Positions 1 through 64,000 of a stretch of DNA of 64,000 nt are shown here, in pieces. Position 1 is the stretch's first letter, and each line of letters opens with the position of its first letter. Under the pieces are notes generated by a model, which made no database searches, had not been told where the DNA came from, and saw only the letters and a list, made by a program, of their open reading frames with translations. Where the stretch lies: NCBI RefSeq assembly GCF_009833095.1, contig NZ_QRCB01000043.1:1-64000 (forward strand), read 5' to 3'. The DNA comes from Nitrosomonas sp. JL21 (GTDB lineage: Bacteria > Pseudomonadota > Gammaproteobacteria > Burkholderiales > Nitrosomonadaceae). Both the position numbers and the translations under genes were made by a program.

Positions 1-57
1 ACTGATGGGAACGGATATCATTCTTTAATATTCGGTTGCTTGTGAAGCTGTAAAAAC

Positions 58-90
58 TGCCCCGCACTGAGAAGTTACCAGTGTGGGGCA
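58..90 (-). terminator. Intrinsic terminator, distal, for the msr fusion gene
   Basis: Two 12-base arms (58-69 and 79-90) pair with one G-U wobble around a 9-base loop. Read on the minus strand, the stem is followed by GTTTTTAC (50-57). It lies downstream of the leftward msr gene and behind a second terminator at 113-140, so it probably acts as a back-up. Confidence 0.5.
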
Positions 91-112
91 GCAACTTAGA
101 TCTATCGGTAAT

Positions 113-140
113 CAAAAAAATCGGTATGTCCCATACCGAT
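113..140 (-). terminator. Intrinsic terminator of the msr fusion gene
   Basis: ATCGGTATG (120-128) and CATACCGAT (132-140) form a perfect 9-bp stem with a 3-base loop. On the minus strand the stem runs into seven consecutive T residues. It lies about 170 bases after the stop codon of the leftward msr gene, the only minus-strand gene that reads toward it. Nothing else was recognised in bases 1-308. Confidence 0.7.
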
Positions 141-308
141 TCTCCTCAAGTCAGTTTTCAGTCACTCTTCACTTGATCAAAAATCTGCCGCTGAAGATCC
201 ACGCTACAATTGATCGGAACATTTCCTGGATGGCTAGGACAAGTTTAGGCTGATCCCTGAGGAATATACTTCCACCCCAGTAAGTGGGTAAGTTTGCGGT
301 GGGTGTGA

Positions 309-1649
309 TCAATCCGGAATGAACTTCAGCACATTACCATTGATGCAATAGCGCTTGTAACTTGGGGCCGGGCCGTCGTCAAAGACGTGGCCTAGGTGAA
401 TGCCAGAACTCGCGCTGCGCACCTCGGTTCGTTGCATGCCATGCGAAAAATCTTCGTGGAGCGTCACTGCGCCTTCGATAGGATCAAAAAAGCTTGGCCA
501 GCCGGTTTTGCTGTCGAATTTTGCTTTGCTGAGAAAAAGAGTCGCTCCTGTAATCGGGTCGACAAATTTTCCTGGGCGTTTTTCATCGAGATTGGAAGCA
601 GTGAATGGGGGTTCTGTGCCTTGCTGAAAAGCGATTTTTTGTTGCTCAGGCGATAATAACTGAAAGCCCAGCCATTTCCAGAAATTCTCTTTTTCTCCGT
701 GGTATCCGGTGTAGCGACTGACTTCTTTGCCATGTTTGAAAAATACCATGGTAGGTGCAGCAAACAATGGCGTTGCTAATTCCCAGCCGGCAGGAGGCAT
801 GATATTCAAAGTTGCAATCACAGGTACGTCCGCTTGCCAATGATTGAGAATATCGTGATCGAACTGTTTGCAGAATTCGCAGTTTTCAGATTCAAAAACA
901 ACCAGTTGTTGGGTAAAATTCAGTGCTTTGCCATCAAGTGGGGGCACAGCGTTAGTAATTGAGTTAGCTGGCAGGTTAGATTGCGAAGTTTTATGATTCA
1001 ATAATGGATATTTGATTCCGGTACCGCCGAGGCCGCAGTAACCGTTTGGGTTTTTCTTAAGATAATCCTGGTGATAGTCTTCTGCGCTCTTATAATTTTT
1101 GAGTGGCAGGATTTCCGTCGTGATTCGGCCATAACCGGCATTGTTCAATGCCTGCTGGTAAATCTTTTCGGTCGCCAGGGCGGCGGCTTTTTGGCTTTCA
1201 TCCTGATAATAGATCGCGCTGCGATAGTTGCTGCCGATATCGTTGCCTTGACGGTCGCCTTGGGTCGGGTTGTGATTTTCCCAGAACTTCGCGAGCACGG
1301 TTTCCAAAGCGACGAGCTTTGGATCGAAGGTCACTTTGATGACTTCAGCATGATTCCGTGCGGTTGTTCTGCCGGTGCGGAGCGCCTCTTCATGACTGAG
1401 AATCTGCTGATAACCGGCTCCAGCAAGATCTCCACCGGCATAGCCACTTTCCACATCAATGACCCCAGGAAGTTCTCCCATGCGCTTCTCGGCTCCCCAG
1501 AAGCAACCCATGCCCAACACGATGGAATCGAACGATGAACTGATTGTCTGGTTTGATTTTTCTTGGCTTGCTCCCACAACGGTCTCCATTGCAACGATTG
1601 TCAAAATGATCAATAAACTGATTATTGTTACACGGCTGGCTTGCATCAT
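309..1649 (-). CDS. msrAB: Exported MsrA-thioredoxin-MsrB methionine sulfoxide reductase fusion
   Basis: This 446-residue protein should reduce both epimers of methionine sulfoxide in envelope proteins. An N-terminal hydrophobic segment (about residues 5-26) looks like a signal peptide or anchor. MsrA follows with the GCFWGAE active site at Cys49 and a late Cys205 in GYCGLGG. The middle segment has a thioredoxin-like CEFC pair (Cys257/Cys260). The C-terminal MsrB domain has GWPSFF and the catalytic Cys435 in RYCINGN, and lacks the CxxC zinc pairs of many MsrB proteins. The well-known Neisseria PilB has the order Trx-MsrA-MsrB; here the redox domain sits between the two reductases, where it could serve both (inference). 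The gene stands alone and reads into two terminators. Confidence 0.9.
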   Translation of the reverse strand: MMQASRVTIISLLIILTIVAMETVVGASQEKSNQTISSSFDSIVLGMGCFWGAEKRMGELPGVIDVESGYAGGDLAGAGYQQILSHEEALRTGRTTARNHAEVIKVTFDPKLVALETVLAKFWENHNPTQGDRQGNDIGSNYRSAIYYQDESQKAAALATEKIYQQALNNAGYGRITTEILPLKNYKSAEDYHQDYLKKNPNGYCGLGGTGIKYPLLNHKTSQSNLPANSITNAVPPLDGKALNFTQQLVVFESENCEFCKQFDHDILNHWQADVPVIATLNIMPPAGWELATPLFAAPTMVFFKHGKEVSRYTGYHGEKENFWKWLGFQLLSPEQQKIAFQQGTEPPFTASNLDEKRPGKFVDPITGATLFLSKAKFDSKTGWPSFFDPIEGAVTLHEDFSHGMQRTEVRSASSGIHLGHVFDDGPAPSYKRYCINGNVLKFIPD

Positions 1650-1746
1650 ATCTTCTCACGACTTGAAAATTTTTTATGAAGTGAAGCATTCTCGCAGATC
1701 AAGAAGCTTATCCGCATAGACTCCTCATCGTTCAGGGGAGTTCATT

Positions 1747-1815
1747 ATGACCGAATCCGGATTCAATCGGAAAGAAGGGTATTTCGACAGCTCAAGGCGT
1801 TGTAAGAAATCCTGA
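1747..1815 (+). CDS. Possible 22-residue leader peptide
   Basis: An ATG sits 6 bases after a strong GGGGAG Shine-Dalgarno (1735-1740) and opens a 22-codon frame rich in Arg, Lys and Ser, ending in TGA at 1813-1815. A perfect 12-bp palindrome, GAATCCGGATTC (1753-1764), lies inside it. It precedes the unknown gene at 1933 on the same strand. It could be a leader peptide or a chance frame; the only support is the ribosome-binding site and spacing. Confidence 0.25.
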   Translation: MTESGFNRKEGYFDSSRRCKKS

Positions 1816-1932
1816 AGATAATCAATTGTATTGAGGGGAAAAGGTATCTTTATTATTGGCTTGGCCCTAAAAATATTTATGATCAAATGGAATCGTTCAC
1901 TTTTTAGTAAAACCGACATAGAGGTGGCTGGC

Positions 1933-2427
1933 ATGAAAACAGATAAACAAGTAGGAGCTGAATGTTATTCAGTATTCAATCACTTGCAACGACTGACCGA
2001 GTCGTATATTCCGATAATGGATTATGATGCGGTCATGCAGGCGCCTAAAAATGCCTTTCAAGTCCATGCGATCACTTTTTTTCATAACTTACACCTGGCC
2101 GCGCTCGAGAATAATTTTGTTGTGTTGTTGACCAATTGCTACTTCGAATCTGCAGATATTGAACAATTCAAGCGATTGACGCCGTTCCTATGTTCCACCA
2201 GCCACTTATCGTGCAGCCGTGCGCTAAATCCCTTTCATCAGATTGATGAAGTGAAAGTAATCGATTTCTTCATGGACTTTGTTGCTGAGTTTTCCATGCA
2301 GGAAAACCTCATTGAATTCATTCAATTCAAAGTGATTCCTTTCATGCACAACTTCAAGATACACAATGAAGAAATCACTTACTTGATTCCCCGGATGCAA
2401 CGAACGGCAAATCAATCATTGCATTGA
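1933..2427 (+). CDS. Unknown protein, 164 residues
   Basis: I do not recognise this family. The ATG at 1933 is preferred because GAGGTGG (1921-1927) is correctly spaced before it; a longer frame from TTG at 1831 has no comparable signal. The product looks soluble and mostly helical, rich in Phe, His and Asn, with four Cys residues (two close together in FLCSTSHLSC). There is no signal peptide or membrane segment. A short frame begins 5 bases after its stop, which suggests coupling. The stretch is AT-rich and flanked by decayed coding remnants, so it may be accessory DNA. Confidence 0.6.
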   Translation: MKTDKQVGAECYSVFNHLQRLTESYIPIMDYDAVMQAPKNAFQVHAITFFHNLHLAALENNFVVLLTNCYFESADIEQFKRLTPFLCSTSHLSCSRALNPFHQIDEVKVIDFFMDFVAEFSMQENLIEFIQFKVIPFMHNFKIHNEEITYLIPRMQRTANQSLH

Positions 2428-2432
2428 GATAG

Positions 2433-2573
2433 ATGCTGAATTTAGGACAACTTGTTTCATACTGTAACTATGGGGAGAGGGATGGAAAAGCTGAATTGCC
2501 CAGTCAAATTTCACCGGAAGTCTTGCCTGGAAATGAACATCCTTATAAAGATACCGAAGTGCCAGTTCGGTAA
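2433..2573 (+). CDS. Possible 46-residue hydrophilic protein coupled to the gene before it
   Basis: An ATG 5 bases after the previous stop codon opens a 46-codon frame. The composition is protein-like: hydrophilic, with Pro, Glu and Asp toward the end (PEVLPGNEHPYKDTEVPVR). The weak GAGATAG just before the ATG and the short spacing suggest reinitiation rather than independent initiation. A competing frame overlaps it from the ATG at 2483. I recognise no family. It could also be the decayed C-terminus of a larger gene. Confidence 0.35.
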   Translation: MLNLGQLVSYCNYGERDGKAELPSQISPEVLPGNEHPYKDTEVPVR

Positions 2574-2602
2574 AAAATTTGAATCCTCAGTTCATCAGAG
2601 AT

Positions 2603-3187
2603 TCAGTTCATCGGAACTTTAGTGTGATTGGATCTTATAATTTTCTTTGCAGTTTCATATCGTTCATCATTTTCCTGAATCATTTCACCATCAAAAATCA
2701 CATATTTTTGATTCTTGACTTCTAAAAAGGCTTTTTGCATGCATTCCTGAGGGGAAAGCTCGAGAATATGTGTCAGTGATGTTAAATATATCAGCAAATA
2801 TCCGATATCAGCTTTAATGTCTTCATTCGCATTAATATGCTCTGAGAGTTCTGATAAGTACCTCATTGTCATTATCAAAACAAATTGAGGATCAGCTAAT
2901 CTTTCATCGGTTACTTCTTTCGTAAGAGCCACACAATCGTACAGTGAAATATTGCGCATTCTGCAGATCACGATCATTTGTATCAGCGCTGAACCGATTC
3001 CGCTGGTACAGATATCTTTATTTTCAATAAATTTAGACAGTCGAGTCACTATATCGTCTTGATCGACGATTTTAGTCAATTCTTTGCAAGTCGCTATTAA
3101 TTTGAGAACTTCAGCTTCAATAGTCGATCCTTTAACTATATTTCTATCTTCTGCCCAAGAAATTACTTGCGGTATTAATTTTTCCAT
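2603..3187 (-). CDS. Degenerate tandem MazG-like protein
   Basis: This 194-residue protein resembles small MazG-like nucleotide pyrophosphohydrolases, which cleave (d)NTPs to monophosphates. The fold appears twice: residues about 27-91 and about 102-163 align through an IGxxLI helix, then (I/L)SLxxC or LSPQEC, then an A...EV end. The second copy keeps ELSE (113-116) and ADIG (126-129), but the metal-binding acids expected at the first EExxE position and after the IG turn are replaced (Arg/Tyr and Tyr130). The first copy lacks nearly all of them. It is probably a binding protein or an inactive relative (inference). A good AAAGGA ribosome-binding site precedes the ATG. It is transcribed against the two unknown frames to its left. 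Confidence 0.55.
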   Translation of the reverse strand: MEKLIPQVISWAEDRNIVKGSTIEAEVLKLIATCKELTKIVDQDDIVTRLSKFIENKDICTSGIGSALIQMIVICRMRNISLYDCVALTKEVTDERLADPQFVLIMTMRYLSELSEHINANEDIKADIGYLLIYLTSLTHILELSPQECMQKAFLEVKNQKYVIFDGEMIQENDERYETAKKIIRSNHTKVPMN

Positions 3188-3871
3188 TCCTTTCTCTCCC
3201 TTACCTAGATGAAGAGTATAAGCTATTTCACATCAATATGAACTTATCCATCGCAAAGGCAGGGTTCATATTATTCAATGAAAGCTAATAGGCAAGCGGA
3301 TCCACATTTTTTTGTTTTTTGATTTGCCCGTTCTTTGAAAAGCCTCCCTTTTTCAGCTATAGACGGCTCAGTTTGAAGTTTGGAGCACCATTCATCACTA
3401 ACAAATCAGAAATATCACTGCGGTCGAATTGGCTTTGAATGTTGCATAATAAAAACCAGTGCGAAATACCGGAAGGGGTGATATAAACGCACTGGGAGGA
3501 GATAGTCACCAAATGGCATTAATGATGAGATGACTAAGAAACTTTAATCGTACTTTATAACGATTGAACGAATTTTACGTTGACATGATCGGTAAAGAAG
3601 TACCCACGTGCAGATTCAGATCAGCATAAGAAAAAGACCAGTACACTTTAAGGGCACACTGGTCAAATAGAAGAAACTTATCTCTTAAGATTTAATGATG
3701 GAGTATTTTTTACTGATTTTCTGTGCGAGAACGCACATTGTATTGTTGTCGCTTTCTATGTTGCCTGTGGGGGTGCGGATTATTCAGCGTCAACTTTTTG
3801 GATTAGTTCTGCTGAGTCTTGGTCGAGTACTTTTCTTGCAGAAATAACCAATTATAAATAGCGGTATAAAA
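3188..3871. other. Gene-poor stretch with hairpins and coding remnants
   Basis: No intact gene is recognised. On the minus strand, 3357-3509 is an open 50-codon frame from GTG with protein-like composition but no ribosome-binding site, and 3783-3851 holds another short coding-like piece. Two hairpins lie inside: CCAGTGCG/CGCACTGG (3456-3463 with 3488-3495) and GACCAGT/ACTGGTC (3636-3642 with 3658-3664). Both run into T-rich tracts on the minus strand, so they may be terminators or repeat ends. The two share an ACTGGT-plus-T-run core, which suggests a decayed repeat. Confidence 0.4.
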
Positions 3872-3941
3872 ATAATGGAATGGACGCTCACTACCCTTCA
3901 CTGCATCGAAGTGCCAACGTAATGAGCGTCCATTCCATTAT
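3872..3941. repeat. Perfect 19-bp inverted repeat next to a transposase remnant
   Basis: ATAATGGAATGGACGCTCA (3872-3890) is repeated exactly in reverse complement at 3923-3941, separated by 32 bases. The length and perfection exceed what chance would give, and the right arm directly precedes the transposase-like frame at 3945. It may be an insertion-sequence end duplicated in inverse orientation, a minimal mobile repeat, or a strong RNA hairpin. Confidence 0.6.
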
Positions 3942-3944
3942 GTC

Positions 3945-4197
3945 AATACATGAGGGTCCCATCTTTCTTGCTAAAAGCGACTATTTATATGATGGGATGG
4001 GTTTTGATGTTCAAGAGGTGATTGCTGACCGTGGATATGGTCGGTGGTCAACTTACTGTGCATTTAGGCAACTTAAAATATGCACTTATATACTGGTAAA
4101 CGAGGATCGGTCATCCGATAAAAGATATGATATGCCGCACCCTCTGAGGATGATCTGTTTCCAAAACTGCTATGATTTGGCTATCTGGCTGATCTAA
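3945..4197 (+). pseudogene. Transposase fragment
   Basis: The frame contains FDVQEVIADRGYGRWSTYC, close in style to the second catalytic-aspartate region of IS1182/IS5-type DDE transposases (typically ADKGY or ADRGYG). Only about 80 residues remain: the N-terminal DNA-binding part, the first Asp and the final Glu region are missing. No start with a ribosome-binding site is visible. The family assignment is tentative because one motif carries it. Confidence 0.5.
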
Positions 4198-4562
4198 TTG
4201 AGCATTAGTTCGTCTTGATCGTTTTAACGTACTGCACGATAAAATAATTTAGACCTTTTGAAAGTGTTCATAAGCCTACCCCATGCTATGCTCAGTGCGT
4301 AGGTTTCTTGTTCAATATCGACTGAAACGGTGTCAGACAGTCTTAAATTTTTGAATCCATTCTGGTATTCCTAAAGCAAATAGGCTGCAACATTTCTAGC
4401 AGGGGGGCTGATTGGATTTGATCAGTTCCAACACTTGGATACATTGGCCGATAACTAATGGAGCAGCTTTCAAGGTCATGACTACACCTCTGCCCGGTAA
4501 TTAGTCCATCTTGAACAACGCATTTCGTTAGATGTTAAACAGGTCGTCTGAATTATTACACA
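4198..4562. other. Non-coding stretch with decayed minus-strand reading frames
   Basis: No intact gene is recognised. On the minus strand, ATG at 4479 follows AGAGGTG and opens 27 codons (MTLKAAPLVIGQCIQVLELI is the start), ending at 4396 beside a run of six G (4402-4407). Further protein-like segments follow downstream in other frames. This looks like an old gene broken by stops and frameshifts. GCCTAC/GTAGG (about 4274-4310) may form a weak hairpin. Confidence 0.3.
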
Positions 4563-4598
4563 TTAAAAAACTCCCAATTAGCATATTAGCTAGGAGTG
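4563..4598 (-). terminator. Probable terminator of the 37-residue membrane peptide gene
   Basis: On the minus strand ACTCC-TAGC, a 6-base loop, GCTA and GGAGT form a bulged stem followed by six T residues (4565-4570). It lies about 115 bases after the stop of the small gene at 4714-4827, in the right orientation to end its transcript. Confidence 0.5.
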
Positions 4599-4645
4599 TT
4601 AAGGCGTTAATTATTTTTTTCAGTTTTTTATTTTATATTCCGGCA

Positions 4646-4666
4646 CCTCGCCCTCTTAGGGCGAGG
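4646..4666. repeat. Perfect 9-bp GC-rich hairpin in the 3' region of the small-protein transcript
   Basis: CCTCGCCCT (4646-4654) and AGGGCGAGG (4658-4666) pair perfectly around a 3-base loop. No T-run follows on either strand, so it is not a classical terminator. It lies between the 37-residue gene and its likely terminator and could stabilise the 3' end of that RNA (inference). Confidence 0.5.
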
Positions 4667-4713
4667 CAGCTGAGTGAAATACTTAATTTTAGAAACTCTA
4701 ACTACGTGCAGGT

Positions 4714-4827
4714 TTAAGAAAAATAGATCGATATAATGATCAAAGCAACTGCCACCACGCCTATGACGCTCATATTAATACCAAGATTTTTAAATGTCTT
4801 AACATCTTCTACCTCTAGCATATTCAT
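4714..4827 (-). CDS. Small single-pass membrane protein, 37 residues
   Basis: The frame has an excellent ribosome-binding site (GGAGGT, plus-strand 4832-4837) five bases before its ATG. The protein begins with an acidic, soluble segment (MNMLEVEDVKTFKNLG) and then has one hydrophobic helix rich in Val, Ile and Ala (about residues 18-36), ending right after it with Tyr-Phe-Ser. This is the typical shape of a small inner-membrane regulator or of a type I toxin-like peptide; nothing identifies which. A GC hairpin and a likely terminator follow, so it probably has its own short transcript. Confidence 0.6.
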   Translation of the reverse strand: MNMLEVEDVKTFKNLGINMSVIGVVAVALIIISIYFS

Positions 4828-4848
4828 GTTTACCTCCAACGGTTTGTA

Positions 4849-5067
4849 ATGGCTGAGATAGAATTTTCGGTCGAATCAGGGCTCGAGTTTTTGATTCAGA
4901 TCAAGAAAAGTGAAATTGAGTCTAAGGCTTATTCAAAAAGAAACGGCACTTATAATTCAATGATTGCACAATACTTCTTCTCCAGGTACCGCCATTTGTG
5001 GGGCAATTCAAGGGAACTTTCAAATTTCGTTAAGTTCGAGTTTACGCTGCAATTGTTTTTATCGTGA
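4849..5067 (+). CDS. Doubtful 72-residue frame
   Basis: An ATG-initiated frame of 72 codons with mixed composition. No ribosome-binding site precedes the ATG; the purine-rich element nearby belongs to the opposite strand. A possible plus-strand terminator at 5166-5215 is the only support for transcription. I recognise no family. It may be spurious. Confidence 0.2.
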   Translation: MAEIEFSVESGLEFLIQIKKSEIESKAYSKRNGTYNSMIAQYFFSRYRHLWGNSRELSNFVKFEFTLQLFLS

Positions 5068-5377
5068 ATAAATCCAAATTCAAATAAATGGATCTGGATT
5101 CGTTCAGGTGAGGGCTATTGCTTTGATTATTCGGATATCTCGATCTCTGATATTTTGAGTTTTTGAATCAGGCTGATTTCGAATGACGATTGACTCGTAG
5201 TACAGCCTGATTTTTGACAAATGATAGCTGGTAAAAGCTCTGAAAAGCTACTGCGCTCAGTTATACGATTGAAATCAGATTCAAATACTCATTTATCATA
5301 CATGAACCGCACGTATTGAACCTGACTGTGCGTTGACTGCCTCGTCGTCGTTATCTTTCCAGAGTGAAATGAGGTTT
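5068..5377. other. Intergenic stretch with one hairpin
   Basis: No gene is seen. The only structure is the AATCAGGCTG/CAGCCTGATT hairpin described separately at 5166-5215. Confidence 0.4.
5166..5215 (+). terminator. Possible plus-strand terminator
   Basis: AATCAGGCTG (5166-5175) and CAGCCTGATT (5203-5212) form a perfect 10-bp stem with a long 27-base loop. The second arm ends in five T residues. The long loop lowers confidence. Confidence 0.4.
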
Positions 5378-5668
5378 TTATTCAGATGGAAAGTGTTTCT
5401 TGGCTTTCTCAAAAGCTTGTTGCATTGATTTCATGGATTTATTGAGTCCATCGCGGATATCTTCCCAGGCATTCTCGGAGTTGTTCTCGAACTGATCCCA
5501 TTTTTCCTTTGCGTGCGCCAATTCCTCTTCAAGTTCTTCCAAATAAGGTTTGATTTTATCCTGTGCTTCCTTGGCGCCTAAGTGCATTTGCAGTTTGGCT
5601 TCATCGACGAGTGACTGCAAATTTGCTAATTCCGTTTCCAACTGTTCCTTTACTGATTTTTCGCTCAT
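5378..5668 (-). CDS. Small coiled-coil stress-type protein
   Basis: The start at 5668 (MSEKSVKEQ) is chosen because AAAGGAGA lies just upstream; an upstream ATG at 5692 overlaps that site. The 96-residue protein is highly charged and almost entirely heptad-like helix (SLVDEAKLQM, EELEEELAHAKEKW), without Cys or membrane segments. It resembles small coiled-coil proteins annotated as stress-responsive in cyanobacteria and proteobacteria. The biochemical role is unknown. It faces away from the DUF2934 gene at 5961. Confidence 0.7.
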   Translation of the reverse strand: MSEKSVKEQLETELANLQSLVDEAKLQMHLGAKEAQDKIKPYLEELEEELAHAKEKWDQFENNSENAWEDIRDGLNKSMKSMQQAFEKAKKHFPSE

Positions 5669-5709
5669 TTTATTTTCTCCTTTTTTAATCACTGTGCATC
5701 AAAATCAGA

Positions 5710-5755
5710 TTAGTTTGGTCTGATTTTAATAGTGTGTTGAAGTATAGACCAACTA
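5710..5755. repeat. Inverted repeat upstream of the coiled-coil gene
   Basis: TTAGTTTGGTCT (5710-5721) pairs with AGACCAACTAA (5745-5755) apart from one bulged base. A shorter pair, AATCAG/CTGATT, overlaps its left arm. It lies in the leader or promoter zone of the leftward coiled-coil gene and may be an operator or a leader RNA structure. Confidence 0.35.
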
Positions 5756-5810
5756 ACAATTTTCGGTTTGACAAACTTTCGATATTTATCGACGAGATCT
5801 TGGCTGTGAA

Positions 5811-5839
5811 TTGACAGAATTCAAAATAGTATATATAAG
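5811..5839 (+). promoter_or_regulatory. Sigma-70 type promoter for the DUF2934 gene
   Basis: TTGACA (5811-5816), 17 bases, then TATAAG (5834-5839) match the vegetative consensus well. Transcription would start near 5846 and give a leader of about 115 bases before the ATG at 5961. Confidence 0.6.
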
Positions 5840-5896
5840 AGCACATTAGGTGGTTCCGAGAATCACTTGTTAGTCTTCATTTCGCAATTCATTGAG

Positions 5897-5921
5897 CTTA
5901 TATCAGGTGGTCGGATATAAG
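5897..5921. repeat. 8-bp inverted repeat in the leader of the DUF2934 gene
   Basis: CTTATATC (5897-5904) and GATATAAG (5914-5921) are perfect reverse complements with a 9-base spacer. They lie between the predicted transcription start and the ribosome-binding site. They could be a repressor site or a leader hairpin. Confidence 0.35.
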
Positions 5922-5960
5922 TATTAACTTTATTTAACAATAAAGAGGAGATAGATTGCA

Positions 5961-6194
5961 ATGCAAACTAAAACGAGCAAATCAGTTAATAAGTTGTCAG
6001 CAATTAACGAAAACCCAAGTGAAATAAATCACAGTGAAATTGGACGGCAAGAGAGAATTGCCGTTTTGGCTTATGAGAAAGCTGAAAAACGAGGTTTTGT
6101 AGGCACAGAAGCGGATACTGTGCAAGATTGGCTTGAAGCAGAGAAAGAAATAGATGGTTACGACGTTCCTGCTGCCAAGCAGGCGGATTTCTGA
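5961..6194 (+). CDS. DUF2934 family protein
   Basis: This 77-residue protein contains the DUF2934 signature: RIAVLAYEKAEKRGF, then a short turn, then DWLEAEKEID (about residues 30-68). The family is small, soluble and of unknown function, common in proteobacteria, often beside stress genes. The first 25 residues are Ser/Asn-rich and probably disordered. AAAGAGGAG precedes the ATG, and a good sigma-70 promoter lies upstream. Bases 6195-6482 after it contain a 67-codon frame without a ribosome-binding site that I do not accept. Confidence 0.75.
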   Translation: MQTKTSKSVNKLSAINENPSEINHSEIGRQERIAVLAYEKAEKRGFVGTEADTVQDWLEAEKEIDGYDVPAAKQADF

Positions 6195-6482
6195 TTCTGG
6201 ATGTGATATTGCTGCGAATTCATAACCTTTGCGAGCAAGCATTTATCTGTCTGTTGAGAGGAGTGAGTCTTGCTCGCTCAGTAAAGGTCGAAATAGGACA
6301 TTATTCCCAAGTGGAAGCTAAATTCTATATGCCTGAGCATCAATTGCGTCGGGGTGAATTGACCTCGAGCGTTGAACGTTTTTTTCAAATGCGGAATGTC
6401 CAGTAAAAACTCGCTTAGACTCTTTTTGGAGACCACGCTTTGGATAGTGTCAGAATCGTAATGCCAGATATTGGGAATATTG

Positions 6483-7883
6483 CTATGTTTGCTCGTTCAA
6501 TCCCAATCTTTCCATGCGATAACGCAGTGATCTGACAGTGATGCCAAGAGTTTTTGCTGCTTTGGTACGATTGTAACGATTCAGGTTGAGCGCTTTGACG
6601 ATGGAATCCTTTTCAAGATTGTCCAGAAAATCCTGTAACGGTAATCCTTGATCCTGAATGGTGTCTGCAGGAGGATCGGAGTCCTGAAGAGGTTCGTGAG
6701 CCGGTAATTGCAATTCTTCCTTGCCTATGGGAATATCCGGACATAATGCCAATGTGCGCTCAAGGATGTTCTCGAGTTCGCGGACATTGCCAGGATAATC
6801 ATAATTGATCAGCATTGTCAGTGCATCCTTCTTGAGTTCACAGATAGAACGACTCGTTTCCCGGCAAAGCCGCGTGAGGATGTTTTTCGCGATCAATGGA
6901 ATATCTTCGCGCATTTCGCGCAGTGCAGGCATGTTCAGTTCAATCACATTCAGACGATAGTACAAATCCTGTCGGAACAGTCCGGATTCGACGCATTGAT
7001 TGAGTTTCTTGTGGGTCGCACTAATGATGCGCACATCGACATTTTTTTCCTGAGTTTCGCCGATTCTGCGCACTCGTTTCTCTTGAATGACTCGCAACAA
7101 CTTGACTTGCATTCCCAGAGGCAAGTCAGCCACTTCATCCAGAAATAGCGTGCCGCCATTTGCAGACAGGAAAAATCCATCATGATCTTTTTCGGCACCA
7201 GTGAAAGCACCTTTTTTATAACCGAAGAATTCGCTTTCCATGAGATTTTCCGGAATGGCGCCGCAATTGACGGCGATGAATGCTTGCTTGTAACGAGCGC
7301 TTTTCTCATGAATCATGCGTGCCGCCAGCTCTTTACCACTTCCGGATTCACCGCTGATATAGACAGAAGCCTGGCTGCGGGAAAGCTTGTCGATCGTTGC
7401 GCGTAACTGGCGCATGGGCAAAGATTCTCCCAGCAACAGGCGTTGACCCGGTTGAGCCTGAGAAGGAGCCTCCGTTTGGAGCGGCGGTAAGCTGAGCGCC
7501 GATTTGACCAAATCTCGTAATTGTTTCAATGCGACAGGCTTGGGTAAATAGTCATAGGCGCCTGCCTTAAGTGCGGCCACAGCATTTTCCGTGGTGCCGT
7601 AAGCCGTAATGATGGCAACCGGTAAATCTGAGCAATGATCGGAAATATAGTTGACCAGTTCCAATCCTTCACCATCCGGCAGACGCATATCGGTAAAACA
7701 GAGTTGAAATTGATGAGACTGCAATAACGCCTTGGCTTCGCTGAGAGTGGTTGCGCTGAAAACTTCCATTCCCATACGGGCTAACGTCAGTTCGAGTAAT
7801 TCGATGATATCGGGTTCGTCATCGACAATGAGTATGGTCGGAGAGCTATTCCGCGAGGTGCTGTTGATGCGTTCTTTATTCAT
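6483..7883 (-). CDS. pilR: Sigma-54 dependent response regulator, PilR type
   Basis: The protein has a receiver domain with IVDDEPD and the phosphorylated Asp in CFTDMRLPDG, an AAA+ domain with Walker A GESGSGKE and the sigma-54 contact loop GAFTGA, and a Fis-type helix-turn-helix at the C-terminus (LNRYNRTKAAKTLGI). It activates sigma-54 promoters, in the PilR family that of the type IV pilin gene. The ATG at 7883 overlaps the TGA of pilS as ATGA, indicating translational coupling; a longer start at 7907 is possible. No pilin gene is in the window, so the target is inferred from family. Confidence 0.9.
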   Translation of the reverse strand: MNKERINSTSRNSSPTILIVDDEPDIIELLELTLARMGMEVFSATTLSEAKALLQSHQFQLCFTDMRLPDGEGLELVNYISDHCSDLPVAIITAYGTTENAVAALKAGAYDYLPKPVALKQLRDLVKSALSLPPLQTEAPSQAQPGQRLLLGESLPMRQLRATIDKLSRSQASVYISGESGSGKELAARMIHEKSARYKQAFIAVNCGAIPENLMESEFFGYKKGAFTGAEKDHDGFFLSANGGTLFLDEVADLPLGMQVKLLRVIQEKRVRRIGETQEKNVDVRIISATHKKLNQCVESGLFRQDLYYRLNVIELNMPALREMREDIPLIAKNILTRLCRETSRSICELKKDALTMLINYDYPGNVRELENILERTLALCPDIPIGKEELQLPAHEPLQDSDPPADTIQDQGLPLQDFLDNLEKDSIVKALNLNRYNRTKAAKTLGITVRSLRYRMERLGLNEQT

Positions 7884-9529
7884 AGACATGGCTGATAACC
7901 GGTGCAAATGATCCTGAAATGCCCACCTGATGAACCAGCAATATATTCAAGCGAGGCCTGATTTGCTTCACACAATTCACGTGCTATGTATAAACCCAAT
8001 CCTGTACCATTGGGTGCAGTAGTGAAGAAGGGTTCAAATAGCTGCTTGATCTGCTTTGGTTTGACACCGGTTCCATCATCTACGATATCCAGCACTATAT
8101 TATGTTCATTGGTAGGGGCAGTTGTTACTTCGATATGGATGCTGCCAGCTTGTTTGCGGCAATGCCGCCATGCATTACGGCATAAATTCCATATGACTTG
8201 ATTCAGATGATCGCGATCAAAAGAAATGAAGAGATCTTTGGAAGAGGTAATCACAAACACATCTCTGTCAATGTTCTCGGTATGACAGAAACCTTCGAGG
8301 AATTTATAGAAGAATTCCATAATATCGATCGATTCTGGTTTGGAGATATTGCGGCGATTAAGCTGCAATACATCGTGGACGATTTTATTAAGACGTATCG
8401 CATTGTCGCAAATGATACGCACCAGACGGGTGTCGGCGTTGTTTTCGAACTGCTCCTCCTGTAGCAATTCAGCGGCATGATTGATTGCAGAAAGGGGGTT
8501 GCGTATTTCATGCGCAATATTGGCGGTCAAACGACCCAATGCCGCGAGTTTCAGTTGTTCTAACTGAGCTTGTGCGCGTCCCATATCTTCAAGAAAAATT
8601 ACTAATCCGTTGCGTGGATCAGATTGTATGGGCAAGAATCGGGTTTTTACTACAGCATTGCTGTGGCTCAATCGCAGGAGTTCGGAGTTTGATGCAGGGT
8701 TAATTTGCCAGTTTGCTAATCTGCTCGCAATCTCTGGAAGGTGGGTGGACAGTTCCAATGTGCCTCTGGCCGGAGGAGAAGCGGCTAAATTGAGCAATTT
8801 CTCAGCGTAAGTGTTGTATTGCCGGATATATCCAAATTTATCAATGACCAGTACACCTTCATGCAAGTCTTGAATGACAAGTTTATTGACTTCAGCCATA
8901 TTCGCGAGATCGATTCCGCGTTCTTGGGCAAGTTGCTCGCTCAATAAAGATCGCTTGACCAACTCATGTCCCAGCCAAGCAATGGCGAAGTAAGCAATGC
9001 ACAGTACTCCAGCTTGAGAGTATTGCGGGGTATAGGAATTGATGGTAAGAACGGCATAGGTTTCCTGCAGCAATACACTAATTGTTGCGAGAGCAGCCAG
9101 AAACAATCCGATGCGCCCCTGACTAATCAGTCCTGAAACCGCAAGCGATATCAGCAGTAAGCTGCCCAGACCACTGTGTAATCCACCGCTGGCATAGAGC
9201 AGAATTGAAAAAAATACAATGTCACCAATGATCTGGAGGATTAAGTGGCAATTGAAATTGCAATAACGAAACTTGATGAGTAAAAGGGTAATGCTGCTGA
9301 AGAGCAGGTAACTCTGGCAGGTATAGATAAATAACTCGTAGTGCTGAGAACCAAAATTAGTGAGATGGAATCTCCAGGTCACGATCAACAATAAGGTTCC
9401 GATAATCAGCCGATAACCATTAAAATAAACGAGCGGGCGCCAGTTGTGAGTAGTGTGATTGCAGTCGTGAGTTTCAGGGCTCGTCGCTCTATGTGAAAAA
9501 CGATCTGTTTGAGATGAAAGGCTTGTCAC
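7880..9529 (-). CDS. pilS: Membrane sensor histidine kinase, PilS type
   Basis: This 549-residue protein has about six N-terminal membrane helices (roughly residues 35-200), a linker with a PAS-like segment, a dimerisation helix with the phosphorylated His in ANIAHEIRNPLSAI, and a HATPase domain with N, G1 (DIVDDGTGV) and G2 (GTGLGLYIA) boxes. This is the PilS layout. It would phosphorylate the downstream PilR. It ends overlapping pilR, and a small PP0621-type gene precedes it by 6 bases, so the three are probably one operon. Confidence 0.9.
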   Translation of the reverse strand: MTSLSSQTDRFSHRATSPETHDCNHTTHNWRPLVYFNGYRLIIGTLLLIVTWRFHLTNFGSQHYELFIYTCQSYLLFSSITLLLIKFRYCNFNCHLILQIIGDIVFFSILLYASGGLHSGLGSLLLISLAVSGLISQGRIGLFLAALATISVLLQETYAVLTINSYTPQYSQAGVLCIAYFAIAWLGHELVKRSLLSEQLAQERGIDLANMAEVNKLVIQDLHEGVLVIDKFGYIRQYNTYAEKLLNLAASPPARGTLELSTHLPEIASRLANWQINPASNSELLRLSHSNAVVKTRFLPIQSDPRNGLVIFLEDMGRAQAQLEQLKLAALGRLTANIAHEIRNPLSAINHAAELLQEEQFENNADTRLVRIICDNAIRLNKIVHDVLQLNRRNISKPESIDIMEFFYKFLEGFCHTENIDRDVFVITSSKDLFISFDRDHLNQVIWNLCRNAWRHCRKQAGSIHIEVTTAPTNEHNIVLDIVDDGTGVKPKQIKQLFEPFFTTAPNGTGLGLYIARELCEANQASLEYIAGSSGGHFRIICTGYQPCL

Positions 9530-9535
9530 AGTGAA

Positions 9536-9766
9536 TTACGACGACGAATCGGAATGTTGTTGATAATGCTCATGACAGCAGAAGTATTGGTTGCGATGAT
9601 TGCTGATGGCTTCGCTTTTGGGGAGATGGATATTGCAGTGGCTGCAACTCACCATATCTTCTATTGGCTTCGACAGCGCTGAAGTAGGGTCTCGTTTCGA
9701 CCTAAAGCTCCTGATTATCCAATAAATCAGTAGCGCTAATAAAATATAAAAAATTAATTTGCTCAT
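9536..9766 (-). CDS. PP0621-type small membrane protein with zinc-ribbon-like cysteines
   Basis: The 76-residue protein has one N-terminal membrane helix (about 4-19), a basic stop-transfer RSFRSKRD, and a cytoplasmic Cys/His module: CSHCNIHLPKSEA followed by YFCCHEHYQQH. It matches the PP0621 family, commonly found next to pilS/pilR in betaproteobacteria. The cysteines probably bind zinc; the function is unknown. It begins the pilSR gene group. Confidence 0.75.
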   Translation of the reverse strand: MSKLIFYILLALLIYWIIRSFRSKRDPTSALSKPIEDMVSCSHCNIHLPKSEAISNHRNQYFCCHEHYQQHSDSSS

Positions 9767-10093
9767 GATGATTTACTGTTTCGTATGGCATAGGTTGAGG
9801 GTTCTCTTTTGCTTAGATTGATAAGCGAGGAGCATAGCAAACATTGACTTTAGCGAATTGTAGAATAAACGGGATTTACCCGCCTTTAAATAAGAAATAC
9901 AGCCTGTGACCCTGCAGGATTTTAAATAAAAGTGTGCTGGGAGTATATCTTTAGAAGAGGTTTGATCGACGCTGCTGAGATTGAAGCGACCGGAGAATTA
10001 TCCTAGCTCATGAATTGAAGGTGGATTTAGTCTTGCTGCAGGAATTGGCTGGAAGCATAAAACCGAAAAAATCGCGGTGAGCCAATGTATCTA
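9767..10093. other. Intergenic stretch between the pil genes and ispB
   Basis: No complete gene or RNA is seen. On the plus strand, 9985-10080 is an open tail of 31 codons without a start, ending in LAGSIKPKKSR, which recalls C-termini of small antitoxin-like proteins but is too short to assign. A weak CGGG/CCCG hairpin lies near 9870-9881. Confidence 0.35.
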
Positions 10094-11062
10094 TCAATGG
10101 TTACGCGTTACTGAAAAATTGGCTAATTGATAAAGACATTTCTTATTTTCCGATTCGGGCAATGATTCAATGGCTGCAATGGCAGCGGCAATCTCGGCTT
10201 CGGCGCATTGCTTGGCATAATCCAGCGCTGTAGTCTGCTGGATGACATTGAGAACCGGTTGGAAGCCATCTTTTCCGCCATCTTCAATGGCCTTACGAAT
10301 AATGGCAGCTTGTTCCGGAGTACCCACCTGCATGGCATGAATCAGCGGCAGAGTGGGTTTTCCCTCGGCCAGGTCATCGCCTAAATTTTTGCCGATGTCT
10401 TGGTTATTTCCAGAATAATCGAGCATGTCATCAATGAGTTGAAATGCCGTTCCGAGGTGCATTCCGTATGCAGCCATGGCTTCTTCTTCTTCTGGAGATG
10501 CTTGACCCAGAATTGCGCCAAGCCGGCTAGCCGCTTCGAACAATTTGGCAGTTTTAAAGCGAATGACTTGTAAATAATTTTCTTCTGTGACATGAGGGTC
10601 CCGGCAATTCAGCAATTGCAGAACCTCACCTTCGGCGATCGTATTAGTAGCATCGGCAAGGACTTGCATGACTCGCATGTTGCCGACTTCAACCATCATC
10701 TGGAAAGCCCTGGAATAGAGAAAATCTCCGACCAGAACACTGGCTGCGTTACCGAACAGCGCATTTGCTGTTTCTTTATTACGCCGCAACTCGGATTCAT
10801 CGACGACATCATCATGAAGTAACGTGGCGGTATGAATGAATTCGATGACTGCAGCAAGGTTATAGTGAAATTTTTCTCTGTACCCAAAAGCGCCTGCCGA
10901 TAAAATCACCATTGCAGGGCGTAAGCGTTTTCCACCACTATTGATAATATATTCGCTAACTTGACGGATTAGTAAAACCTGAGAATGCAATTTTTCCCGA
11001 ATTACGTCATCAACAATGCCCATATCCTGAGCAATGAAACTTCTAATATATTCGATTGACAC
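10094..11062 (-). CDS. ispB: Polyprenyl diphosphate synthase
   Basis: This is a trans-isoprenyl diphosphate synthase of 322 residues, the usual IspB length, which makes the octaprenyl (or similar) side chain of ubiquinone. Both Asp-rich motifs are intact: HDDVVDES (Asp84, Asp85, Asp88) and IDDMLDYSG (Asp211, Asp212, Asp215), with substrate-binding GGKRLRP near residue 43. It is divergent from rplU, the arrangement seen in many proteobacteria. The chain length cannot be read with certainty from sequence. Confidence 0.92.
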   Translation of the reverse strand: MSIEYIRSFIAQDMGIVDDVIREKLHSQVLLIRQVSEYIINSGGKRLRPAMVILSAGAFGYREKFHYNLAAVIEFIHTATLLHDDVVDESELRRNKETANALFGNAASVLVGDFLYSRAFQMMVEVGNMRVMQVLADATNTIAEGEVLQLLNCRDPHVTEENYLQVIRFKTAKLFEAASRLGAILGQASPEEEEAMAAYGMHLGTAFQLIDDMLDYSGNNQDIGKNLGDDLAEGKPTLPLIHAMQVGTPEQAAIIRKAIEDGGKDGFQPVLNVIQQTTALDYAKQCAEAEIAAAIAAIESLPESENKKCLYQLANFSVTRNH

Positions 11063-11175
11063 AATGTTACCTTAAAGAAAACGCTATGTTAGGAATGACA
11101 ACAGTGAGTGTCAAGCACAAAGATGAATTGATTGGGAAGTGCTAATTTTTCTACCACTCTTAAAGCATATTTATG

Positions 11176-11181
11176 TATAAT
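11176..11181 (+). promoter_or_regulatory. -10 element upstream of rplU
   Basis: A perfect TATAAT lies 36 bases before the rplU start, in the divergent ispB-rplU spacer. The matching -35 region (about 11153-11158) is weak. Confidence 0.5.
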
Positions 11182-11216
11182 TCGCGGTTCTGTAAAAGGG
11201 AAGTATGGAGTCAATT

Positions 11217-11528
11217 ATGTATGCGGTCATAAAAACCGGCGGTAAGCAGTATCGAATTCAAGTGGGTGAGAAATTAAAGATCGAGCAGCTTAAAGCTGAG
11301 AACGGCAGTGAGCTTGTCATCGATCAGGTACTGATGGTCGCTGATGGCGATAAAATTTCGATGGGAACCCCGCTGGTGAGCGGTGCAAAAGTGAGTGCAA
11401 CGGTTTTAGGGCAGGGGCGGCACGATAAAATCCGCATTTTTAAAATGCGTCGTCGCAAACATTATCAGAAACATCAAGGACACCGGCAGAATTATACTGA
11501 AATCCAGATTACCGGTATTTCAGCTTAA
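11217..11528 (+). CDS. rplU: 50S ribosomal protein L21
   Basis: The start at 11217 gives the standard L21 opening [14 protein letters not shown] and a length of 103 residues; GGAG lies 6-7 bases upstream. An in-frame ATG at 11205 would add four residues and is less likely. The basic C-terminal stretch [14 protein letters not shown] binds 23S rRNA. It is followed by rpmA after 13 bases, as in nearly all proteobacteria. Confidence 0.97.
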
Positions 11529-11541
11529 GGAGTAATACTAA

Positions 11542-11799
11542 ATGGCACATAAGAAAGCGGGCGGAAGCTCCAGAAATGGGCGCGATTCACACTCAAAGCG
11601 TCTCGGTGTGAAACGATATGGCGGAGAATTGATTCCAGCCGGGTCGATCATTGTCCGGCAACGGGGCACTCAGGTTCATCCTGGAGAAAATGTCGGTATC
11701 GGTAAAGATCATACGTTATTCGCCAAGATTACCGGAAAAGTAAGCTTCGGCATCAAGGGTGCGTTAAAACGTAAAGTGGTCAATGTGATTCCGGCATAA
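11542..11799 (+). CDS. rpmA: 50S ribosomal protein L27
   Basis: The 85-residue protein opens with [16 protein letters not shown], the flexible N-terminus of L27 that reaches toward the peptidyl-transferase centre. The length is standard. It lies between rplU and a terminator, then obgE, the conserved rplU-rpmA-obgE order. Confidence 0.97.
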
Positions 11800-11821
11800 C
11801 GATACTGATTCACGTCATTCG

Positions 11822-11852
11822 AAAGCCCTATCTAATATGATGGGGCTTTTTT
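11822..11852 (+). terminator. Intrinsic terminator after rpmA
   Basis: AAAGCCC and GGGGCTTT form a stem followed by a T-run (TTTTTTG). It separates the ribosomal protein genes from obgE, which may be served by readthrough or its own promoter. Confidence 0.7.
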
Positions 11853-11883
11853 GTTTGTAGAATGAATTGTGATGAGCAGATAA

Positions 11884-14066
<2,183 letters not shown>

Positions 14067-14103
14067 CTATCAAAGGATCGAAGCATTCGCCCGCAAATGC
14101 TCC

Positions 14104-15234
14104 ATGGAAAAACCTGTTACTCTCGAATTTGATAAAACGACACAACGGATTGCCGCCATTGACTGGATGCGCGGTCTGGTCATGATCCTGATGGCCCTGG
14201 ATCATACCTCGTGGTTTTTCAATACCCAGCGGATTTTTGCGGATTCAGTGCTCTTGTATGAGCGTGGTGATGTATTCGCTACGGAACAATTCCTCACGCG
14301 CTGGATTACGCATATTTGCGCGCCGACGTTCGTTTTCCTGGCTGGCACAGCAATGGCTATCAGCACTGCTCAGCAAAGAATGCACGGTGTTGCCATTTCG
14401 GTCATTCGTCGTGATCTCTTGTTACGCGGTATTTTCATTGCACTGCTTGATCTGTGTGTTTTTTCATGGGCATCCGGAAAGTTGATCTTGCAAGTTCTCT
14501 ATGCGATTGGCGTCAGCATGGTGACGATGGTATTTCTTCAACGACTGGGCCCTCGAATAATTTTTTTCCTGGCTGCAGTGATTTTGGTAGGTAGTGAGTT
14601 ATTACTCATGAAGATCTGGCAACCGGGCAGCGATACTCCCATCTGGCTTGCAATGACGCTGGCACCGGTATTCAGCGAAACGTATACTGTGCTGTATCCG
14701 CTTTTGCCTTGGCTGGCGATCATGATGCTCGGCTGGGTGTTTGGTGAACGATTGTTGCTTGCCAAGGGAGCAGGATTCTGGCCGGTAGAACGTTGGTTGG
14801 CAGTTTCGGGTATGGTTGCACTGATCATGTTTGTGATGATTCGCGGCATGGATGGCTATGGCAATATGTTCATGCACCTGGAAGGTCATACACTAGTGGA
14901 TTGGCTTCACATCAGTAAATATCCTCCCAGTCTGGCTTATGTATTTCTTGAACTGGGGTTGATGGCGATTATTCTGGCATTGCTGATACACCTGGAATCA
15001 GCCGCAAAATGTGTGAACCTCAATGGCCCGGTGCTGGTGTTCGGTCAAACGGCATTGTTTTTTTACCTGGCGCATTTTGGCGTTTTGGAAGTTTTACGTT
15101 TATTATTAGAACGAGGTACCCTTGATCGGGTCTATTGGATCACGTTGCTGGTATTGGCCATCTTGTATCCGATATGCCGAGGATATCGTTTATTGAAATG
15201 GCGTCATCCCAAAAGTCTTTTGCGTTTCTTGTAG
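14104..15234 (+). CDS. DUF1624-type membrane protein, heparan-glucosaminide acetyltransferase-like
   Basis: This 376-residue protein has about ten hydrophobic helices. The first bears RIAAIDWMRGLVMILMALDH, the signature of DUF1624 and lysosomal HGSNAT-like transmembrane acyltransferases, which move acetyl groups across membranes to sugar amines. The conserved His in the first helix end (LDHTSWF) is the likely catalytic position by family analogy. The bacterial substrate is not known. It starts 37 bases after proB with no clear terminator, but no functional link is evident. Confidence 0.75.
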   Translation: MEKPVTLEFDKTTQRIAAIDWMRGLVMILMALDHTSWFFNTQRIFADSVLLYERGDVFATEQFLTRWITHICAPTFVFLAGTAMAISTAQQRMHGVAISVIRRDLLLRGIFIALLDLCVFSWASGKLILQVLYAIGVSMVTMVFLQRLGPRIIFFLAAVILVGSELLLMKIWQPGSDTPIWLAMTLAPVFSETYTVLYPLLPWLAIMMLGWVFGERLLLAKGAGFWPVERWLAVSGMVALIMFVMIRGMDGYGNMFMHLEGHTLVDWLHISKYPPSLAYVFLELGLMAIILALLIHLESAAKCVNLNGPVLVFGQTALFFYLAHFGVLEVLRLLLERGTLDRVYWITLLVLAILYPICRGYRLLKWRHPKSLLRFL

Positions 15235-15341
15235 AGGGCCTGGCAGAAAAATCGGCGATCGTCCCTGGTTGCTCCATTCAGTTTTTATTCATGTTGGTTC
15301 CAGTACATTGCTCTCCTAGGACTTCATCAAAGGAGACAACA

Positions 15342-15689
15342 ATGAAAACCGCCACAAAAACACTAACCAGTATCCCCGCAGCGCTGTTGCTGGCAATTAC
15401 TCTGGCTACTCCAACCTTAACTGAAGCGGGTAGGGGTCATCATGGTCATCGCCATAGCCATCACCATCACCATGATCACCATCGGCAACATGGTCACCAT
15501 CATCACCGTCATCATATGGACGGATACAACGGCATGTATTACCAACCACGCGGATATTCTCGATCCTATTATTCAACCCCGAGAAACAGTTTGAACTATT
15601 ACTCGTTGCCAGCTTATCCGGTATATGGCGCACCTAATGTGATGATGGGGATTGATACCGGAGGTGCGGGCTTTATGTTACGCTACTAA
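15342..15689 (+). CDS. Exported histidine-rich protein
   Basis: The ATG at 15342 follows AAAGGAGA. The 115-residue protein has a signal peptide (about residues 1-28, ending TEAG) and then a block with more than twenty His residues mixed with Gly, Asp and Arg (about 30-58), followed by a Tyr/Ser/Pro-rich tail. Such blocks bind divalent metals (Ni, Cu, Zn), which suggests periplasmic metal buffering. It is followed by a PepSY protein and a two-component pair on the same strand, so it may belong to their regulon. The function is inferred from composition only. Confidence 0.7.
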   Translation: MKTATKTLTSIPAALLLAITLATPTLTEAGRGHHGHRHSHHHHHDHHRQHGHHHHRHHMDGYNGMYYQPRGYSRSYYSTPRNSLNYYSLPAYPVYGAPNVMMGIDTGGAGFMLRY

Positions 15690-15785
15690 CGAGCAAAGCA
15701 AACGGCACATTCGCACAATTCACCGTGCTGCGCTGGTGGCTTGTTTTATCATTGAATGCTTTGGGTGCGGAGATTGAGGAACAAA

Positions 15786-16079
15786 ATGCGATCAATGTAT
15801 AGGATATGCGGCATGATGGTCATGATCATCATGCCTGTCAGCGGGATGCCGGCAGATCGGCAAACCACTGTTCTGAATCCATATCGGACTGGCACTTCCC
15901 AACCTGCCGGGATTACTGAACAGAAAGCCATTGCCATCGCCCAGCAGCATTTCAAAGGTCGGATTCTCGCCGTCAATCATTCAGATGATACGTATCGCAT
16001 CAAAATCTTGAGTAATCAGGGAACTGTTCATATCGTCCTGATCAATGCCACGAATGGAGCGATTATTTCCGCTCATTAA
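15786..16079 (+). CDS. Periplasmic PepSY domain protein
   Basis: The start at 15786 follows GAGATTGAGGA. The 97-residue product has a signal peptide (about 1-21, ending SGMPA) and a single PepSY domain: ITEQKAIAIAQQHFKGRIL, then DTYRIKILSNQGTVHIVLI and NATNGAIIS. PepSY domains are often found beside two-component systems and are thought to modulate sensors or proteases in the periplasm. It lies 12 bases before the response regulator gene, so it is almost certainly in that operon and may tune the sensor at 16775. Confidence 0.8.
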   Translation: MRSMYRICGMMVMIIMPVSGMPADRQTTVLNPYRTGTSQPAGITEQKAIAIAQQHFKGRILAVNHSDDTYRIKILSNQGTVHIVLINATNGAIISAH

Positions 16080-16091
16080 TGGAGTCTTTAA

Positions 16092-16775
16092 ATGCGCATT
16101 CTGGTTATCGAAGATGAGATCAAATTGCAGGATCAGATTCGCCAGCAACTGGAAGTGGCCGGATATATGGTCGATGCTTGCAGCGACGGGAACGAAGGAT
16201 TGTTTTTTGCGACCGAATATCCATTGGATGCCGCCATTATTGATATCGGTTTACCGGGTAAATCCGGGTTGGAGATTATCAAGGTCCTGCGTGAAAAAGG
16301 AATTTTGTTGCCGATTTTGATTTTGACCGCTCGCAGCAGTTGGCAAGATAAAGTGACGGGTCTGGAAATGGGGGCAGATGACTATTTGACCAAACCATTT
16401 CAGATGGAAGAATTGCAAGCCCGAATGAAGGCCTTGCTGCGCCGTTCGACCGGTATTCCGCAAACCTTGCTGAAATGCGGTCCTATTACTCTCGACGTGG
16501 CATCGCAATTGGTGACTGTCAACGGTGAGAATATCGAGCTGACATCTTTTGAGTATCGCTTGCTGGAAGAGCTAATCCGCCACCATGGCGAAGTCCTTTC
16601 CAAACACACGCTCGCCGATTATCTATATCCGCATGACGAAGATCGCGACAGTAATGTGCTTGAAGTCATGGTGGGGCGCTTGCGACGCAAGCTCGATCCC
16701 GATGGTGTTCTGAACCCGATTGAAACGATGCGCGGGCGCGGTTATCGATTCACGCTGGCCTGCAATAAATCCTGA
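16092..16775 (+). CDS. OmpR/PhoP-type response regulator
   Basis: The 227-residue regulator has a receiver with the acidic pair Glu7/Asp8 (IEDE), phosphorylated Asp51 (IIDIGLPG) and Lys in TKPF, then an OmpR winged helix ending MRGRGYRFTL. It would bind direct repeats as a dimer once phosphorylated by the overlapping kinase gene. Closest in style to PhoP/QseB. The stop codon overlaps the next ATG. Confidence 0.92.
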   Translation: MRILVIEDEIKLQDQIRQQLEVAGYMVDACSDGNEGLFFATEYPLDAAIIDIGLPGKSGLEIIKVLREKGILLPILILTARSSWQDKVTGLEMGADDYLTKPFQMEELQARMKALLRRSTGIPQTLLKCGPITLDVASQLVTVNGENIELTSFEYRLLEELIRHHGEVLSKHTLADYLYPHDEDRDSNVLEVMVGRLRRKLDPDGVLNPIETMRGRGYRFTLACNKS

Positions 16776-18112
16776 TGATGTCGCTGAACCAGCGCGTTTT
16801 ATCCAGCGCGGTGCTGGTATTGCTGATCTTTATCGTCGGCATGGCGTTGACCATGGACCGGGCTTTTTACGATAGCGCCCGATTGGGAGTACAAGACCGT
16901 CTGTTTGCAAAATTGCTGATGATCATGGGCGATACCGAAGTAGAGGAATCGGGCGCTTTGGATGTATCCACCAATTTGCTCGATGCGGAATTCGGCCATG
17001 TGAATTCAGATGCCTATGCATTCATCCTCGATCATGCTAATACCCTTGTCTGGCGCTCAACGTCATCGTTGAGTGAGCAAATCCCGGCGATTCCGCTTCT
17101 CGCCCAGGGAGAGAAACAATTTTCTCAAATTCTAATCAATGGTCAGCCGTACTTCATGTATAGCTACCGGATCGGTTGGGAAACAGAGTTGCGCGAATAT
17201 CCGCTGACGTTCAGTGTCGTTATCAACACGGAATCGTTTGATGCCCAAATGGATCGTTATCGCGAAGATCTTTGGGGCTGGCTCGGAACCATGGTGATGC
17301 TGTTGCTGGCAATGCAAATGCTGGCGTTACGGTGGGGCTTGCAGCCGCTTCGCAAAGTATCAGCCGAGCTTGCCGCGATAGAATCAGGTCAGCAGGAGAA
17401 TCTTAAGGGGATGTATCCTAGCGAATTGAGATTGTTGACTGACAGCATCAATTCGTTGATCAATCATGAGCATAAACAGCAGAAACGCTATCGGAATGGT
17501 TTGGCCGATTTGGCGCATAGCCTCAAAACACCGCTGGCAGTTCTACAGGGCGCTCTCAATAGCGACGAGGATGAGTCGTCGCGCCGCAAGACGATTCACG
17601 AACAAATTGAGCGCATGGATAACATCGTGCATTATCAATTGCGCCGTGCCGCCACTGCCGGAAGCTCACCAGGTATGGGTTTGCTCATATTACTTCCCAT
17701 GGTTAACCGAATCATCATGACGGTGAAAATGGCTTATCGAAGTAAGCATCCTGAGATCAACCTCGATATCCCCGAGACCATCAGCTTACGAATTGATGAA
17801 GGGGATTTGATGGAATTGCTCGGTAATCTGATCGACAACGCGTTTAAGTGGTGTCGGATGGGTATCGGCATATCAGCAACTTGTCAGGGAAATTGGGTGG
17901 AGATTCAGGTAAAGGACGACGGGCCGGGCATTCAATCCCATGAAATTGCACGGATCCTGGAACGCGGCGTACGCGCTGATCAATCTACCCCTGGACATGG
18001 TATTGGCTTGGCGATCGTGCGCGATATCATTCAGGTCTACGGGGGTGAATTGACAATTCAGAACAATCATCCTACCGGCGCTTGCATCACCCTGAGGCTT
18101 AAGAAAAAATAA
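16775..18112 (+). CDS. PhoQ-like sensor histidine kinase
   Basis: The 445-residue protein has two membrane helices (about 10-28 and 168-188) enclosing a periplasmic sensor of about 140 residues, a HAMP-like linker, a dimerisation helix with His248 in LADLAHSLKTPLAVLQG, and a HATPase domain (GNLIDNAFKW, DDGPGI, GHGIGLAI). The H-box AHSLKTPLAVLQ is the one found in PhoQ. The signal is probably a divalent cation or envelope stress (inference). Co-transcribed with the regulator and the PepSY gene. Confidence 0.9.
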   Translation: MMSLNQRVLSSAVLVLLIFIVGMALTMDRAFYDSARLGVQDRLFAKLLMIMGDTEVEESGALDVSTNLLDAEFGHVNSDAYAFILDHANTLVWRSTSSLSEQIPAIPLLAQGEKQFSQILINGQPYFMYSYRIGWETELREYPLTFSVVINTESFDAQMDRYREDLWGWLGTMVMLLLAMQMLALRWGLQPLRKVSAELAAIESGQQENLKGMYPSELRLLTDSINSLINHEHKQQKRYRNGLADLAHSLKTPLAVLQGALNSDEDESSRRKTIHEQIERMDNIVHYQLRRAATAGSSPGMGLLILLPMVNRIIMTVKMAYRSKHPEINLDIPETISLRIDEGDLMELLGNLIDNAFKWCRMGIGISATCQGNWVEIQVKDDGPGIQSHEIARILERGVRADQSTPGHGIGLAIVRDIIQVYGGELTIQNNHPTGACITLRLKKK

Positions 18113-18134
18113 GCGTGGGCGCAGTGCTTCTAAC

Positions 18135-18407
18135 TCACGCTTTTATCAGAGTCCATATTCCAATCAGAATAAACCCAGCACCGGCAATATATTGCAAGTG
18201 CTTAGCGCTGATATGATCAGAAATGAAACCACCGGCCAGAACGCCAATGGCTGACGTGGCGATGAGGGCCAATGAGGCCCCTGCAAATATCGTCAGCTTG
18301 CTGACCTCCTTATCGGCTGCAAAAAGAAGTGTTGCCAATTGCGTTTTGTCTCCCAGTTCTGCAATAAAAACCGTCATGAAGACGGTCAGCAGCAGTGTGT
18401 AATTCAT
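18135..18407 (-). CDS. Half-size GDT1/UPF0016 cation transporter
   Basis: This 90-residue protein has three hydrophobic helices and one ELGDKTQ motif, the signature of the GDT1/TMEM165 family (Mn2+ or Ca2+ export). Most family members have two such halves in one chain or two adjacent genes. Here only one half is present, so it probably works as a homodimer (inference). It reads leftwards toward the kinase gene, ending 22 bases from it. Confidence 0.8.
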   Translation of the reverse strand: MNYTLLLTVFMTVFIAELGDKTQLATLLFAADKEVSKLTIFAGASLALIATSAIGVLAGGFISDHISAKHLQYIAGAGFILIGIWTLIKA

Positions 18408-18598
18408 CGTTAATCGACCTCAGTTAATTCATGTCATGCTGTCATATTATCAGCTTGCTTTTAAATGCGTACAGCCATAAAAAATTTTAAAGTTTTAAAG
18501 ATCTCATCCGAAATAAGTAAAGGCCGCAATATAGGCTAATTATCAATAGGCGATGTATTGAAAACAAATTTAAGTGCGATTAAAAAAGGTAAAGCTAT

Positions 18599-19783
18599 AT
18601 GACCAACAAAGCAGAGCAGGTACTTTCGGGAGCTTCACATAAAAAAATGGGGGCCGCCAAAGTGCTCGTCGTTATCGATAAATACATAGCCGGAAAAACC
18701 TTTAAAAAAATGCTGGAAGAGTGGAATTACCATATCACAGGGGTTTGTGCTGCAGGTAAAGAAGCATTGATAAAAGCACGAGAAAATAAGCCAGATCTCA
18801 TTTTAACGGATGTTGAACTAAAAGATTGTAATGGCATACGCTTAGTGAAACAGTTGAATTTACAACCGGATCAGTCAAATCTCGGTATTTATTTTACCGC
18901 CTACGCTACTGACCTGATTGTGCAACGCACGCTCAACGCAGCTAGTGCATTAGGTTATTCAATCAAATCTCCGACGGATAAGTTCGCGCGAAATTTCGAA
19001 GCGAGTTTTTGCCGATATTTCGGTATTGATCAGACAACTATTTATAGCAAAAAGAAAGAATCCGCTACTAAACCGATTCAAGTGCTACTAGTCGATGATC
19101 AACAAATTGTGCTGTGGGGGTTAGAAAAGCTGATTGGTAATGAGCAACCAGCCATGGAGGTGGTGGCAACCGCGACTAATATTTCTGATGCCAAGCAACG
19201 GGTCATGGAAAAGCAGCCAGACATTGTTGTTCTTAATATCTCTCTGGGAGATGAGGATTGCATCAATTTGATTCCTGAATTCACCCATAATGGAAACACG
19301 CGCGTGGTTATTTTCACTGAAACGCATGATAAGGAAATCATCGATCGCGCAGTCCTGAGTGGTGCGAGAGGCGTGGTGCACAAGAAAGAACCCATGCACA
19401 CCATTGTGAGGGCGATTGAAAAAATCCACGATGGTGAGCTGTGGCTTGATCGGATTACCACGGGTCGTATTTTTCTTCAGAATTCCCGTTTTCGCGGAAA
19501 AATGGCACACGACCCCGATGCTGAAAAAATTTCAACCCTTACTCGAAAAGAATGCATGATTCTCCGAGCTTTCTCGGATGGGGTGGGAGGAGAACAGAAT
19601 AAACAGATTGCGGCAAAGTTATGCATGAGTGAGCATACTCTCCGCAATCATTTGACATCGATCTTCAGTAAGTTGGGCATTAAGAACCGATTCAGTCTCT
19701 TTGCCTATGCCAAGCAACATTTTCAGCAGCCTGTTGGCTTGCCGGATCCCTCTAAACTACCCTTTGAGAGTTTCTCCCGGTAG
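18599..19783 (+). CDS. Orphan regulator with two receiver domains and a LuxR helix-turn-helix
   Basis: The 394-residue protein has receiver 1 (about 20-140), receiver 2 (about 158-280) and a LuxR/NarL DNA-binding domain (about 310-380: LTRKECMILRAFSDG, NKQIAAKLCMSEHTLRNHL). Receiver 1 keeps Asp71 (ILTDVEL) and Lys123 but has Ile26-Asp27 where two acids are expected. Receiver 2 keeps the acidic pair (Asp166, Asp167) but has Asn213 in place of the phosphorylated Asp (VVLNISLG). Each receiver is therefore impaired in a different way. No kinase gene adjoins it. Regulation by phosphorylation of receiver 1 alone, or without phosphorylation, is possible. Confidence 0.85.
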   Translation: MTNKAEQVLSGASHKKMGAAKVLVVIDKYIAGKTFKKMLEEWNYHITGVCAAGKEALIKARENKPDLILTDVELKDCNGIRLVKQLNLQPDQSNLGIYFTAYATDLIVQRTLNAASALGYSIKSPTDKFARNFEASFCRYFGIDQTTIYSKKKESATKPIQVLLVDDQQIVLWGLEKLIGNEQPAMEVVATATNISDAKQRVMEKQPDIVVLNISLGDEDCINLIPEFTHNGNTRVVIFTETHDKEIIDRAVLSGARGVVHKKEPMHTIVRAIEKIHDGELWLDRITTGRIFLQNSRFRGKMAHDPDAEKISTLTRKECMILRAFSDGVGGEQNKQIAAKLCMSEHTLRNHLTSIFSKLGIKNRFSLFAYAKQHFQQPVGLPDPSKLPFESFSR

Positions 19784-19813
19784 GTAAATCTTAAGAAAAA
19801 GTAATGATTAGGC

Positions 19814-19884
19814 AAGGCGAAACCAGGTTCAATCCCTGCAGTTCTTGAAGCTCTGAGCAGATGATGAGCCTGGTTTCAACGCCA
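19814..19884. repeat. Inverted repeat after the double-receiver gene
   Basis: GAAACCAGG (19819-19827) pairs perfectly with CCTGGTTTC (19870-19878) around a loop of about 40 bases, with nearby GGC/GCC extending it. No T-run follows. It may be a long-range hairpin between the convergent genes. Confidence 0.3.
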
Positions 19885-19937
19885 AGTGGTACATATTTGA
19901 GCTGGTGGAACGCAGTATTTTTTAGTGTGATACTGGT

Positions 19938-22265
19938 TTATCTCGTCAATCCCGCATACAACACCGGTAGTTTTTCCGGTAGCCGCTCCACATGATCGAC
20001 CACCAGATAATTGCGCTCACCGAAAATGCGCGATACATATTGATCCGCGCGTGGATCCAGGCTCATGCAATAGGTTAGGATACCGGAGCGGCCGGCTTCT
20101 TCGACGGCTTTTTTAGTGTCGTGGCGCAGGTATTGAGGATCGCGCACATCCACATCGGCTGGTTCTCCGTCAGTAATGACCAGCAGTAGTTTTTTTGCCG
20201 ATTTTTGCAGTTTCAGGTAGTGCGTGGCGTGGCGCATGGCCGCGCCCATGCGGGTCGAAAGCTGTCCTGACATGCCGGCGAGTTTGGCTTTGGGAATTTC
20301 GTCGTAGGGCTGATCGAAATCCTTGAAGCGGAAGTATTCGACATCGTGCCGACCATCTGAGCAGAAACCGTGAATCGCAAACGGGTCGCCGATTTTGTTG
20401 ATGGCGTTGGCGAGCAGCACAGTTGCCTGGCGTGTCAGGTCGAGTACGGAGTAGTCGTGTCCGGCGACTTTTTCATTCGTCGATTCGGACAGATCGAGTA
20501 GCACCAGCACGGAAATATCGCGTACCTTGCGTACCGACCGCATCATGATGCGCGGATCGGGTTGCATGCCCATGCGAATATCGATCAGCGAGCGGATCGC
20601 AGCATTAATGTCGATTTCGTCACCATCTTCGAGCTTGCGAATGCGGCGGGTGCCTTGCGGCTGCATCGCGTCGAGCAGGAATTTCATGCGTGCGATTTCG
20701 CGTTTGTATTGGTTGGCGATGTCGTCGATGCACTGCATGTCACCCAGTTTGGCGCGTTTTTCCTGAACGGTGGCCCAATCCGGACGTTCAAGTTGAATTT
20801 GATAATCCCATTCGGAATAGTGGTAGGGGGCCGATACCGGTTCCTTGCCTTCCATATCGTTGTACGAGACGCCCATGTCTTCGTACGGGAAGAATTCGGT
20901 GCCCATGACCCAGATTTCCTCTGCGTCGTCTCCGGCGGTTTCGACGTCGAGTTCGTTGGCAAATTCCATGACGTTGACGTATTTGCGCACTTGTTTCGGC
21001 GCATCGTAACCGGCCGACAGCGATTTGTTGAAATCGAACTCTTCGAATTCCCAGAAATAGCGATTGTCATCTCGATACGGCGCGGTGAGTATGTCGGTGC
21101 GGGGGTTGTACGGAATCCGTTTGTCTATGAAACTATGGGCAAGTTGTACACCGATTTCCCACGAGGTTTTGTGGCTATGGAGCTGGTCTTTTGCCGCTTT
21201 GAATAGTTTCCGTCCTTCGACGATCCATGGGTCCTTGTCTTGGTAATCCGGGTCGAGCAGTGCGCGCGCCAAGCGGTTCAAATAATCGCCCATCGATGCA
21301 TTCATGTCCGGTGTGGCGCTATGCAATGCCGACCACGTTTGGCGCAAGCCAGGAAAACGCCGGATCGACAGCTCTTCGATACGCGCATCTTCAATGACCG
21401 AAATCACGGCCATTTGCATCGGATTTAAACTTTCCGCAGAAATCGGTTGCTGGGTTTCGACCAGATGTGCCGCAGCATGCGCTGCAGCGGCTCGGTACAC
21501 TTCCGTTGCCGATACATCGCCATAGGCGTCGTAGGCATCAGGCAGATTAATAAAATAATTTTCGATGAAAGGCTTGTAACCCTCGCGCGTTTCAAAGTCG
21601 CCCGATGTTGGTTTCATGAAAAAATCCCGTCCCCACAATGCGCGCAGATACATATTGATACGGCGTTGCACGTCGACGAACAAGGTACCTTTGCGTTCTT
21701 TCTGCAATACTGCGAGGGATTCTTTCGATTCCAAACCAAAATAGCGGATTTGCTCTTCGTAATTGGTGCGGTGCGCATGTGCGCCCCACATGGCCCAGCG
21801 GCGCAAGCCGCCCAGTGTCAATTGTCCGAACAGGATATCCAGTTTGCCGAGCATCGGGCGGATGCCGCGCGGCGCTTGCGCGATCAAGGTATTCAGGAAT
21901 TGCAGATAATTCTGAAACAGATGGGTATCGCCCAGTCTTTTGGCAGCGGTCGGCGAGGTTGCCAGCACCAGTTCGATGACGGCGCCGGATGTGCGTGAAG
22001 CGAGACTCAATAGCGAGGTGGCCAGATCACCGACCATGTCTTCGCCGATTTCCTTAGCGACCAACGGAACCTCGTCGATCCAGCAATCGACCAAGCTGCG
22101 CCCCCGTCCCAAGCCCCGGATCGCCGATGCTCCTTTCAGGTAATTATCCAGGCCGCGCGGCGAGAAGATCTTGACAGCTTCTGGCCAGGCATGATGGAGC
22201 AATTCGACCGATTCCGGTTCCAGATCTTCAAGTAATTCTTTGTAATCATCCAGATTGATACTCAT
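19938..22265 (-). CDS. cbbO: RubisCO activase subunit CbbO
   Basis: CbbO is the adaptor of the CbbQ-CbbO motor that removes inhibitory sugar phosphates from RubisCO. The 775-residue length fits the family. The C-terminal von Willebrand A domain (about 580-770) has the MIDAS motif LLDLSESTNE from Asp591, and ITDGEPADVDV further on; this domain docks to RubisCO. The N-terminal 570 residues are helical and lack recognised motifs. It ends the cbbLSQO group, 64 bases after cbbQ. Confidence 0.95.
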   Translation of the reverse strand: MSINLDDYKELLEDLEPESVELLHHAWPEAVKIFSPRGLDNYLKGASAIRGLGRGRSLVDCWIDEVPLVAKEIGEDMVGDLATSLLSLASRTSGAVIELVLATSPTAAKRLGDTHLFQNYLQFLNTLIAQAPRGIRPMLGKLDILFGQLTLGGLRRWAMWGAHAHRTNYEEQIRYFGLESKESLAVLQKERKGTLFVDVQRRINMYLRALWGRDFFMKPTSGDFETREGYKPFIENYFINLPDAYDAYGDVSATEVYRAAAAHAAAHLVETQQPISAESLNPMQMAVISVIEDARIEELSIRRFPGLRQTWSALHSATPDMNASMGDYLNRLARALLDPDYQDKDPWIVEGRKLFKAAKDQLHSHKTSWEIGVQLAHSFIDKRIPYNPRTDILTAPYRDDNRYFWEFEEFDFNKSLSAGYDAPKQVRKYVNVMEFANELDVETAGDDAEEIWVMGTEFFPYEDMGVSYNDMEGKEPVSAPYHYSEWDYQIQLERPDWATVQEKRAKLGDMQCIDDIANQYKREIARMKFLLDAMQPQGTRRIRKLEDGDEIDINAAIRSLIDIRMGMQPDPRIMMRSVRKVRDISVLVLLDLSESTNEKVAGHDYSVLDLTRQATVLLANAINKIGDPFAIHGFCSDGRHDVEYFRFKDFDQPYDEIPKAKLAGMSGQLSTRMGAAMRHATHYLKLQKSAKKLLLVITDGEPADVDVRDPQYLRHDTKKAVEEAGRSGILTYCMSLDPRADQYVSRIFGERNYLVVDHVERLPEKLPVLYAGLTR

Positions 22266-22329
22266 GGCGGCACCTGTTAATGAATTAAAACATTCTCAGC
22301 GGGGTAAAACGGAGTAATGATCTACTGGA

Positions 22330-23136
22330 TTAGTTGAAGAACGTGCTAACTGCGGCATCGAGTGCATCGCGCATATCCGGGTCGTCGGTAATCGGACGCA
22401 CCAACGCCACGCGGCATGCGGCATGCGCATCGACTTTCTTGGCGATCAAACTGCCAGCATAAATCAACATGCGAGTGGAAATACCTTCGTCCAAGCCATG
22501 ACCTTTCAAATTGCGCGCACGTTCAGCGATCGATACCAGTTTTTCGGCAATCTCATTAGATACGCCAGATTCGTGAGCTACAATTTCGCTTTCGACTTCA
22601 TGATTGGGATAATTGAAGTCCAATGCACCAAAACGTTGCTTAGTCGACTGTTTTAGATCTTTCATCAAACTCTGATACCCTGGGTTGTAGGAAATGACGA
22701 TCTGAAAATCCGAATGTGCTTGGACCAATTCGCCTTTTTTCTCCAGCGGCAGTACGCGGCGATTATCGGTGAGAGGGTGGATGACTACGGTAGTATCCTG
22801 GCGTGCTTCCACCACCTCATCCAAATAGCAAATTGCGCCGTAACGTGCAGCCACTGCCAACGGACCATCCTGCCAGCGTGTACCACTAGCATCCAACAAG
22901 AAGCGACCGACCAGATCGGAAGCGGTCATGTCTTCGTTACAGGCTACGGTAATGAGTGGTTTTTTTAGTTTCCACGCCATGTATTCGACGAAACGAGTCT
23001 TGCCGCAACCGGTCGGGCCCTTCAGCATCATGGGCATGCGCACCGAATAGGCTGCTTCGTACAATTGCACTTCATCGGCTACCGGATGGTAATAGGGTTC
23101 TTTAGTAACACGATATTGATCGATGATATCGCTCAT
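22330..23136 (-). CDS. cbbQ: RubisCO activase AAA+ ATPase CbbQ
   Basis: The 268-residue MoxR-type AAA+ ATPase has Walker A GPTGCGKT (residues 40-47), Walker B ICYLDEV and a sensor segment VISYNPGYQ. It forms hexamers and drives RubisCO reactivation with CbbO. An attenuator-like structure separates it from cbbS, so its expression may be set below that of cbbLS. Confidence 0.95.
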
Positions 23137-23188
23137 GATGAGCTCCTGTGATAGTTATCTTAGAAACATGGTTCCACGAATTCCGGTC

Positions 23189-23243
23189 AAAAAAAACCCC
23201 CGGCCCTGTGATAGGGGTAAGGGGGTTTCAGGGTTCGAAACCC
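23189..23243 (-). promoter_or_regulatory. Attenuator-like terminator with competing hairpin between cbbS and cbbQ
   Basis: On the minus strand, AAACCCCC (23221-23228) and GGGGGTTT (23194-23201) form an 8-bp stem followed by a T-run (23189-23196): an intrinsic terminator. Just upstream in the transcript, GGGTTTC (23237-23243) pairs with GAAACCC (23223-23229), using the same bases as the 5' terminator arm, so the two hairpins exclude each other. The upstream hairpin begins 8 bases after the cbbS stop codon, so a ribosome finishing cbbS would cover it and favour termination (inference). Confidence 0.65.
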
Positions 23244-23251
23244 GTTATGAC

Positions 23252-23608
23252 TTATACGGTCTTGCCGCGGTATATCACCATCGCTGTACCTTGCGATTGG
23301 TTGAAATTATTATAACCAATCAACCGAACATGATTATTTGGATTAGCTTTATGACATGCGGCAGCTTCTGCCAGCACGCGTTCTACATCCGTTTCACCAA
23401 ACATTGGCAATTTCCACATATACCAGTAAGAGTCCATAACATACTCAGGTTCGGTATGTTCGATGGCTGGGTTCCAGCCTTTACTGATTAAATATTGCAC
23501 TTGTTTCTTGATATCTTTGTCGGCCATGGCAGGCAGATAGGAAAATGTTTCAAATTTACGGCTTGCTGGATCACTGACACGTGATTTGTAATCGATTACT
23601 TCGCTCAT
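23252..23608 (-). CDS. cbbS: RubisCO small subunit
   Basis: The 118-residue protein matches form I small subunits: FSYLPAM near the start, then [13 protein letters not shown] and [15 protein letters not shown]. It joins CbbL in the L8S8 enzyme. The gene lies 79 bases after cbbL. Confidence 0.97.
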
Positions 23609-23634
23609 TATTTTTCCTTAACTTTAGTGAGATG

Positions 23635-23673
23635 AAGGAGAAAAGCAGTGTTTAATCATCAGCCTTTCTCCTT
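23635..23673 (-). repeat. Intercistronic hairpin between cbbL and cbbS
   Basis: AAGGAGAAA (23635-23643) pairs with TTTCTCCTT (23665-23673) around a loop of about 21 bases. No T-run follows on the minus strand, so it is more likely an RNA processing or stability element than a terminator. Its arm contains GGAGAAA-like sequence complementary to the cbbS leader. Confidence 0.4.
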
Positions 23674-23687
23674 TGGCTATGTATTGC

Positions 23688-25109
23688 TTACTTGTGGGCT
23701 ACGTCCAGTTTGTCAACAGTGTCAAACTCGAACTTGATCTCTTTCCATGTTTCCATGGCGATTTTCAGTTCTGGACTACTTTTGGCTGCCTTGGTCAAGA
23801 TCGCTTTGCCTTCTTTCTCGATTTCAATACCTTGGTTACGTGCTTCTACGCAGGCTTCCAATGCAACACGGTTAGCCGCAGCGCCCGCAGCGTTACCCCA
23901 TGGATGACCCAGGGTACCACCACCAAACTGCAAGCAAGCATCATCACCGAAGATTGCAACCAGTGCTGGCATGTGCCAAACGTGAATACCACCCGATGCA
24001 ACTGGAAATACACCTGGCATAGAACCCCAATCTTGGTCGAAGAACAGGCCGCGGCTGCGGTCTTCTTTGACGAATTTGTCACGCATGGTGTCGATCCAGC
24101 CGAGGGTTGCCGCACGGTCACCTTCCAGTTTACCAACCACGGTACCGGAGTGCAGGTGATCACCACCAGACAAACGCAGCACTTTGGTTAAAACGCGGAA
24201 ATGAATGCCATGGTGCGGATTGCGGTCAAGCACAGCGTGCATAGCACGGTGGATGTGCAGCAGCATTCCATTATTGCGGCACCAGTTAGCCAATCCTGTG
24301 TTGGCTGTTAAACCACCGGTCAAGTAGTCATGCATAATGATCGGTGCGCCCAATTCCTTGGCAAACTCTGCGCGCTTGTACATTTCTTCTGGGTTTGGTG
24401 CTGTTACGTTCAGGTAGTGGCCTTTACGTTCTCCGGTTTCACGTTCTGCTTTTTGGCAAGCTTCCACTACGAATTGGAAGCGATCGCGCCAACGCATGAA
24501 AGGCTGGCTGTTAACATTCTCATCGTCCTTGGTCAGATCCAGACCACCGCGCAGACATTCATATACGGCACGGCCATAATTTTTGGCAGACAGACCCAGC
24601 TTAGGCTTGATGGTGCAACCTAACAGTGCACGGCCATATTTGTTCAAACGATCGCGTTCCACTTGAATACCTGTAGGAGGGCCGCCGCAGGTTTTGACGT
24701 AAGCAATCGGGAAGCGCACATCTTCCAGACGCAGGGCGCGTAACGCTTTAAAACCAAACACGTTACCGACCAGCGAGGTCAGTACGTTAACGACAGAACC
24801 TTCTTCAAACAGATCAATCGGGTATGCCACGAAAGCATAAAAGCAGGTGTCATCTCCAGGTACATCTTCAATCTTGTAGGCGCGTCCTTTGTAGTAGTCC
24901 AGGTCGGTCAGCAAGTCGGTCCACACTGTGGTCCAGGTACCGGTGGAAGATTCTGCGGCTACTGCAGCAGCGACTTCTTCACGAGGTACGCCGGGTTGAG
25001 GGGTAATTTTGAAACAGGCCAGAAGATCCGTATCCAACGGGGTGTATTCAGGTGTCCAGTAGGTTTGCCGGTATTCTTTAACACCTGCGTTATATGTTTT
25101 TACTGCCAT
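23688..25109 (-). CDS. cbbL: RubisCO large subunit, form I
   Basis: CbbL fixes CO2 onto ribulose 1,5-bisphosphate. The 473-residue length and the sequence fit the proteobacterial form IA group. The carbamylated lysine is Lys194 in [17 protein letters not shown], catalytic lysine and loop residues are in TIKPKLGLS, and loop 6 lies in [13 protein letters not shown]. It leads the cbbLSQO group and is divergent from cbbR. No carboxysome genes are adjacent. Confidence 0.98.
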
Positions 25110-25242
25110 GATATTTTCTCCTATTAGATTCCACTCAACTCCAGCTAACTGATCAGACCGAAAAGAGAGGACATTGCGTTACGAACATCAAACATCGCTA
25201 CTACATGGAACGCATGATAGCGCTAATAATCTATAAGAACAA

Positions 25243-25257
25243 ATCAGTAATTCTGAT
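25243..25257. promoter_or_regulatory. Candidate CbbR (LysR-type) operator
   Basis: ATCAG-TAATT-CTGAT is a 15-bp dyad in the cbbL-cbbR spacer, of the ATC-N9-GAT form usual for LysR-type sites. Repeated TTATGA elements (25261-25266 and 25278-25283) lie close to cbbR and may be further contacts. The assignment rests on position and symmetry. Confidence 0.45.
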
Positions 25258-25301
25258 ATTTATGATAAGGTGATGGTTATGAGAATTGCCTAGAATATAC
25301 C

Positions 25302-26216
25302 ATGCTACATCTTACGTTGCGACAATTAAAAGTATTTGAATCTGTGGCCCGACACTTGAGCTATTCACGCGCCGCGGATGAGCTTCATCTGACTCAACCG
25401 GCTGTTTCAATGCAGATTAAGCAGTTGGAAGACAATATCAGTTTACCGCTGTTCGAGCAACTGGGTAAGCGGATTTACCTGACAGAAGCGGGACGCGAAC
25501 TTTATCAATACAGTCGTGCCATTTCTCAGCAACTCGCGGATATGGAAGTTGCGCTGGATGAGTTGAAAGGAATGGAACGAGGCAAATTGAATATTTCGGT
25601 CGTGACGACGGCGAATTATTTTGCCCCGCATTTGCTGGCAAAATTTTGTCAGCGTTATAGCGGGGTGACAGTGAGTCTGAACGTTTCAAATCGTGAAACC
25701 GTCTTGAAACAGCTATCGGATAATTTGGTCGACCTCGCCATCATGGGGCAACCCCCGGAAGACTCGGATATCGATAGTGAGTCATTCATGGAAAATCCAT
25801 TGGTGGTCATTGCACCGCCGGATCACTCGTTGTGCAAGGAACGCAATATTCCGGTCGAGCGCTTGCAGAAAGAAATTTTTTTAGTGCGCGAATCCGGTTC
25901 CGGGACACGCAGCGCTATGGAACGTTTCTTTGCCGAACATCACATTCAAATCAAGAAAGGCATGGAAACGGATACCACGGAAGCCATCAAACAAGCTGTG
26001 CAGGCGGGAATGGGATTAGGTATTATGTCCCGTCACACTGCGGAATTGGAACTAGAAACCAAGCGGTTGAAGGTTCTGGATGTCCAAGGCTTTCCGATCA
26101 TTCGCTATTGGCATGTGGTGAACAGGAAAAATAAGCGCCTATCCGGTGTGGCCAATGCGTTCAGGGAATTTTTATTGAAAGAAGCTGAAAAGTTGATGCA
26201 TGAATCTAAAAAATAA
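25302..26216 (+). CDS. cbbR: LysR-type regulator of RubisCO genes
   Basis: The 304-residue regulator has an N-terminal winged helix-turn-helix (SYSRAADELHLTQPAVSMQIKQLE) and a substrate-binding-like effector domain. CbbR activates cbb operons in response to metabolites such as RuBP or NADPH. Divergent location next to cbbL fixes the assignment. Confidence 0.95.
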   Translation: MLHLTLRQLKVFESVARHLSYSRAADELHLTQPAVSMQIKQLEDNISLPLFEQLGKRIYLTEAGRELYQYSRAISQQLADMEVALDELKGMERGKLNISVVTTANYFAPHLLAKFCQRYSGVTVSLNVSNRETVLKQLSDNLVDLAIMGQPPEDSDIDSESFMENPLVVIAPPDHSLCKERNIPVERLQKEIFLVRESGSGTRSAMERFFAEHHIQIKKGMETDTTEAIKQAVQAGMGLGIMSRHTAELELETKRLKVLDVQGFPIIRYWHVVNRKNKRLSGVANAFREFLLKEAEKLMHESKK

Positions 26217-26223
26217 ATTGATG

Positions 26224-26239
26224 TGTGATTTAAATCACA
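26224..26239. promoter_or_regulatory. Perfect CRP/FNR-family binding site
   Basis: TGTGATTTAAATCACA is a perfect palindrome and an exact match to the CRP consensus TGTGA-N6-TCACA. Its centre (26231.5) is about 41 bases before a start point predicted from the -10-like TAAGAT (26260-26265), the class II activator position. It precedes the sensor-like gene at 26316. Confidence 0.65.
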
Positions 26240-26315
26240 TCCTTGTTCACTATTCTATGTAAGATTCATCCTACTCTGTGATTGTATGAGGAACCCTAAC
26301 CATTCCGAGGGAAAA

Positions 26316-26984
26316 GTGAATGATCAAGAGATCGTAGACCGCAGCGTTTATCTGGCATGCAGCCTATTATCGATCATCATTCTGGCGGTGGATTTCATTA
26401 CGCCTCTCGGCGTTGCCAGTGGGGTACCTTATATTGTCGTGGTGCTGATGTCATTAAAATCCCCGGAAAAGTATTTCACGCTGATCGTTGCGGTGGTTTG
26501 TACCGTATTCGTAGGAATCGGATATTTGGGGTCGCCGCCAAGTCTGTCGCCCACGTATCAAGTCATTGCCAACCGGGGATTATCAATTTTTGCAATTTGG
26601 ATTACTGCATTATTGGCGTTGATACAAAAAGTGAAAATGGATGAACTGCATCGCGAACGGATTAACCATTTGCAATCGATCAAAGAATTGGAGTTGCAGG
26701 AGGAGAAACTCAAAGTGCTGAAAGCTACCATGAGAACCGTCCAGGATATCATGGGAAATTTCTTAAACAACCTGCAATATTTCAAAGCTCGAATCAATAA
26801 GAACAAGACGTTATCGCCCGAAGAGATCAATCAATTGAACGTGCTGATTCATGATGCATCATTATGGTTGAATAAAATGGGAAATACGGAAGAGGTGCGC
26901 GAAAAGAAAATGGCGGGTGATATGATAGGCATAGATTTGGAATATGAGCAGGTTCGATCGAATGACGATACAATCGCCAAATAA
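26316..26984 (+). CDS. Membrane protein with a degenerate histidine-kinase dimerisation segment
   Basis: GTG at 26316 is favoured because GAGGG lies just upstream; an ATG at 26286 in frame has no such site. The protein has about four membrane helices in its first 120 residues, resembling small MASE-type sensor modules, then a coiled coil (HLQSIKELELQEEKLKVLK) and a segment TMRTVQDIMGNFLNNLQYF. This looks like the H-box region of HisKA_2-type kinases (TVHHRVKNNLQ) with the histidine lost, and no ATPase domain follows. It may be a sensor subunit or partner of another kinase. A CRP-consensus site lies upstream. Confidence 0.6.
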   Translation: MNDQEIVDRSVYLACSLLSIIILAVDFITPLGVASGVPYIVVVLMSLKSPEKYFTLIVAVVCTVFVGIGYLGSPPSLSPTYQVIANRGLSIFAIWITALLALIQKVKMDELHRERINHLQSIKELELQEEKLKVLKATMRTVQDIMGNFLNNLQYFKARINKNKTLSPEEINQLNVLIHDASLWLNKMGNTEEVREKKMAGDMIGIDLEYEQVRSNDDTIAK

Positions 26985-27016
26985 AGCCATTTAATAATTA
27001 TCACTGAGAGAATGTA

Positions 27017-27241
27017 ATGACAGGACAAGGATCTGGCGGCAATGTACTTGCAGCAGTATGTAGTTTCTTTATCCCCGGTTTGGGACAGTTGGTGCAAGGG
27101 CGGATTTTGTCGGCATTTTTATTTTTCGCAATTGCCGGGATTGGCTACTTCTTTGCGGTATTGATCATTCCAGCGGTCATTGGCGGGATTTTTCATCTAT
27201 GGTCTATCATCGATGCCGCACGATTCGTCGGCGCCGACTAA
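27017..27241 (+). CDS. Small two-helix membrane protein
   Basis: The 74-residue protein has two hydrophobic segments: SFFIPGLGQLVQGRILSAF and a longer one through FFAIAGIGYFFAVLIIPAV, with a final DAARF. The PGLGQ...GR pattern is shared with TM2-like and other small membrane proteins of unknown role. It follows the degenerate sensor gene by 32 bases and may be co-transcribed. Confidence 0.65.
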   Translation: MTGQGSGGNVLAAVCSFFIPGLGQLVQGRILSAFLFFAIAGIGYFFAVLIIPAVIGGIFHLWSIIDAARFVGAD

Positions 27242-27449
27242 TCCGCATCGACAGAGTATTTTCATTCAGTGCCTGCTTTTTACCTTCAGGATTGTCATTC
27301 AATGAATATCGTCAGTGGAGCACTCTCTCGTCATCGAACTCCCGGCAGGTGATTTCATTACGTTTATTCCCGATAATAATCTTTTTGAAAGATTGAAAAT
27401 TTAATTGAATTCGCTCAATATCATTCACTAGTCATAGTTTTTTACGTTC

Positions 27450-28796
27450 ATGTCCTCATCCAAGAATGCTGCACAAAAAGTAGGCTTTATTTCACTGGGT
27501 TGCCCAAAAGCACTGGTCGATTCCGAACACATCCTCACCCAATTGCGAGCAGAAGGCTACGAAATATCACCTTCTTACGAGGATGCGGATTTGGTGGTAG
27601 TCAATACCTGCGGATTCATTGATAGCGCCGTCGAAGAATCACTGGATGCGATCGGCGAAGCGCTGGCGGAGAACGGCAAGGTGATCGTGACCGGTTGTCT
27701 TGGAGCCAAAGAAAATGGCGAAGTCGTCAAAAAAGCGCATCCACAGGTATTGGCTGTGACAGGGCCACAGGCTTTGCCCGAGGTGATGTCGGCAATCCAT
27801 GAGCATCTGCCTCAGCCGCATGATCCTTTCACCAGTTTGATACCCCCGCAGGGAATTCGGTTGACGCCCAGGCATTATGCCTACGTCAAAATATCCGAGG
27901 GTTGTAATCACCGCTGCACATTCTGCATTATTCCATCGATGCGCGGTGATTTAGTGAGCCGACCGATACACCAGGTATTGCAGGAAGCAGAGCACTTGGT
28001 CGATGCTGGCGTCAAGGAATTGTTGATCATTTCGCAGGACACCAGCGCGTATGGAGTCGATATCAAATATCGAACGGGTTTCTGGCAGGGCAGACCCATC
28101 AAGACTCGCTTGACCGAGCTTGCGCAAGCATTGGGTTCGTTCGGTGTCTGGGTGCGCTTGCATTATGTCTATCCGTATCCCCATGTGGATGAGGTGATTC
28201 CCTTAATGGCAGAAGGAAAAATATTGCCGTATCTGGATGTGCCGTTTCAGCATGCCAATGCGCGCATACTCAAAGCAATGAAACGGCCCGCCAATGCTGA
28301 GAACAATCTGGTGAGAATACAGCAATGGCGTGAGGTTTGCCCTGATATCACGATCCGCAGCACATTCATTGTCGGTTTTCCTGGCGAGACCGAGGCGGAA
28401 TTTGAGGAGTTATTGAATTTCTTGCAGGAAGCCCAATTGGATCGAGTGGGATGTTTCGCCTATTCCCCCGTTGCAGGGGCAGCAGCCAATCAGTTGTCCG
28501 ATCCTGTGCCTGAGGCGGTGAAAGAGGAAAGGCGCGCCCGGTTCATGCAATTGCAGGAAGATATCAGCCGGCAGCGTCTCGCGACCAAGGTTGGTCAACG
28601 GATGACTGTATTGATCGATGCAGTGACAGACCAAGGTGTGATTGCGCGAAGCAGCGCTGATGCGCCTGAGATCGATGGATTGGTCTACGTTGAACACGTT
28701 GTCGATGCGCAACCAGGAGATTTGATCGACGTTGAGATCAAGGCTGCTGACGCACATGATTTGTTCGCTACCGTGGTCAAACAGGCGCATGACTGA
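27450..28796 (+). CDS. rimO: Ribosomal protein S12 methylthiotransferase
   Basis: RimO adds a methylthio group to Asp89 of ribosomal protein S12. The 448-residue protein has the UPF0004 domain ([15 protein letters not shown]), the radical-SAM cluster CNHRCTFC and a C-terminal TRAM domain. It lies 13 bases before earP. Confidence 0.95.
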
Positions 28797-28809
28797 TCAT
28801 TGATCGTTC

Positions 28810-29946
28810 ATGCGCCGTTCCTGGGATATTTTCTGTACGGTCATTGATAACTATGGCGATATCGGCGTTTGTTGGCGCCTGGCTCGGCAACTCGCGGCTG
28901 AACATCATCGGTCGGTGCGGCTTTGGGTGGATGACCTGACGAGTTTTGCCCGTATCGCTCATGACGTTGATCCACAGCGTCAGCAGCAGCGACTGCACGG
29001 TGTTGAGATTTACCTTTGGCAGCAACCGGTGATTGCGCACGCTGAGCCGGCTGATGTCGTGATTGAGGCCTTTGGCTGTGAACTTTCTGCGGATTATATG
29101 CAGAAGATGGCCGTAAAAAAACACCCGGCCGTTTGGATCAATCTCGAATATCTGAGTGCGGAATCATGGGTGCCTCAGTATCATGGATTACCTTCACCAC
29201 ATCCTGTCCTACCGCTGACGAAAAGATTTTTCTTTCCTGGTTTCATGCCGGAAACGGGCGGATTGTTGCGGGAATGTCATCTGATCTCGCAGAGGAGAGC
29301 ATTTGATGCTCGATCTGAGCAGAAATTCTTGCAGCACCATAGTTTCCTCGAGCGGGCATCGGCAGAAATAAGGATTTCGCTTTTTTGTTATGAAACGGCG
29401 CCTGTGGAAAGGTTGATTCAGATTTTCTGCGAATCCTCTCAGCCTGTAGTATTGTTTGTACCAGAGGGTAAAGCGGCTGATCGGATCTCAATTTTTCTGG
29501 ACGGACGTGCTCATCATGAGAAACTGCTGAAATGTGGCCCTCTGACGGTGCAGATTTTTCCTTGGCTTGAGCAAGCCGAATATGATCGATTGTTATGGAG
29601 TTGTGATATCAACATTGTGCGCGGTGAGGATTCATTCGTTCGTGCGCAGTGGGCTGCCAAACCCTTTATCTGGACGATTTATCCGCAAACCGAGGGTGCG
29701 CACTGGAATAAATTGAATGCATTTCTCGATCTTTATACTGCTCAGATGGAAATCGAAACGATGAATGCGGTGCAAGCCTTATGGACTGGCTGGAACGGAA
29801 AAGATGATTTCAATTTCAATATTTGGATGAACTTCGTGGCGTTGCGGAAGTCTTTGATGCAGCACAATAACGATTGGGTTGATCAATTGCTGAAACAGAA
29901 TGATTTGACATCCAATCTGGTGCAGTTTGTCGAAAATCAGCTATAA
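28810..29946 (+). CDS. earP: EF-P arginine rhamnosyltransferase
   Basis: EarP transfers rhamnose from dTDP-rhamnose to Arg32 of EF-P. The 378-residue protein opens with the family signature DIFCTVIDNYGDIGVCWRLA and has the late motif RGEDSFVRAQWAAKPFIW that binds the nucleotide sugar. It is directly upstream of efp, which carries Arg32, confirming the modification type. Confidence 0.95.
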   Translation: MRRSWDIFCTVIDNYGDIGVCWRLARQLAAEHHRSVRLWVDDLTSFARIAHDVDPQRQQQRLHGVEIYLWQQPVIAHAEPADVVIEAFGCELSADYMQKMAVKKHPAVWINLEYLSAESWVPQYHGLPSPHPVLPLTKRFFFPGFMPETGGLLRECHLISQRRAFDARSEQKFLQHHSFLERASAEIRISLFCYETAPVERLIQIFCESSQPVVLFVPEGKAADRISIFLDGRAHHEKLLKCGPLTVQIFPWLEQAEYDRLLWSCDINIVRGEDSFVRAQWAAKPFIWTIYPQTEGAHWNKLNAFLDLYTAQMEIETMNAVQALWTGWNGKDDFNFNIWMNFVALRKSLMQHNNDWVDQLLKQNDLTSNLVQFVENQL

Positions 29947-30028
29947 TTCGCCGTTTATAAATTAGGCATTGATGAGTTTCAATGCTTTCATCTTGTTAAT
30001 TATTTTTTATTTGGAATAGAACTACACT

Positions 30029-30592
30029 ATGAAAACCGCAATGGAACTGCGCTCAGGTAATGTCGTCATGATAGGCAATGACCCTATGGTCATACAACGA
30101 GCGGAATTTACCAAATCGGGCCGTAATGCCTCAGTGGTCAAGATGAAGCTGAAGAATTTATTTTCCAGCACTACGACGGAAACTGTCTATAAAGCTGATG
30201 AAAAATTTGATCTGGTCGTTCTTGACAAAAAAGAATGCACCTATAGTTATTTTGCCGATCCATTGTATGTATTCATGGATGCAGATTTCAATCAAATCGA
30301 GGTAGAGGCGGACAACATGCAAGATGTCCTGAACTATCTCATCGATGGCATGGAAGATGTCTGCCAGGTGACTTTTTATGAAGGCAAGGCGATTTCAGTG
30401 GAATTGCCGAATTCGATCGTCCGTGAAGTTGAATATACTGAACCGGCTGTCAGAGGCGATACCACCGGCAAGATCATGAAACCGGCACGGTTGCTTGGAA
30501 CAGGCTTTGAAATTCAAGTCCCTGCATTTGTGGAAATCGGCGACAAAATTGATATTGATCCGCATACCAATGAGTTCAGGAAGCGTGTGTGA
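30029..30592 (+). CDS. efp: Elongation factor P
   Basis: EF-P relieves ribosome stalling at polyproline. The 187-residue protein has the three-domain EF-P layout; Arg32 is at the loop tip ([10 protein letters not shown]), the arginine subtype modified by EarP. A strong terminator follows. Confidence 0.97.
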
Positions 30593-30615
30593 TGGGTAAT
30601 TGAGCATTCTTTACC

Positions 30616-30646
30616 AAAGGCGGCTAAAAGCCGCCTTTTTTATTTT
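30616..30646 (+). terminator. Intrinsic terminator of efp
   Basis: AAAGGCGGCT and AGCCGCCTTT form a perfect 10-bp stem with a 3-base loop, followed by TTTATTTT. Confidence 0.9.
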
Positions 30647-30767
30647 GTAAGTATGATTCTCTCGCTTACGAGAACGATGAGAGTCATCTCGAACTCAAAC
30701 CAAGAACCCCGTTTTGGATGAGATCGCTGAGTCCATTGATTGATCACTGCTTACAGGGAGTTTTTAT

Positions 30768-31778
30768 ATGATTATCTCGAGATCTTCTGTCGCCTTAGCC
30801 TTATTCATACTGCTTGCTTCACTGACTTCCACTCGATCCGTTCGAGCGGATGATTCTCAAGTAGGTGCGTGGTCGATTGCTTCCTCCGCACCGACCGAAC
30901 GGACCGAAGTCGCTGCTGCTGCCATTGGCAGTAAAATTTATGTGGTCGGTGGATTTAATAAGCCGAATTTGCAGAATGCGTTGAAATTCGCTATCAGCAC
31001 GGATGTTGAGATCTATGATACGGCTGCGGATTCTTGGTCGATTGCCACGTCATTACCAGAAGGCCGGCATCATGCCGGGATCGCATCGCTGGATGGTATG
31101 TTGTATGTGATCGGCGGATTTACTAAATCAGGACTATCAGTTTGGCAAGCAGCGGCTACAGTGTATCAATACAACCCGGCAACTCAGGAATGGCGCGAGC
31201 TAGCGCCGATGCCCACCGCTCGTGGAGCCCTTGGGGTTGCTGTGCATCAGAATCGCCTATATGCGCTCGGCGGATATGATGGCAAGCGCAATTCTGATGC
31301 AGTGGAAGTGTTTGATCCGAAGACCAATACATGGTCATCGGGTGCGCCCATGCCTACGCCACGGGATCATCTTGCGGTCGTCGCGGCTGATCTTCGCTTG
31401 TATGCCATCGGCGGCCGCCCGGAACTGGATTATCACCGCAATATGGCGACGGTTGAAGAATACGATCCACAAACTCAGCAGTGGCGAAGCCGTGCGAAAT
31501 TGCCAACGCCACGAAGCGGCATTGCTGCGGGTGTCATTGATGAGTGGATATATGTGGTTGGTGGCGAATCGAAAGAAGGTACATTCAGCGCCAACGAAGC
31601 CTACCATCCGGCGACTGATCAATGGCGCAGCATGGCGCCGATGCCAACAGCACGGCATGGATTGGGTGCAGCAGCTGTGAACGGACGTTTATATGTCATC
31701 AGTGGCGGTCCGACGCCGGGTGGATCGTTTAGTCAGGTCAATGAAGTATTTACCCCGCCTGTGGTTAAACCCAGATGA
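30768..31778 (+). CDS. Exported Kelch-repeat propeller protein
   Basis: The 336-residue protein has a signal peptide (about 1-27, ending VRA) and six Kelch motifs, each ending in a YVVGG-like strand: KIYVVGGF, MLYVIGGF, RLYALGGY, RLYAIGGR, WIYVVGGE, RLYVISGG. This predicts a six-bladed beta-propeller in the periplasm or outside the cell. Kelch propellers mediate binding; sialate mutarotases (NanM) have the same fold but the context gives no support for that. A SD-like AGGGAG precedes the ATG. Confidence 0.85.
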   Translation: MIISRSSVALALFILLASLTSTRSVRADDSQVGAWSIASSAPTERTEVAAAAIGSKIYVVGGFNKPNLQNALKFAISTDVEIYDTAADSWSIATSLPEGRHHAGIASLDGMLYVIGGFTKSGLSVWQAAATVYQYNPATQEWRELAPMPTARGALGVAVHQNRLYALGGYDGKRNSDAVEVFDPKTNTWSSGAPMPTPRDHLAVVAADLRLYAIGGRPELDYHRNMATVEEYDPQTQQWRSRAKLPTPRSGIAAGVIDEWIYVVGGESKEGTFSANEAYHPATDQWRSMAPMPTARHGLGAAAVNGRLYVISGGPTPGGSFSQVNEVFTPPVVKPR

Positions 31779-31839
31779 ACCGGCCTGGATTATGGGCGGG
31801 ATTACGCTGCACATGCGAATGAGATAGCACAAATGGGCG

Positions 31840-32400
31840 TTAAATCGCCACGACCTGGATATCAGGCTCAATCGTTTTCAGCATGTTTTCGATTCCGCGC
31901 AAGGTGCCGGAAATGGAACTGGGACATGTACCGCATGCGCCTTGATAGTGGATACGCAGAATATTGCCTTCGAGCCCTAGAATATGCAAATCGCCGCCGT
32001 CGTGTTGCAGGTAGGGACGCACTTCTTCATCGAGCAGGACATTGATTCTTTCCAGGCGAAGTTGATCTTCCGGGCCGAGTTCTGCAAGAACGCTATTGGC
32101 CGCAGCGACTGTTTCCGCAGATTGTGCGGTGGCGGCAGGTGCAGCACGGATCGGATCGGCGATTTCGCGCGCCAGATCCTGCCAATTGGCTTCTCCATCC
32201 TGAGTGACGGTGATCCAGTGATCGATGTAGAAAACATTGGTTACGTGATCAATATCAAATAATGCCGATGCCAAGGGATCATCTTGGGCGGCTTCGGCGT
32301 TATCATAAGATCGAGCGATTCCCCAGGTCAAAGGCTCTTTGAGAATGAATTTCAAGGCATTTTTATTTGGCGTTCCTTCAATATCAGCAATTTTAGGCAT
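31840..32400 (-). CDS. Nfu-type iron-sulfur carrier
   Basis: The 186-residue protein has an N-terminal Nfu domain (TPNKNALKFILKEPL; DVTNVFYID-like DHVTNVFYIDHW) and a C-terminal NifU-like domain with the cluster-binding pair in GACGTCPSS (CxxC). It would take Fe-S clusters from SufBCD and pass them to targets. It is the last gene of the suf group. Confidence 0.88.
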   Translation of the reverse strand: MPKIADIEGTPNKNALKFILKEPLTWGIARSYDNAEAAQDDPLASALFDIDHVTNVFYIDHWITVTQDGEANWQDLAREIADPIRAAPAATAQSAETVAAANSVLAELGPEDQLRLERINVLLDEEVRPYLQHDGGDLHILGLEGNILRIHYQGACGTCPSSISGTLRGIENMLKTIEPDIQVVAI

Positions 32401-32520
32401 TTTTATACTGATTCCTGTGATTGATCTTCAGCAAAGGTTGTTATGGCAGTGTCCGAAAGAAGAAGTTCTCAGTTTTGCATCAAAGCCTATGCAAGCATGT
32501 TGTTGCCGTCATATGACAAG

Positions 32521-33000
32521 CTAAGAATTGCCCGATAAAGCCTGCGTTTCATCATGGGTTTCGGTGGAAGTATTGGCAATGGCGTTGAGCGCGGCATGCA
32601 GCGTATGCCACGGCAGAATGGCGCATTTGACGCGTGTCGGCAGATCGCGTATGCCTGAGAACACGGTTAATCTACCCAAGTGATGTGGTTGGTTGGTATC
32701 CAACTTGCCCGTTGCCAGTTCCCGAAATTCTTGAATCAGGGTTTCGGCGTCGTTGCGGGATTTTCCTTTCACAACTGTCGTCATCATCGAAGCAGATGCT
32801 TTGCAGATCGCGCAGGACTCTCCCTGAAATGCAATGTTGTGGATGTGATCATTCTCAAGCTGCAGCGTAATGTCCAACCGGTCGCCACAGAGCGGATTAT
32901 GTCCTATGGCATGATGACTGGCGGGATCCAGTTGACCGTAGTTTCTTGGCTTGCGATTATGGTCAAGAATGACCTCCTGATACAATGAGTTCGTGTGCAT
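32521..33000 (-). CDS. sufU: SufU-type sulfur-transfer protein
   Basis: SufU accepts persulfide sulfur from SufS. The 159-residue protein has the conserved zinc/sulfur ligands: Cys in NPLCGDRLD, Cys in GESCAICKAS and Cys in RVKCAILPWHTL, with the Asp after the first Cys. It takes the place of SufE, which is absent here. It abuts sufS. Confidence 0.92.
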   Translation of the reverse strand: MHTNSLYQEVILDHNRKPRNYGQLDPASHHAIGHNPLCGDRLDITLQLENDHIHNIAFQGESCAICKASASMMTTVVKGKSRNDAETLIQEFRELATGKLDTNQPHHLGRLTVFSGIRDLPTRVKCAILPWHTLHAALNAIANTSTETHDETQALSGNS

Positions 33001-34259
33001 TATAGGAAAACCTTCTGAACAGTCTTGATACCGGTTGCCAGAGCATCAACGTCTGTTTTTTTATTATAGAAAGCAAAAGAAGCACGTGAAGTCGCTGGCA
33101 CTTTGAACCGTTGCATGACCGGTTGCGCGCAATGATGCCCGGTACGGACTGCAATTCCATCTTGATTCAGAATCGTGCCGATATCGTGCGGATGAATTCC
33201 GTCCAGCGTGAAAGAAATGACTGCGGTTTTTTCTGCTGCCGTGCCAATAATTTTGACACCCGGTATTTCGGATAAGATTGCTGTAGCATAGTCAAGAAGC
33301 ATGTGCTCATACGCGGCGATCTGATCAAGCCCAATGGTTGTCAAATAATCAATGGCCGCGCCAAAACCAATGGCGGCAGCGATAGGCGGGGTGCCTGCTT
33401 CAAATTTATGCGGAATAGTGTTGTAGATGGTTTCTTCAAACGTGACTGAAGCAATCATGTCGCCGCCGCCTTTAAAGGGTTGCATGGCTTCCAGCAAGGT
33501 CGCTTTACCATACAATATGCCTACACCGGTCGGGCCACATAGTTTGTGCGCCGAAAAGGCATAAAAATCACAATCGAGTGACTGCACGTCTATCGTCATG
33601 TGAGGCGCTGCCTGGGCGCCGTCGATCAGTACTGGAACACTGTATCGATGGGCATATTCAATCATTCTCCGAATCGGATTGATGGTGCCCAGCGCGTTCG
33701 AAACGTGGATTAATCCGACAAACTTAGTGCGCTCATTGAACAGATTTTCATATTCATCAATGTCCAATTCGCCCTGGTCATTGATGGGAACCACGCGAAT
33801 TATTGCACCTTTTTCCTGGGCCAGCATTTGCCACGGCACGATATTGGAGTGATGTTCCAGCGTGGTGAGAATGATTTCATCGCCAGCCTTGATGAATTTG
33901 CGTCCGTAGCCATGCATGACCAGGTTGATGGAGTCGGTTGTGCCGCTGGTGAAAATGATTTCCCGGTCTTCGCGCGCATTGATGAATTGCTGCAGTTTGC
34001 AACGTGCATTGTCATATTCCGTCGTTGCAATCTCTGATAAATAATGTACAGCGCGATTGATATTGGCGTGTTGCGTCGTTTGGTAGCGCACCAGTCGGTC
34101 GATCACTGGTTGAGGCATTTGGCTGGACGCCGCATTATCCAGATAAATCAATGGTCTTCCATTCACCTTGAGTTGCAGAATAGGAAAATCGGCGCGGATT
34201 CGATCGACATCGAAAACGGAAAAATCGTCGGCTTGCCGAGAAATAGTGACTGAATTCAT
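33000..34259 (-). CDS. sufS: SufS cysteine desulfurase
   Basis: This type II PLP enzyme takes sulfur from cysteine. In its 419 residues the PLP lysine is Lys239 (FSAHKLCGPTG) and the active Cys377 lies in RTGHHCAQPVM. It is adjacent to sufU and sufD. Confidence 0.95.
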   Translation of the reverse strand: MNSVTISRQADDFSVFDVDRIRADFPILQLKVNGRPLIYLDNAASSQMPQPVIDRLVRYQTTQHANINRAVHYLSEIATTEYDNARCKLQQFINAREDREIIFTSGTTDSINLVMHGYGRKFIKAGDEIILTTLEHHSNIVPWQMLAQEKGAIIRVVPINDQGELDIDEYENLFNERTKFVGLIHVSNALGTINPIRRMIEYAHRYSVPVLIDGAQAAPHMTIDVQSLDCDFYAFSAHKLCGPTGVGILYGKATLLEAMQPFKGGGDMIASVTFEETIYNTIPHKFEAGTPPIAAAIGFGAAIDYLTTIGLDQIAAYEHMLLDYATAILSEIPGVKIIGTAAEKTAVISFTLDGIHPHDIGTILNQDGIAVRTGHHCAQPVMQRFKVPATSRASFAFYNKKTDVDALATGIKTVQKVFL

Positions 34260-34261
34260 GG

Positions 34262-35563
34262 CTAATTGCTTTGAGTCTGATTTAAGACTATTTGTTCTAG
34301 CTGCTGCTTGAGCGAAGGAATGGAGATACGACTGATGATCTCTGCGCCAAATGCGTAAGTTAGCAGATTGCGTGCAGCCACTTCAGATAAGCCACGGCTT
34401 TTCAGATAAAAAATTTCTTCTGGATCGAGCTGTCCTACGGTTGCGCCATGCGCACATTTGACATCATCCGCAAAAATTTCGAGCTGCGGTTTAGTATCGA
34501 TCTGTGCGGTTTTGCTCAGCAACAGATTACGGCTCGATTGCGACGAATTGGTACGCTGAGCATGTGGTCGGACAATGATTTTTCCATTGAATACCGCATG
34601 TGCGGCTCCATCGACGATGCATTTGTGCTGCTGATGGCTCGTGCCATTCGGTTTGACATGATCGATGCAGGTATGGGTATCCGCTAATTGACGGTTTGAA
34701 ATCAATGTAAGCCCATCGACAGAGCATTCGGCCGCTTCTTCCGCCAAACGGATATCCAAGTTATAGCGTGAAATCTGCGATCCGAGTGACAGGCTGGTTG
34801 ATTGGTAGCGGCTGGCATGGTCAAGCGCAACTGAGCAATTTGCCAAGTGAAACGCTTGCTTGCTTTCACGTTGGATTCGCACGTGATTGGCATGCGCATT
34901 GGCTGCAAGAGCAATCTCGGTCACTGAATTGGTGATATAGGCGGATTGCGCAAGTGTCGCATATTCTTCGACCAGCGTTACGCTGCTTCCCATTTCACCG
35001 ATCAGTAAACAGCGCGGATAGCTCGTGACTTCAGGCTGTATTGCGATGAATAGTAGATGAACAGGATCTGCGACGGTCGTATTCTTGGGAATTATCAACA
35101 ATGCACTATCTCGCAGAAATGCGGTATTCAATGCAGTAAATATGTTATGGTCGAATGCCGCATGCTGGCCTAGATGTGATTCCAGAATCGATGAATGCGA
35201 CGCTGAAAAATCGGGTAAATTGCCGATGATCAGCTCATCCGGATTTTTAAGGGAGGATAGCTGTTGATGAAAATGACCATCCACAAACACCAGGCGATTT
35301 TTTGCTTCGGGCAGAAATAAATGATCGATATCCTGGAGCTGAAGAGATGTTTCTGGTCGAGACGGTAAGTAAGGCAAATGGGTCAACGTTGAAATATCGG
35401 TAAACCGCCACTCCTCATCGCGCTTGGTTGGGAACGCTTGTTTACTGACACGATCGATCGCCTCTGCACGTAATTCATTTAACCACGACAAGGGTCGAGT
35501 GGGTTTTTCAGACCAGGATCTCAATAGACCTGCCAGGTAATCAGCATGAGGTGATTCAGTCAT
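34262..35563 (-). CDS. sufD: SufD, scaffold subunit
   Basis: The 433-residue protein has the SufBD beta-helix core ([45 protein letters not shown] split over the C-terminal third). It partners SufB and SufC. Its start overlaps the sufC stop by 4 bases. Confidence 0.94.
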
Positions 35564-36354
35564 GCGAGAACTCCAGCAATTGATGAGTTATTTTCATTAA
35601 TCCAGTCATATCCACGGGTTTCCAGCTCGAGCGCCAGTTCCTTGCCTCCTGTTATGACGATGCGTCCTGCTTGCATGACGTGGACGTAATCCGGCACGAT
35701 ATAATCCAATAAGCGTTGATAATGTGTGACTAAAATAGTTGCATTATCTTTATTGGTGATTTGATTGACACCCTGTGCAACGATTTTGAGCGCATCAATA
35801 TCAAGTCCGGAATCGGTTTCATCCAAGATGCTCAGCTTGGGTTCAAGCAAAGCCATTTGTAGAATTTCATTACGTTTTTTTTCGCCGCCCGAGAAGCCTT
35901 CATTGACGCTACGATCAAGAAAATCAGGTTTCATTTCGAGCAATTTCATTTTTTCCCGTACGAAATCGTCAAACTCAAGTGGATCGAGCTCTTCCTTGCC
36001 GCGCTGTGCTTGTACTGTGTTATAGGCCAAGCGGAGAAATTGTGTGTTCGCTACGCCCGGGATTTCAATGGGATATTGAAAGGCAAGGAACAATCCGGCA
36101 CGGGCACGTTCTTCTGGGGGTAATTCCAGCAGATCTTTATCTTCGAATTGTATCGATCCGCCAGTGACCTCATAGGCCGAATGACCAGCCAACACCTTGG
36201 CGAAGGTGCTTTTGCCTGATCCATTCAACCCCATGATGGCGTGAATTTCTCCACTTTTAACCGTAAGATCGATGCCTTTTAGAATTTCTGTACCGTTGAT
36301 GCTGGCGCGTAATCCTCGAACAGTAAGAATAGGCGTGCTATTTGGGTTAATCAT
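35560..36354 (-). CDS. sufC: SufC, ABC-type ATPase
   Basis: The 264-residue ATPase has Walker [10 protein letters not shown], signature [11 protein letters not shown] and Walker [13 protein letters not shown]. It powers cluster assembly on SufBCD. It overlaps both neighbours by 4 bases, implying translational coupling. Confidence 0.96.
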
Positions 36355-37787
36355 CCGACGCTGCCCTCCAGTTTGAAGCTCAATAATTTTGTAGCTTCAA
36401 CGGCGAATTCCATCGGTAATTGCTGAAATACATCTTTGCAAAATCCATTGATAATCATTGAAACAGCCTCTTCTGCGCCAATACCACGCTGAGAAAAATA
36501 AAACAATTGATCTTCGCCGATTTTTGAAGTCGAAGCTTCATGTTCAACCTGGGCGCTATTGTTATGTACCTGAATATAAGGAAAGGTATGTGCACCACAT
36601 TGATCGCCGATCAGCATGGAATCGCACTGCGAATAATTTCGCGCGCCTTCCGCCGTTGGTGCAACCCGAACCAATCCGCGGTAACTGCTATTGGAATGGC
36701 CTGCTGAGATCCCTTTGCTGATGATGGTGCTGCGAGTGTTCTTGCCGATGTGGATCATTTTGGTTCCCGTATCGGCCTGCTGATAGTTATTCGTGACTGC
36801 AACGGAATAAAATTCCCCGACGGAATTTTCACCCCGCAAGATACAGGAGGGATATTTCCAGGTGATTGCCGATCCTGTTTCAACTTGCGTCCACGAAATT
36901 CGCGAATTGATACCCTTGGCTAAGCCTCGTTTGGTAACGAAGTTATAGATGCCGCCGATGCCTTTTTCATCGCCAGCGTACCAGTTCTGGACGGTTGAAT
37001 ATTTGATGTCGGCGTTGTCCAATGCGACCAGCTCAACCACTGCGGCGTGCAATTGATTGGTATCGAATCGTGGTGCAGTGCAGCCTTCCAGATACGAAAC
37101 CGAAGCGCCTTCTTCCGCGATGATCAGCGTGCGCTCGAACTGCCCGGATCCTTCGGTATTGATCCGGAAATAGGTCGATAAATCCATCGGACACTTAACC
37201 CCTTTGGGAATGAAGCAGAACGAGCCATCGGTGAATACTGCGGAGTTCAACGCTGCAAAATAGTTGTCACCCACTGGCACTACGGTGCCCAGATATTTTT
37301 GGATGAGTTCGGGATGCGTATGCACCGCCTCTGAAATCGAGCAAAAAATAATGCCTACTTCCGCAAGTTTCTGCTTATAGGTCGTAGTGACAGAAACACT
37401 ATCAAAAATGACGTCAACAGCTACGCCGGCAAGAGCTGCTCGTTCATGCATTGGCACGCCGAGCTTTTCGAAAGTACGCAGCAGTTCCGGATCGACTTCA
37501 TCCATGCTGGCTAATTTCTTTTTAGGTTTCGGAGCTGAATAGTAACTGATGTCCTGAAAATCAATTTTTGGATATCGAACATTTTGCCATTCCGGCTCAG
37601 TCATGGTTAACCAGTGCTGATAAGCCTTCAGCCTGAAGGCAAGAAGCCATTCAGGTTCATTCTTTTTCGCCGAAATCAGGCGAATAATTTCTTCGCTCAG
37701 TCCTTTAGGAGCAATATCAGATTCAATGTCGGTAACGAAGCCATGTTTGTACGGTTGATTAACCAGACTCTGCAATACAGCGCTCAT
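36351..37787 (-). CDS. sufB: SufB, Fe-S scaffold subunit
   Basis: The 478-residue length and the core [20 protein letters not shown] and [19 protein letters not shown] identify SufB. The Cys in [14 protein letters not shown] is in the conserved region of the scaffold. It follows sufA by 113 bases. Confidence 0.96.
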
Positions 37788-37900
37788 TTGGTTTTTTCCT
37801 CTTTTAATGAGTATCTTTAGCTTAACGCTGATACTTTAATTATCTTCTCGATGGATCATGCACAGCTTGCATCATCTATCTGTTGGCATTTTATTAGGGG

Positions 37901-38242
37901 CTAGATCTTAACAGATTCTTTTACGCTGAAACTATCACCACAACCGCAGGTGTTATCAATATTCGGATTAATAAGCTTAAAAGTGCTATTGAGCCCTTCT
38001 TTGGTGAAATCAATTTGAGATCCATCCAGATAAGGCAAGCTTTTGGAATCGACTACAATCTTGGTTTTATGGGATTCGAATAATTGATCATCAGTTTTAA
38101 TGCCATCTGCATAGTCAAAAGTATAAGAAAATCCCGAGCAGCCTGATTTTTTAATTCCGACTCGTAATGCAGCTCCTCCACCTCTTTTAGACAGTTGTTG
38201 TTGAATGTGTTTAGCGGCGTTTTCAGTTAATGTAATGGACAT
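37901..38242 (-). CDS. sufA: A-type iron-sulfur carrier
   Basis: The 113-residue HesB/IscA-type protein carries all three conserved Cys: one in KKSGCSGFSYTF and two near the end in NTCGCGDSFSV. The position between iscR and sufB favours SufA; ErpA or IscA are similar in sequence. Confidence 0.9.
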   Translation of the reverse strand: MSITLTENAAKHIQQQLSKRGGGAALRVGIKKSGCSGFSYTFDYADGIKTDDQLFESHKTKIVVDSKSLPYLDGSQIDFTKEGLNSTFKLINPNIDNTCGCGDSFSVKESVKI

Positions 38243-38395
38243 AATATTAATGAAATAGAGTTACAAAAAAAGAATAATCGCTTACTACAAATAATTAACC
38301 AATTAGTTTGACGACATACCATACTGATTGTTCTTCACAATATCTGATCTGTTACGCATTAAAGGTTTTGCATTACTCGCTCGAGCATATCACTG

Positions 38396-38857
38396 TTAAG
38401 CCATAGATGTTTCACGCATATCAATCAGGGGTACGATATCACTCGGCAATTGATTTTTCTGGTTGTCGACCAATTCTTGCAATGTGACTGCACCAAGGTA
38501 GTCGAAAATGAGATCATTCAATTTTGCCCATAAATCATGCGTCATGCATTTGCTGTCATTATGGCAATTTTCTTTGCCACCGCATTGAGTTGCATCGATG
38601 GGTTCATCCACAGCCAGAATAATGTCAGCCACTGAAACTTTGTTTAAGTCCTTGGCAAGGCAATAACCACCTCCCGGACCACGAACGCTATCCACCAATT
38701 CTGACTGGCGAAGCTTGGCAAATAATTGCTCTAAATAGGAAAGAGAAATTTTCTGTCGTTGGCTGATATCCGCGAGCGTGACAGGATGACTGCTTTGTTG
38801 TAAAGCAAGATCAAGGAGAGCTGTTACTGCAAATCTACCTTTTGTTGTTAATCGCAT
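38396..38857 (-). CDS. iscR: Rrf2-family Fe-S regulator IscR
   Basis: The start at 38857 gives the usual MRLTTKGRFAVTALLDLAL and a proper AAAGGAG spacing; an ATG one codon earlier is possible. The 153-residue protein has a winged helix N-terminus and the Cys triad CGGKENCHNDSKC (C-x5-C-x5-C) that holds a [2Fe-2S] cluster. It would repress this operon when Fe-S supply is good. Two IscR boxes lie just upstream. Confidence 0.92.
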   Translation of the reverse strand: MRLTTKGRFAVTALLDLALQQSSHPVTLADISQRQKISLSYLEQLFAKLRQSELVDSVRGPGGGYCLAKDLNKVSVADIILAVDEPIDATQCGGKENCHNDSKCMTHDLWAKLNDLIFDYLGAVTLQELVDNQKNQLPSDIVPLIDMRETSMA

Positions 38858-38914
38858 CATTAACTCCTTTAATAAATGAGAAGTAGAACAAGAGCTATCA
38901 GAGAAACATCAATA

Positions 38915-38967
38915 ATACCTGATTGATTTAGTCAACTATACAATACCTGATCGATTTGGTCAACTAA
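38915..38967 (-). promoter_or_regulatory. Two tandem type 1 IscR boxes
   Basis: Two near-identical 25-base elements, 38915-38939 and 38943-38967, share ATACCTGAT, GATTT and GTCAACTA at the same positions and match the known type 1 IscR pattern (ATA-x-YYGACT...AGTCAAC-TAT style). They lie 58 bases before the iscR start with 28-base periodicity. Confidence 0.7.
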
Positions 38968-39190
38968 TATATTTAATTTAACTATTGAGCGAGAATTTGA
39001 TAAATTGTTCTCCGGCAGGTAGTGATAATGAGTTAGTAGGCAATGATTTTTTCAAATGATTTATTGAATAAATTAATAATAGTGGATACTTGGTTAGATA
39101 TTCCAGTCTGTTCAAGAAAACAGATCACTAATCACTATCTTGTTGTTAGCAGTGCGGTGGGTATCAATCGATCGTTAGAAAAATCCTTAC

Positions 39191-39919
39191 ATGAGTATGA
39201 ATACTTCAGTTGTGACTCTGTCAGCGGTAAACCTTCGTCGTAATTATCAGTCTCATACAGTGGTGCGTCAGGTGAGTGTTCAATTAAAACGAGGCGAAGT
39301 GCTGGGACTACTCGGGCCCAATGGCGCAGGAAAAACGACCACGCTGCGGATGCTCGCTGGAAATCTCGCGCCGAGTGCCGGTAACATTGAGATATGTGGT
39401 ATTGATCTCTTTGAACAACCTCTGGCAGCCAAGGCGAATTTAGGTTATTTGCCAGAAATTCCACCGTTATATCCGGAAATGACAGTTGACGAGTATCTGC
39501 TTTTCGCTGCTCGCTTGCATCAAATCGACGACAAAGTAATCCACAGCGCAGTGGATAACACTAAGCAACAATGCGGTTTGCGGCAACGAGGTAAGCAGTT
39601 GATCGCAACTTTGTCGAAAGGATTTCAGCAGCGTGTAGGCATTGCCCAAGCCATTATTCATAGTCCGGCGGTGATTATCCTGGATGAACCGACAGTTGGA
39701 TTGGATCCCAATCAAATGCGCGAGATTCGTGAATTAATTGCCGAGCTCAGAACGTTCAGCAGCGTGATTCTATCGACTCATATCCTGTCGGAAGTGCAGA
39801 GTATCTGCGACCGTGTGCAGATTATGCACCGCGGAAGCGTAGTGCTTGACCAAACGCTAAATGAGTTGAAGCGACAACAATTTGATCTGGAAGCCATGTT
39901 CTCCCAGCTTACTCAATAA
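39191..39919 (+). CDS. ABC transporter ATPase, GldA-like
   Basis: The 242-residue ATPase has Walker A GPNGAGKTT, signature LSKGFQQRVG and Walker B VIILDEPTVGLDP. It is the ATPase of the following permease and auxiliary genes, an ABC-2-type system named after the gliding GldA/F/G set but widespread in non-gliding bacteria. The substrate is unknown. Confidence 0.88.
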   Translation: MSMNTSVVTLSAVNLRRNYQSHTVVRQVSVQLKRGEVLGLLGPNGAGKTTTLRMLAGNLAPSAGNIEICGIDLFEQPLAAKANLGYLPEIPPLYPEMTVDEYLLFAARLHQIDDKVIHSAVDNTKQQCGLRQRGKQLIATLSKGFQQRVGIAQAIIHSPAVIILDEPTVGLDPNQMREIRELIAELRTFSSVILSTHILSEVQSICDRVQIMHRGSVVLDQTLNELKRQQFDLEAMFSQLTQ

Positions 39920-39933
39920 ACAGGAATTTCGGC

Positions 39934-40677
39934 ATGATGACTGTGATCCTCCGCAAGGAATTGAAGATGCTATTCATCTCTCCCATTGCCTGGATATTAT
40001 TGACACTGAGCCAGCTCATTTTTACCTGGGCTTTTCTCGGGCGGCTGGATGCATTTTTGGAGATTCAGCCGCAATTGCTGCAACTTGCCAATCCGCCTGG
40101 AGCTACCGAAGTGATTGTTTCCCCGCTGTTTGCATTGGCTGCCATTGTATTGCTGATGATTACCCCAATTTTAGCCATGCGATTATTGGCCGAGGAGCGA
40201 CGCCAACATACGCTGCAATTATTACTGTCAGCCCCAGTTTCCATTACCGATATCGTCATTGGAAAATTTCTGGGGCTGTTGCTTTTCTTTTTAATCATCA
40301 TTGTTTCAATGATCGTATTGTGTTTGTCGTTGCTTTTGGGCGGCACATTGGATTTTGGCCTTCTGGCGAGCAATGTCCTGGGTCTGATGTTGATTGCCGC
40401 ATGCTTTGCTGCAATAGGGCTTTATCTTTCAAGTTTGACAGCCCAGCCGGTAGTGGCTGCGTTGGGGGCGTTAGGTGTGCTATTGAGTTTCTGGATCATA
40501 GATTTTGCCGCGGATGAAACTCAAGCCTGGCTTCATCATATTTCTTTGTTGAAGCATTTTGAGCGTTTCAATCAAGGATTGATTGACACTTTCAGTATCG
40601 CTTACTTTATTTTATTGATGACGGCATGTTTGGCGTTCACGATTCATCGTTTGAATGCCGAGCGTTTACCTCACTAA
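39934..40677 (+). CDS. ABC-2 permease, GldF-like
   Basis: The 247-residue protein has six membrane helices and opens with VILRKELKMLFISPIAWILL, typical for GldF-type ABC-2 permeases. It follows the ATPase after 14 bases. Confidence 0.85.
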   Translation: MMTVILRKELKMLFISPIAWILLTLSQLIFTWAFLGRLDAFLEIQPQLLQLANPPGATEVIVSPLFALAAIVLLMITPILAMRLLAEERRQHTLQLLLSAPVSITDIVIGKFLGLLLFFLIIIVSMIVLCLSLLLGGTLDFGLLASNVLGLMLIAACFAAIGLYLSSLTAQPVVAALGALGVLLSFWIIDFAADETQAWLHHISLLKHFERFNQGLIDTFSIAYFILLMTACLAFTIHRLNAERLPH

Positions 40678-40692
40678 ACGATGGTTTGAGCA

Positions 40693-42057
40693 ATGCATAT
40701 TTTCAACAGACCATCGCGATCTCTTGATCGGCTGCACAGTCATCTTTTTGTTGTGTTGCTGATTGCTCTGATTTTTCTGTTGGGCTATCTAGCTGCACAA
40801 GTTCGATTTCAATGGGATGTCAGTCAGAATGGACGCAATAGTCTCAGCGAAGCCAGCTTATCAATACTCCAAAGTCTGCAAGGGCCTGTTCACGTCACTG
40901 TATATGCTACTCAGAAAGACGCTCAATTCGGTGATATTCGGGAGATCATCCGTGATTTCATCGCGCTGTATCAACGCGCCAAACCCGATATATCAGTAGC
41001 ATTCATTGATCCCACTGAGCAGCCCGCCCTCACCCAGGAAGCAGGTGTGCAAATGAACGGAGAAATGGTCATCACGTTCAATCAGAAGCGTGAGTATCTG
41101 ACGGTCATCAATGAGCAAGTGTTCTCAAATGTCCTGATGCGGTTGGCCCGTGCGGAAGAAAAACAAATTGTTGCGCTGCAAGGCCATGGCGAGCGTAAAC
41201 TGGATGGGCATGCGAATTTCGATGTGGGAGAATTCGGTAAGCAATTGCGCACCAATGGATTTCGTATCCAATCTTTGAATTTTTCCGTTGCAGAGGATGT
41301 CCCGGCGAAGACAGCCGTGTTGATGATCGCGTCTCCCCAAGTCGACCTGTTGCCTGGGGAAGTCGATAAAATCATCGATTTTGTCGACCGAGGCGGCAAT
41401 TTGCTATGGTTAGTCGACCAGGAATCATTGCGCGGTCTATTGCCGTTGACAGAGAAATTACGACTCACTTTGACACCCGGCGTCGTGGTCGATCCTCAGG
41501 CAAAACAACTCAAGGCGCCGCTGACCTTTGCCCTTGGCGCGAGTTATGGACAGCACCCAATTACCGATGGTTTTGACTATATGACCGTATTTCCATTTGC
41601 GCGCCAGATCACCATCAATGAAAATGCCGAATGGCGCAGTGTGGCACTGGTTGAGGCGGCGCAGCAAGGTTGGGTTGAGACCAGTGATCTGGATGGCGAT
41701 ATTGCTTTTGATCCAACCATGGATGTGACTGGTCCAGTCAACATTGCAGTCGCATTGACACGCACGGTTCAGGACCGTGAGCAACGCATTGTTGTGGTCG
41801 GGAGCGGGCATTTTCTGGCCAACACCTATTTGGGAAACGGTAGTAACTTGGATTTTGGTATGAATCTGATCAATTGGTTGGCAGGTGATGAGGAATTAAT
41901 GGTGATTCAACCGCGCTCAACGCGCGATAACAATTTGGTTTTCACTGAGTTTGAGCTGGCCCTGGTGGTCATCGTTTTCATGATCGTCCTTCCTTTGATT
42001 TTCCTGTCCAGCGGAGTAGCCATTTGGTTGCAGCGCAGAAGAGGCCATAAGTTATGA
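40693..42057 (+). CDS. GldG-like ABC auxiliary protein
   Basis: The 454-residue protein has an N-terminal and a C-terminal membrane helix enclosing a large periplasmic domain of the ABC_transp_aux family (FVDRGGNLLWLVDQES). In known sets this subunit joins the permease. It overlaps the DUF4340 gene by 4 bases (ATGA). Confidence 0.85.
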   Translation: MHIFNRPSRSLDRLHSHLFVVLLIALIFLLGYLAAQVRFQWDVSQNGRNSLSEASLSILQSLQGPVHVTVYATQKDAQFGDIREIIRDFIALYQRAKPDISVAFIDPTEQPALTQEAGVQMNGEMVITFNQKREYLTVINEQVFSNVLMRLARAEEKQIVALQGHGERKLDGHANFDVGEFGKQLRTNGFRIQSLNFSVAEDVPAKTAVLMIASPQVDLLPGEVDKIIDFVDRGGNLLWLVDQESLRGLLPLTEKLRLTLTPGVVVDPQAKQLKAPLTFALGASYGQHPITDGFDYMTVFPFARQITINENAEWRSVALVEAAQQGWVETSDLDGDIAFDPTMDVTGPVNIAVALTRTVQDREQRIVVVGSGHFLANTYLGNGSNLDFGMNLINWLAGDEELMVIQPRSTRDNNLVFTEFELALVVIVFMIVLPLIFLSSGVAIWLQRRRGHKL

Positions 42058-42896
42058 CCCATCATGCACGCCTCAATGTGATCATGCTAGCCACCATCAT
42101 CGTTGCGTTGATCTTCTTATATTTCAAGCCCTACGACGAGCAGGCTCAGGAATATTCTATTTCAGCGCTTTCCAGTGACGCTGTGCGGAACATGCGCATC
42201 GTCAAGCAACATGATGACATCATGCTCTCGAAAACGAGCGGCCACTGGCACATAGTCCAACCTATTCAAGCACGAGCTGATGAAAAAAGAATTTCAGAAA
42301 TGATGCAGTTTCATGGGGCAAAAGCCCGACAGCGGTTCCCATTGGAGAATCTGGAACGTTTTGGGTTGGATCGACCATATGTAAAATTGTATCTCGATGA
42401 TCACTATTTCGGCTTTGGAAGCTATGTGCCCATCACCAATCAGCAATATGTCGCAAACGATGAGTATGTCTATGTGATCTCTCCACGCTACGGGCTTGTA
42501 TTTCCTGCCGATGCGATGGATTTGGTGAGCAGGCAATTGCTGGAGCCCGAGGAGATTCCAGTGAAGTTCGAATCGGATCAATTTGTCGTTGAATTTCAGC
42601 AGCCGCGGTGGCATGTCAAAAGTCAACGATCCGGCCAGCCGCCTGATGAGCAAGTGCTCAAACAATGGGTGACGTCCTGGCACACAGCTCGGACAGAGAA
42701 GATTCTGCTCGCCTCTGGCATGGAGGCTGGTTTTGTAGATTTGGGGCGCATCAATATCAGCTTACTCAATAATGAAAACATCGCACTGAACATTCTGCAC
42801 AGCGCAGATCAGATTGTGTTTGTGCGGTTGAACGAAAAGATCGGCTATGCTTTTCCCCAGGAAGTCGGGCAACGACTGCTGACCCCATGGCCTTGA
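42054..42896 (+). CDS. DUF4340 protein
   Basis: The 280-residue protein has one N-terminal membrane anchor (about 8-24) and a periplasmic DUF4340 domain (DDIMLSKTSGHWHIVQPI; later RTEKILLASG). It is routinely encoded after GldG-like genes and is probably a component of the same complex, of unknown function. Confidence 0.8.
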   Translation: MTHHARLNVIMLATIIVALIFLYFKPYDEQAQEYSISALSSDAVRNMRIVKQHDDIMLSKTSGHWHIVQPIQARADEKRISEMMQFHGAKARQRFPLENLERFGLDRPYVKLYLDDHYFGFGSYVPITNQQYVANDEYVYVISPRYGLVFPADAMDLVSRQLLEPEEIPVKFESDQFVVEFQQPRWHVKSQRSGQPPDEQVLKQWVTSWHTARTEKILLASGMEAGFVDLGRINISLLNNENIALNILHSADQIVFVRLNEKIGYAFPQEVGQRLLTPWP

Positions 42897-42923
42897 TGTC
42901 ATTTCTTTCCGCTGATACTACCT

Positions 42924-43754
42924 ATGCCCGAATTACCTGAAGTAGAAACCATACGATCAGGTATCGCGCCGCATCTGGTTGGTCAGACGATTACGTACGT
43001 CATTGTTCGAAATCCTCACTTACGTTGGCCGATTCCCAGTGATCTGCCGCAACTTTTGCCCGGATTGACCATCACGGCAGTGACGAGGCGGGCGAAGTTC
43101 TTGTTGCTGGATTGCGATGTCGGTACATTGATCATTCATTTGGGAATGTCGGGCAGTCTGCGCTTGCTCCATCCAATTTCAGGGTTTTCTGCATCGGCAC
43201 CTCAGAAACATGACCATTTCGATGTGATCTTCAATGAACAGATCATATTGAGATTGCGAGATCCGCGCCGCTTTGGCGCAGTGCTGTGGCATTGCGGGGA
43301 TATTGCTCAGCATCGCTTGTTTTCATACTTGGGACCCGAGCCGCTGACGGATGACTTCAATGCACGGCGGCTGTATGACAAAACCCGAGGGAGCCGGATC
43401 AGTATCAAGCAAACGTTGATGAATAACCGGATTGTTGTCGGCGTCGGGAATATCTATGCTAATGAAGCTTTATTTCATGCGAAGATTAACCCTACGACCG
43501 CGGCTGGAAAAATTGGCATGATGCGTTATCAAGTGTTGGTTCAGGCGATTAAGTCGATTCTGCAGAGAGCCATTGAAACTGGAGGAAGCAGCTTGCGTGA
43601 TTTTGTAAATTGTGAGGGTGATCCGGGGTATTTTCAGCAGCACTATGCGGTGTATGGACGGGGAGGTGATTCTTGCAGGCAATGCCAGGACATCATTCAG
43701 CATATCCGGCAGAACCAACGATCCAGTTTTTATTGTCCTCGCTGCCAGCGTTAG
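42924..43754 (+). CDS. mutM: Formamidopyrimidine-DNA glycosylase
   Basis: MutM removes 8-oxoguanine. The 276-residue protein opens [10 protein letters not shown] with the catalytic Pro after Met removal and Glu next to it, and ends with a zinc finger CRQCQDII...FYCPRCQR. Confidence 0.96.
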
Positions 43755-43852
43755 CGGAATCGGCCGATGAGGCGAGCTTTTTTCTGAGCGCAGGTTTTGC
43801 AGCTCAATACAATGAAGCTGGTCAAATTTCAATCAACGATGAGTAAGAGTAG

Positions 43853-44671
43853 ATGAATATTGTATTTATTGGCGGTGGCAACATGGCTACAGCGATGATC
43901 AGTGGGATGTTGCAACAGGGGTATGCGGCTGATCAGCTTCGCGTGGTTGAAATTGATGAAAAGCAATGTGGGAAACTCAGACAAGCCTGGGGTATCCGGG
44001 CATCGACCGATATGGGTGAGGGGATCGAAGGAAGCGATGTCATCGTTTTGGCCGTCAAGCCGCAACAGCTATTTGAGTTGACAAGAAAGCTAGTGCCATT
44101 GCTGGATGGACAATTGATCGTATCGATTGCGGCGGGAATCCGCGCAGAGGATCTCGCACGCTGGCTGAATGGTTACCGGCGCGTGATCCGTGCGATGCCC
44201 AATACTCCTTCTCTGGTGCGCTCAGGCGTCGCGGGACTGTATGCAATGCCCGAGGTCAGCGAGAACGATAAGAAAAACGCTGAATCCATTCTTTCTGCTG
44301 TCGGGTCGATATTATGGGTAGATGACGAGGACATGCTGCACGCGGTGACGGCCATTTCCGGCAGTGGCCCGGCCTACGTGTTTTATTTTATTGAATCAAT
44401 GCAACAAGCGGGGATAGAATTAGGGCTTTCCATTGATCAAGCTCAGCAGCTTAGTTTGTTGACGTTCATGGGGGCAAGCAAGCTAGCTAGCCTTAATGAT
44501 GAAGATGCGGCGATTTTGCGTGATCGAGTCACGTCAAAAGGTGGCACCACTGAACAAGCGATTCTGACGATGGAAAGAAATGATGTGAAAGCTAAGATCA
44601 TATCGGCCATTCATGCTGCAAATCAACGCTCACGTGAGATGAGCAATGAATACAGTAAACCCCAGGTCTAG
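43853..44671 (+). CDS. proC: Pyrroline-5-carboxylate reductase
   Basis: ProC makes proline from pyrroline carboxylate with NAD(P)H. The 272-residue protein has the Rossmann start IVFIGGGNMATAMISGM and the signature SGSGPAYVFYFIE and VTSKGGTTEQAI. It is followed by yggT, as in many proteobacteria. Confidence 0.96.
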   Translation: MNIVFIGGGNMATAMISGMLQQGYAADQLRVVEIDEKQCGKLRQAWGIRASTDMGEGIEGSDVIVLAVKPQQLFELTRKLVPLLDGQLIVSIAAGIRAEDLARWLNGYRRVIRAMPNTPSLVRSGVAGLYAMPEVSENDKKNAESILSAVGSILWVDDEDMLHAVTAISGSGPAYVFYFIESMQQAGIELGLSIDQAQQLSLLTFMGASKLASLNDEDAAILRDRVTSKGGTTEQAILTMERNDVKAKIISAIHAANQRSREMSNEYSKPQV

Positions 44672-44722
44672 AGAAATCAGTGAGCAATTCATTTATTCAT
44701 CCTCGTTTTCGGGAAAATTGTT

Positions 44723-45298
44723 ATGTCCAATCAGATTCTGATTTTTCTTCTTGACACCCTACTCGGCTTATTCTCCCTAGCCTTGTTATTACGTTTCTAT
44801 TTTCAATTGCTGCGCGTGCCTTTTTACAATCCCATCTCTCAATTCTTGATTGCAGTCACCGATTTCATCGTGCGCCCAACCCGGCGCCTCATTCCCGGCT
44901 GGGGAGGAATCGATTTGTCGACGCTGATCTTAGCCTGGTTACTGGAGTGTGCGATTGTAACCAGCGTTTATCTGGTGCAGGGATATAGCTTTGAATCCAA
45001 TATCATCGCAGCGATTGGCGTGATGGGTTTATTGGGTATTGTTGAGATTATCAAGACGACGCTCTATATCATTTTGGTCATGATCATCATGCAGGCTATT
45101 TTATCGTGGGTGAATCCGCATAGCCCAATGGCGCCGTTACTCGACAATTTTACCCGTCCTTTCCTGGATATTTTTCGCAAGCGGATCCCACCCATTGCCA
45201 ATGTCGATCTATCGCCCTTATTTGTGTTGATCATCATCCAGTTATTACTGATGGTCGTAGCCGGGGTTTATCTGGAAATCACTGCAATACTTCGTTGA
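44723..45298 (+). CDS. YggT-family membrane protein
   Basis: The 191-residue protein contains two YGGT repeats, each with LLRFYFQLLRVPFYNP-like and ILSWVNPHSPMAP segments, and about four membrane helices. The family has a poorly known role in cell envelope and osmotic functions. It overlaps the DUF167 gene or ends just before it. Confidence 0.88.
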   Translation: MSNQILIFLLDTLLGLFSLALLLRFYFQLLRVPFYNPISQFLIAVTDFIVRPTRRLIPGWGGIDLSTLILAWLLECAIVTSVYLVQGYSFESNIIAAIGVMGLLGIVEIIKTTLYIILVMIIMQAILSWVNPHSPMAPLLDNFTRPFLDIFRKRIPPIANVDLSPLFVLIIIQLLLMVVAGVYLEITAILR

Positions 45299-45306
45299 TT
45301 ATAAAA

Positions 45307-45621
45307 ATGAATGCCGTGAACTGGTATCGTTACGATGAAGCCAACCATCTTGTGATTCATGTGCATATTCAGGCAGGTGCAAAACAAACTGCAGCCGACG
45401 GGTTGCACGGTAATGCGCTGAAAATACGGCTTGCTGCGATGCCGGTCAATGGCAAAGCCAATGCCTTACTGGTGAGATTTCTGGCTCAGCAGTTTGCGGT
45501 GCCGATCAGTCGGATTGATATTAAGCGTGGCGATAAATCCAGAGACAAAGTCATTGTCATTCATCAAACTGATTTAGATCCTCAGAGACTGTTGGACGAT
45601 GATAGGATTAGCTCGGTTTAA
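45307..45621 (+). CDS. DUF167 (YggU) protein
   Basis: The 104-residue protein carries the DUF167 pattern VHIQAGAKQTAADGLHGNAL and AMPVNGKANALLVRFLA. A TTG at 45295 overlapping the yggT stop is an alternative start. The function is unknown; it habitually follows yggT. Confidence 0.85.
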   Translation: MNAVNWYRYDEANHLVIHVHIQAGAKQTAADGLHGNALKIRLAAMPVNGKANALLVRFLAQQFAVPISRIDIKRGDKSRDKVIVIHQTDLDPQRLLDDDRISSV

Positions 45622-45642
45622 ATCTTAAGAAGGATAGGCACG

Positions 45643-46089
45643 ATGGATTTAATATTGTGGCGTCATGCGGAAGCCGAAGATGGCTTTCCCGATTCAGCGC
45701 GTAACCTCACTAAGAAGGGCATCGATCAAGCACGGCGCATGGCTGATTGGCTCAGATCTGAAATGCCCGATGATGCACTGATGCTTGTCAGTCCTACTCA
45801 TCGTACTCAGCAGACTGCAAAAGCGCTGAGAACCGATTTCATAACCAAGGATGAAATCGGGCCGGGAGCCAGTGTCAGGAGTATTCTCGACACGGTTGAC
45901 TGGCCGAATGCTTCTGGCACTGTCATTGTGGTAGGTCATCAACCAACGCTGGGGGAAGTTGTGAAGGAATTGATCCCAGTTATCCCGTCCGGATTGCGAA
46001 TGAAGAAAGGTTCTGTATGGTGGATCCGATGCGAAGAAGAGGATGCTGAGCCGGTTCTGCGTGTCGTTAAGTACCCGGACATGGTGTAA
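45643..46089 (+). CDS. sixA: Phosphohistidine phosphatase SixA
   Basis: The 148-residue protein opens LILWRHAEAED, the RHG phosphohistidine motif with His8, and has VVGHQPTLGEV near residue 105. SixA removes phosphate from phosphohistidine in proteins such as PTS or histidine phosphotransfer partners. Confidence 0.88.
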   Translation: MDLILWRHAEAEDGFPDSARNLTKKGIDQARRMADWLRSEMPDDALMLVSPTHRTQQTAKALRTDFITKDEIGPGASVRSILDTVDWPNASGTVIVVGHQPTLGEVVKELIPVIPSGLRMKKGSVWWIRCEEEDAEPVLRVVKYPDMV

Positions 46090-46112
46090 CCCGATCAACC
46101 CGTGTTTGTTTA

Positions 46113-46730
46113 ATGAGTCATGCGATTAAAGCTGGTATGTCCCGATTGATCTTATTCAACAAACCCTATGGAGTGATTTGTCAATTTACACCGGAAGGTG
46201 GTCATCGGTCATTGAAAGACTTTATTTCTATGCCGGGTTTCTATCCAGCGGGTAGATTGGATACCGATAGCGAAGGTTTGGTGCTATTGACCGACGATGG
46301 CAAATTGCAAAATAAAATCAGTGCCCCGGAATTCAAGCTTCCCAAGACGTATTGGGTGCAGGTTGAAGGCATACCGGATGAGGCAGCGTTGAACATGTTG
46401 CGTCAGGGTGTGAGGATTAGGGATTATAGAACTCTTCCGGCTCGAATTGATCCAATGGTCGAGCCCTTTTATCTAGGGTCGCGGACTCCACCAATTCGTT
46501 ATCGTAAAAACATTCCTACTTCCTGGATCTGTATGATTCTGAATGAAGGCAAGAACCGGCAAATAAGGCGCATGACAGCAGCGATCATGTTTCCTACCTT
46601 GCGTTTGATTCGGTACGCGATCGGTCCTTATACGATACAAGGGATTTCTCCGGGAGAATGGCGTGTAGTGGATGAGCTGTTTCCGATAGATAAGATTCGT
46701 CTGAACGACAGGAACAAATTGGCTAAATAA
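46113..46730 (+). CDS. rluE: 23S rRNA pseudouridine synthase RluE-type
   Basis: The 205-residue protein has LILFNKPYGVICQFTP, the catalytic motif GRLDTDSEGLVLLTDDG and NEGKNRQIRRM, as in RluE, which makes pseudouridine 2457 of 23S rRNA. An in-frame ATG at 46137 is an alternative start. Confidence 0.88.
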   Translation: MSHAIKAGMSRLILFNKPYGVICQFTPEGGHRSLKDFISMPGFYPAGRLDTDSEGLVLLTDDGKLQNKISAPEFKLPKTYWVQVEGIPDEAALNMLRQGVRIRDYRTLPARIDPMVEPFYLGSRTPPIRYRKNIPTSWICMILNEGKNRQIRRMTAAIMFPTLRLIRYAIGPYTIQGISPGEWRVVDELFPIDKIRLNDRNKLAK

Positions 46731-46910
46731 GTGCTATAAAAAATGTTTTATTTTTTTCATATTCCATTTTGGAAGGCATTATCATAGAATGAAAAAATAA
46801 AATAAGATCAGATGAAGAAAAGTGCAAATAACTGTTTTATGGGCTGTAAAGCGACAGCCATAAAGCTGGTTAAGAAGGAGTAGGGAAGTTAGTCGGTGTT
46901 TTGTCTCAAT

Positions 46911-46930
46911 AATCTACATAAGTAGATTTT
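46911..46930 (+). promoter_or_regulatory. Leader hairpin ahead of the desaturase gene
   Basis: AATCTAC (46911-46917) and GTAGATT (46922-46928) form a 7-bp hairpin with a 4-base loop just before the ribosome-binding site AAAAGGA. A second imperfect hairpin (TTTATGGGCTGT/ACAGCCATAAA, about 46833-46861) lies upstream. It may be a weak terminator or a temperature-sensitive leader (inference). Confidence 0.35.
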
Positions 46931-46948
46931 TAAAAGGAATGTAATTAA

Positions 46949-48139
46949 ATGATTCTTGATTTATTAAATTTGATCTCTGGTGTAATTGACATGCCGTGGT
47001 GGGGGTATGTCGTTACTACATTGATTCTAACGCATATCACCATTGCGTCTATTACCATTTACCTTCATCGCCATTCAGCGCACAGAGCGCTGGAATTGCA
47101 TCCGATACCCAGTCATTTTTTTCGTTTTTGGCTGTGGTTGACGACTGGCATGGTGACGAAACAATGGACAGCCGTTCATCGCAAGCACCATGCAAAATGT
47201 GAAACCCAGGATGATCCTCACAGTCCGGTTATTTTTGGTATCAAAAAAGTGCTTCTTGAAGGCTCGGAACTTTACCGGAAAGAAGCAAAGAATCCAGAGA
47301 CCTTGAAGAGGTATGGCTATGGAACGCCAGAGGACTGGATGGAGCGTAATATTTACAGCAAGCATAGTGCCAAGGGTGTGGCTTTGATGCTGATCATTAA
47401 TGTCATACTGTTCGGTCCGATTGGGATTACGATGTGGGCGGTACAGATGATGTGGGCGCCGGTTTTCGCTGCGGGTATTATCAATGGAGCCGGTCACTAT
47501 TGGGGATATCGCAATTTCCAGGCGGAAGATGCAAGCCGCAATGTCCTGCCGTGGGGGATTTTGATCGGTGGGGAAGAGCTTCATAATAATCATCATGCTT
47601 ATGCTACATCCGCACGGTTGTCGAACAAGTGGTATGAATTCGATATTGGCTGGTTGTATATTCGCCTTCTGGAAATGATGGGATTGGCGACGGTCAAGAA
47701 AACCGCACCAAAACTGCGTATTGAAAAAGGTAAAACGCAATGTGATTTAGATACGCTGCAGGCGGTGATTTCTCATCGTTATGAAGTGCTGGCTAAATAC
47801 ACTAAATCGCTCAAAGAGACTTTTGCAAAAGAAATGGTACATTTGAAGGAAGCCGCCATTCAATACAATATTGATAAGCCTACCTTGAGACGGTGGATTC
47901 TGGCTGATTCAAAAACTCTGCAAGAGCATGAACGTGAGAAGCTCAGTCAAGTGTTAAGCAACGCAAAAACATTGGATAAGGTTTATACCATGCGTGATGA
48001 GCTAGCTGAAATTTGGCAGCGCTCCACCGCTTCAACGGATGAACTCGTAAAACAACTGGAGGATTGGTGCCGTCGAGCAGAAGAAAGCGGTATCGAAGTA
48101 TTAAGAACGTTCTCACAGCGGTTGCGTTGTTATGCTTAA
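46949..48139 (+). CDS. Membrane acyl-lipid desaturase, DesA type, with a C-terminal extension
   Basis: The 396-residue enzyme introduces a double bond into membrane acyl chains. It has the three histidine boxes HRHSAHR, HRKHH and HNNHH, with about four membrane helices, and matches the DesA type of Pseudomonas. The last 130 residues form a charged helical tail ending in DELAEIWQ, WCRRAEESGIEVLRTF and QRLRCY, which look like the C-terminus of ISL3-type transposases. Pseudomonas DesA appears to share the tail, so it is a family trait, not a local fusion. A bidirectional terminator follows. Confidence 0.88.
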   Translation: MILDLLNLISGVIDMPWWGYVVTTLILTHITIASITIYLHRHSAHRALELHPIPSHFFRFWLWLTTGMVTKQWTAVHRKHHAKCETQDDPHSPVIFGIKKVLLEGSELYRKEAKNPETLKRYGYGTPEDWMERNIYSKHSAKGVALMLIINVILFGPIGITMWAVQMMWAPVFAAGIINGAGHYWGYRNFQAEDASRNVLPWGILIGGEELHNNHHAYATSARLSNKWYEFDIGWLYIRLLEMMGLATVKKTAPKLRIEKGKTQCDLDTLQAVISHRYEVLAKYTKSLKETFAKEMVHLKEAAIQYNIDKPTLRRWILADSKTLQEHEREKLSQVLSNAKTLDKVYTMRDELAEIWQRSTASTDELVKQLEDWCRRAEESGIEVLRTFSQRLRCYA

Positions 48140-48171
48140 TTAACGTTAGGCGCGCAATCAATATTTGAGTA

Positions 48172-48212
48172 CAAAAAAAAGAAACCCGCAAATGAGCGGG
48201 TTTCTTTTTCTT
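48172..48212. terminator. Bidirectional terminator between the desaturase and rpmG
   Basis: GAAACCCGC (48181-48189) and GCGGGTTTC (48196-48204) form a perfect 9-bp stem with a 6-base loop, flanked by A8 before and TTTTTC after. It can end both the desaturase and the rpmB-rpmG transcripts. Confidence 0.9.
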
Positions 48213-48224
48213 TGTTTCTGGTGT

Positions 48225-48380
48225 TTATTTTAGCTTGGTTTCTTTGTACATGACGTGTTTTCTAATTACAGGATCGAATTTCTTCAGTTCCATTTTTTCT
48301 GGCTTTGCGCGCTTGTTCTTGGTGGTAGTATAAAAGTGTCCGGTTCCCGCTGAAGATTCAAGCTTTACTTTTTCACGCAT
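48225..48380 (-). CDS. rpmG: 50S ribosomal protein L33
   Basis: The 51-residue protein reads [20 protein letters not shown] at the start and ends [11 protein letters not shown], a standard L33 without the four zinc cysteines. It follows rpmB on the minus strand, the usual rpmB-rpmG pair. Confidence 0.93.
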
Positions 48381-48414
48381 AATGGCGATTCCTTATTTCA
48401 TTGGATCAAATGAA

Positions 48415-48651
48415 TCAAATTTTTTGGCCTTGCGAGCGTAATTTAGCCAGCACCGCATCAATGCCATTTTTGTCAATTGTGCGTAAAGCCGCATTCGACA
48501 ACCGTAAATTTATCCACCGATTTTCACTTTCGATCCAAAACTTACGCTGTTGCAGATTGGGTAGAAAGCGCCGTTTGGTTTTATTGTTTGCATGAGAAAC
48601 ATTATGGCCTGACATCGGTTTCTTGCCGGTGATTTGACATACTCGCGCCAT
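48415..48651 (-). CDS. rpmB: 50S ribosomal protein L28
   Basis: The start at 48651 gives [20 protein letters not shown], the standard L28 opening, and 78 residues. An upstream in-frame ATG at 48684 is not needed. It pairs with rpmG. Bases 48685-48962 upstream contain nothing I recognise beyond the leader. Confidence 0.95.
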
Positions 48652-48962
48652 CTGAGTGCACTCCAAAATTCTAAAAGGGCGCATTATATCCTGAATGAGC
48701 AGTTTTGTTCAAATGGATATGGCACTTTAAATGCTGGCGGATAAATGAATATTTTGCTGGCAACCCTCTTGAAAAGGGATTCGAAGTAAACTCCAGGTTG
48801 TGGCTGGCAGTCGAGATTGCGTTGAGGCTTTGAAAAAGTAGTCAACGTAGCTGACATGATGAGATCCTCGCAAAAGCCCAACCTCCCAGAAACATTTCTG
48901 AATCTGATTTTCTAATTTCAACGCAACCTGACCGAGCGCGAGTGCAATAATTTTCAATCTTC

Positions 48963-49637
48963 TTAGATGAGGCCATGCTCGGCAAACGACAATGTGGTGC
49001 CATTGGCCACAATGAAATGATCGAGAACCTTGACATCGATCATAGCGAGAACTTGCTTCAGATCATGGGTCAGTGTTTTGTCGGCATGACTGGGCTCAGC
49101 AGTTCCGGACGGGTGATTATGCGCAAAAATCAGGGCAGCGGCATTATGGTATAACGTGCGCTTGATGATCTCCCGCGGATAAACGCTGGTTTGTGTAAGG
49201 GTTCCACTAAACAACTCTTCAGTGGCGATGACATGATGTTGCGTATTCAGAAAAATTCCAATGAATACCTCGTGATGTTTATTCGCGAGGCTAAGCCGTA
49301 AATAATTTCTGACCAAATCCGGAGAATTCAGTGCGCTGCCGTTTTTAAGTTCTTCCCCCAAGGCGCGGCGAGCCATTTCCAATACCGCCTGCAGCTGAGC
49401 ATATTTTGCGCTGCCCATGCCTGGCAATTGACAGAAACTGGCGTGACCGGCGGCAAATATATTCGTCAAGCTGCCAAAATGTGAAAGTAGTTCTCTGGCT
49501 AAATCAATGGCGCTTTTTCCGGTAATGCCCGTTCGCAAGAATATGGCCAGCAATTCGGCATCGGAAAGAGAAGCCACACCTTTCTGTAGCAGTTTTTCAC
49601 GAGGCCGCTCGGATATGGGCCAATCTGTAATCGCCAT
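48963..49637 (-). CDS. radC: RadC family JAB-domain protein
   Basis: The 224-residue protein has an N-terminal helix-hairpin-helix-like region and a C-terminal JAB/MPN domain with [16 protein letters not shown] (metal-binding His and Asp). RadC was once linked to DNA repair; the exact role is unclear. It is next to coaBC as in many proteobacteria. Confidence 0.92.
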
Positions 49638-49834
49638 ATGAATATTGCCGGTAATTTAATGATGTAAAATGAGGCTCTGTCGCTGCTTAGGGCTTCAGAA
49701 ATTCCTATTCATTACGGCAACGAACAAGGTAACATTGAGCGGCTCGAAAAACATGTACTTAGGCTTATTTTAAACTGATCCACGATGTGACTGATGATCC
49801 TTCGTATTCTTCTTATCCCGGAAAACCTGTTGTC

Positions 49835-51052
49835 ATGACAATGCAACATTCTCTCACAGCAAAAAAACATCTGTTGCTAGGCATCTCGGGCGGCGTAGCT
49901 GCTTATAAAACGGCTGAGCTGGCGCGAGTATTGACCCAGGACGGCATCACTATACAGACGGTAATGACGGCGGCTGCGTGTCGTTTTATCGGCCCGGTGA
50001 CGTTGCAATCACTGACGGGCAATGCGGTATATACTGATTTATGGGATACCAATGCTGCGAATAATATGGCGCATATCAATCTATCGCGTCAGGCCGGCAT
50101 GATCCTGGTTGCACCCGCAAGCGCAGATTTCATTGCCAAGCTTGCGAATGGCATGGCGGATGATTTATTGACGACGATCTGCCTGGCACGTGACTGCCCG
50201 CTTCTGATAGCGCCTGCGATGAATCGCCAAATGTGGAGCAATCCTGCAACTCAACGGAATTTATCATTATTGCGGCGCGATGGCGTAACGATACTCGGAC
50301 CTGCCGCGGGGCAGCAAGCTTGCGGAGAGACAGGGATGGGGCGTATGCTCGAAGCCAGTGAACTGGCAGAAGCTGTTCAACAGGCCTTTCGAGTTGATGA
50401 TGCGCCATTGCTGAGGAACAAAAAGGTACTGGTGACTGCCGGGCCTACGTTTGAAGCGATTGATGCGGTGCGGGGCCTTACCAACAAGAGCTCCGGAAAA
50501 ATGGGGTATGCATTGGCCCAGGCAGCGGTGGAAGCAGGTGCAGAGGTGACCCTCGTTTCCGGCCCGACTTGCTTGCTGCCGCCAGCGGTTCATAAATGCA
50601 TCGAGGTAATCAGTGCGGACGATATGCTGCATGCGGTTGAAACAGAAATATCGCAGATTGATATTTTCATCAGTGTGGCGGCGGTAGCGGATTATCGGGC
50701 GGCCACCATCAGTCAGCATAAAATAAAGAAATCCGATGAAAAGTTGACGTTGGAATTAATTCCAAATCCCGACATATTGTCGACCGTCTCCCATCTGCCT
50801 TCACCACCATTCTGTGTCGGTTTTGCCGCAGAGACCGATCAGCTTGAAAAGAATGCCGCGCTGAAACGCCGCCGTAAGAAATTACCGTTATTGGTGGCAA
50901 ATCTAGCCCAGGATGCGATTGGTTCTGATGAGAGTGAACTGATGCTATTGGATGATCATGGCAAGCACATGCTTGCCAAAGCGCCTAAAATAGAACAAGC
51001 GCGGCATTTGATCAAACATATCAGCGCATTGTATGAATTGAAGAAGTACTGA
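49835..51052 (+). CDS. coaBC: Bifunctional CoA synthesis protein
   Basis: CoaBC joins cysteine to 4'-phosphopantothenate and decarboxylates the product. The protein has the flavin CoaC domain ([23 protein letters not shown]) and the CoaB domain ([20 protein letters not shown]). Starts at 49835 or 49841 are both plausible; a GTG at 49787 is less so. It precedes dut, the standard order. Confidence 0.94.
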
Positions 51053-51054
51053 TC

Positions 51055-51504
51055 ATGAAAAAAATTGATATCAAAATCCTTGATGCACGCTTGAATGAAC
51101 AATTACCTGCTTATGCAACTCCCGGATCGGCTGGATTGGATTTGCGAGCCTGTATCGATCAATCGATGACGATTAATCCTGGGGACACTTGTTTGATTCC
51201 AACAGGTATCGCCCTTCATCTCACCGATCCAGGATTGGCCGCCTTGGTTTTACCGCGCTCGGGCCTTGGCCATAAGCATGGGATCGTTCTGGGCAATCTG
51301 GTGGGTTTGATCGACTCGGATTATCAGGGGCAGATTTTGGTGTCCTGTTGGAATCGGGGTCAAACCGCCTTTGAATTGAATCCGTTGGAGCGCATCGCAC
51401 AGCTTGTGATAGTGCCCATCATCCAAGTGGAATTCAACATCGTCGACAATTTTGATCTGAGCCATCGCGGCGAAGATGGTTTCGGCAGCACGGGGAAACA
51501 TTGA
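51055..51504 (+). CDS. dut: dUTP diphosphatase
   Basis: Dut hydrolyses dUTP to dUMP. The 149-residue protein has the five family motifs, including [36 protein letters not shown] and the end [12 protein letters not shown]. It follows coaBC after 2 bases. Confidence 0.96.
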
Positions 51505-51950
51505 TGCGCTTAGCTAGCCTACTCTTCCTTCTGACTGGATTGCTGACCGCACATGCGGGTGCATCCGGTAACGATAATCCACAAATCTCTCTGCAAATTT
51601 CCGGGCATACGGTTTCAGCGGAAATTGCTCATACGCAATGGTCCCGATCGCAGGGGCTGATGTACCGCGAATCATTGGCAGAAAATAGCGGCATGCTATT
51701 TGTTTTTACCGAGGCGAGTTACTATAGTATGTGGATGAAAGATACCTATATTCCGCTGAGTGTCGCATTTATTGATGAACAGGGTGTCATCCTGAATATT
51801 GAAGACATGCAGCCCGAAACCAGGACTGCGCACGATTCCGAAGGGATGGCGAAATATGCGCTTGAGATGAATAAAGGATGGTTTGCGGCCAGAAAAATTG
51901 CCGCCGGCGCGCGGGTGACCGGCTTGAATAAGGCCCCCGCGGCTGAGTGA
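51504..51950 (+). CDS. Exported DUF192 protein
   Basis: The ATG at 51504 overlaps the dut stop codon. The protein has a signal peptide (about 1-20, ending AHAGA) and a DUF192 domain with QGLMYRESLAENSGMLFVF and MWMKDTYIPLSVAFID. The family is of unknown function. Confidence 0.88.
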   Translation: MRLASLLFLLTGLLTAHAGASGNDNPQISLQISGHTVSAEIAHTQWSRSQGLMYRESLAENSGMLFVFTEASYYSMWMKDTYIPLSVAFIDEQGVILNIEDMQPETRTAHDSEGMAKYALEMNKGWFAARKIAAGARVTGLNKAPAAE

Positions 51951-51978
51951 AGTAGGTTACGGGAGAAAATGAATTGTT

Positions 51979-53328
51979 TTACTGAAAACGCGGAAGGATG
52001 CCTTTCAATCCACGCATCATTTTGGCTATTCCTCCTTTGTTCATCATTTTCATCATCTTTCTGGCCTGCTCGAACTGCGCCAGTAAACGATTCACTTCCT
52101 GAACTGAAACACCCGCACCCGCTGCAATCCGCCGTTTGCGCGAGGCCTTGAGAATGTCTGGCTTGGCGCGTTCCTGCGGGGTCATCGAGTTGATGATTCC
52201 TTCGGTTCGGTTGATGATCTTGTCATCCACTTTCACATTTTGTGCTGCCTGGCTGATCTGCGCGGGTAACTTGTCCATTAACGCGCTCATGCCGCCCATG
52301 TTTCTCATCTGCTGAAACTGTGCTTTGAAATCATCCAAGTCAAATGACTTGCCGGATTTCATTTTTTTCATGAGCTTCTCAGCTTCTTGCTGATCGGCAC
52401 TTCGCTGAGCCTCCTCGATCAAGCCGAGCACATCACCCATACCCAGGATACGGGATGCCATACGATCAGGATGAAAAGCTTCCAATCCGTTTAATTTTTC
52501 CGCAATCCCGACGAACTTGATCGGCTTGCCTGTGACCTGCTTTACGGATAGAGCCGCGCCGCCGCGCGAATCGCCATCGAGTTTGGTGAGAATGACGCCC
52601 GTGAGCGGCAATGCATCGGAAAATGCCTTGGCCGTATTGACGGCGTCTTGCCCTTGCATCGCATCAACAACGAATAGCGTTTCAATGGGTTTTAATAATG
52701 CCTCCAGTTCGCTGATTTCGCGCATCATGGCTTCATCAATGCCCAACCGTCCGGCAGTGTCGACTATGACGACATCATGATGATGGCGGCGGGCGTAATC
52801 CAGTGCCGATGTACCGATCTCCCCAGGCCGTTGTCCATCCTGAACAGGAAAAAAATCGGCGTTGATTTGCTGCGCCAGGAGTTCAAGCTGCTGAATAGCA
52901 GCCGGCCGGTAAATATCGCAGGACACCAGCAGCACTTTCTTTTTCTTTTGATCCATTAGCCATTTGGCCAATTTTCCGCTACTGGTGGTTTTACCTGCGC
53001 CCTGCAATCCTGCCATCAAAATGACCGCAGGTGGGGCAGTGCTGAGATTAAGGTCAGCCTTCATGCCCCCCATGATGGAGATGAGTTCCTGATGAACTAT
53101 CCCTACGAGCGCTTGACCTGGCGTCAGGCTTGCCATGACTTCGTGGCCCACCGCTTTGTCTTTGATGCTGGCTATGAAATCTTTCACTACCGGTAGCGCC
53201 ACGTCAGCTTCCAACAACGCCAGGCGGATTTCACGCAACGCTTGCTGGATATTGCTTTCAGTGAGTCTGGCCTCACCCCGTAACGTTTTGATGACACCGG
53301 CAAGCCGGCCCGTCAGATTTTCAAACAT
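51979..53328 (-). CDS. ffh: Signal recognition particle protein Ffh
   Basis: The 449-residue protein has the N and G domains (GLQGAGKTTSSGKLA, DTAGRLGID, TKLDGDSRGGAALS) and a Met-rich M domain (MKKMKSGKSFDLDDF, MRNMGGMSAL). It targets inner-membrane proteins with 4.5S RNA. It is divergent from the CcsA-like gene, as in many betaproteobacteria. Confidence 0.97.
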   Translation of the reverse strand: MFENLTGRLAGVIKTLRGEARLTESNIQQALREIRLALLEADVALPVVKDFIASIKDKAVGHEVMASLTPGQALVGIVHQELISIMGGMKADLNLSTAPPAVILMAGLQGAGKTTSSGKLAKWLMDQKKKKVLLVSCDIYRPAAIQQLELLAQQINADFFPVQDGQRPGEIGTSALDYARRHHHDVVIVDTAGRLGIDEAMMREISELEALLKPIETLFVVDAMQGQDAVNTAKAFSDALPLTGVILTKLDGDSRGGAALSVKQVTGKPIKFVGIAEKLNGLEAFHPDRMASRILGMGDVLGLIEEAQRSADQQEAEKLMKKMKSGKSFDLDDFKAQFQQMRNMGGMSALMDKLPAQISQAAQNVKVDDKIINRTEGIINSMTPQERAKPDILKASRKRRIAAGAGVSVQEVNRLLAQFEQARKMMKMMNKGGIAKMMRGLKGILPRFQ

Positions 53329-53474
53329 TCTGTGAACTCCGATAGAAAATAATGGATGCAGAACAATGTGATGATGAAATTAAATAATTATCAAGATTAG
53401 TACTTTGAATTTATCAAAGTGACCTGTAGACTAAACAGTTATTTCTTCCGCTTTTTAAGATATTTGTGATATCG

Positions 53475-54314
53475 ATGACCAGCATTTTAACTTATCTTGT
53501 AGCTATTTTGCTTTATATCCTGATTGGTTGGTATTTTTGGAGAAATACTTGGAATTCACAACCATCCGTCGATGGTGAGCCCGGATTCGTTAATTTGAAC
53601 TGGATGCATTATATGATGCTGGCACCGCTGGCGTTGCATGCAGTCACACTGTACCAGTCGATGTTTATCGGTGCTGGACTGAGCTTTGGTTTAGGCAGCG
53701 CAATTTCAGCTATCGTCTGGTTGACTGCATTCATTTATTGGTTCTCGGGGTTTTTCAATCGCCTGCAGGGACTTCAAACGCTGGTGGCACCCATTGCCGC
53801 CGCAGCTGCGATAGCGCTCGTGCTGCCATTGGTCTTTCCATCGGTGCGTCCATTGGAGAATACCGAGTTACCTGCTTTCAGAGCCCATATGCTGGTCGCT
53901 ATGATGGCCTACAGCTTGTTGACCATCGCGGCTTTGCATGCTTTATTGATGATCGTCGTCGAACGTCACTTGCACCATCCCGCCGCGCACTCAGTCTTAA
54001 CCAATTTGCCGCCGTTGCTGGCGATGGAGAAATTATTGTTCCGCATCATCTGGGCCGGATTCATTCTCCTGACACTGACATTGCTGAGTGGTGTAGTGTT
54101 TTCCAAAGAAGTATTTGGTCAGCCGCTTACTTTTTCGCATAAGACGCTGTTTGGATTTATTTCATGGGGCGTTTTTGCGGCCTTGCTCACTGGCAGGCAA
54201 CTGTATGGATGGCGGGGAAGAATTGCGATCCGCTGGACGCTCACGGGTTTTGTAACGTTATTGCTGGCGTATATTGGCAGTAAGTTTGTTCTGGAAATCG
54301 TTCTGAATCGCTAG
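53475..54314 (+). CDS. CcsA-like cytochrome c assembly membrane protein
   Basis: The protein has eight hydrophobic helices and the CcsA/YpjD-type pattern (FRAHMLVAMMAYSLLTIAALHALL, split here; FSHKTLFGFISWGVFAALL). Such proteins are CcsA/HemX relatives linked to haem or cytochrome c assembly. The ATG at 53475 follows a GTG at 53466 that could also serve. The ffh-divergent location is typical for YpjD. Confidence 0.85.
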   Translation: MTSILTYLVAILLYILIGWYFWRNTWNSQPSVDGEPGFVNLNWMHYMMLAPLALHAVTLYQSMFIGAGLSFGLGSAISAIVWLTAFIYWFSGFFNRLQGLQTLVAPIAAAAAIALVLPLVFPSVRPLENTELPAFRAHMLVAMMAYSLLTIAALHALLMIVVERHLHHPAAHSVLTNLPPLLAMEKLLFRIIWAGFILLTLTLLSGVVFSKEVFGQPLTFSHKTLFGFISWGVFAALLTGRQLYGWRGRIAIRWTLTGFVTLLLAYIGSKFVLEIVLNR

Positions 54315-54587
54315 AAAGCCCTGGAAAAGCTATCAGTGATAGTCATCACGCAAGGCAAAATGGGTTGGGTCTGAGCAGTTTGTCAATGATCAATAACCAC
54401 GTTGAAGCAATTTTACGAAACATGGCCTGATCTTGTAGTATCCAGACCTTCCTCAGAGCTTTCTTAAGCTGGATGTGAAGCATGCTGAAGAACTTTTAAA
54501 ATTATGTGTGAACTCGGAAAACGTGCCGCTATAAAAATGATAGCAGCAAATTATTTGATCAATTACTGGAAATTGTGGAGAGATTGG

Positions 54588-55376
54588 ATGATAAGATTCT
54601 TGCCGGTGACATCGTTTTCTTCATGCAGATCGGATCGTCTCACGCATTCATTTCTTTTTTTACTGCCTATCTTGATCTTGGCAGGATGCGCTCCTCAAAA
54701 ACCCATATTGATTCCCGTGGTGGAATCTGTCCCAGCGCCTGAACCGCAGTATGAAGAGTTGAAGAATGAAATCGCTCGGCTTGAAAAAATAATCGCAGAA
54801 AAAGAAGAGGTCATTAAAAATCAGCAACTGCGTCAGCAGAGCCAAGCGCATGTGCTGAGAGAAACCAACAAAGAAGCTGCTCGTGCTCAAGTCAAGCTTC
54901 ATCGGTTGGCCACAAAACCGAGCACGGCGTCGGCTATTGCAGAGGTCGAGGCTTCATTGGAACATCTGAAACAGACCAGACTCTCGTCGTTTGATCAAAT
55001 CCTGCAAATGCAGGCGCAACGACTATTGGATACCGCAACATTGTTTTATTCGAAAGAGCAATATGCAGCAGCCATGAGCCATGTGGCGCAAGCAAACAGC
55101 TTCATTGGATTGATTCAGGATGAGAAGCGTAAAAAAATAACGCATGTCGATCCCTTGTTGCTTGAATTTCACGTGCCGGTCAAATTACGAACCACGAAGA
55201 ATGTGAATTTACGTAAAGAACCGAATTCACATGCACGCGTATTGAGCACACTCAAGAAAGACACTCATCTGATTGCCAATGCAAATCAAGGGCCATGGGT
55301 ACGTATCCAAATCGACAAAACCCAGGGCTGGGTGCTTTATACGATGCTGGAGCGGGATGAAAGCCGAACTCCGTAA
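54588..55376 (+). CDS. Lipoprotein with coiled coil and bacterial SH3 domain
   Basis: The start at 54588 follows GTGGAGAG. The protein has a signal with lipobox LILAGC, a coiled coil (EELKNEIARLEKIIAEKEEV), a helical middle (SFDQILQMQAQRLLDTATLF) and a C-terminal SH3_3 domain (LRTTKNVNLRKEPNSHARVL, GPWVRIQ, GWVLYTML). It is likely a periplasmic cell-wall-associated lipoprotein. The function is unknown. Confidence 0.8.
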   Translation: MIRFLPVTSFSSCRSDRLTHSFLFLLPILILAGCAPQKPILIPVVESVPAPEPQYEELKNEIARLEKIIAEKEEVIKNQQLRQQSQAHVLRETNKEAARAQVKLHRLATKPSTASAIAEVEASLEHLKQTRLSSFDQILQMQAQRLLDTATLFYSKEQYAAAMSHVAQANSFIGLIQDEKRKKITHVDPLLLEFHVPVKLRTTKNVNLRKEPNSHARVLSTLKKDTHLIANANQGPWVRIQIDKTQGWVLYTMLERDESRTP

Positions 55377-55646
55377 GGAGTTGCTGTTTAATTGACTGCA
55401 CGAACGAATTGTACCGTTGCGAAGTTACTCATTCTCTCGTCTATCGTGCTGAGTTGCCCTGACTGCTGCGTTCCGTGCGTCTATCGCTGCATCTCCTTTG
55501 CCGATGATTAGCGTTTCCTTAGAAAGGAACGTTGAAAAAATACCGAAGGGGCAGGGTGAATGATCAGTACATGTCGATCTGCATGGTCGAGCGCTGAATT
55601 CTTCGGAGCTCTTTAAAAGGAATAGAGAAATAGTGCAGCGCTAGTC

Positions 55647-57302
55647 TTATGCTGCGCTGGGTTTGGGTTGCATGCAGTAGGCTTGATTGCGTCCAGCATG
55701 TTTTGCTTCGTATAGAGCACTGTCGACCCGCGACAGTAGTATGGTCAACGAGGTGTCTTCGGGTTCACTTTGAATGATACCGATGCTTAATGTCACTTGA
55801 ACTGTATTATTGATGGCATTGCAATAAATATTGGCTACATGCGAGCGTATCCGCTCAGCGGTTTTCATTGCTTCATCGACGGTTGTTTCTGTCAATATCA
55901 GTATGAATTCATCCCCCCCATATCGCGCAGCGAAATCGACGCTACGAATGCAATGAAAAATTTTCTTGGCTACCGCAGTCAGGATTTCGTCACCCGCGAC
56001 ATGTCCCAGGCTGTCGTTAAGCGCTTTAAAATAATCCACGTCGATCATCAGCACCGCAAACGGACGTTTATTTCGCGCATAACGGGCGAGCTGATCATTG
56101 ATGATCAAGTTGAGTTTGTTGCGGTTATAGAGTCCGGTCAGACTATCCGTGATCGACAGGGTTTCCAGTAATTGATTCTTCAATTGCATGGCAGTGCTTG
56201 CGGCATTGATTTCAGCTTGATTCTGACGCAGTTTATCCGTCATCTGATTGAACATCTGCGTGAGTTGGCCCATTTCATTTTGTTGAGTGGTGTTCAATTC
56301 GACGTTGAGATCCCCTTTGACGATTCTTTCCGTCGCACAAATGAGTCGTTGCAACGGCACGACAATCGCATGACCCATCCTAAAGGCGATGGCTGCAACT
56401 ATCAGCAGAAGTGTACTGATGAAACCGATGAAGAGATTACGCTGTTGTATCCAAGTCGCGTAGATGGATTCGTGGCTTCTGCTGGCAATGATGGTGATGG
56501 GAGGTTGTTCCGACGTGTAGGCCAAACCGATGGCTTTTTCCTGATGCAATCCCGGAAACATCTCAAACTCACCCGGATTATCCTGCAAGCGTTGCAGCAC
56601 CTCGGGGGCGAGCGATAGCGAAGGATTTGTCTCGTCGTGTGCCAAGGTATGACTGGCCAACATGACATTGCCGTTCTTATCCAATAACAGTACATCCCCA
56701 GGGGGCGATTTCACTGAATCCTTCAAGCTGGGTTGAACATACCGCAAGTCAAACGTTACGATGAGCGCACCCAAAATATAATCATCGATGGACAATACCG
56801 GTACCGAGATGCTCAGCGTTGCTGTTGAATAGGCATCATCCCAGTGAGGAGGAATCACGACATTGCCCTGAATCGAAGCGCTTTCAGGCCAGTTGGGTGG
56901 AAGTGACTCAATGACAGGGGTGGCCATATTGCTTGCAATGATCTTGCCCTCTGTATCGATGACTGTTAATTCGAGCACCGTGTCTAATTTATTGTGTACG
57001 GATTTTAGATAGTGCTCCAATATGATTTGTTGTATCAGTGGTTTATTATCAGCCTGATTGAGCTGGGATAGGCCTTCAATCAGAATCTTGGAAGTGGATA
57101 ATTCTCGGGCAATGTAGACTTGATCCTTGGTCCACAAATCCAATTCACGACTGGCATGATTGGCTAATGCGCGCAGTTCTCGCGTTACATTCTCACTGAT
57201 CATCGTTTCATTTTGCTGAAACGCGAGTATTCCCAACCCTAATGATGGGATTAAAGTGGCTAAGATAGAAAAAACGATGATTTTGCTTTTAATACTTTTC
57301 AA
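55647..57302 (-). CDS. Membrane diguanylate cyclase with Cache and HAMP domains
   Basis: The 551-residue protein has an N-terminal helix, a periplasmic dCache-like sensor (about 30-280), a second helix (about 288-308), a HAMP domain (VPLQRLICATERIVKGDLNVEL) and a GGDEF domain with intact ARYGGDEFILI. It should make cyclic di-GMP in response to a small ligand. An RxxD inhibitory site is not obvious. Confidence 0.9.
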   Translation of the reverse strand: MKSIKSKIIVFSILATLIPSLGLGILAFQQNETMISENVTRELRALANHASRELDLWTKDQVYIARELSTSKILIEGLSQLNQADNKPLIQQIILEHYLKSVHNKLDTVLELTVIDTEGKIIASNMATPVIESLPPNWPESASIQGNVVIPPHWDDAYSTATLSISVPVLSIDDYILGALIVTFDLRYVQPSLKDSVKSPPGDVLLLDKNGNVMLASHTLAHDETNPSLSLAPEVLQRLQDNPGEFEMFPGLHQEKAIGLAYTSEQPPITIIASRSHESIYATWIQQRNLFIGFISTLLLIVAAIAFRMGHAIVVPLQRLICATERIVKGDLNVELNTTQQNEMGQLTQMFNQMTDKLRQNQAEINAASTAMQLKNQLLETLSITDSLTGLYNRNKLNLIINDQLARYARNKRPFAVLMIDVDYFKALNDSLGHVAGDEILTAVAKKIFHCIRSVDFAARYGGDEFILILTETTVDEAMKTAERIRSHVANIYCNAINNTVQVTLSIGIIQSEPEDTSLTILLSRVDSALYEAKHAGRNQAYCMQPKPSAA

Positions 57303-57450
57303 TGCAAATATCCTTATAACGAAGGAATTTTACAGTGTAGCCAAGTTGAGAATATAGTCGAATAAGGATACTTTATTGTCTCTATTTAATCTTCCGAATC
57401 CAATGGCATCGTTTAGACGGTTGGGTGAAAAGCGAGAATTCTGGATAGAA

Positions 57451-57876
57451 CTAGGCGGTATGAAGCGCTACCAATTGTCGATCCGGATAATTGTTCATTT
57501 GATATCCTTGCCATAATCTCGTGGCAATGAATGACGCCACTGCATCAGCGTGTTGTTGCAGATCAGGATTTCCGAGTTCTTCCGTTGTTTGTTTGAAAAG
57601 CTGCAACCAACGCTCGAACAATTCTGCCGTGAGTTCGGGCAATGCAATGTGTTTGGGCATGGGAGCGCCACGGAATCGACTGGTTCCCCGCAATTGAGCA
57701 GACCAGAAGTTGGTCATCTGCACGAAATGGGCATCCCAGTCAATCACATGAGCTTCAAAAATGGGTCCTAAAGAAGGATCTTTTCTGGCTTTGGCGTAAA
57801 AAGTATGCACCAGTTGAGAAATTTCTTCTTCAGTATATCGATCAGGATTAGGTGTAGGAAATGGTGAGTGATTCAT
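57451..57876 (-). CDS. Truncated haemoglobin, group III type
   Basis: The start at 57876 is chosen over an upstream TTG. The 141-residue globin has the group III pattern: TFYAKARKDPSLGPIF, FWSAQLRGTSRFRGAP and the proximal His in MPKHIALPELTAELFERWL. Proteins of this group bind O2 or NO; the role here is unproven. Confidence 0.85.
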   Translation of the reverse strand: MNHSPFPTPNPDRYTEEEISQLVHTFYAKARKDPSLGPIFEAHVIDWDAHFVQMTNFWSAQLRGTSRFRGAPMPKHIALPELTAELFERWLQLFKQTTEELGNPDLQQHADAVASFIATRLWQGYQMNNYPDRQLVALHTA

Positions 57877-58061
57877 AATTTGTTTATGGTTCAAGAGTCT
57901 TACAATGAATAAATATTACAACACACGAAATTTATTTTTTTGTGTAGACAGGGGAGTTTATCTTTCGTTCTTCAAATTGTCCAATTGTAATAAAGTGTGC
58001 GCTATAGTGACGTTGAAAATGACCAGAATTTTTGCCATGAAAAAATTGAATTCACACGCCT

Positions 58062-59672
58062 ATGAAAAATTTAACGGGTAAGGCATTGCTGGTTGATCCA
58101 GCGCTGACCAAATCGACGGCATTCACGCGCGAAGAACGCGAGAACTATGGTTTGCGCGGTTTACTGCCTTATGATGTGGCAAGCATCCATAAGCAAATCG
58201 AACGTGTGCTGGGAAGTATGCGTAGCAAGAGCACTGCGATAGAAAAATATATTTTCCTGAATGCATTATTGGAGCGTAACCAGCGCTTGTTCTATCGCAC
58301 CATGATCGATCACATGGAAGAAATCATGCCTTTGGTCTACACCCCTACGGTCGGGGAAGCGTGCAAGGAATTTGCCCATATCTTTAGAAAACCGCAGGGA
58401 TTTTATATTACGCCTGAGGATCGCGGAGATATCGCCAGAATTTTAAAAAATTGGCCTGACGAAGATATCCGCGTGATCGTAGTCACGGACGGGGAGAGGA
58501 TACTTGGTCTGGGAGATCTGGGTGCCAATGGAATGGGAATTTCGATTGGAAAAATTGCATTGTATGTGGCCTGCGCTGGCATTCATCCGGCGCATTGCAT
58601 GCCCGTCATGCTAGATGTCGGCACCAATAACTTGGTCTTGCGAACCGATCCGCTTTATTTGGGCTATCCCCATCCCCGAATCAGCGGAGAGTCCTATCGA
58701 TCACTGGTCGATGAATTCATCCAGGCTGTTCAGCATTGTTTCCCCAAGGCACTTATTCAATTCGAAGATTTTCTGACGCCGAACGCATTTGAATTTCTGG
58801 ATCGCTACAGCCCGAAAGTGCGGTGTTTCAATGATGATATCCAAGGCACCGCTGCGGTTACATTGGCCGGCATTTATTCTTCATGCCGGATCACTGGCAA
58901 ACGATTTGCCGATTTAAATATCATGTTTCTGGGTACCGGCTCGGCGGCAAGCGGTACGGCGGAATTGCTGGTGGATGCCTTGTGCGTCGCTGGATTGACC
59001 GAGTCTGAAGCGCACAGGCGGCTCTGGTTCATGGGCAGGAACGGATTGGTGACCCTGAACAGCGGCAACATCAAACCGCGCATCAAACCTTTCATGCATG
59101 ACCATCCATCCTATGGATTTGTCGAGGCGATCGGGAAAATCAAGCCAGATGTGCTGATTGGTGCTACCGGCGTTGCAGGAACCTTTACAGAAGCAGTCAT
59201 AGGTGAAATGGCCAGAGTCAATGAACGCCCGGTGATCATTGCGTTATCGAATCCGACTTCGCATACCGAATGCACAGCGGAGCAGGCATACCACTGGAGT
59301 GATGGGCGGGCTATTTTCGCCAGCGGCAGTCCGTTCGATCCAGTGTGGTACAGAAATCAATTGCTTAAACCGGCTCAGGGTAATAATGCCTATATTTTTC
59401 CTGGTATTGGATTAGGTATTCATGCCAGCTCGGCCCGGCTGGTAACGCAAAAAATGTTTCTAGCCGCAGCTCAGGTATTGGCCAGCAGCGTGACAGACGC
59501 TGAGCTCAAAGATGGATCGATTTATCCTAAGCTGACGCGGGTTCGACAGGTATCCCAAGCCATAGCTGTTGCAGTGTGCCGCATTGCACTGCAAGAAGGG
59601 CTGGCAGAGACTGATCTGCCGGGTGATATGGATGATTTCGTTCGATCACTCATGTACGACCCTAATTATTGA
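58062..59672 (+). CDS. maeA: NAD-type malic enzyme
   Basis: The 536-residue enzyme converts malate to pyruvate and CO2. It has the SfcA-type length and motifs: YTPTVGEACKEF, VVTDGERILGLGDLGANGMGI and FLGTGSAASGTAELL (nucleotide fold), with the metal-binding FNDDIQGTAAVT. Cofactor preference cannot be read certainly. Confidence 0.93.
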   Translation: MKNLTGKALLVDPALTKSTAFTREERENYGLRGLLPYDVASIHKQIERVLGSMRSKSTAIEKYIFLNALLERNQRLFYRTMIDHMEEIMPLVYTPTVGEACKEFAHIFRKPQGFYITPEDRGDIARILKNWPDEDIRVIVVTDGERILGLGDLGANGMGISIGKIALYVACAGIHPAHCMPVMLDVGTNNLVLRTDPLYLGYPHPRISGESYRSLVDEFIQAVQHCFPKALIQFEDFLTPNAFEFLDRYSPKVRCFNDDIQGTAAVTLAGIYSSCRITGKRFADLNIMFLGTGSAASGTAELLVDALCVAGLTESEAHRRLWFMGRNGLVTLNSGNIKPRIKPFMHDHPSYGFVEAIGKIKPDVLIGATGVAGTFTEAVIGEMARVNERPVIIALSNPTSHTECTAEQAYHWSDGRAIFASGSPFDPVWYRNQLLKPAQGNNAYIFPGIGLGIHASSARLVTQKMFLAAAQVLASSVTDAELKDGSIYPKLTRVRQVSQAIAVAVCRIALQEGLAETDLPGDMDDFVRSLMYDPNY

Positions 59673-59817
59673 GAAGAAATTAGGACAGTGCTGAAATGGG
59701 GCTGCACGTGGTCGAGGCACTGAAATCCGACTCAAGCTGCATGGGAATACTCATGGCCAGCATTTCTTCCTACCGTTACCTTGTTTGACCGTTGTTTGCG
59801 ACCTGTTTGCGGATTTT

Positions 59818-60648
59818 CTAGCCGAACAAATTGACCACGCCATCGAGACCGACGTAGTTGAGGGAATAAGTAGCATGCTCCCTGACAATCGGCTTGGCAT
59901 GATAGGCAATGCTGACGCCGGCTGCAGTCATCATATCGAGATCATTGGCGCCATCGCCCATGGCGATGATCTGCTCCGGCTTGATTCCCAATTCGTCACG
60001 AACGCGGTTCAGCACATCCGCTTTTCCTTCTCGACCGATGATCTTTCCGAGAACTTTGCCGGTCAATCGATTCTCTTCGATTTGCAATACATTGGCGGCA
60101 GCATAATCCAATCCCAAGCGGGTTTTGATCCGTTCGGTAAAGAACGTGAAGCCACCGGAAATCACCATGGTCTTGATGCCCGCCCGCTGAGCTTGCTGCA
60201 GCATTTTTTCAGCACCGGGGCTCAATCGAACTCGCTCGTCATAGACCTTTTGCAGCGCATCTTGATGCAATCCTTGCAATAGTTGCGTGCGTCGGGTCAG
60301 GCTTTCTTCGAAACTGATTTCTCCGCGCATGGTTTGCTGGGTAATCGCAGCCACCTGCGGTTTGATATCGTGCATGTCGGCAATTTCATCAATGGATTCG
60401 ATCGCCAATAGCGTGGAATCCATATCCATCGCAATTAATCTGAAATCGGAAAATTTGAGCTGGGGATTTACAAAAGCATAATCCAACTCGATGTCAGCGC
60501 AATGACTGGCGACTTCGTCCGAATATTCGGCATCGGTCAACCGGAATGCCTGACCGGTGATGCGCTCGATGCCACTGGCATGAGATAGCTTGGCCAGTGT
60601 GCGCAGATCGCTGTTATTGATTTCTAATCCTTGGATGATGAGATTCAT
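59818..60648 (-). CDS. serB: Phosphoserine phosphatase
   Basis: The start at 60648 gives 276 residues, the usual SerB length, with a short N-terminal extension before the HAD domain. The HAD domain has AMDMDSTLLAIE (nucleophile Asp), ISGGFTFF and MGDGANDLDMM. It completes serine synthesis. Confidence 0.94.
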   Translation of the reverse strand: MNLIIQGLEINNSDLRTLAKLSHASGIERITGQAFRLTDAEYSDEVASHCADIELDYAFVNPQLKFSDFRLIAMDMDSTLLAIESIDEIADMHDIKPQVAAITQQTMRGEISFEESLTRRTQLLQGLHQDALQKVYDERVRLSPGAEKMLQQAQRAGIKTMVISGGFTFFTERIKTRLGLDYAAANVLQIEENRLTGKVLGKIIGREGKADVLNRVRDELGIKPEQIIAMGDGANDLDMMTAAGVSIAYHAKPIVREHATYSLNYVGLDGVVNLFG

Positions 60649-60688
60649 GGGAAAGATTCTATTGATTAAATGGCGAAAGGTTGAAGTT

Positions 60689-62152
60689 TTATTGTGGTTG
60701 CCATTCGATGATCTGATTGCGCCCGGCGTGTTTGGCGGCATATAGCGCGGAATCCGCTGCCTTGATCATGTCCAGCGGCTCATTGAAGTGAGCCACACCC
60801 TGTTCATTGGAAGCGACTCCAATCGACGCCGTGATACGGATGGAATAATGGCCGTCCACTTTGTAATTGATGGCGGCAATCGCGTCTTTGAGACGGGAAA
60901 TAAGATTGCGGGAAGCGGCAAGGGTAGTGCCGGGCAGAATCAGCGCAAATTCTTCTCCGCCATAACGGCTTAACGTGTCGTCCTGGCGGATTTGCTCGTA
61001 GATGGTGCTGACCACGGTGACCAGCAGCGAATCGCCGGCCAGATGACCATGGGTGTCATTGACTTGCTTGAAGTGATCGAGATCGATGATCGCGATCGTC
61101 AGCGGCAATTTATACTGCGCGGACAGATGAAATTCGCGGCGCAGTGTTTCATCGAAATAAATGCGGTTGTGAGCGCCGGTCAAACCATCGCGCTGGGATT
61201 TTTCTTCCAATTCCTTGGCTCTCGACAAGCTGTATATCATCAGAAGCTCCTTGGCTTCTGCCATGATTGCAGTGGCTTCAGAGGAATGGTGAATTTTGAT
61301 ATCGAACAAGTCTTCAATGGGTTTTAAACCCGCTTCCATCAACTGAATGACATCGATCAGAGCGGTGCCGTCCAGATCGAGCCAATTTCGGGCAGCTTCG
61401 GTCATCGCAGACATTTTCTGTGGATCTTGAGGATCGAGGAAATAATCGGCCAGGTAGCGGGATACCGCGACACAGGCTTGCAAGGTAGGATCCAGGCTTT
61501 TCGGTTCCGGTTGGCTGTGGCTGGCGATACACGCCAGTGCGATGTAATCCGGTATGTGCCATTTTTGCAACAAAACACAGCCTAATTCATCATGTCCGGC
61601 GCCAAATGTTTGCCGTTCGATCTGCAATAATTGATCGTGATCGGTTGTTGATGAATAGATGTGGTCATACTCTTCCGGCATCATCGTTAAAAAGGCCAGA
61701 ATTCCAATTTCCTGCACGAGCCCCGCCAGAAACAAATCATCTAGGAAGCCCAAGTTGAGTTTTTCACCGAGCGCCCGGCTCGCCAGCGCCGAGGCTACCG
61801 AACGGCGCCAGAAAATATCATGGTCAAATGCTGGCAAGTTGCTCGTGGGCGATTTTTTCATCACCGAATTGGCCAGCGTGAACGATAACGCAATAACGAT
61901 CACTGAGTGAGTGCCAAGAATACTGACGGCCTGGCGGATATTGGTGGCCACACGCCGGGATTTATACAGCGGCGCATTGGCGGTTTTGAGTAGTTTGGCG
62001 GAAAGAACCGGATCTAACGAAATGTACTGACAGGCTTCCCCGATATCCGCATCCGGATTGTTGGCAAGCTCAATGATTTTAATGGCAACTGCGGGTAAGC
62101 TTGGTAGAGTCGTACAGTAATTGAGTCGTGATTTCAGTTTATCATCAAGCAC
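60689..62152 (-). CDS. HDOD-GGDEF signalling protein
   Basis: The 487-residue soluble protein has an N-terminal HDOD domain (LPSLPAVAIKIIELANNPDADI) and a C-terminal GGDEF domain with intact YGGEEFALI (GGEEF) after DGLTGAHNR. It probably makes cyclic di-GMP. The HDOD part lacks obvious catalytic HD metals and may be a ligand-binding module. Confidence 0.88.
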   Translation of the reverse strand: MLDDKLKSRLNYCTTLPSLPAVAIKIIELANNPDADIGEACQYISLDPVLSAKLLKTANAPLYKSRRVATNIRQAVSILGTHSVIVIALSFTLANSVMKKSPTSNLPAFDHDIFWRRSVASALASRALGEKLNLGFLDDLFLAGLVQEIGILAFLTMMPEEYDHIYSSTTDHDQLLQIERQTFGAGHDELGCVLLQKWHIPDYIALACIASHSQPEPKSLDPTLQACVAVSRYLADYFLDPQDPQKMSAMTEAARNWLDLDGTALIDVIQLMEAGLKPIEDLFDIKIHHSSEATAIMAEAKELLMIYSLSRAKELEEKSQRDGLTGAHNRIYFDETLRREFHLSAQYKLPLTIAIIDLDHFKQVNDTHGHLAGDSLLVTVVSTIYEQIRQDDTLSRYGGEEFALILPGTTLAASRNLISRLKDAIAAINYKVDGHYSIRITASIGVASNEQGVAHFNEPLDMIKAADSALYAAKHAGRNQIIEWQPQ

Positions 62153-62465
62153 ATTATTACCTTTTTGGAATACGAATACTATTCATAGCATATTGAATCA
62201 TTGAATAATTATTGCCTATTATAGTATAAAGACCGCATTGTACTTGTCTTTGCGAGAATTAATGTAGGAATTATGCACTTTTTTGTTGTTTTACATCATT
62301 ATGTGCAGAGCCGCAAAGTGATCTGACCAACTGGAAGCGTGGCTATGCTTTTATTTTTTCATGAAATTATTTTGATTATTTTAAATAAAGCAGTTATAAG
62401 GATAAGCGATGAGGTAGATCAAGGCAGCGGGCAGTTTTGCAAAAATTTTGATAAAGGAGTCGAAT

Positions 62466-63962
62466 GTGGAATTTGGAATAAAAATAGGTACCCCAGAAAA
62501 GCAACGTGGGGCCTGTGTCGTGGTGGGTATTTTCGAATCGAAAAAACTGTCCGAATCTGCGAAGATTCTCGATAAGGTTACTCAAGGATATATCAAAAAA
62601 ATATTGACCTCGGGTGATATGAATGGAAAGGTCAATACCTCATTACTCCTTCATCATGTTCCAGATACCTTGTTCAAACGAGTGCTGCTGATCGGGTTGG
62701 GTAACGAGCAGGAATTCAAGGAAAAAACGCTGCAGTCGGCAGTGGGCACAGTCCTGTCGGCTCTGCAGAAAACGGCTGTAACGGATGTGACGTTATTTTT
62801 GGCGGATTTTCCCGTCAAAGCGCGAACCGCCGCGTGGAAGGTATCTCAGATTGTGATTCAGGCGTGCAATGGCAGTTATCGGTTTGATCAACTAAAAAGC
62901 AAGCCGGAAAATGAGCAAAGCGCTTTACGTAAAATCACCTTGTGCATCAATGATCGATCTGAGCTGGCAGCGTGTGAAACTGCGTTGCAACAGGGGCTGG
63001 CGATTGCGCATGGCATGGATTTTACAAAAAATCTGGGTAACCTGGCGGCGAACATGTGCACGCCGACCTATTTGGCCAAGCAAGCCAAGGACCTTGCAAA
63101 AGCGCATAAGCTCAAGGCAACGGTATTGGAAGAAAAGGACATGGAAAAATTGGGAATGGGGTCGTTGTTGGCGGTCGCGCGGGGGACTGACGAGCCTGCG
63201 AAATTGATCGTACTTGAATATTCCGGTTCAGCGAAAAAAGACAATCCCATCGTTTTGGTGGGCAAGGGCGTCACATTCGATACCGGCGGTATTTCGCTCA
63301 AACCTGCAGCAGAAATGGACGAAATGAAATTCGACATGAGCGGCGCGGCCAGTGTACTCGGCACCTTGCTCGCGATCGCTGAAATGAAATTGCCCATTCA
63401 TGTCGTCGGCGTCATTCCGGCGACCGAAAACATGCCCAGCGGGCGCGCGATCAAACCGGGCGACGTGGTCACCAGCATGTCCGGCCAGACCATCGAAATT
63501 CTGAATACCGATGCGGAAGGACGTTTGATATTATGCGATGCACTGACATACGCTGAACGCTATAACCCGAAAGCGGTCATCGATATCGCCACTTTGACGG
63601 GCGCGTGTGTCATTGCGCTCGGAAATTCAACGACCGGCTTGATGACGAATGATGATGGACTGGCCAAAGAGTTACTGTCTGCCGGCGAAGAGGTTGGCGA
63701 TCGTGCCTGGCAATTACCGCTTTGGGATGAGTATCAGGATTTATTGAAGAGCAATTTTGCAGATATCGCCAATATTGGCGGTCGGGCTGCGGGAACGATT
63801 ACCGCCGCGTGCTTTTTATCGCGGTTTACGAAAAAATACCGCTGGGCTCATCTGGACATTGCCGGCACAGCCTGGAAATCCGGTAAGGATAAAGGCTCAA
63901 CCGGACGCCCTGTGCCATTGTTGACCCAGTTCTTGATCACGCAAGCGAACGCAAATTCCTGA
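62466..63962 (+). CDS. pepA: Leucyl aminopeptidase
   Basis: The GTG start at 62466 (MEFGIKIGTPEKQRGA) follows AAAGGAG; a TTG in frame at 62448 is not needed. The 498-residue protein has the N-terminal domain and the M17 peptidase domain: VGKGVTFDTGGISLKP (metal Lys/Asp) and NTDAEGRLIL (metal and catalytic residues). It releases N-terminal Leu and other residues; some homologues also bind DNA. Confidence 0.94.
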   Translation: MEFGIKIGTPEKQRGACVVVGIFESKKLSESAKILDKVTQGYIKKILTSGDMNGKVNTSLLLHHVPDTLFKRVLLIGLGNEQEFKEKTLQSAVGTVLSALQKTAVTDVTLFLADFPVKARTAAWKVSQIVIQACNGSYRFDQLKSKPENEQSALRKITLCINDRSELAACETALQQGLAIAHGMDFTKNLGNLAANMCTPTYLAKQAKDLAKAHKLKATVLEEKDMEKLGMGSLLAVARGTDEPAKLIVLEYSGSAKKDNPIVLVGKGVTFDTGGISLKPAAEMDEMKFDMSGAASVLGTLLAIAEMKLPIHVVGVIPATENMPSGRAIKPGDVVTSMSGQTIEILNTDAEGRLILCDALTYAERYNPKAVIDIATLTGACVIALGNSTTGLMTNDDGLAKELLSAGEEVGDRAWQLPLWDEYQDLLKSNFADIANIGGRAAGTITAACFLSRFTKKYRWAHLDIAGTAWKSGKDKGSTGRPVPLLTQFLITQANANS

Positions 63963-64000
63963 CTTTCCAGAGCGCTGCCCGTCAGTGGCGAGGTATGAAA

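Follow-up and report, generated by a model that had tools for sequence, protein, structure and literature searches.

Transcription attenuators in which a terminator and an antiterminator compete are known from 5' leaders, as in the trp and his operons. The attenuator of the E. coli rph-pyrE operon is intercistronic and translation-coupled, and in this case it is the terminator itself that is blocked by a ribosome nearby. In the cbb operon of N. europaea, unequal levels of the cbb mRNAs were reportedly ascribed, in Microbiology in 2004, partly to premature termination; we know of no competing hairpin described for that operon. Cells require RubisCO in large quantity and less of its activase, yet both are encoded in one operon. 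Further 5'-leader attenuators include ilvBNC, for which a three-hairpin model has been presented (PMC11857589), and the greA and rnk leaders; PMC2965389 is a survey of leaders.

The element described here lies between cbbS and cbbQ in a 64,000-nucleotide stretch of the genome of Nitrosomonas sp. JL21 (hereafter the window). It resembles the 5'-leader attenuators (trp, his, ilvBNC, greA, rnk) in having mutually exclusive hairpins that share one arm, the later of which is an intrinsic terminator. However, it differs from them in being located within an operon, downstream of a gene of 118 codons, with no leader peptide and no regulatory codons of the trp/his type, as the upstream reading frame is cbbS itself. 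With rph-pyrE it shares a terminator shortly past a gene's stop codon in mid-operon, but here the terminator's 5' arm (C) starts 23 nt past the stop, and conservation extends to a separate, competing arm; a group of relatives with a hairpin 9–12 nt past the stop is closer to the pyrE layout. The operon is of the same type as that of N. europaea. The form II cbbM-cbbQO operons also have a terminator after the RubisCO gene but, unlike the present junction, no competing arm. In the open-access literature on cbb/RubisCO terminators and attenuators, no such element appears in the titles or abstract openings among the matches listed, and none is described in the available parts of PMC5506194, PMC2942843, PMC4660213, and PMC2965389.

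Competing folds behind cbbS

Based upon the list of open reading frames (ORFs) and profile searches, the cbb operon of the window is on the minus strand with cbbR divergent from it, and its genes are as follows.

25302..26216, plus strand: cbbR, LysR-type regulator, divergent (ORF; best match NF045990 CbbR, 3.8e-81, at 272.5 bits, the cut-off being 450)
23688..25109, minus strand: cbbL, form I RubisCO large subunit (ORF; NCBIfam NF003252, 7.8e-240)
23252..23608, minus strand: cbbS, small subunit (ORF; Pfam PF00101, 2.6e-38)
22330..23136, minus strand: cbbQ, AAA+ RubisCO activase subunit (ORF; Pfam CbbQ_C PF08406, 2.5e-34)
19938..22265, minus strand: VWA-domain activase partner, which from its position we take to be cbbO (ORF; Pfam VWA, 4.4e-06)

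The stop codon of cbbS is TAA (23254-23252, minus strand), and the cbbS-cbbQ spacer is 115 nt long. In the named genome set, the nearest relatives of this cbbS are from N. oligotropha Nm45 and from further records of Nitrosomonas. As read from the sequence, the RNA after the cbbS stop is GUCAUAAC-GGGUUUCG-AACCC-UGAAACCC-CCUUACCCCUAUCACAGGGCC-GGGGGUUUUUUUU, in which the following elements are distinguished.

23236..23243, minus strand: arm A (GGGUUUCG), antiterminator-like 5' arm with B or C as partner (sequence, stepwise folds, comparative tests)
23231..23235, minus strand: arm B (AACCC), forming the small A:B hairpin (stepwise folds)
23223..23230, minus strand: A-pairing part of arm C (UGAAACCC) (sequence, stepwise folds)
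23193..23229, minus strand: terminator hairpin C:D (folds)
23229-23221, minus strand: 5' arm of C:D, GAAACCCCC (folds)
23216-23213/23207-23204, minus strand: inner CCCU/AGGG pairing of C:D (folds)
23201-23193, minus strand: 3' arm of C:D, GGGGGUUUU (arm D; folds)
23189..23196, minus strand: U tract of eight U (sequence)

The GGGUUUC of arm A (23243-23237) pairs with GAAACCC of arm C (23229-23223), a single G.U pair extending this helix to 8 bp, whereas in C:D the arm GAAACCCCC (23229-23221) is paired with GGGGGUUUU (23201-23193). The claim of the earlier note that mutually exclusive hairpins follow cbbS is thus borne out, as A:C and C:D share GAAACCC and therefore cannot fully coexist; the RNA possesses a second hairpin which uses one arm of the terminator and thereby excludes it, as is characteristic of attenuators. 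C:D itself is a GC-rich hairpin, with nine pairs (one of them G.U) in its outer stem and the U tract directly after it, as in intrinsic terminators. The note had described it as GGGGGTTT plus eight T; the terminator stands but this wording does not, as there are eight U in all, of which three or four lie within the stem. A third pairing, A:B (GGGUU/AACCC, with a 3-nt loop), is compatible with the terminator. A pattern scanner that allowed loops of 3–8 nt did not have the C:D terminator in its list.

The competition is also seen when the growing RNA is folded stepwise to its minimum free energy (MFE). A:B forms first (-5.2 kcal/mol), followed by A:C, which has an energy of -5.9 at 28 nt and -10.3 from 30 nt and persists at 54 nt, being the MFE structure while the RNA of the window lengthens by about 26 nt; at 60 nt it has given way to A:B together with C:D (-23.8). 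In the MFE fold of the whole spacer (z = -1.63), the upstream arm has its partner 3' of the U tract and C:D stands, and therefore C:D wins at equilibrium. For the segment 23130-23260 (minus strand), pairing is also predicted between the upstream arm and CGGAAUUCGU, which lies 3' of the U tract, and a transcript that reads through may therefore take on a further fold.

In comparison with shuffled sequences, the A:C pairing of the window gave p-values of 0.010 and 0.007 with the full C arm and of 0.18 with a trimmed arm. Taken on its own it is modest, and it is the comparative evidence that lifts it above chance. This range of p-values (0.007 to 0.18, depending on arm length) and the thermodynamic preference for C:D are both consistent with a plain mid-operon terminator, for which the A:C match would be incidental and due to a G-rich A and a C-rich C. 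However, the dinucleotide shuffles, the cross-clade permutation and the controls with other terminators, with D, with flanking sequence and with cbbM, all of which are presented below, argue against this explanation, and we regard it as very improbable.

Several other identities of the spacer were considered and rejected. A tRNA remnant had been a candidate because GGGTTCGAAACCC on the plus strand resembles a T arm, but ARAGORN detected no tRNA in the window. Similarly, no known RNA family in Rfam matched the window at the gathering score, the best sub-threshold match of the spacer being NsiR1 (E 0.051, 19.9 bits versus 39). A genome-wide repeat was also rejected, as CGGGTTTCGAACCC has one exact match in its own genome (the site itself) and two sites with one mismatch. 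Lastly, a separate cbbQ promoter was rejected, as promoter-like sites in 15000-33000 are not in excess (22 versus 25.2 in shuffles) and the only such match on the minus strand that reaches into the spacer (23152-23123) overlaps the start of cbbQ.

Pairing of the competing arm in related operons

The junction was compared in 245 entries (110 including the window, and 135 of 140 further stretches), which comprised 197 distinct spacers after identical ones were merged, many Nitrosomonas genomes having been entered twice. A terminator was called past the cbbS stop in 165 of the 197 distinct cbbS-cbbQ spacers, although six of these calls start 46–80 nt on and are partly mis-picked. These counts are from a second terminator finder, as the first had picked wrong hairpins, including that of the window (p 0.515 there). 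The second finder mis-picks a few (e.g. L005, L068, L072, L092, L189; such rows were kept when within 10–45 nt), and the 32 spacers for which it called no terminator include some with a terminator beyond an insertion (L009, L059, L123, L150) or a hairpin near the stop (L076, L102, L104, L177). In the test that was applied, the sequence between the cbbS stop and the terminator (the U stretch) was paired with C, defined as the 5' arm of the terminator and located irrespective of A, and the result was compared with dinucleotide shuffles of the U stretch. The 32 spacers without a called terminator and three with a U stretch shorter than 6 nt were excluded; clustering at 80% identity gave 80 clusters, and the exclusion of eight whose U stretch was outside 10–45 nt left 72.

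The A:C pairing was significant at p < 0.05 in 23 of these 72 clusters and at p < 0.1 in 29, with combined Fisher values of 5e-16 to 9e-17; when the C arm was lengthened by 3 nt, 24 of 71 clusters reached p < 0.05 (Fisher 4e-18). A terminator within 45 nt was present in 36 of 46 families, of which 35 were testable. With one sequence per family, in a sample consisting of the window and part of the further stretches only, 13 of the 35 families were significant at p < 0.05 (Fisher 1.5e-11; 12 of 35 and 1.9e-10 without the lengthened C) and the other 22 did not reach this level. The comparison of spacers in relatives that the earlier note had proposed thus came out in favor of the pairing. In addition, when U stretches and C arms were swapped between clades, the own-pair residual was -2.48 with a permutation standard deviation of 0.29, and none of 20,000 permutations was as good (p 5e-5); nevertheless, a sequence's own C was the single best partner in only three of the 72 clusters, the median rank being 18.

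The arms themselves vary in sequence between families while their pairing persists. They are GGGUUUC/GAAACCC in the window, GCGACGGG/CCCGUCGC in a Thiobacillus record (L069), GCAGCGG/CCGCUGC in a record labelled Nitrosovibrio (L062), and CGGGCAGGG/CCCUGCCCG in L243. A search for column-wise covariation by means of MAFFT and RNAalifold on the segments preceding D gave no consensus structure (31 and 41 sequences, energy 0) because, as far as is visible, the registers slip between clades; hence, tests at the level of the duplex were used. In a Sulfuricella/Gallionella-type group, as judged by eye, a hairpin 9–12 nt past the cbbS stop leaves no room for A, although the finder called some of these. 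This arrangement is seen in L074, L077, L078, L102-L104, L153, L166-L168, and similar loci, where a further inverted repeat (GGACGCAAGCGGC... type) is often present ahead of cbbQ.

The enrichment is specific for the pairing of the U stretch with C. No enrichment was observed for pairing of the U stretch with D (Fisher 0.93, 72 clusters), of the post-terminator segment with C (Fisher 0.67, 67 clusters), or of the last 27 nt of cbbS with C (Fisher 0.73 in the 20 clusters with sequence, the same 20 giving 1.5e-05 for the U stretch), and self-folding of the U stretch was not clearly enriched (Fisher 0.07, 67 clusters). For terminators after other ORFs, taken at -12 kcal/mol or better versus -10 or better in the cbbS set, p < 0.05 was reached by none of 31 in stretches of the same genome and by four of 56 in genome G166 (Fisher 0.13), or by none of 24 and two of 29, respectively, when limited to U stretches of 10–45 nt; the pairing energies of these controls were weaker, with means of -6.6 and -10.9 versus -12.3 kcal/mol in the cbbS set. 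Among the form II cbbM loci (L309-L338), a terminator follows the gene in 28 of 30 and cbbQ is downstream in 23 of 30, but in the 22 with cbbQ and a testable stretch no competing arm was detected (two of 22 at p < 0.05, Fisher 0.41). In eight loci where cbbS leads into what we take to be carboxysome genes, no terminator was called in seven, and the hairpin of the eighth is without A (p 0.97). Five loci had initially been scored as without cbbQ; four of them (L224, L236, L238, and L243) have it 430–800 nt past the stop, and the fifth (L211) has neither cbbQ downstream nor a terminator. In genome G645 (L237/L305), cbbS is followed by cbbQ and yet no terminator is present.

Taken together, the conserved A:C pairing and the clean controls argue that A:C is, on this comparative evidence, kept by selection as an antiterminator-like arm at the RubisCO/activase junction. 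This also suggests that competing-fold attenuators can persist inside operons while their bases change freely, and families of RNA defined by sequence would therefore miss them.

Possible roles in attenuation and translation sensing, and alternatives

An intercistronic transcription attenuator that sets partial read-through into cbbQO is the explanation towards which we lean. Polymerase that has passed cbbLS would meet a terminator whose stem starts 23 nt after the cbbS stop, where some of it would stop, giving the cbbLS mRNA, and some would continue into cbbQO. While D is unmade, A could form a hairpin with C and compete with the terminator, raising read-through, and the balance of A:B, A:C, and C:D would set the ratio of RubisCO to activase. 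This balance might be tipped by the position of the ribosome, the speed of the polymerase, or a factor. The direct basis for the explanation is provided by the pairings, their exclusivity, and the fact that many families maintain the pairing of A with C. From the comparison of these sequences, A:C is likely to function as an antiterminator, in which case it would increase read-through, and the RubisCO to activase ratio would be the property that is selected. In its simplest form, a fixed or regulated share of the polymerases may read into cbbQO. The conserved terminator and competing fold between the two sets of genes probably help to set the amount of activase per RubisCO, and a conserved RNA element at this junction would offer a simple explanation of how a ratio is set within one operon.

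RT-PCR of the A. ferrooxidans cbb2 operon joins cbbS2 and cbbQ2 in one transcription unit (PMC2942843), and so polymerase reads across a cbbS-cbbQ junction in one autotroph at least. When the cbb2 sequence was sought with the published primers, one match was obtained among the 338 loci (L122, from the window's genus) and the A. ferrooxidans junction was not found; against genomes, the primers gave only matches with two mismatches, in three of 15. In another gene cluster, as reported in PMC5506194, LysR1 bound the cbbS-cbbQ-1 spacer DNA, as it did all spacers tested, and partial deletion of that spacer lowered RubisCO activity in a cbbL-deleted clone. In view of this binding, control at the DNA level is a further possibility.

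Several observations speak against parts of this explanation, among them the 22 of 35 families that are not significant, the group in which A has no room, and five loci in which long insertions separate A from C. Furthermore, an incomplete D suffices for C:D to prevail at equilibrium. Among clusters with an A:C signal, the crossing lies at -3.7 with native and at -4.3 with shuffled A-stretches (28 clusters, Wilcoxon p 0.0015, two of the 30 signal clusters being omitted as they have no crossing), a shift of about 0.6 nt. In the clusters without this signal the values are -3.9 and -4.2 (40 clusters), and the shift of about 0.3 nt is about half as large. The barrier of the direct path from A:C to C:D was not significantly above that of shuffles, either at the cbbS junctions (means of 10.5 versus 9.0 kcal/mol, 35 families, Fisher 0.11) or for cbbM (6.8 versus 6.1 kcal/mol, 22 families, Fisher 0.55), and hence the large barriers (median 12.1 kcal/mol, 33 clusters) were dropped as evidence. 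In view of the small shift at equilibrium and the barrier result, the folding estimates, which are crude, do not say that A:C blocks termination, and the pairing may have some other use, such as protection of a 3' end. In such a post-transcriptional role, C would re-pair with A once D has been trimmed or cut, and the 3' end of the cbbLS mRNA would thereby gain a second hairpin for its protection. That A:C is conserved and yet hardly delays C:D at equilibrium is as expected if it acts without D; however, form II cbbM has a similar terminator with no competing arm, and we consider this role improbable.

The attenuator could also be sensitive to translation, as the earlier note had suggested. A ribosome finishing cbbS would, in this model, cover A and free C, favoring termination, whereas slow or uncoupled translation would let A:C form and polymerase enter cbbQO. 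This is a special case of the intercistronic attenuator, and whatever probability it has is contained in that of the attenuator. A terminating ribosome covers roughly 9–12 nt past the stop. In agreement with the model, A starts 1–9 nt past the stop in 27 of the 32 clusters for which p is below 0.1, and the spacer contains neither an Rfam aptamer nor any other element already known. Removal of 10 nt past the stop also halves the expected number of pairs with C (from 11.7 to 5.7 in 29 clusters), and in the window it makes the local fold less stable (-3.4 instead of -10.3 kcal/mol). On the other hand, A shows no preference for the stop end beyond what spacer length gives (mean relative position 0.47, equal in shuffles, Wilcoxon p 0.47), being near the stop only because the spacers are short. 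In the remaining five of the 32 clusters A starts at 10–21 nt (17 nt in L170, 21 nt in L067), and is therefore at or beyond the edge of the ribosome, if the footprint given above is applied. With the 10-nt removal, based upon this same footprint, the expected pairs fall below two in only four of the 29 clusters, and at least two are left in 25. The ribosome logic is thus possible for the window's operon, where removal of the 10 nt does weaken the fold, but it could not apply to every one of the relatives, and we consider it doubtful. Of the earlier interpretation as a whole, the exclusive hairpins are supported, the pairing being conserved, and the translation sensitivity is not.

A broader proposal is that form IA RubisCO operons of the Gammaproteobacteria (in the GTDB sense, which includes the former Betaproteobacteria) carry a widespread, sequence-divergent antiterminator that makes transcription of the activase genes depend on the completion of cbbS translation. 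We put this forward tentatively and as slightly less probable again. If it were true, activase would be made in proportion to the shortfall in RubisCO translation, and an RNA of about 60 nt would provide feedback from an enzyme to its repair machine with no ligand or protein.

Other features of RubisCO junctions

The genome of the window contains a second RubisCO operon (contig C67; L002 304-3221, minus strand), with cbbL, a divergent cbbS (34% identity), and what is presumably a CbbX-like AAA+ protein, the gene names of this operon being our assumption. Behind this red-type cbbS, the cbbS-cbbX spacer has one hairpin, with no U tract behind it and no competing arm visible. An additional ORF, about 103 codons long, separates the terminator from cbbQ in L236/L293 and L243/L295; for one of these ORFs, the first 60 residues had no Pfam match. 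Lastly, five loci (L005, L009, L059, L123, and L150) have long insertions between arm A and the terminator, whose CCCCC begins 154–172 nt past the stop. The insertions carry inverted repeats of the GTTGAAAA or GAAGTTGT type, and neither the terminator nor the G-rich arm is lost. From their sequences they look like small mobile elements, and they represent natural separations of A from C.
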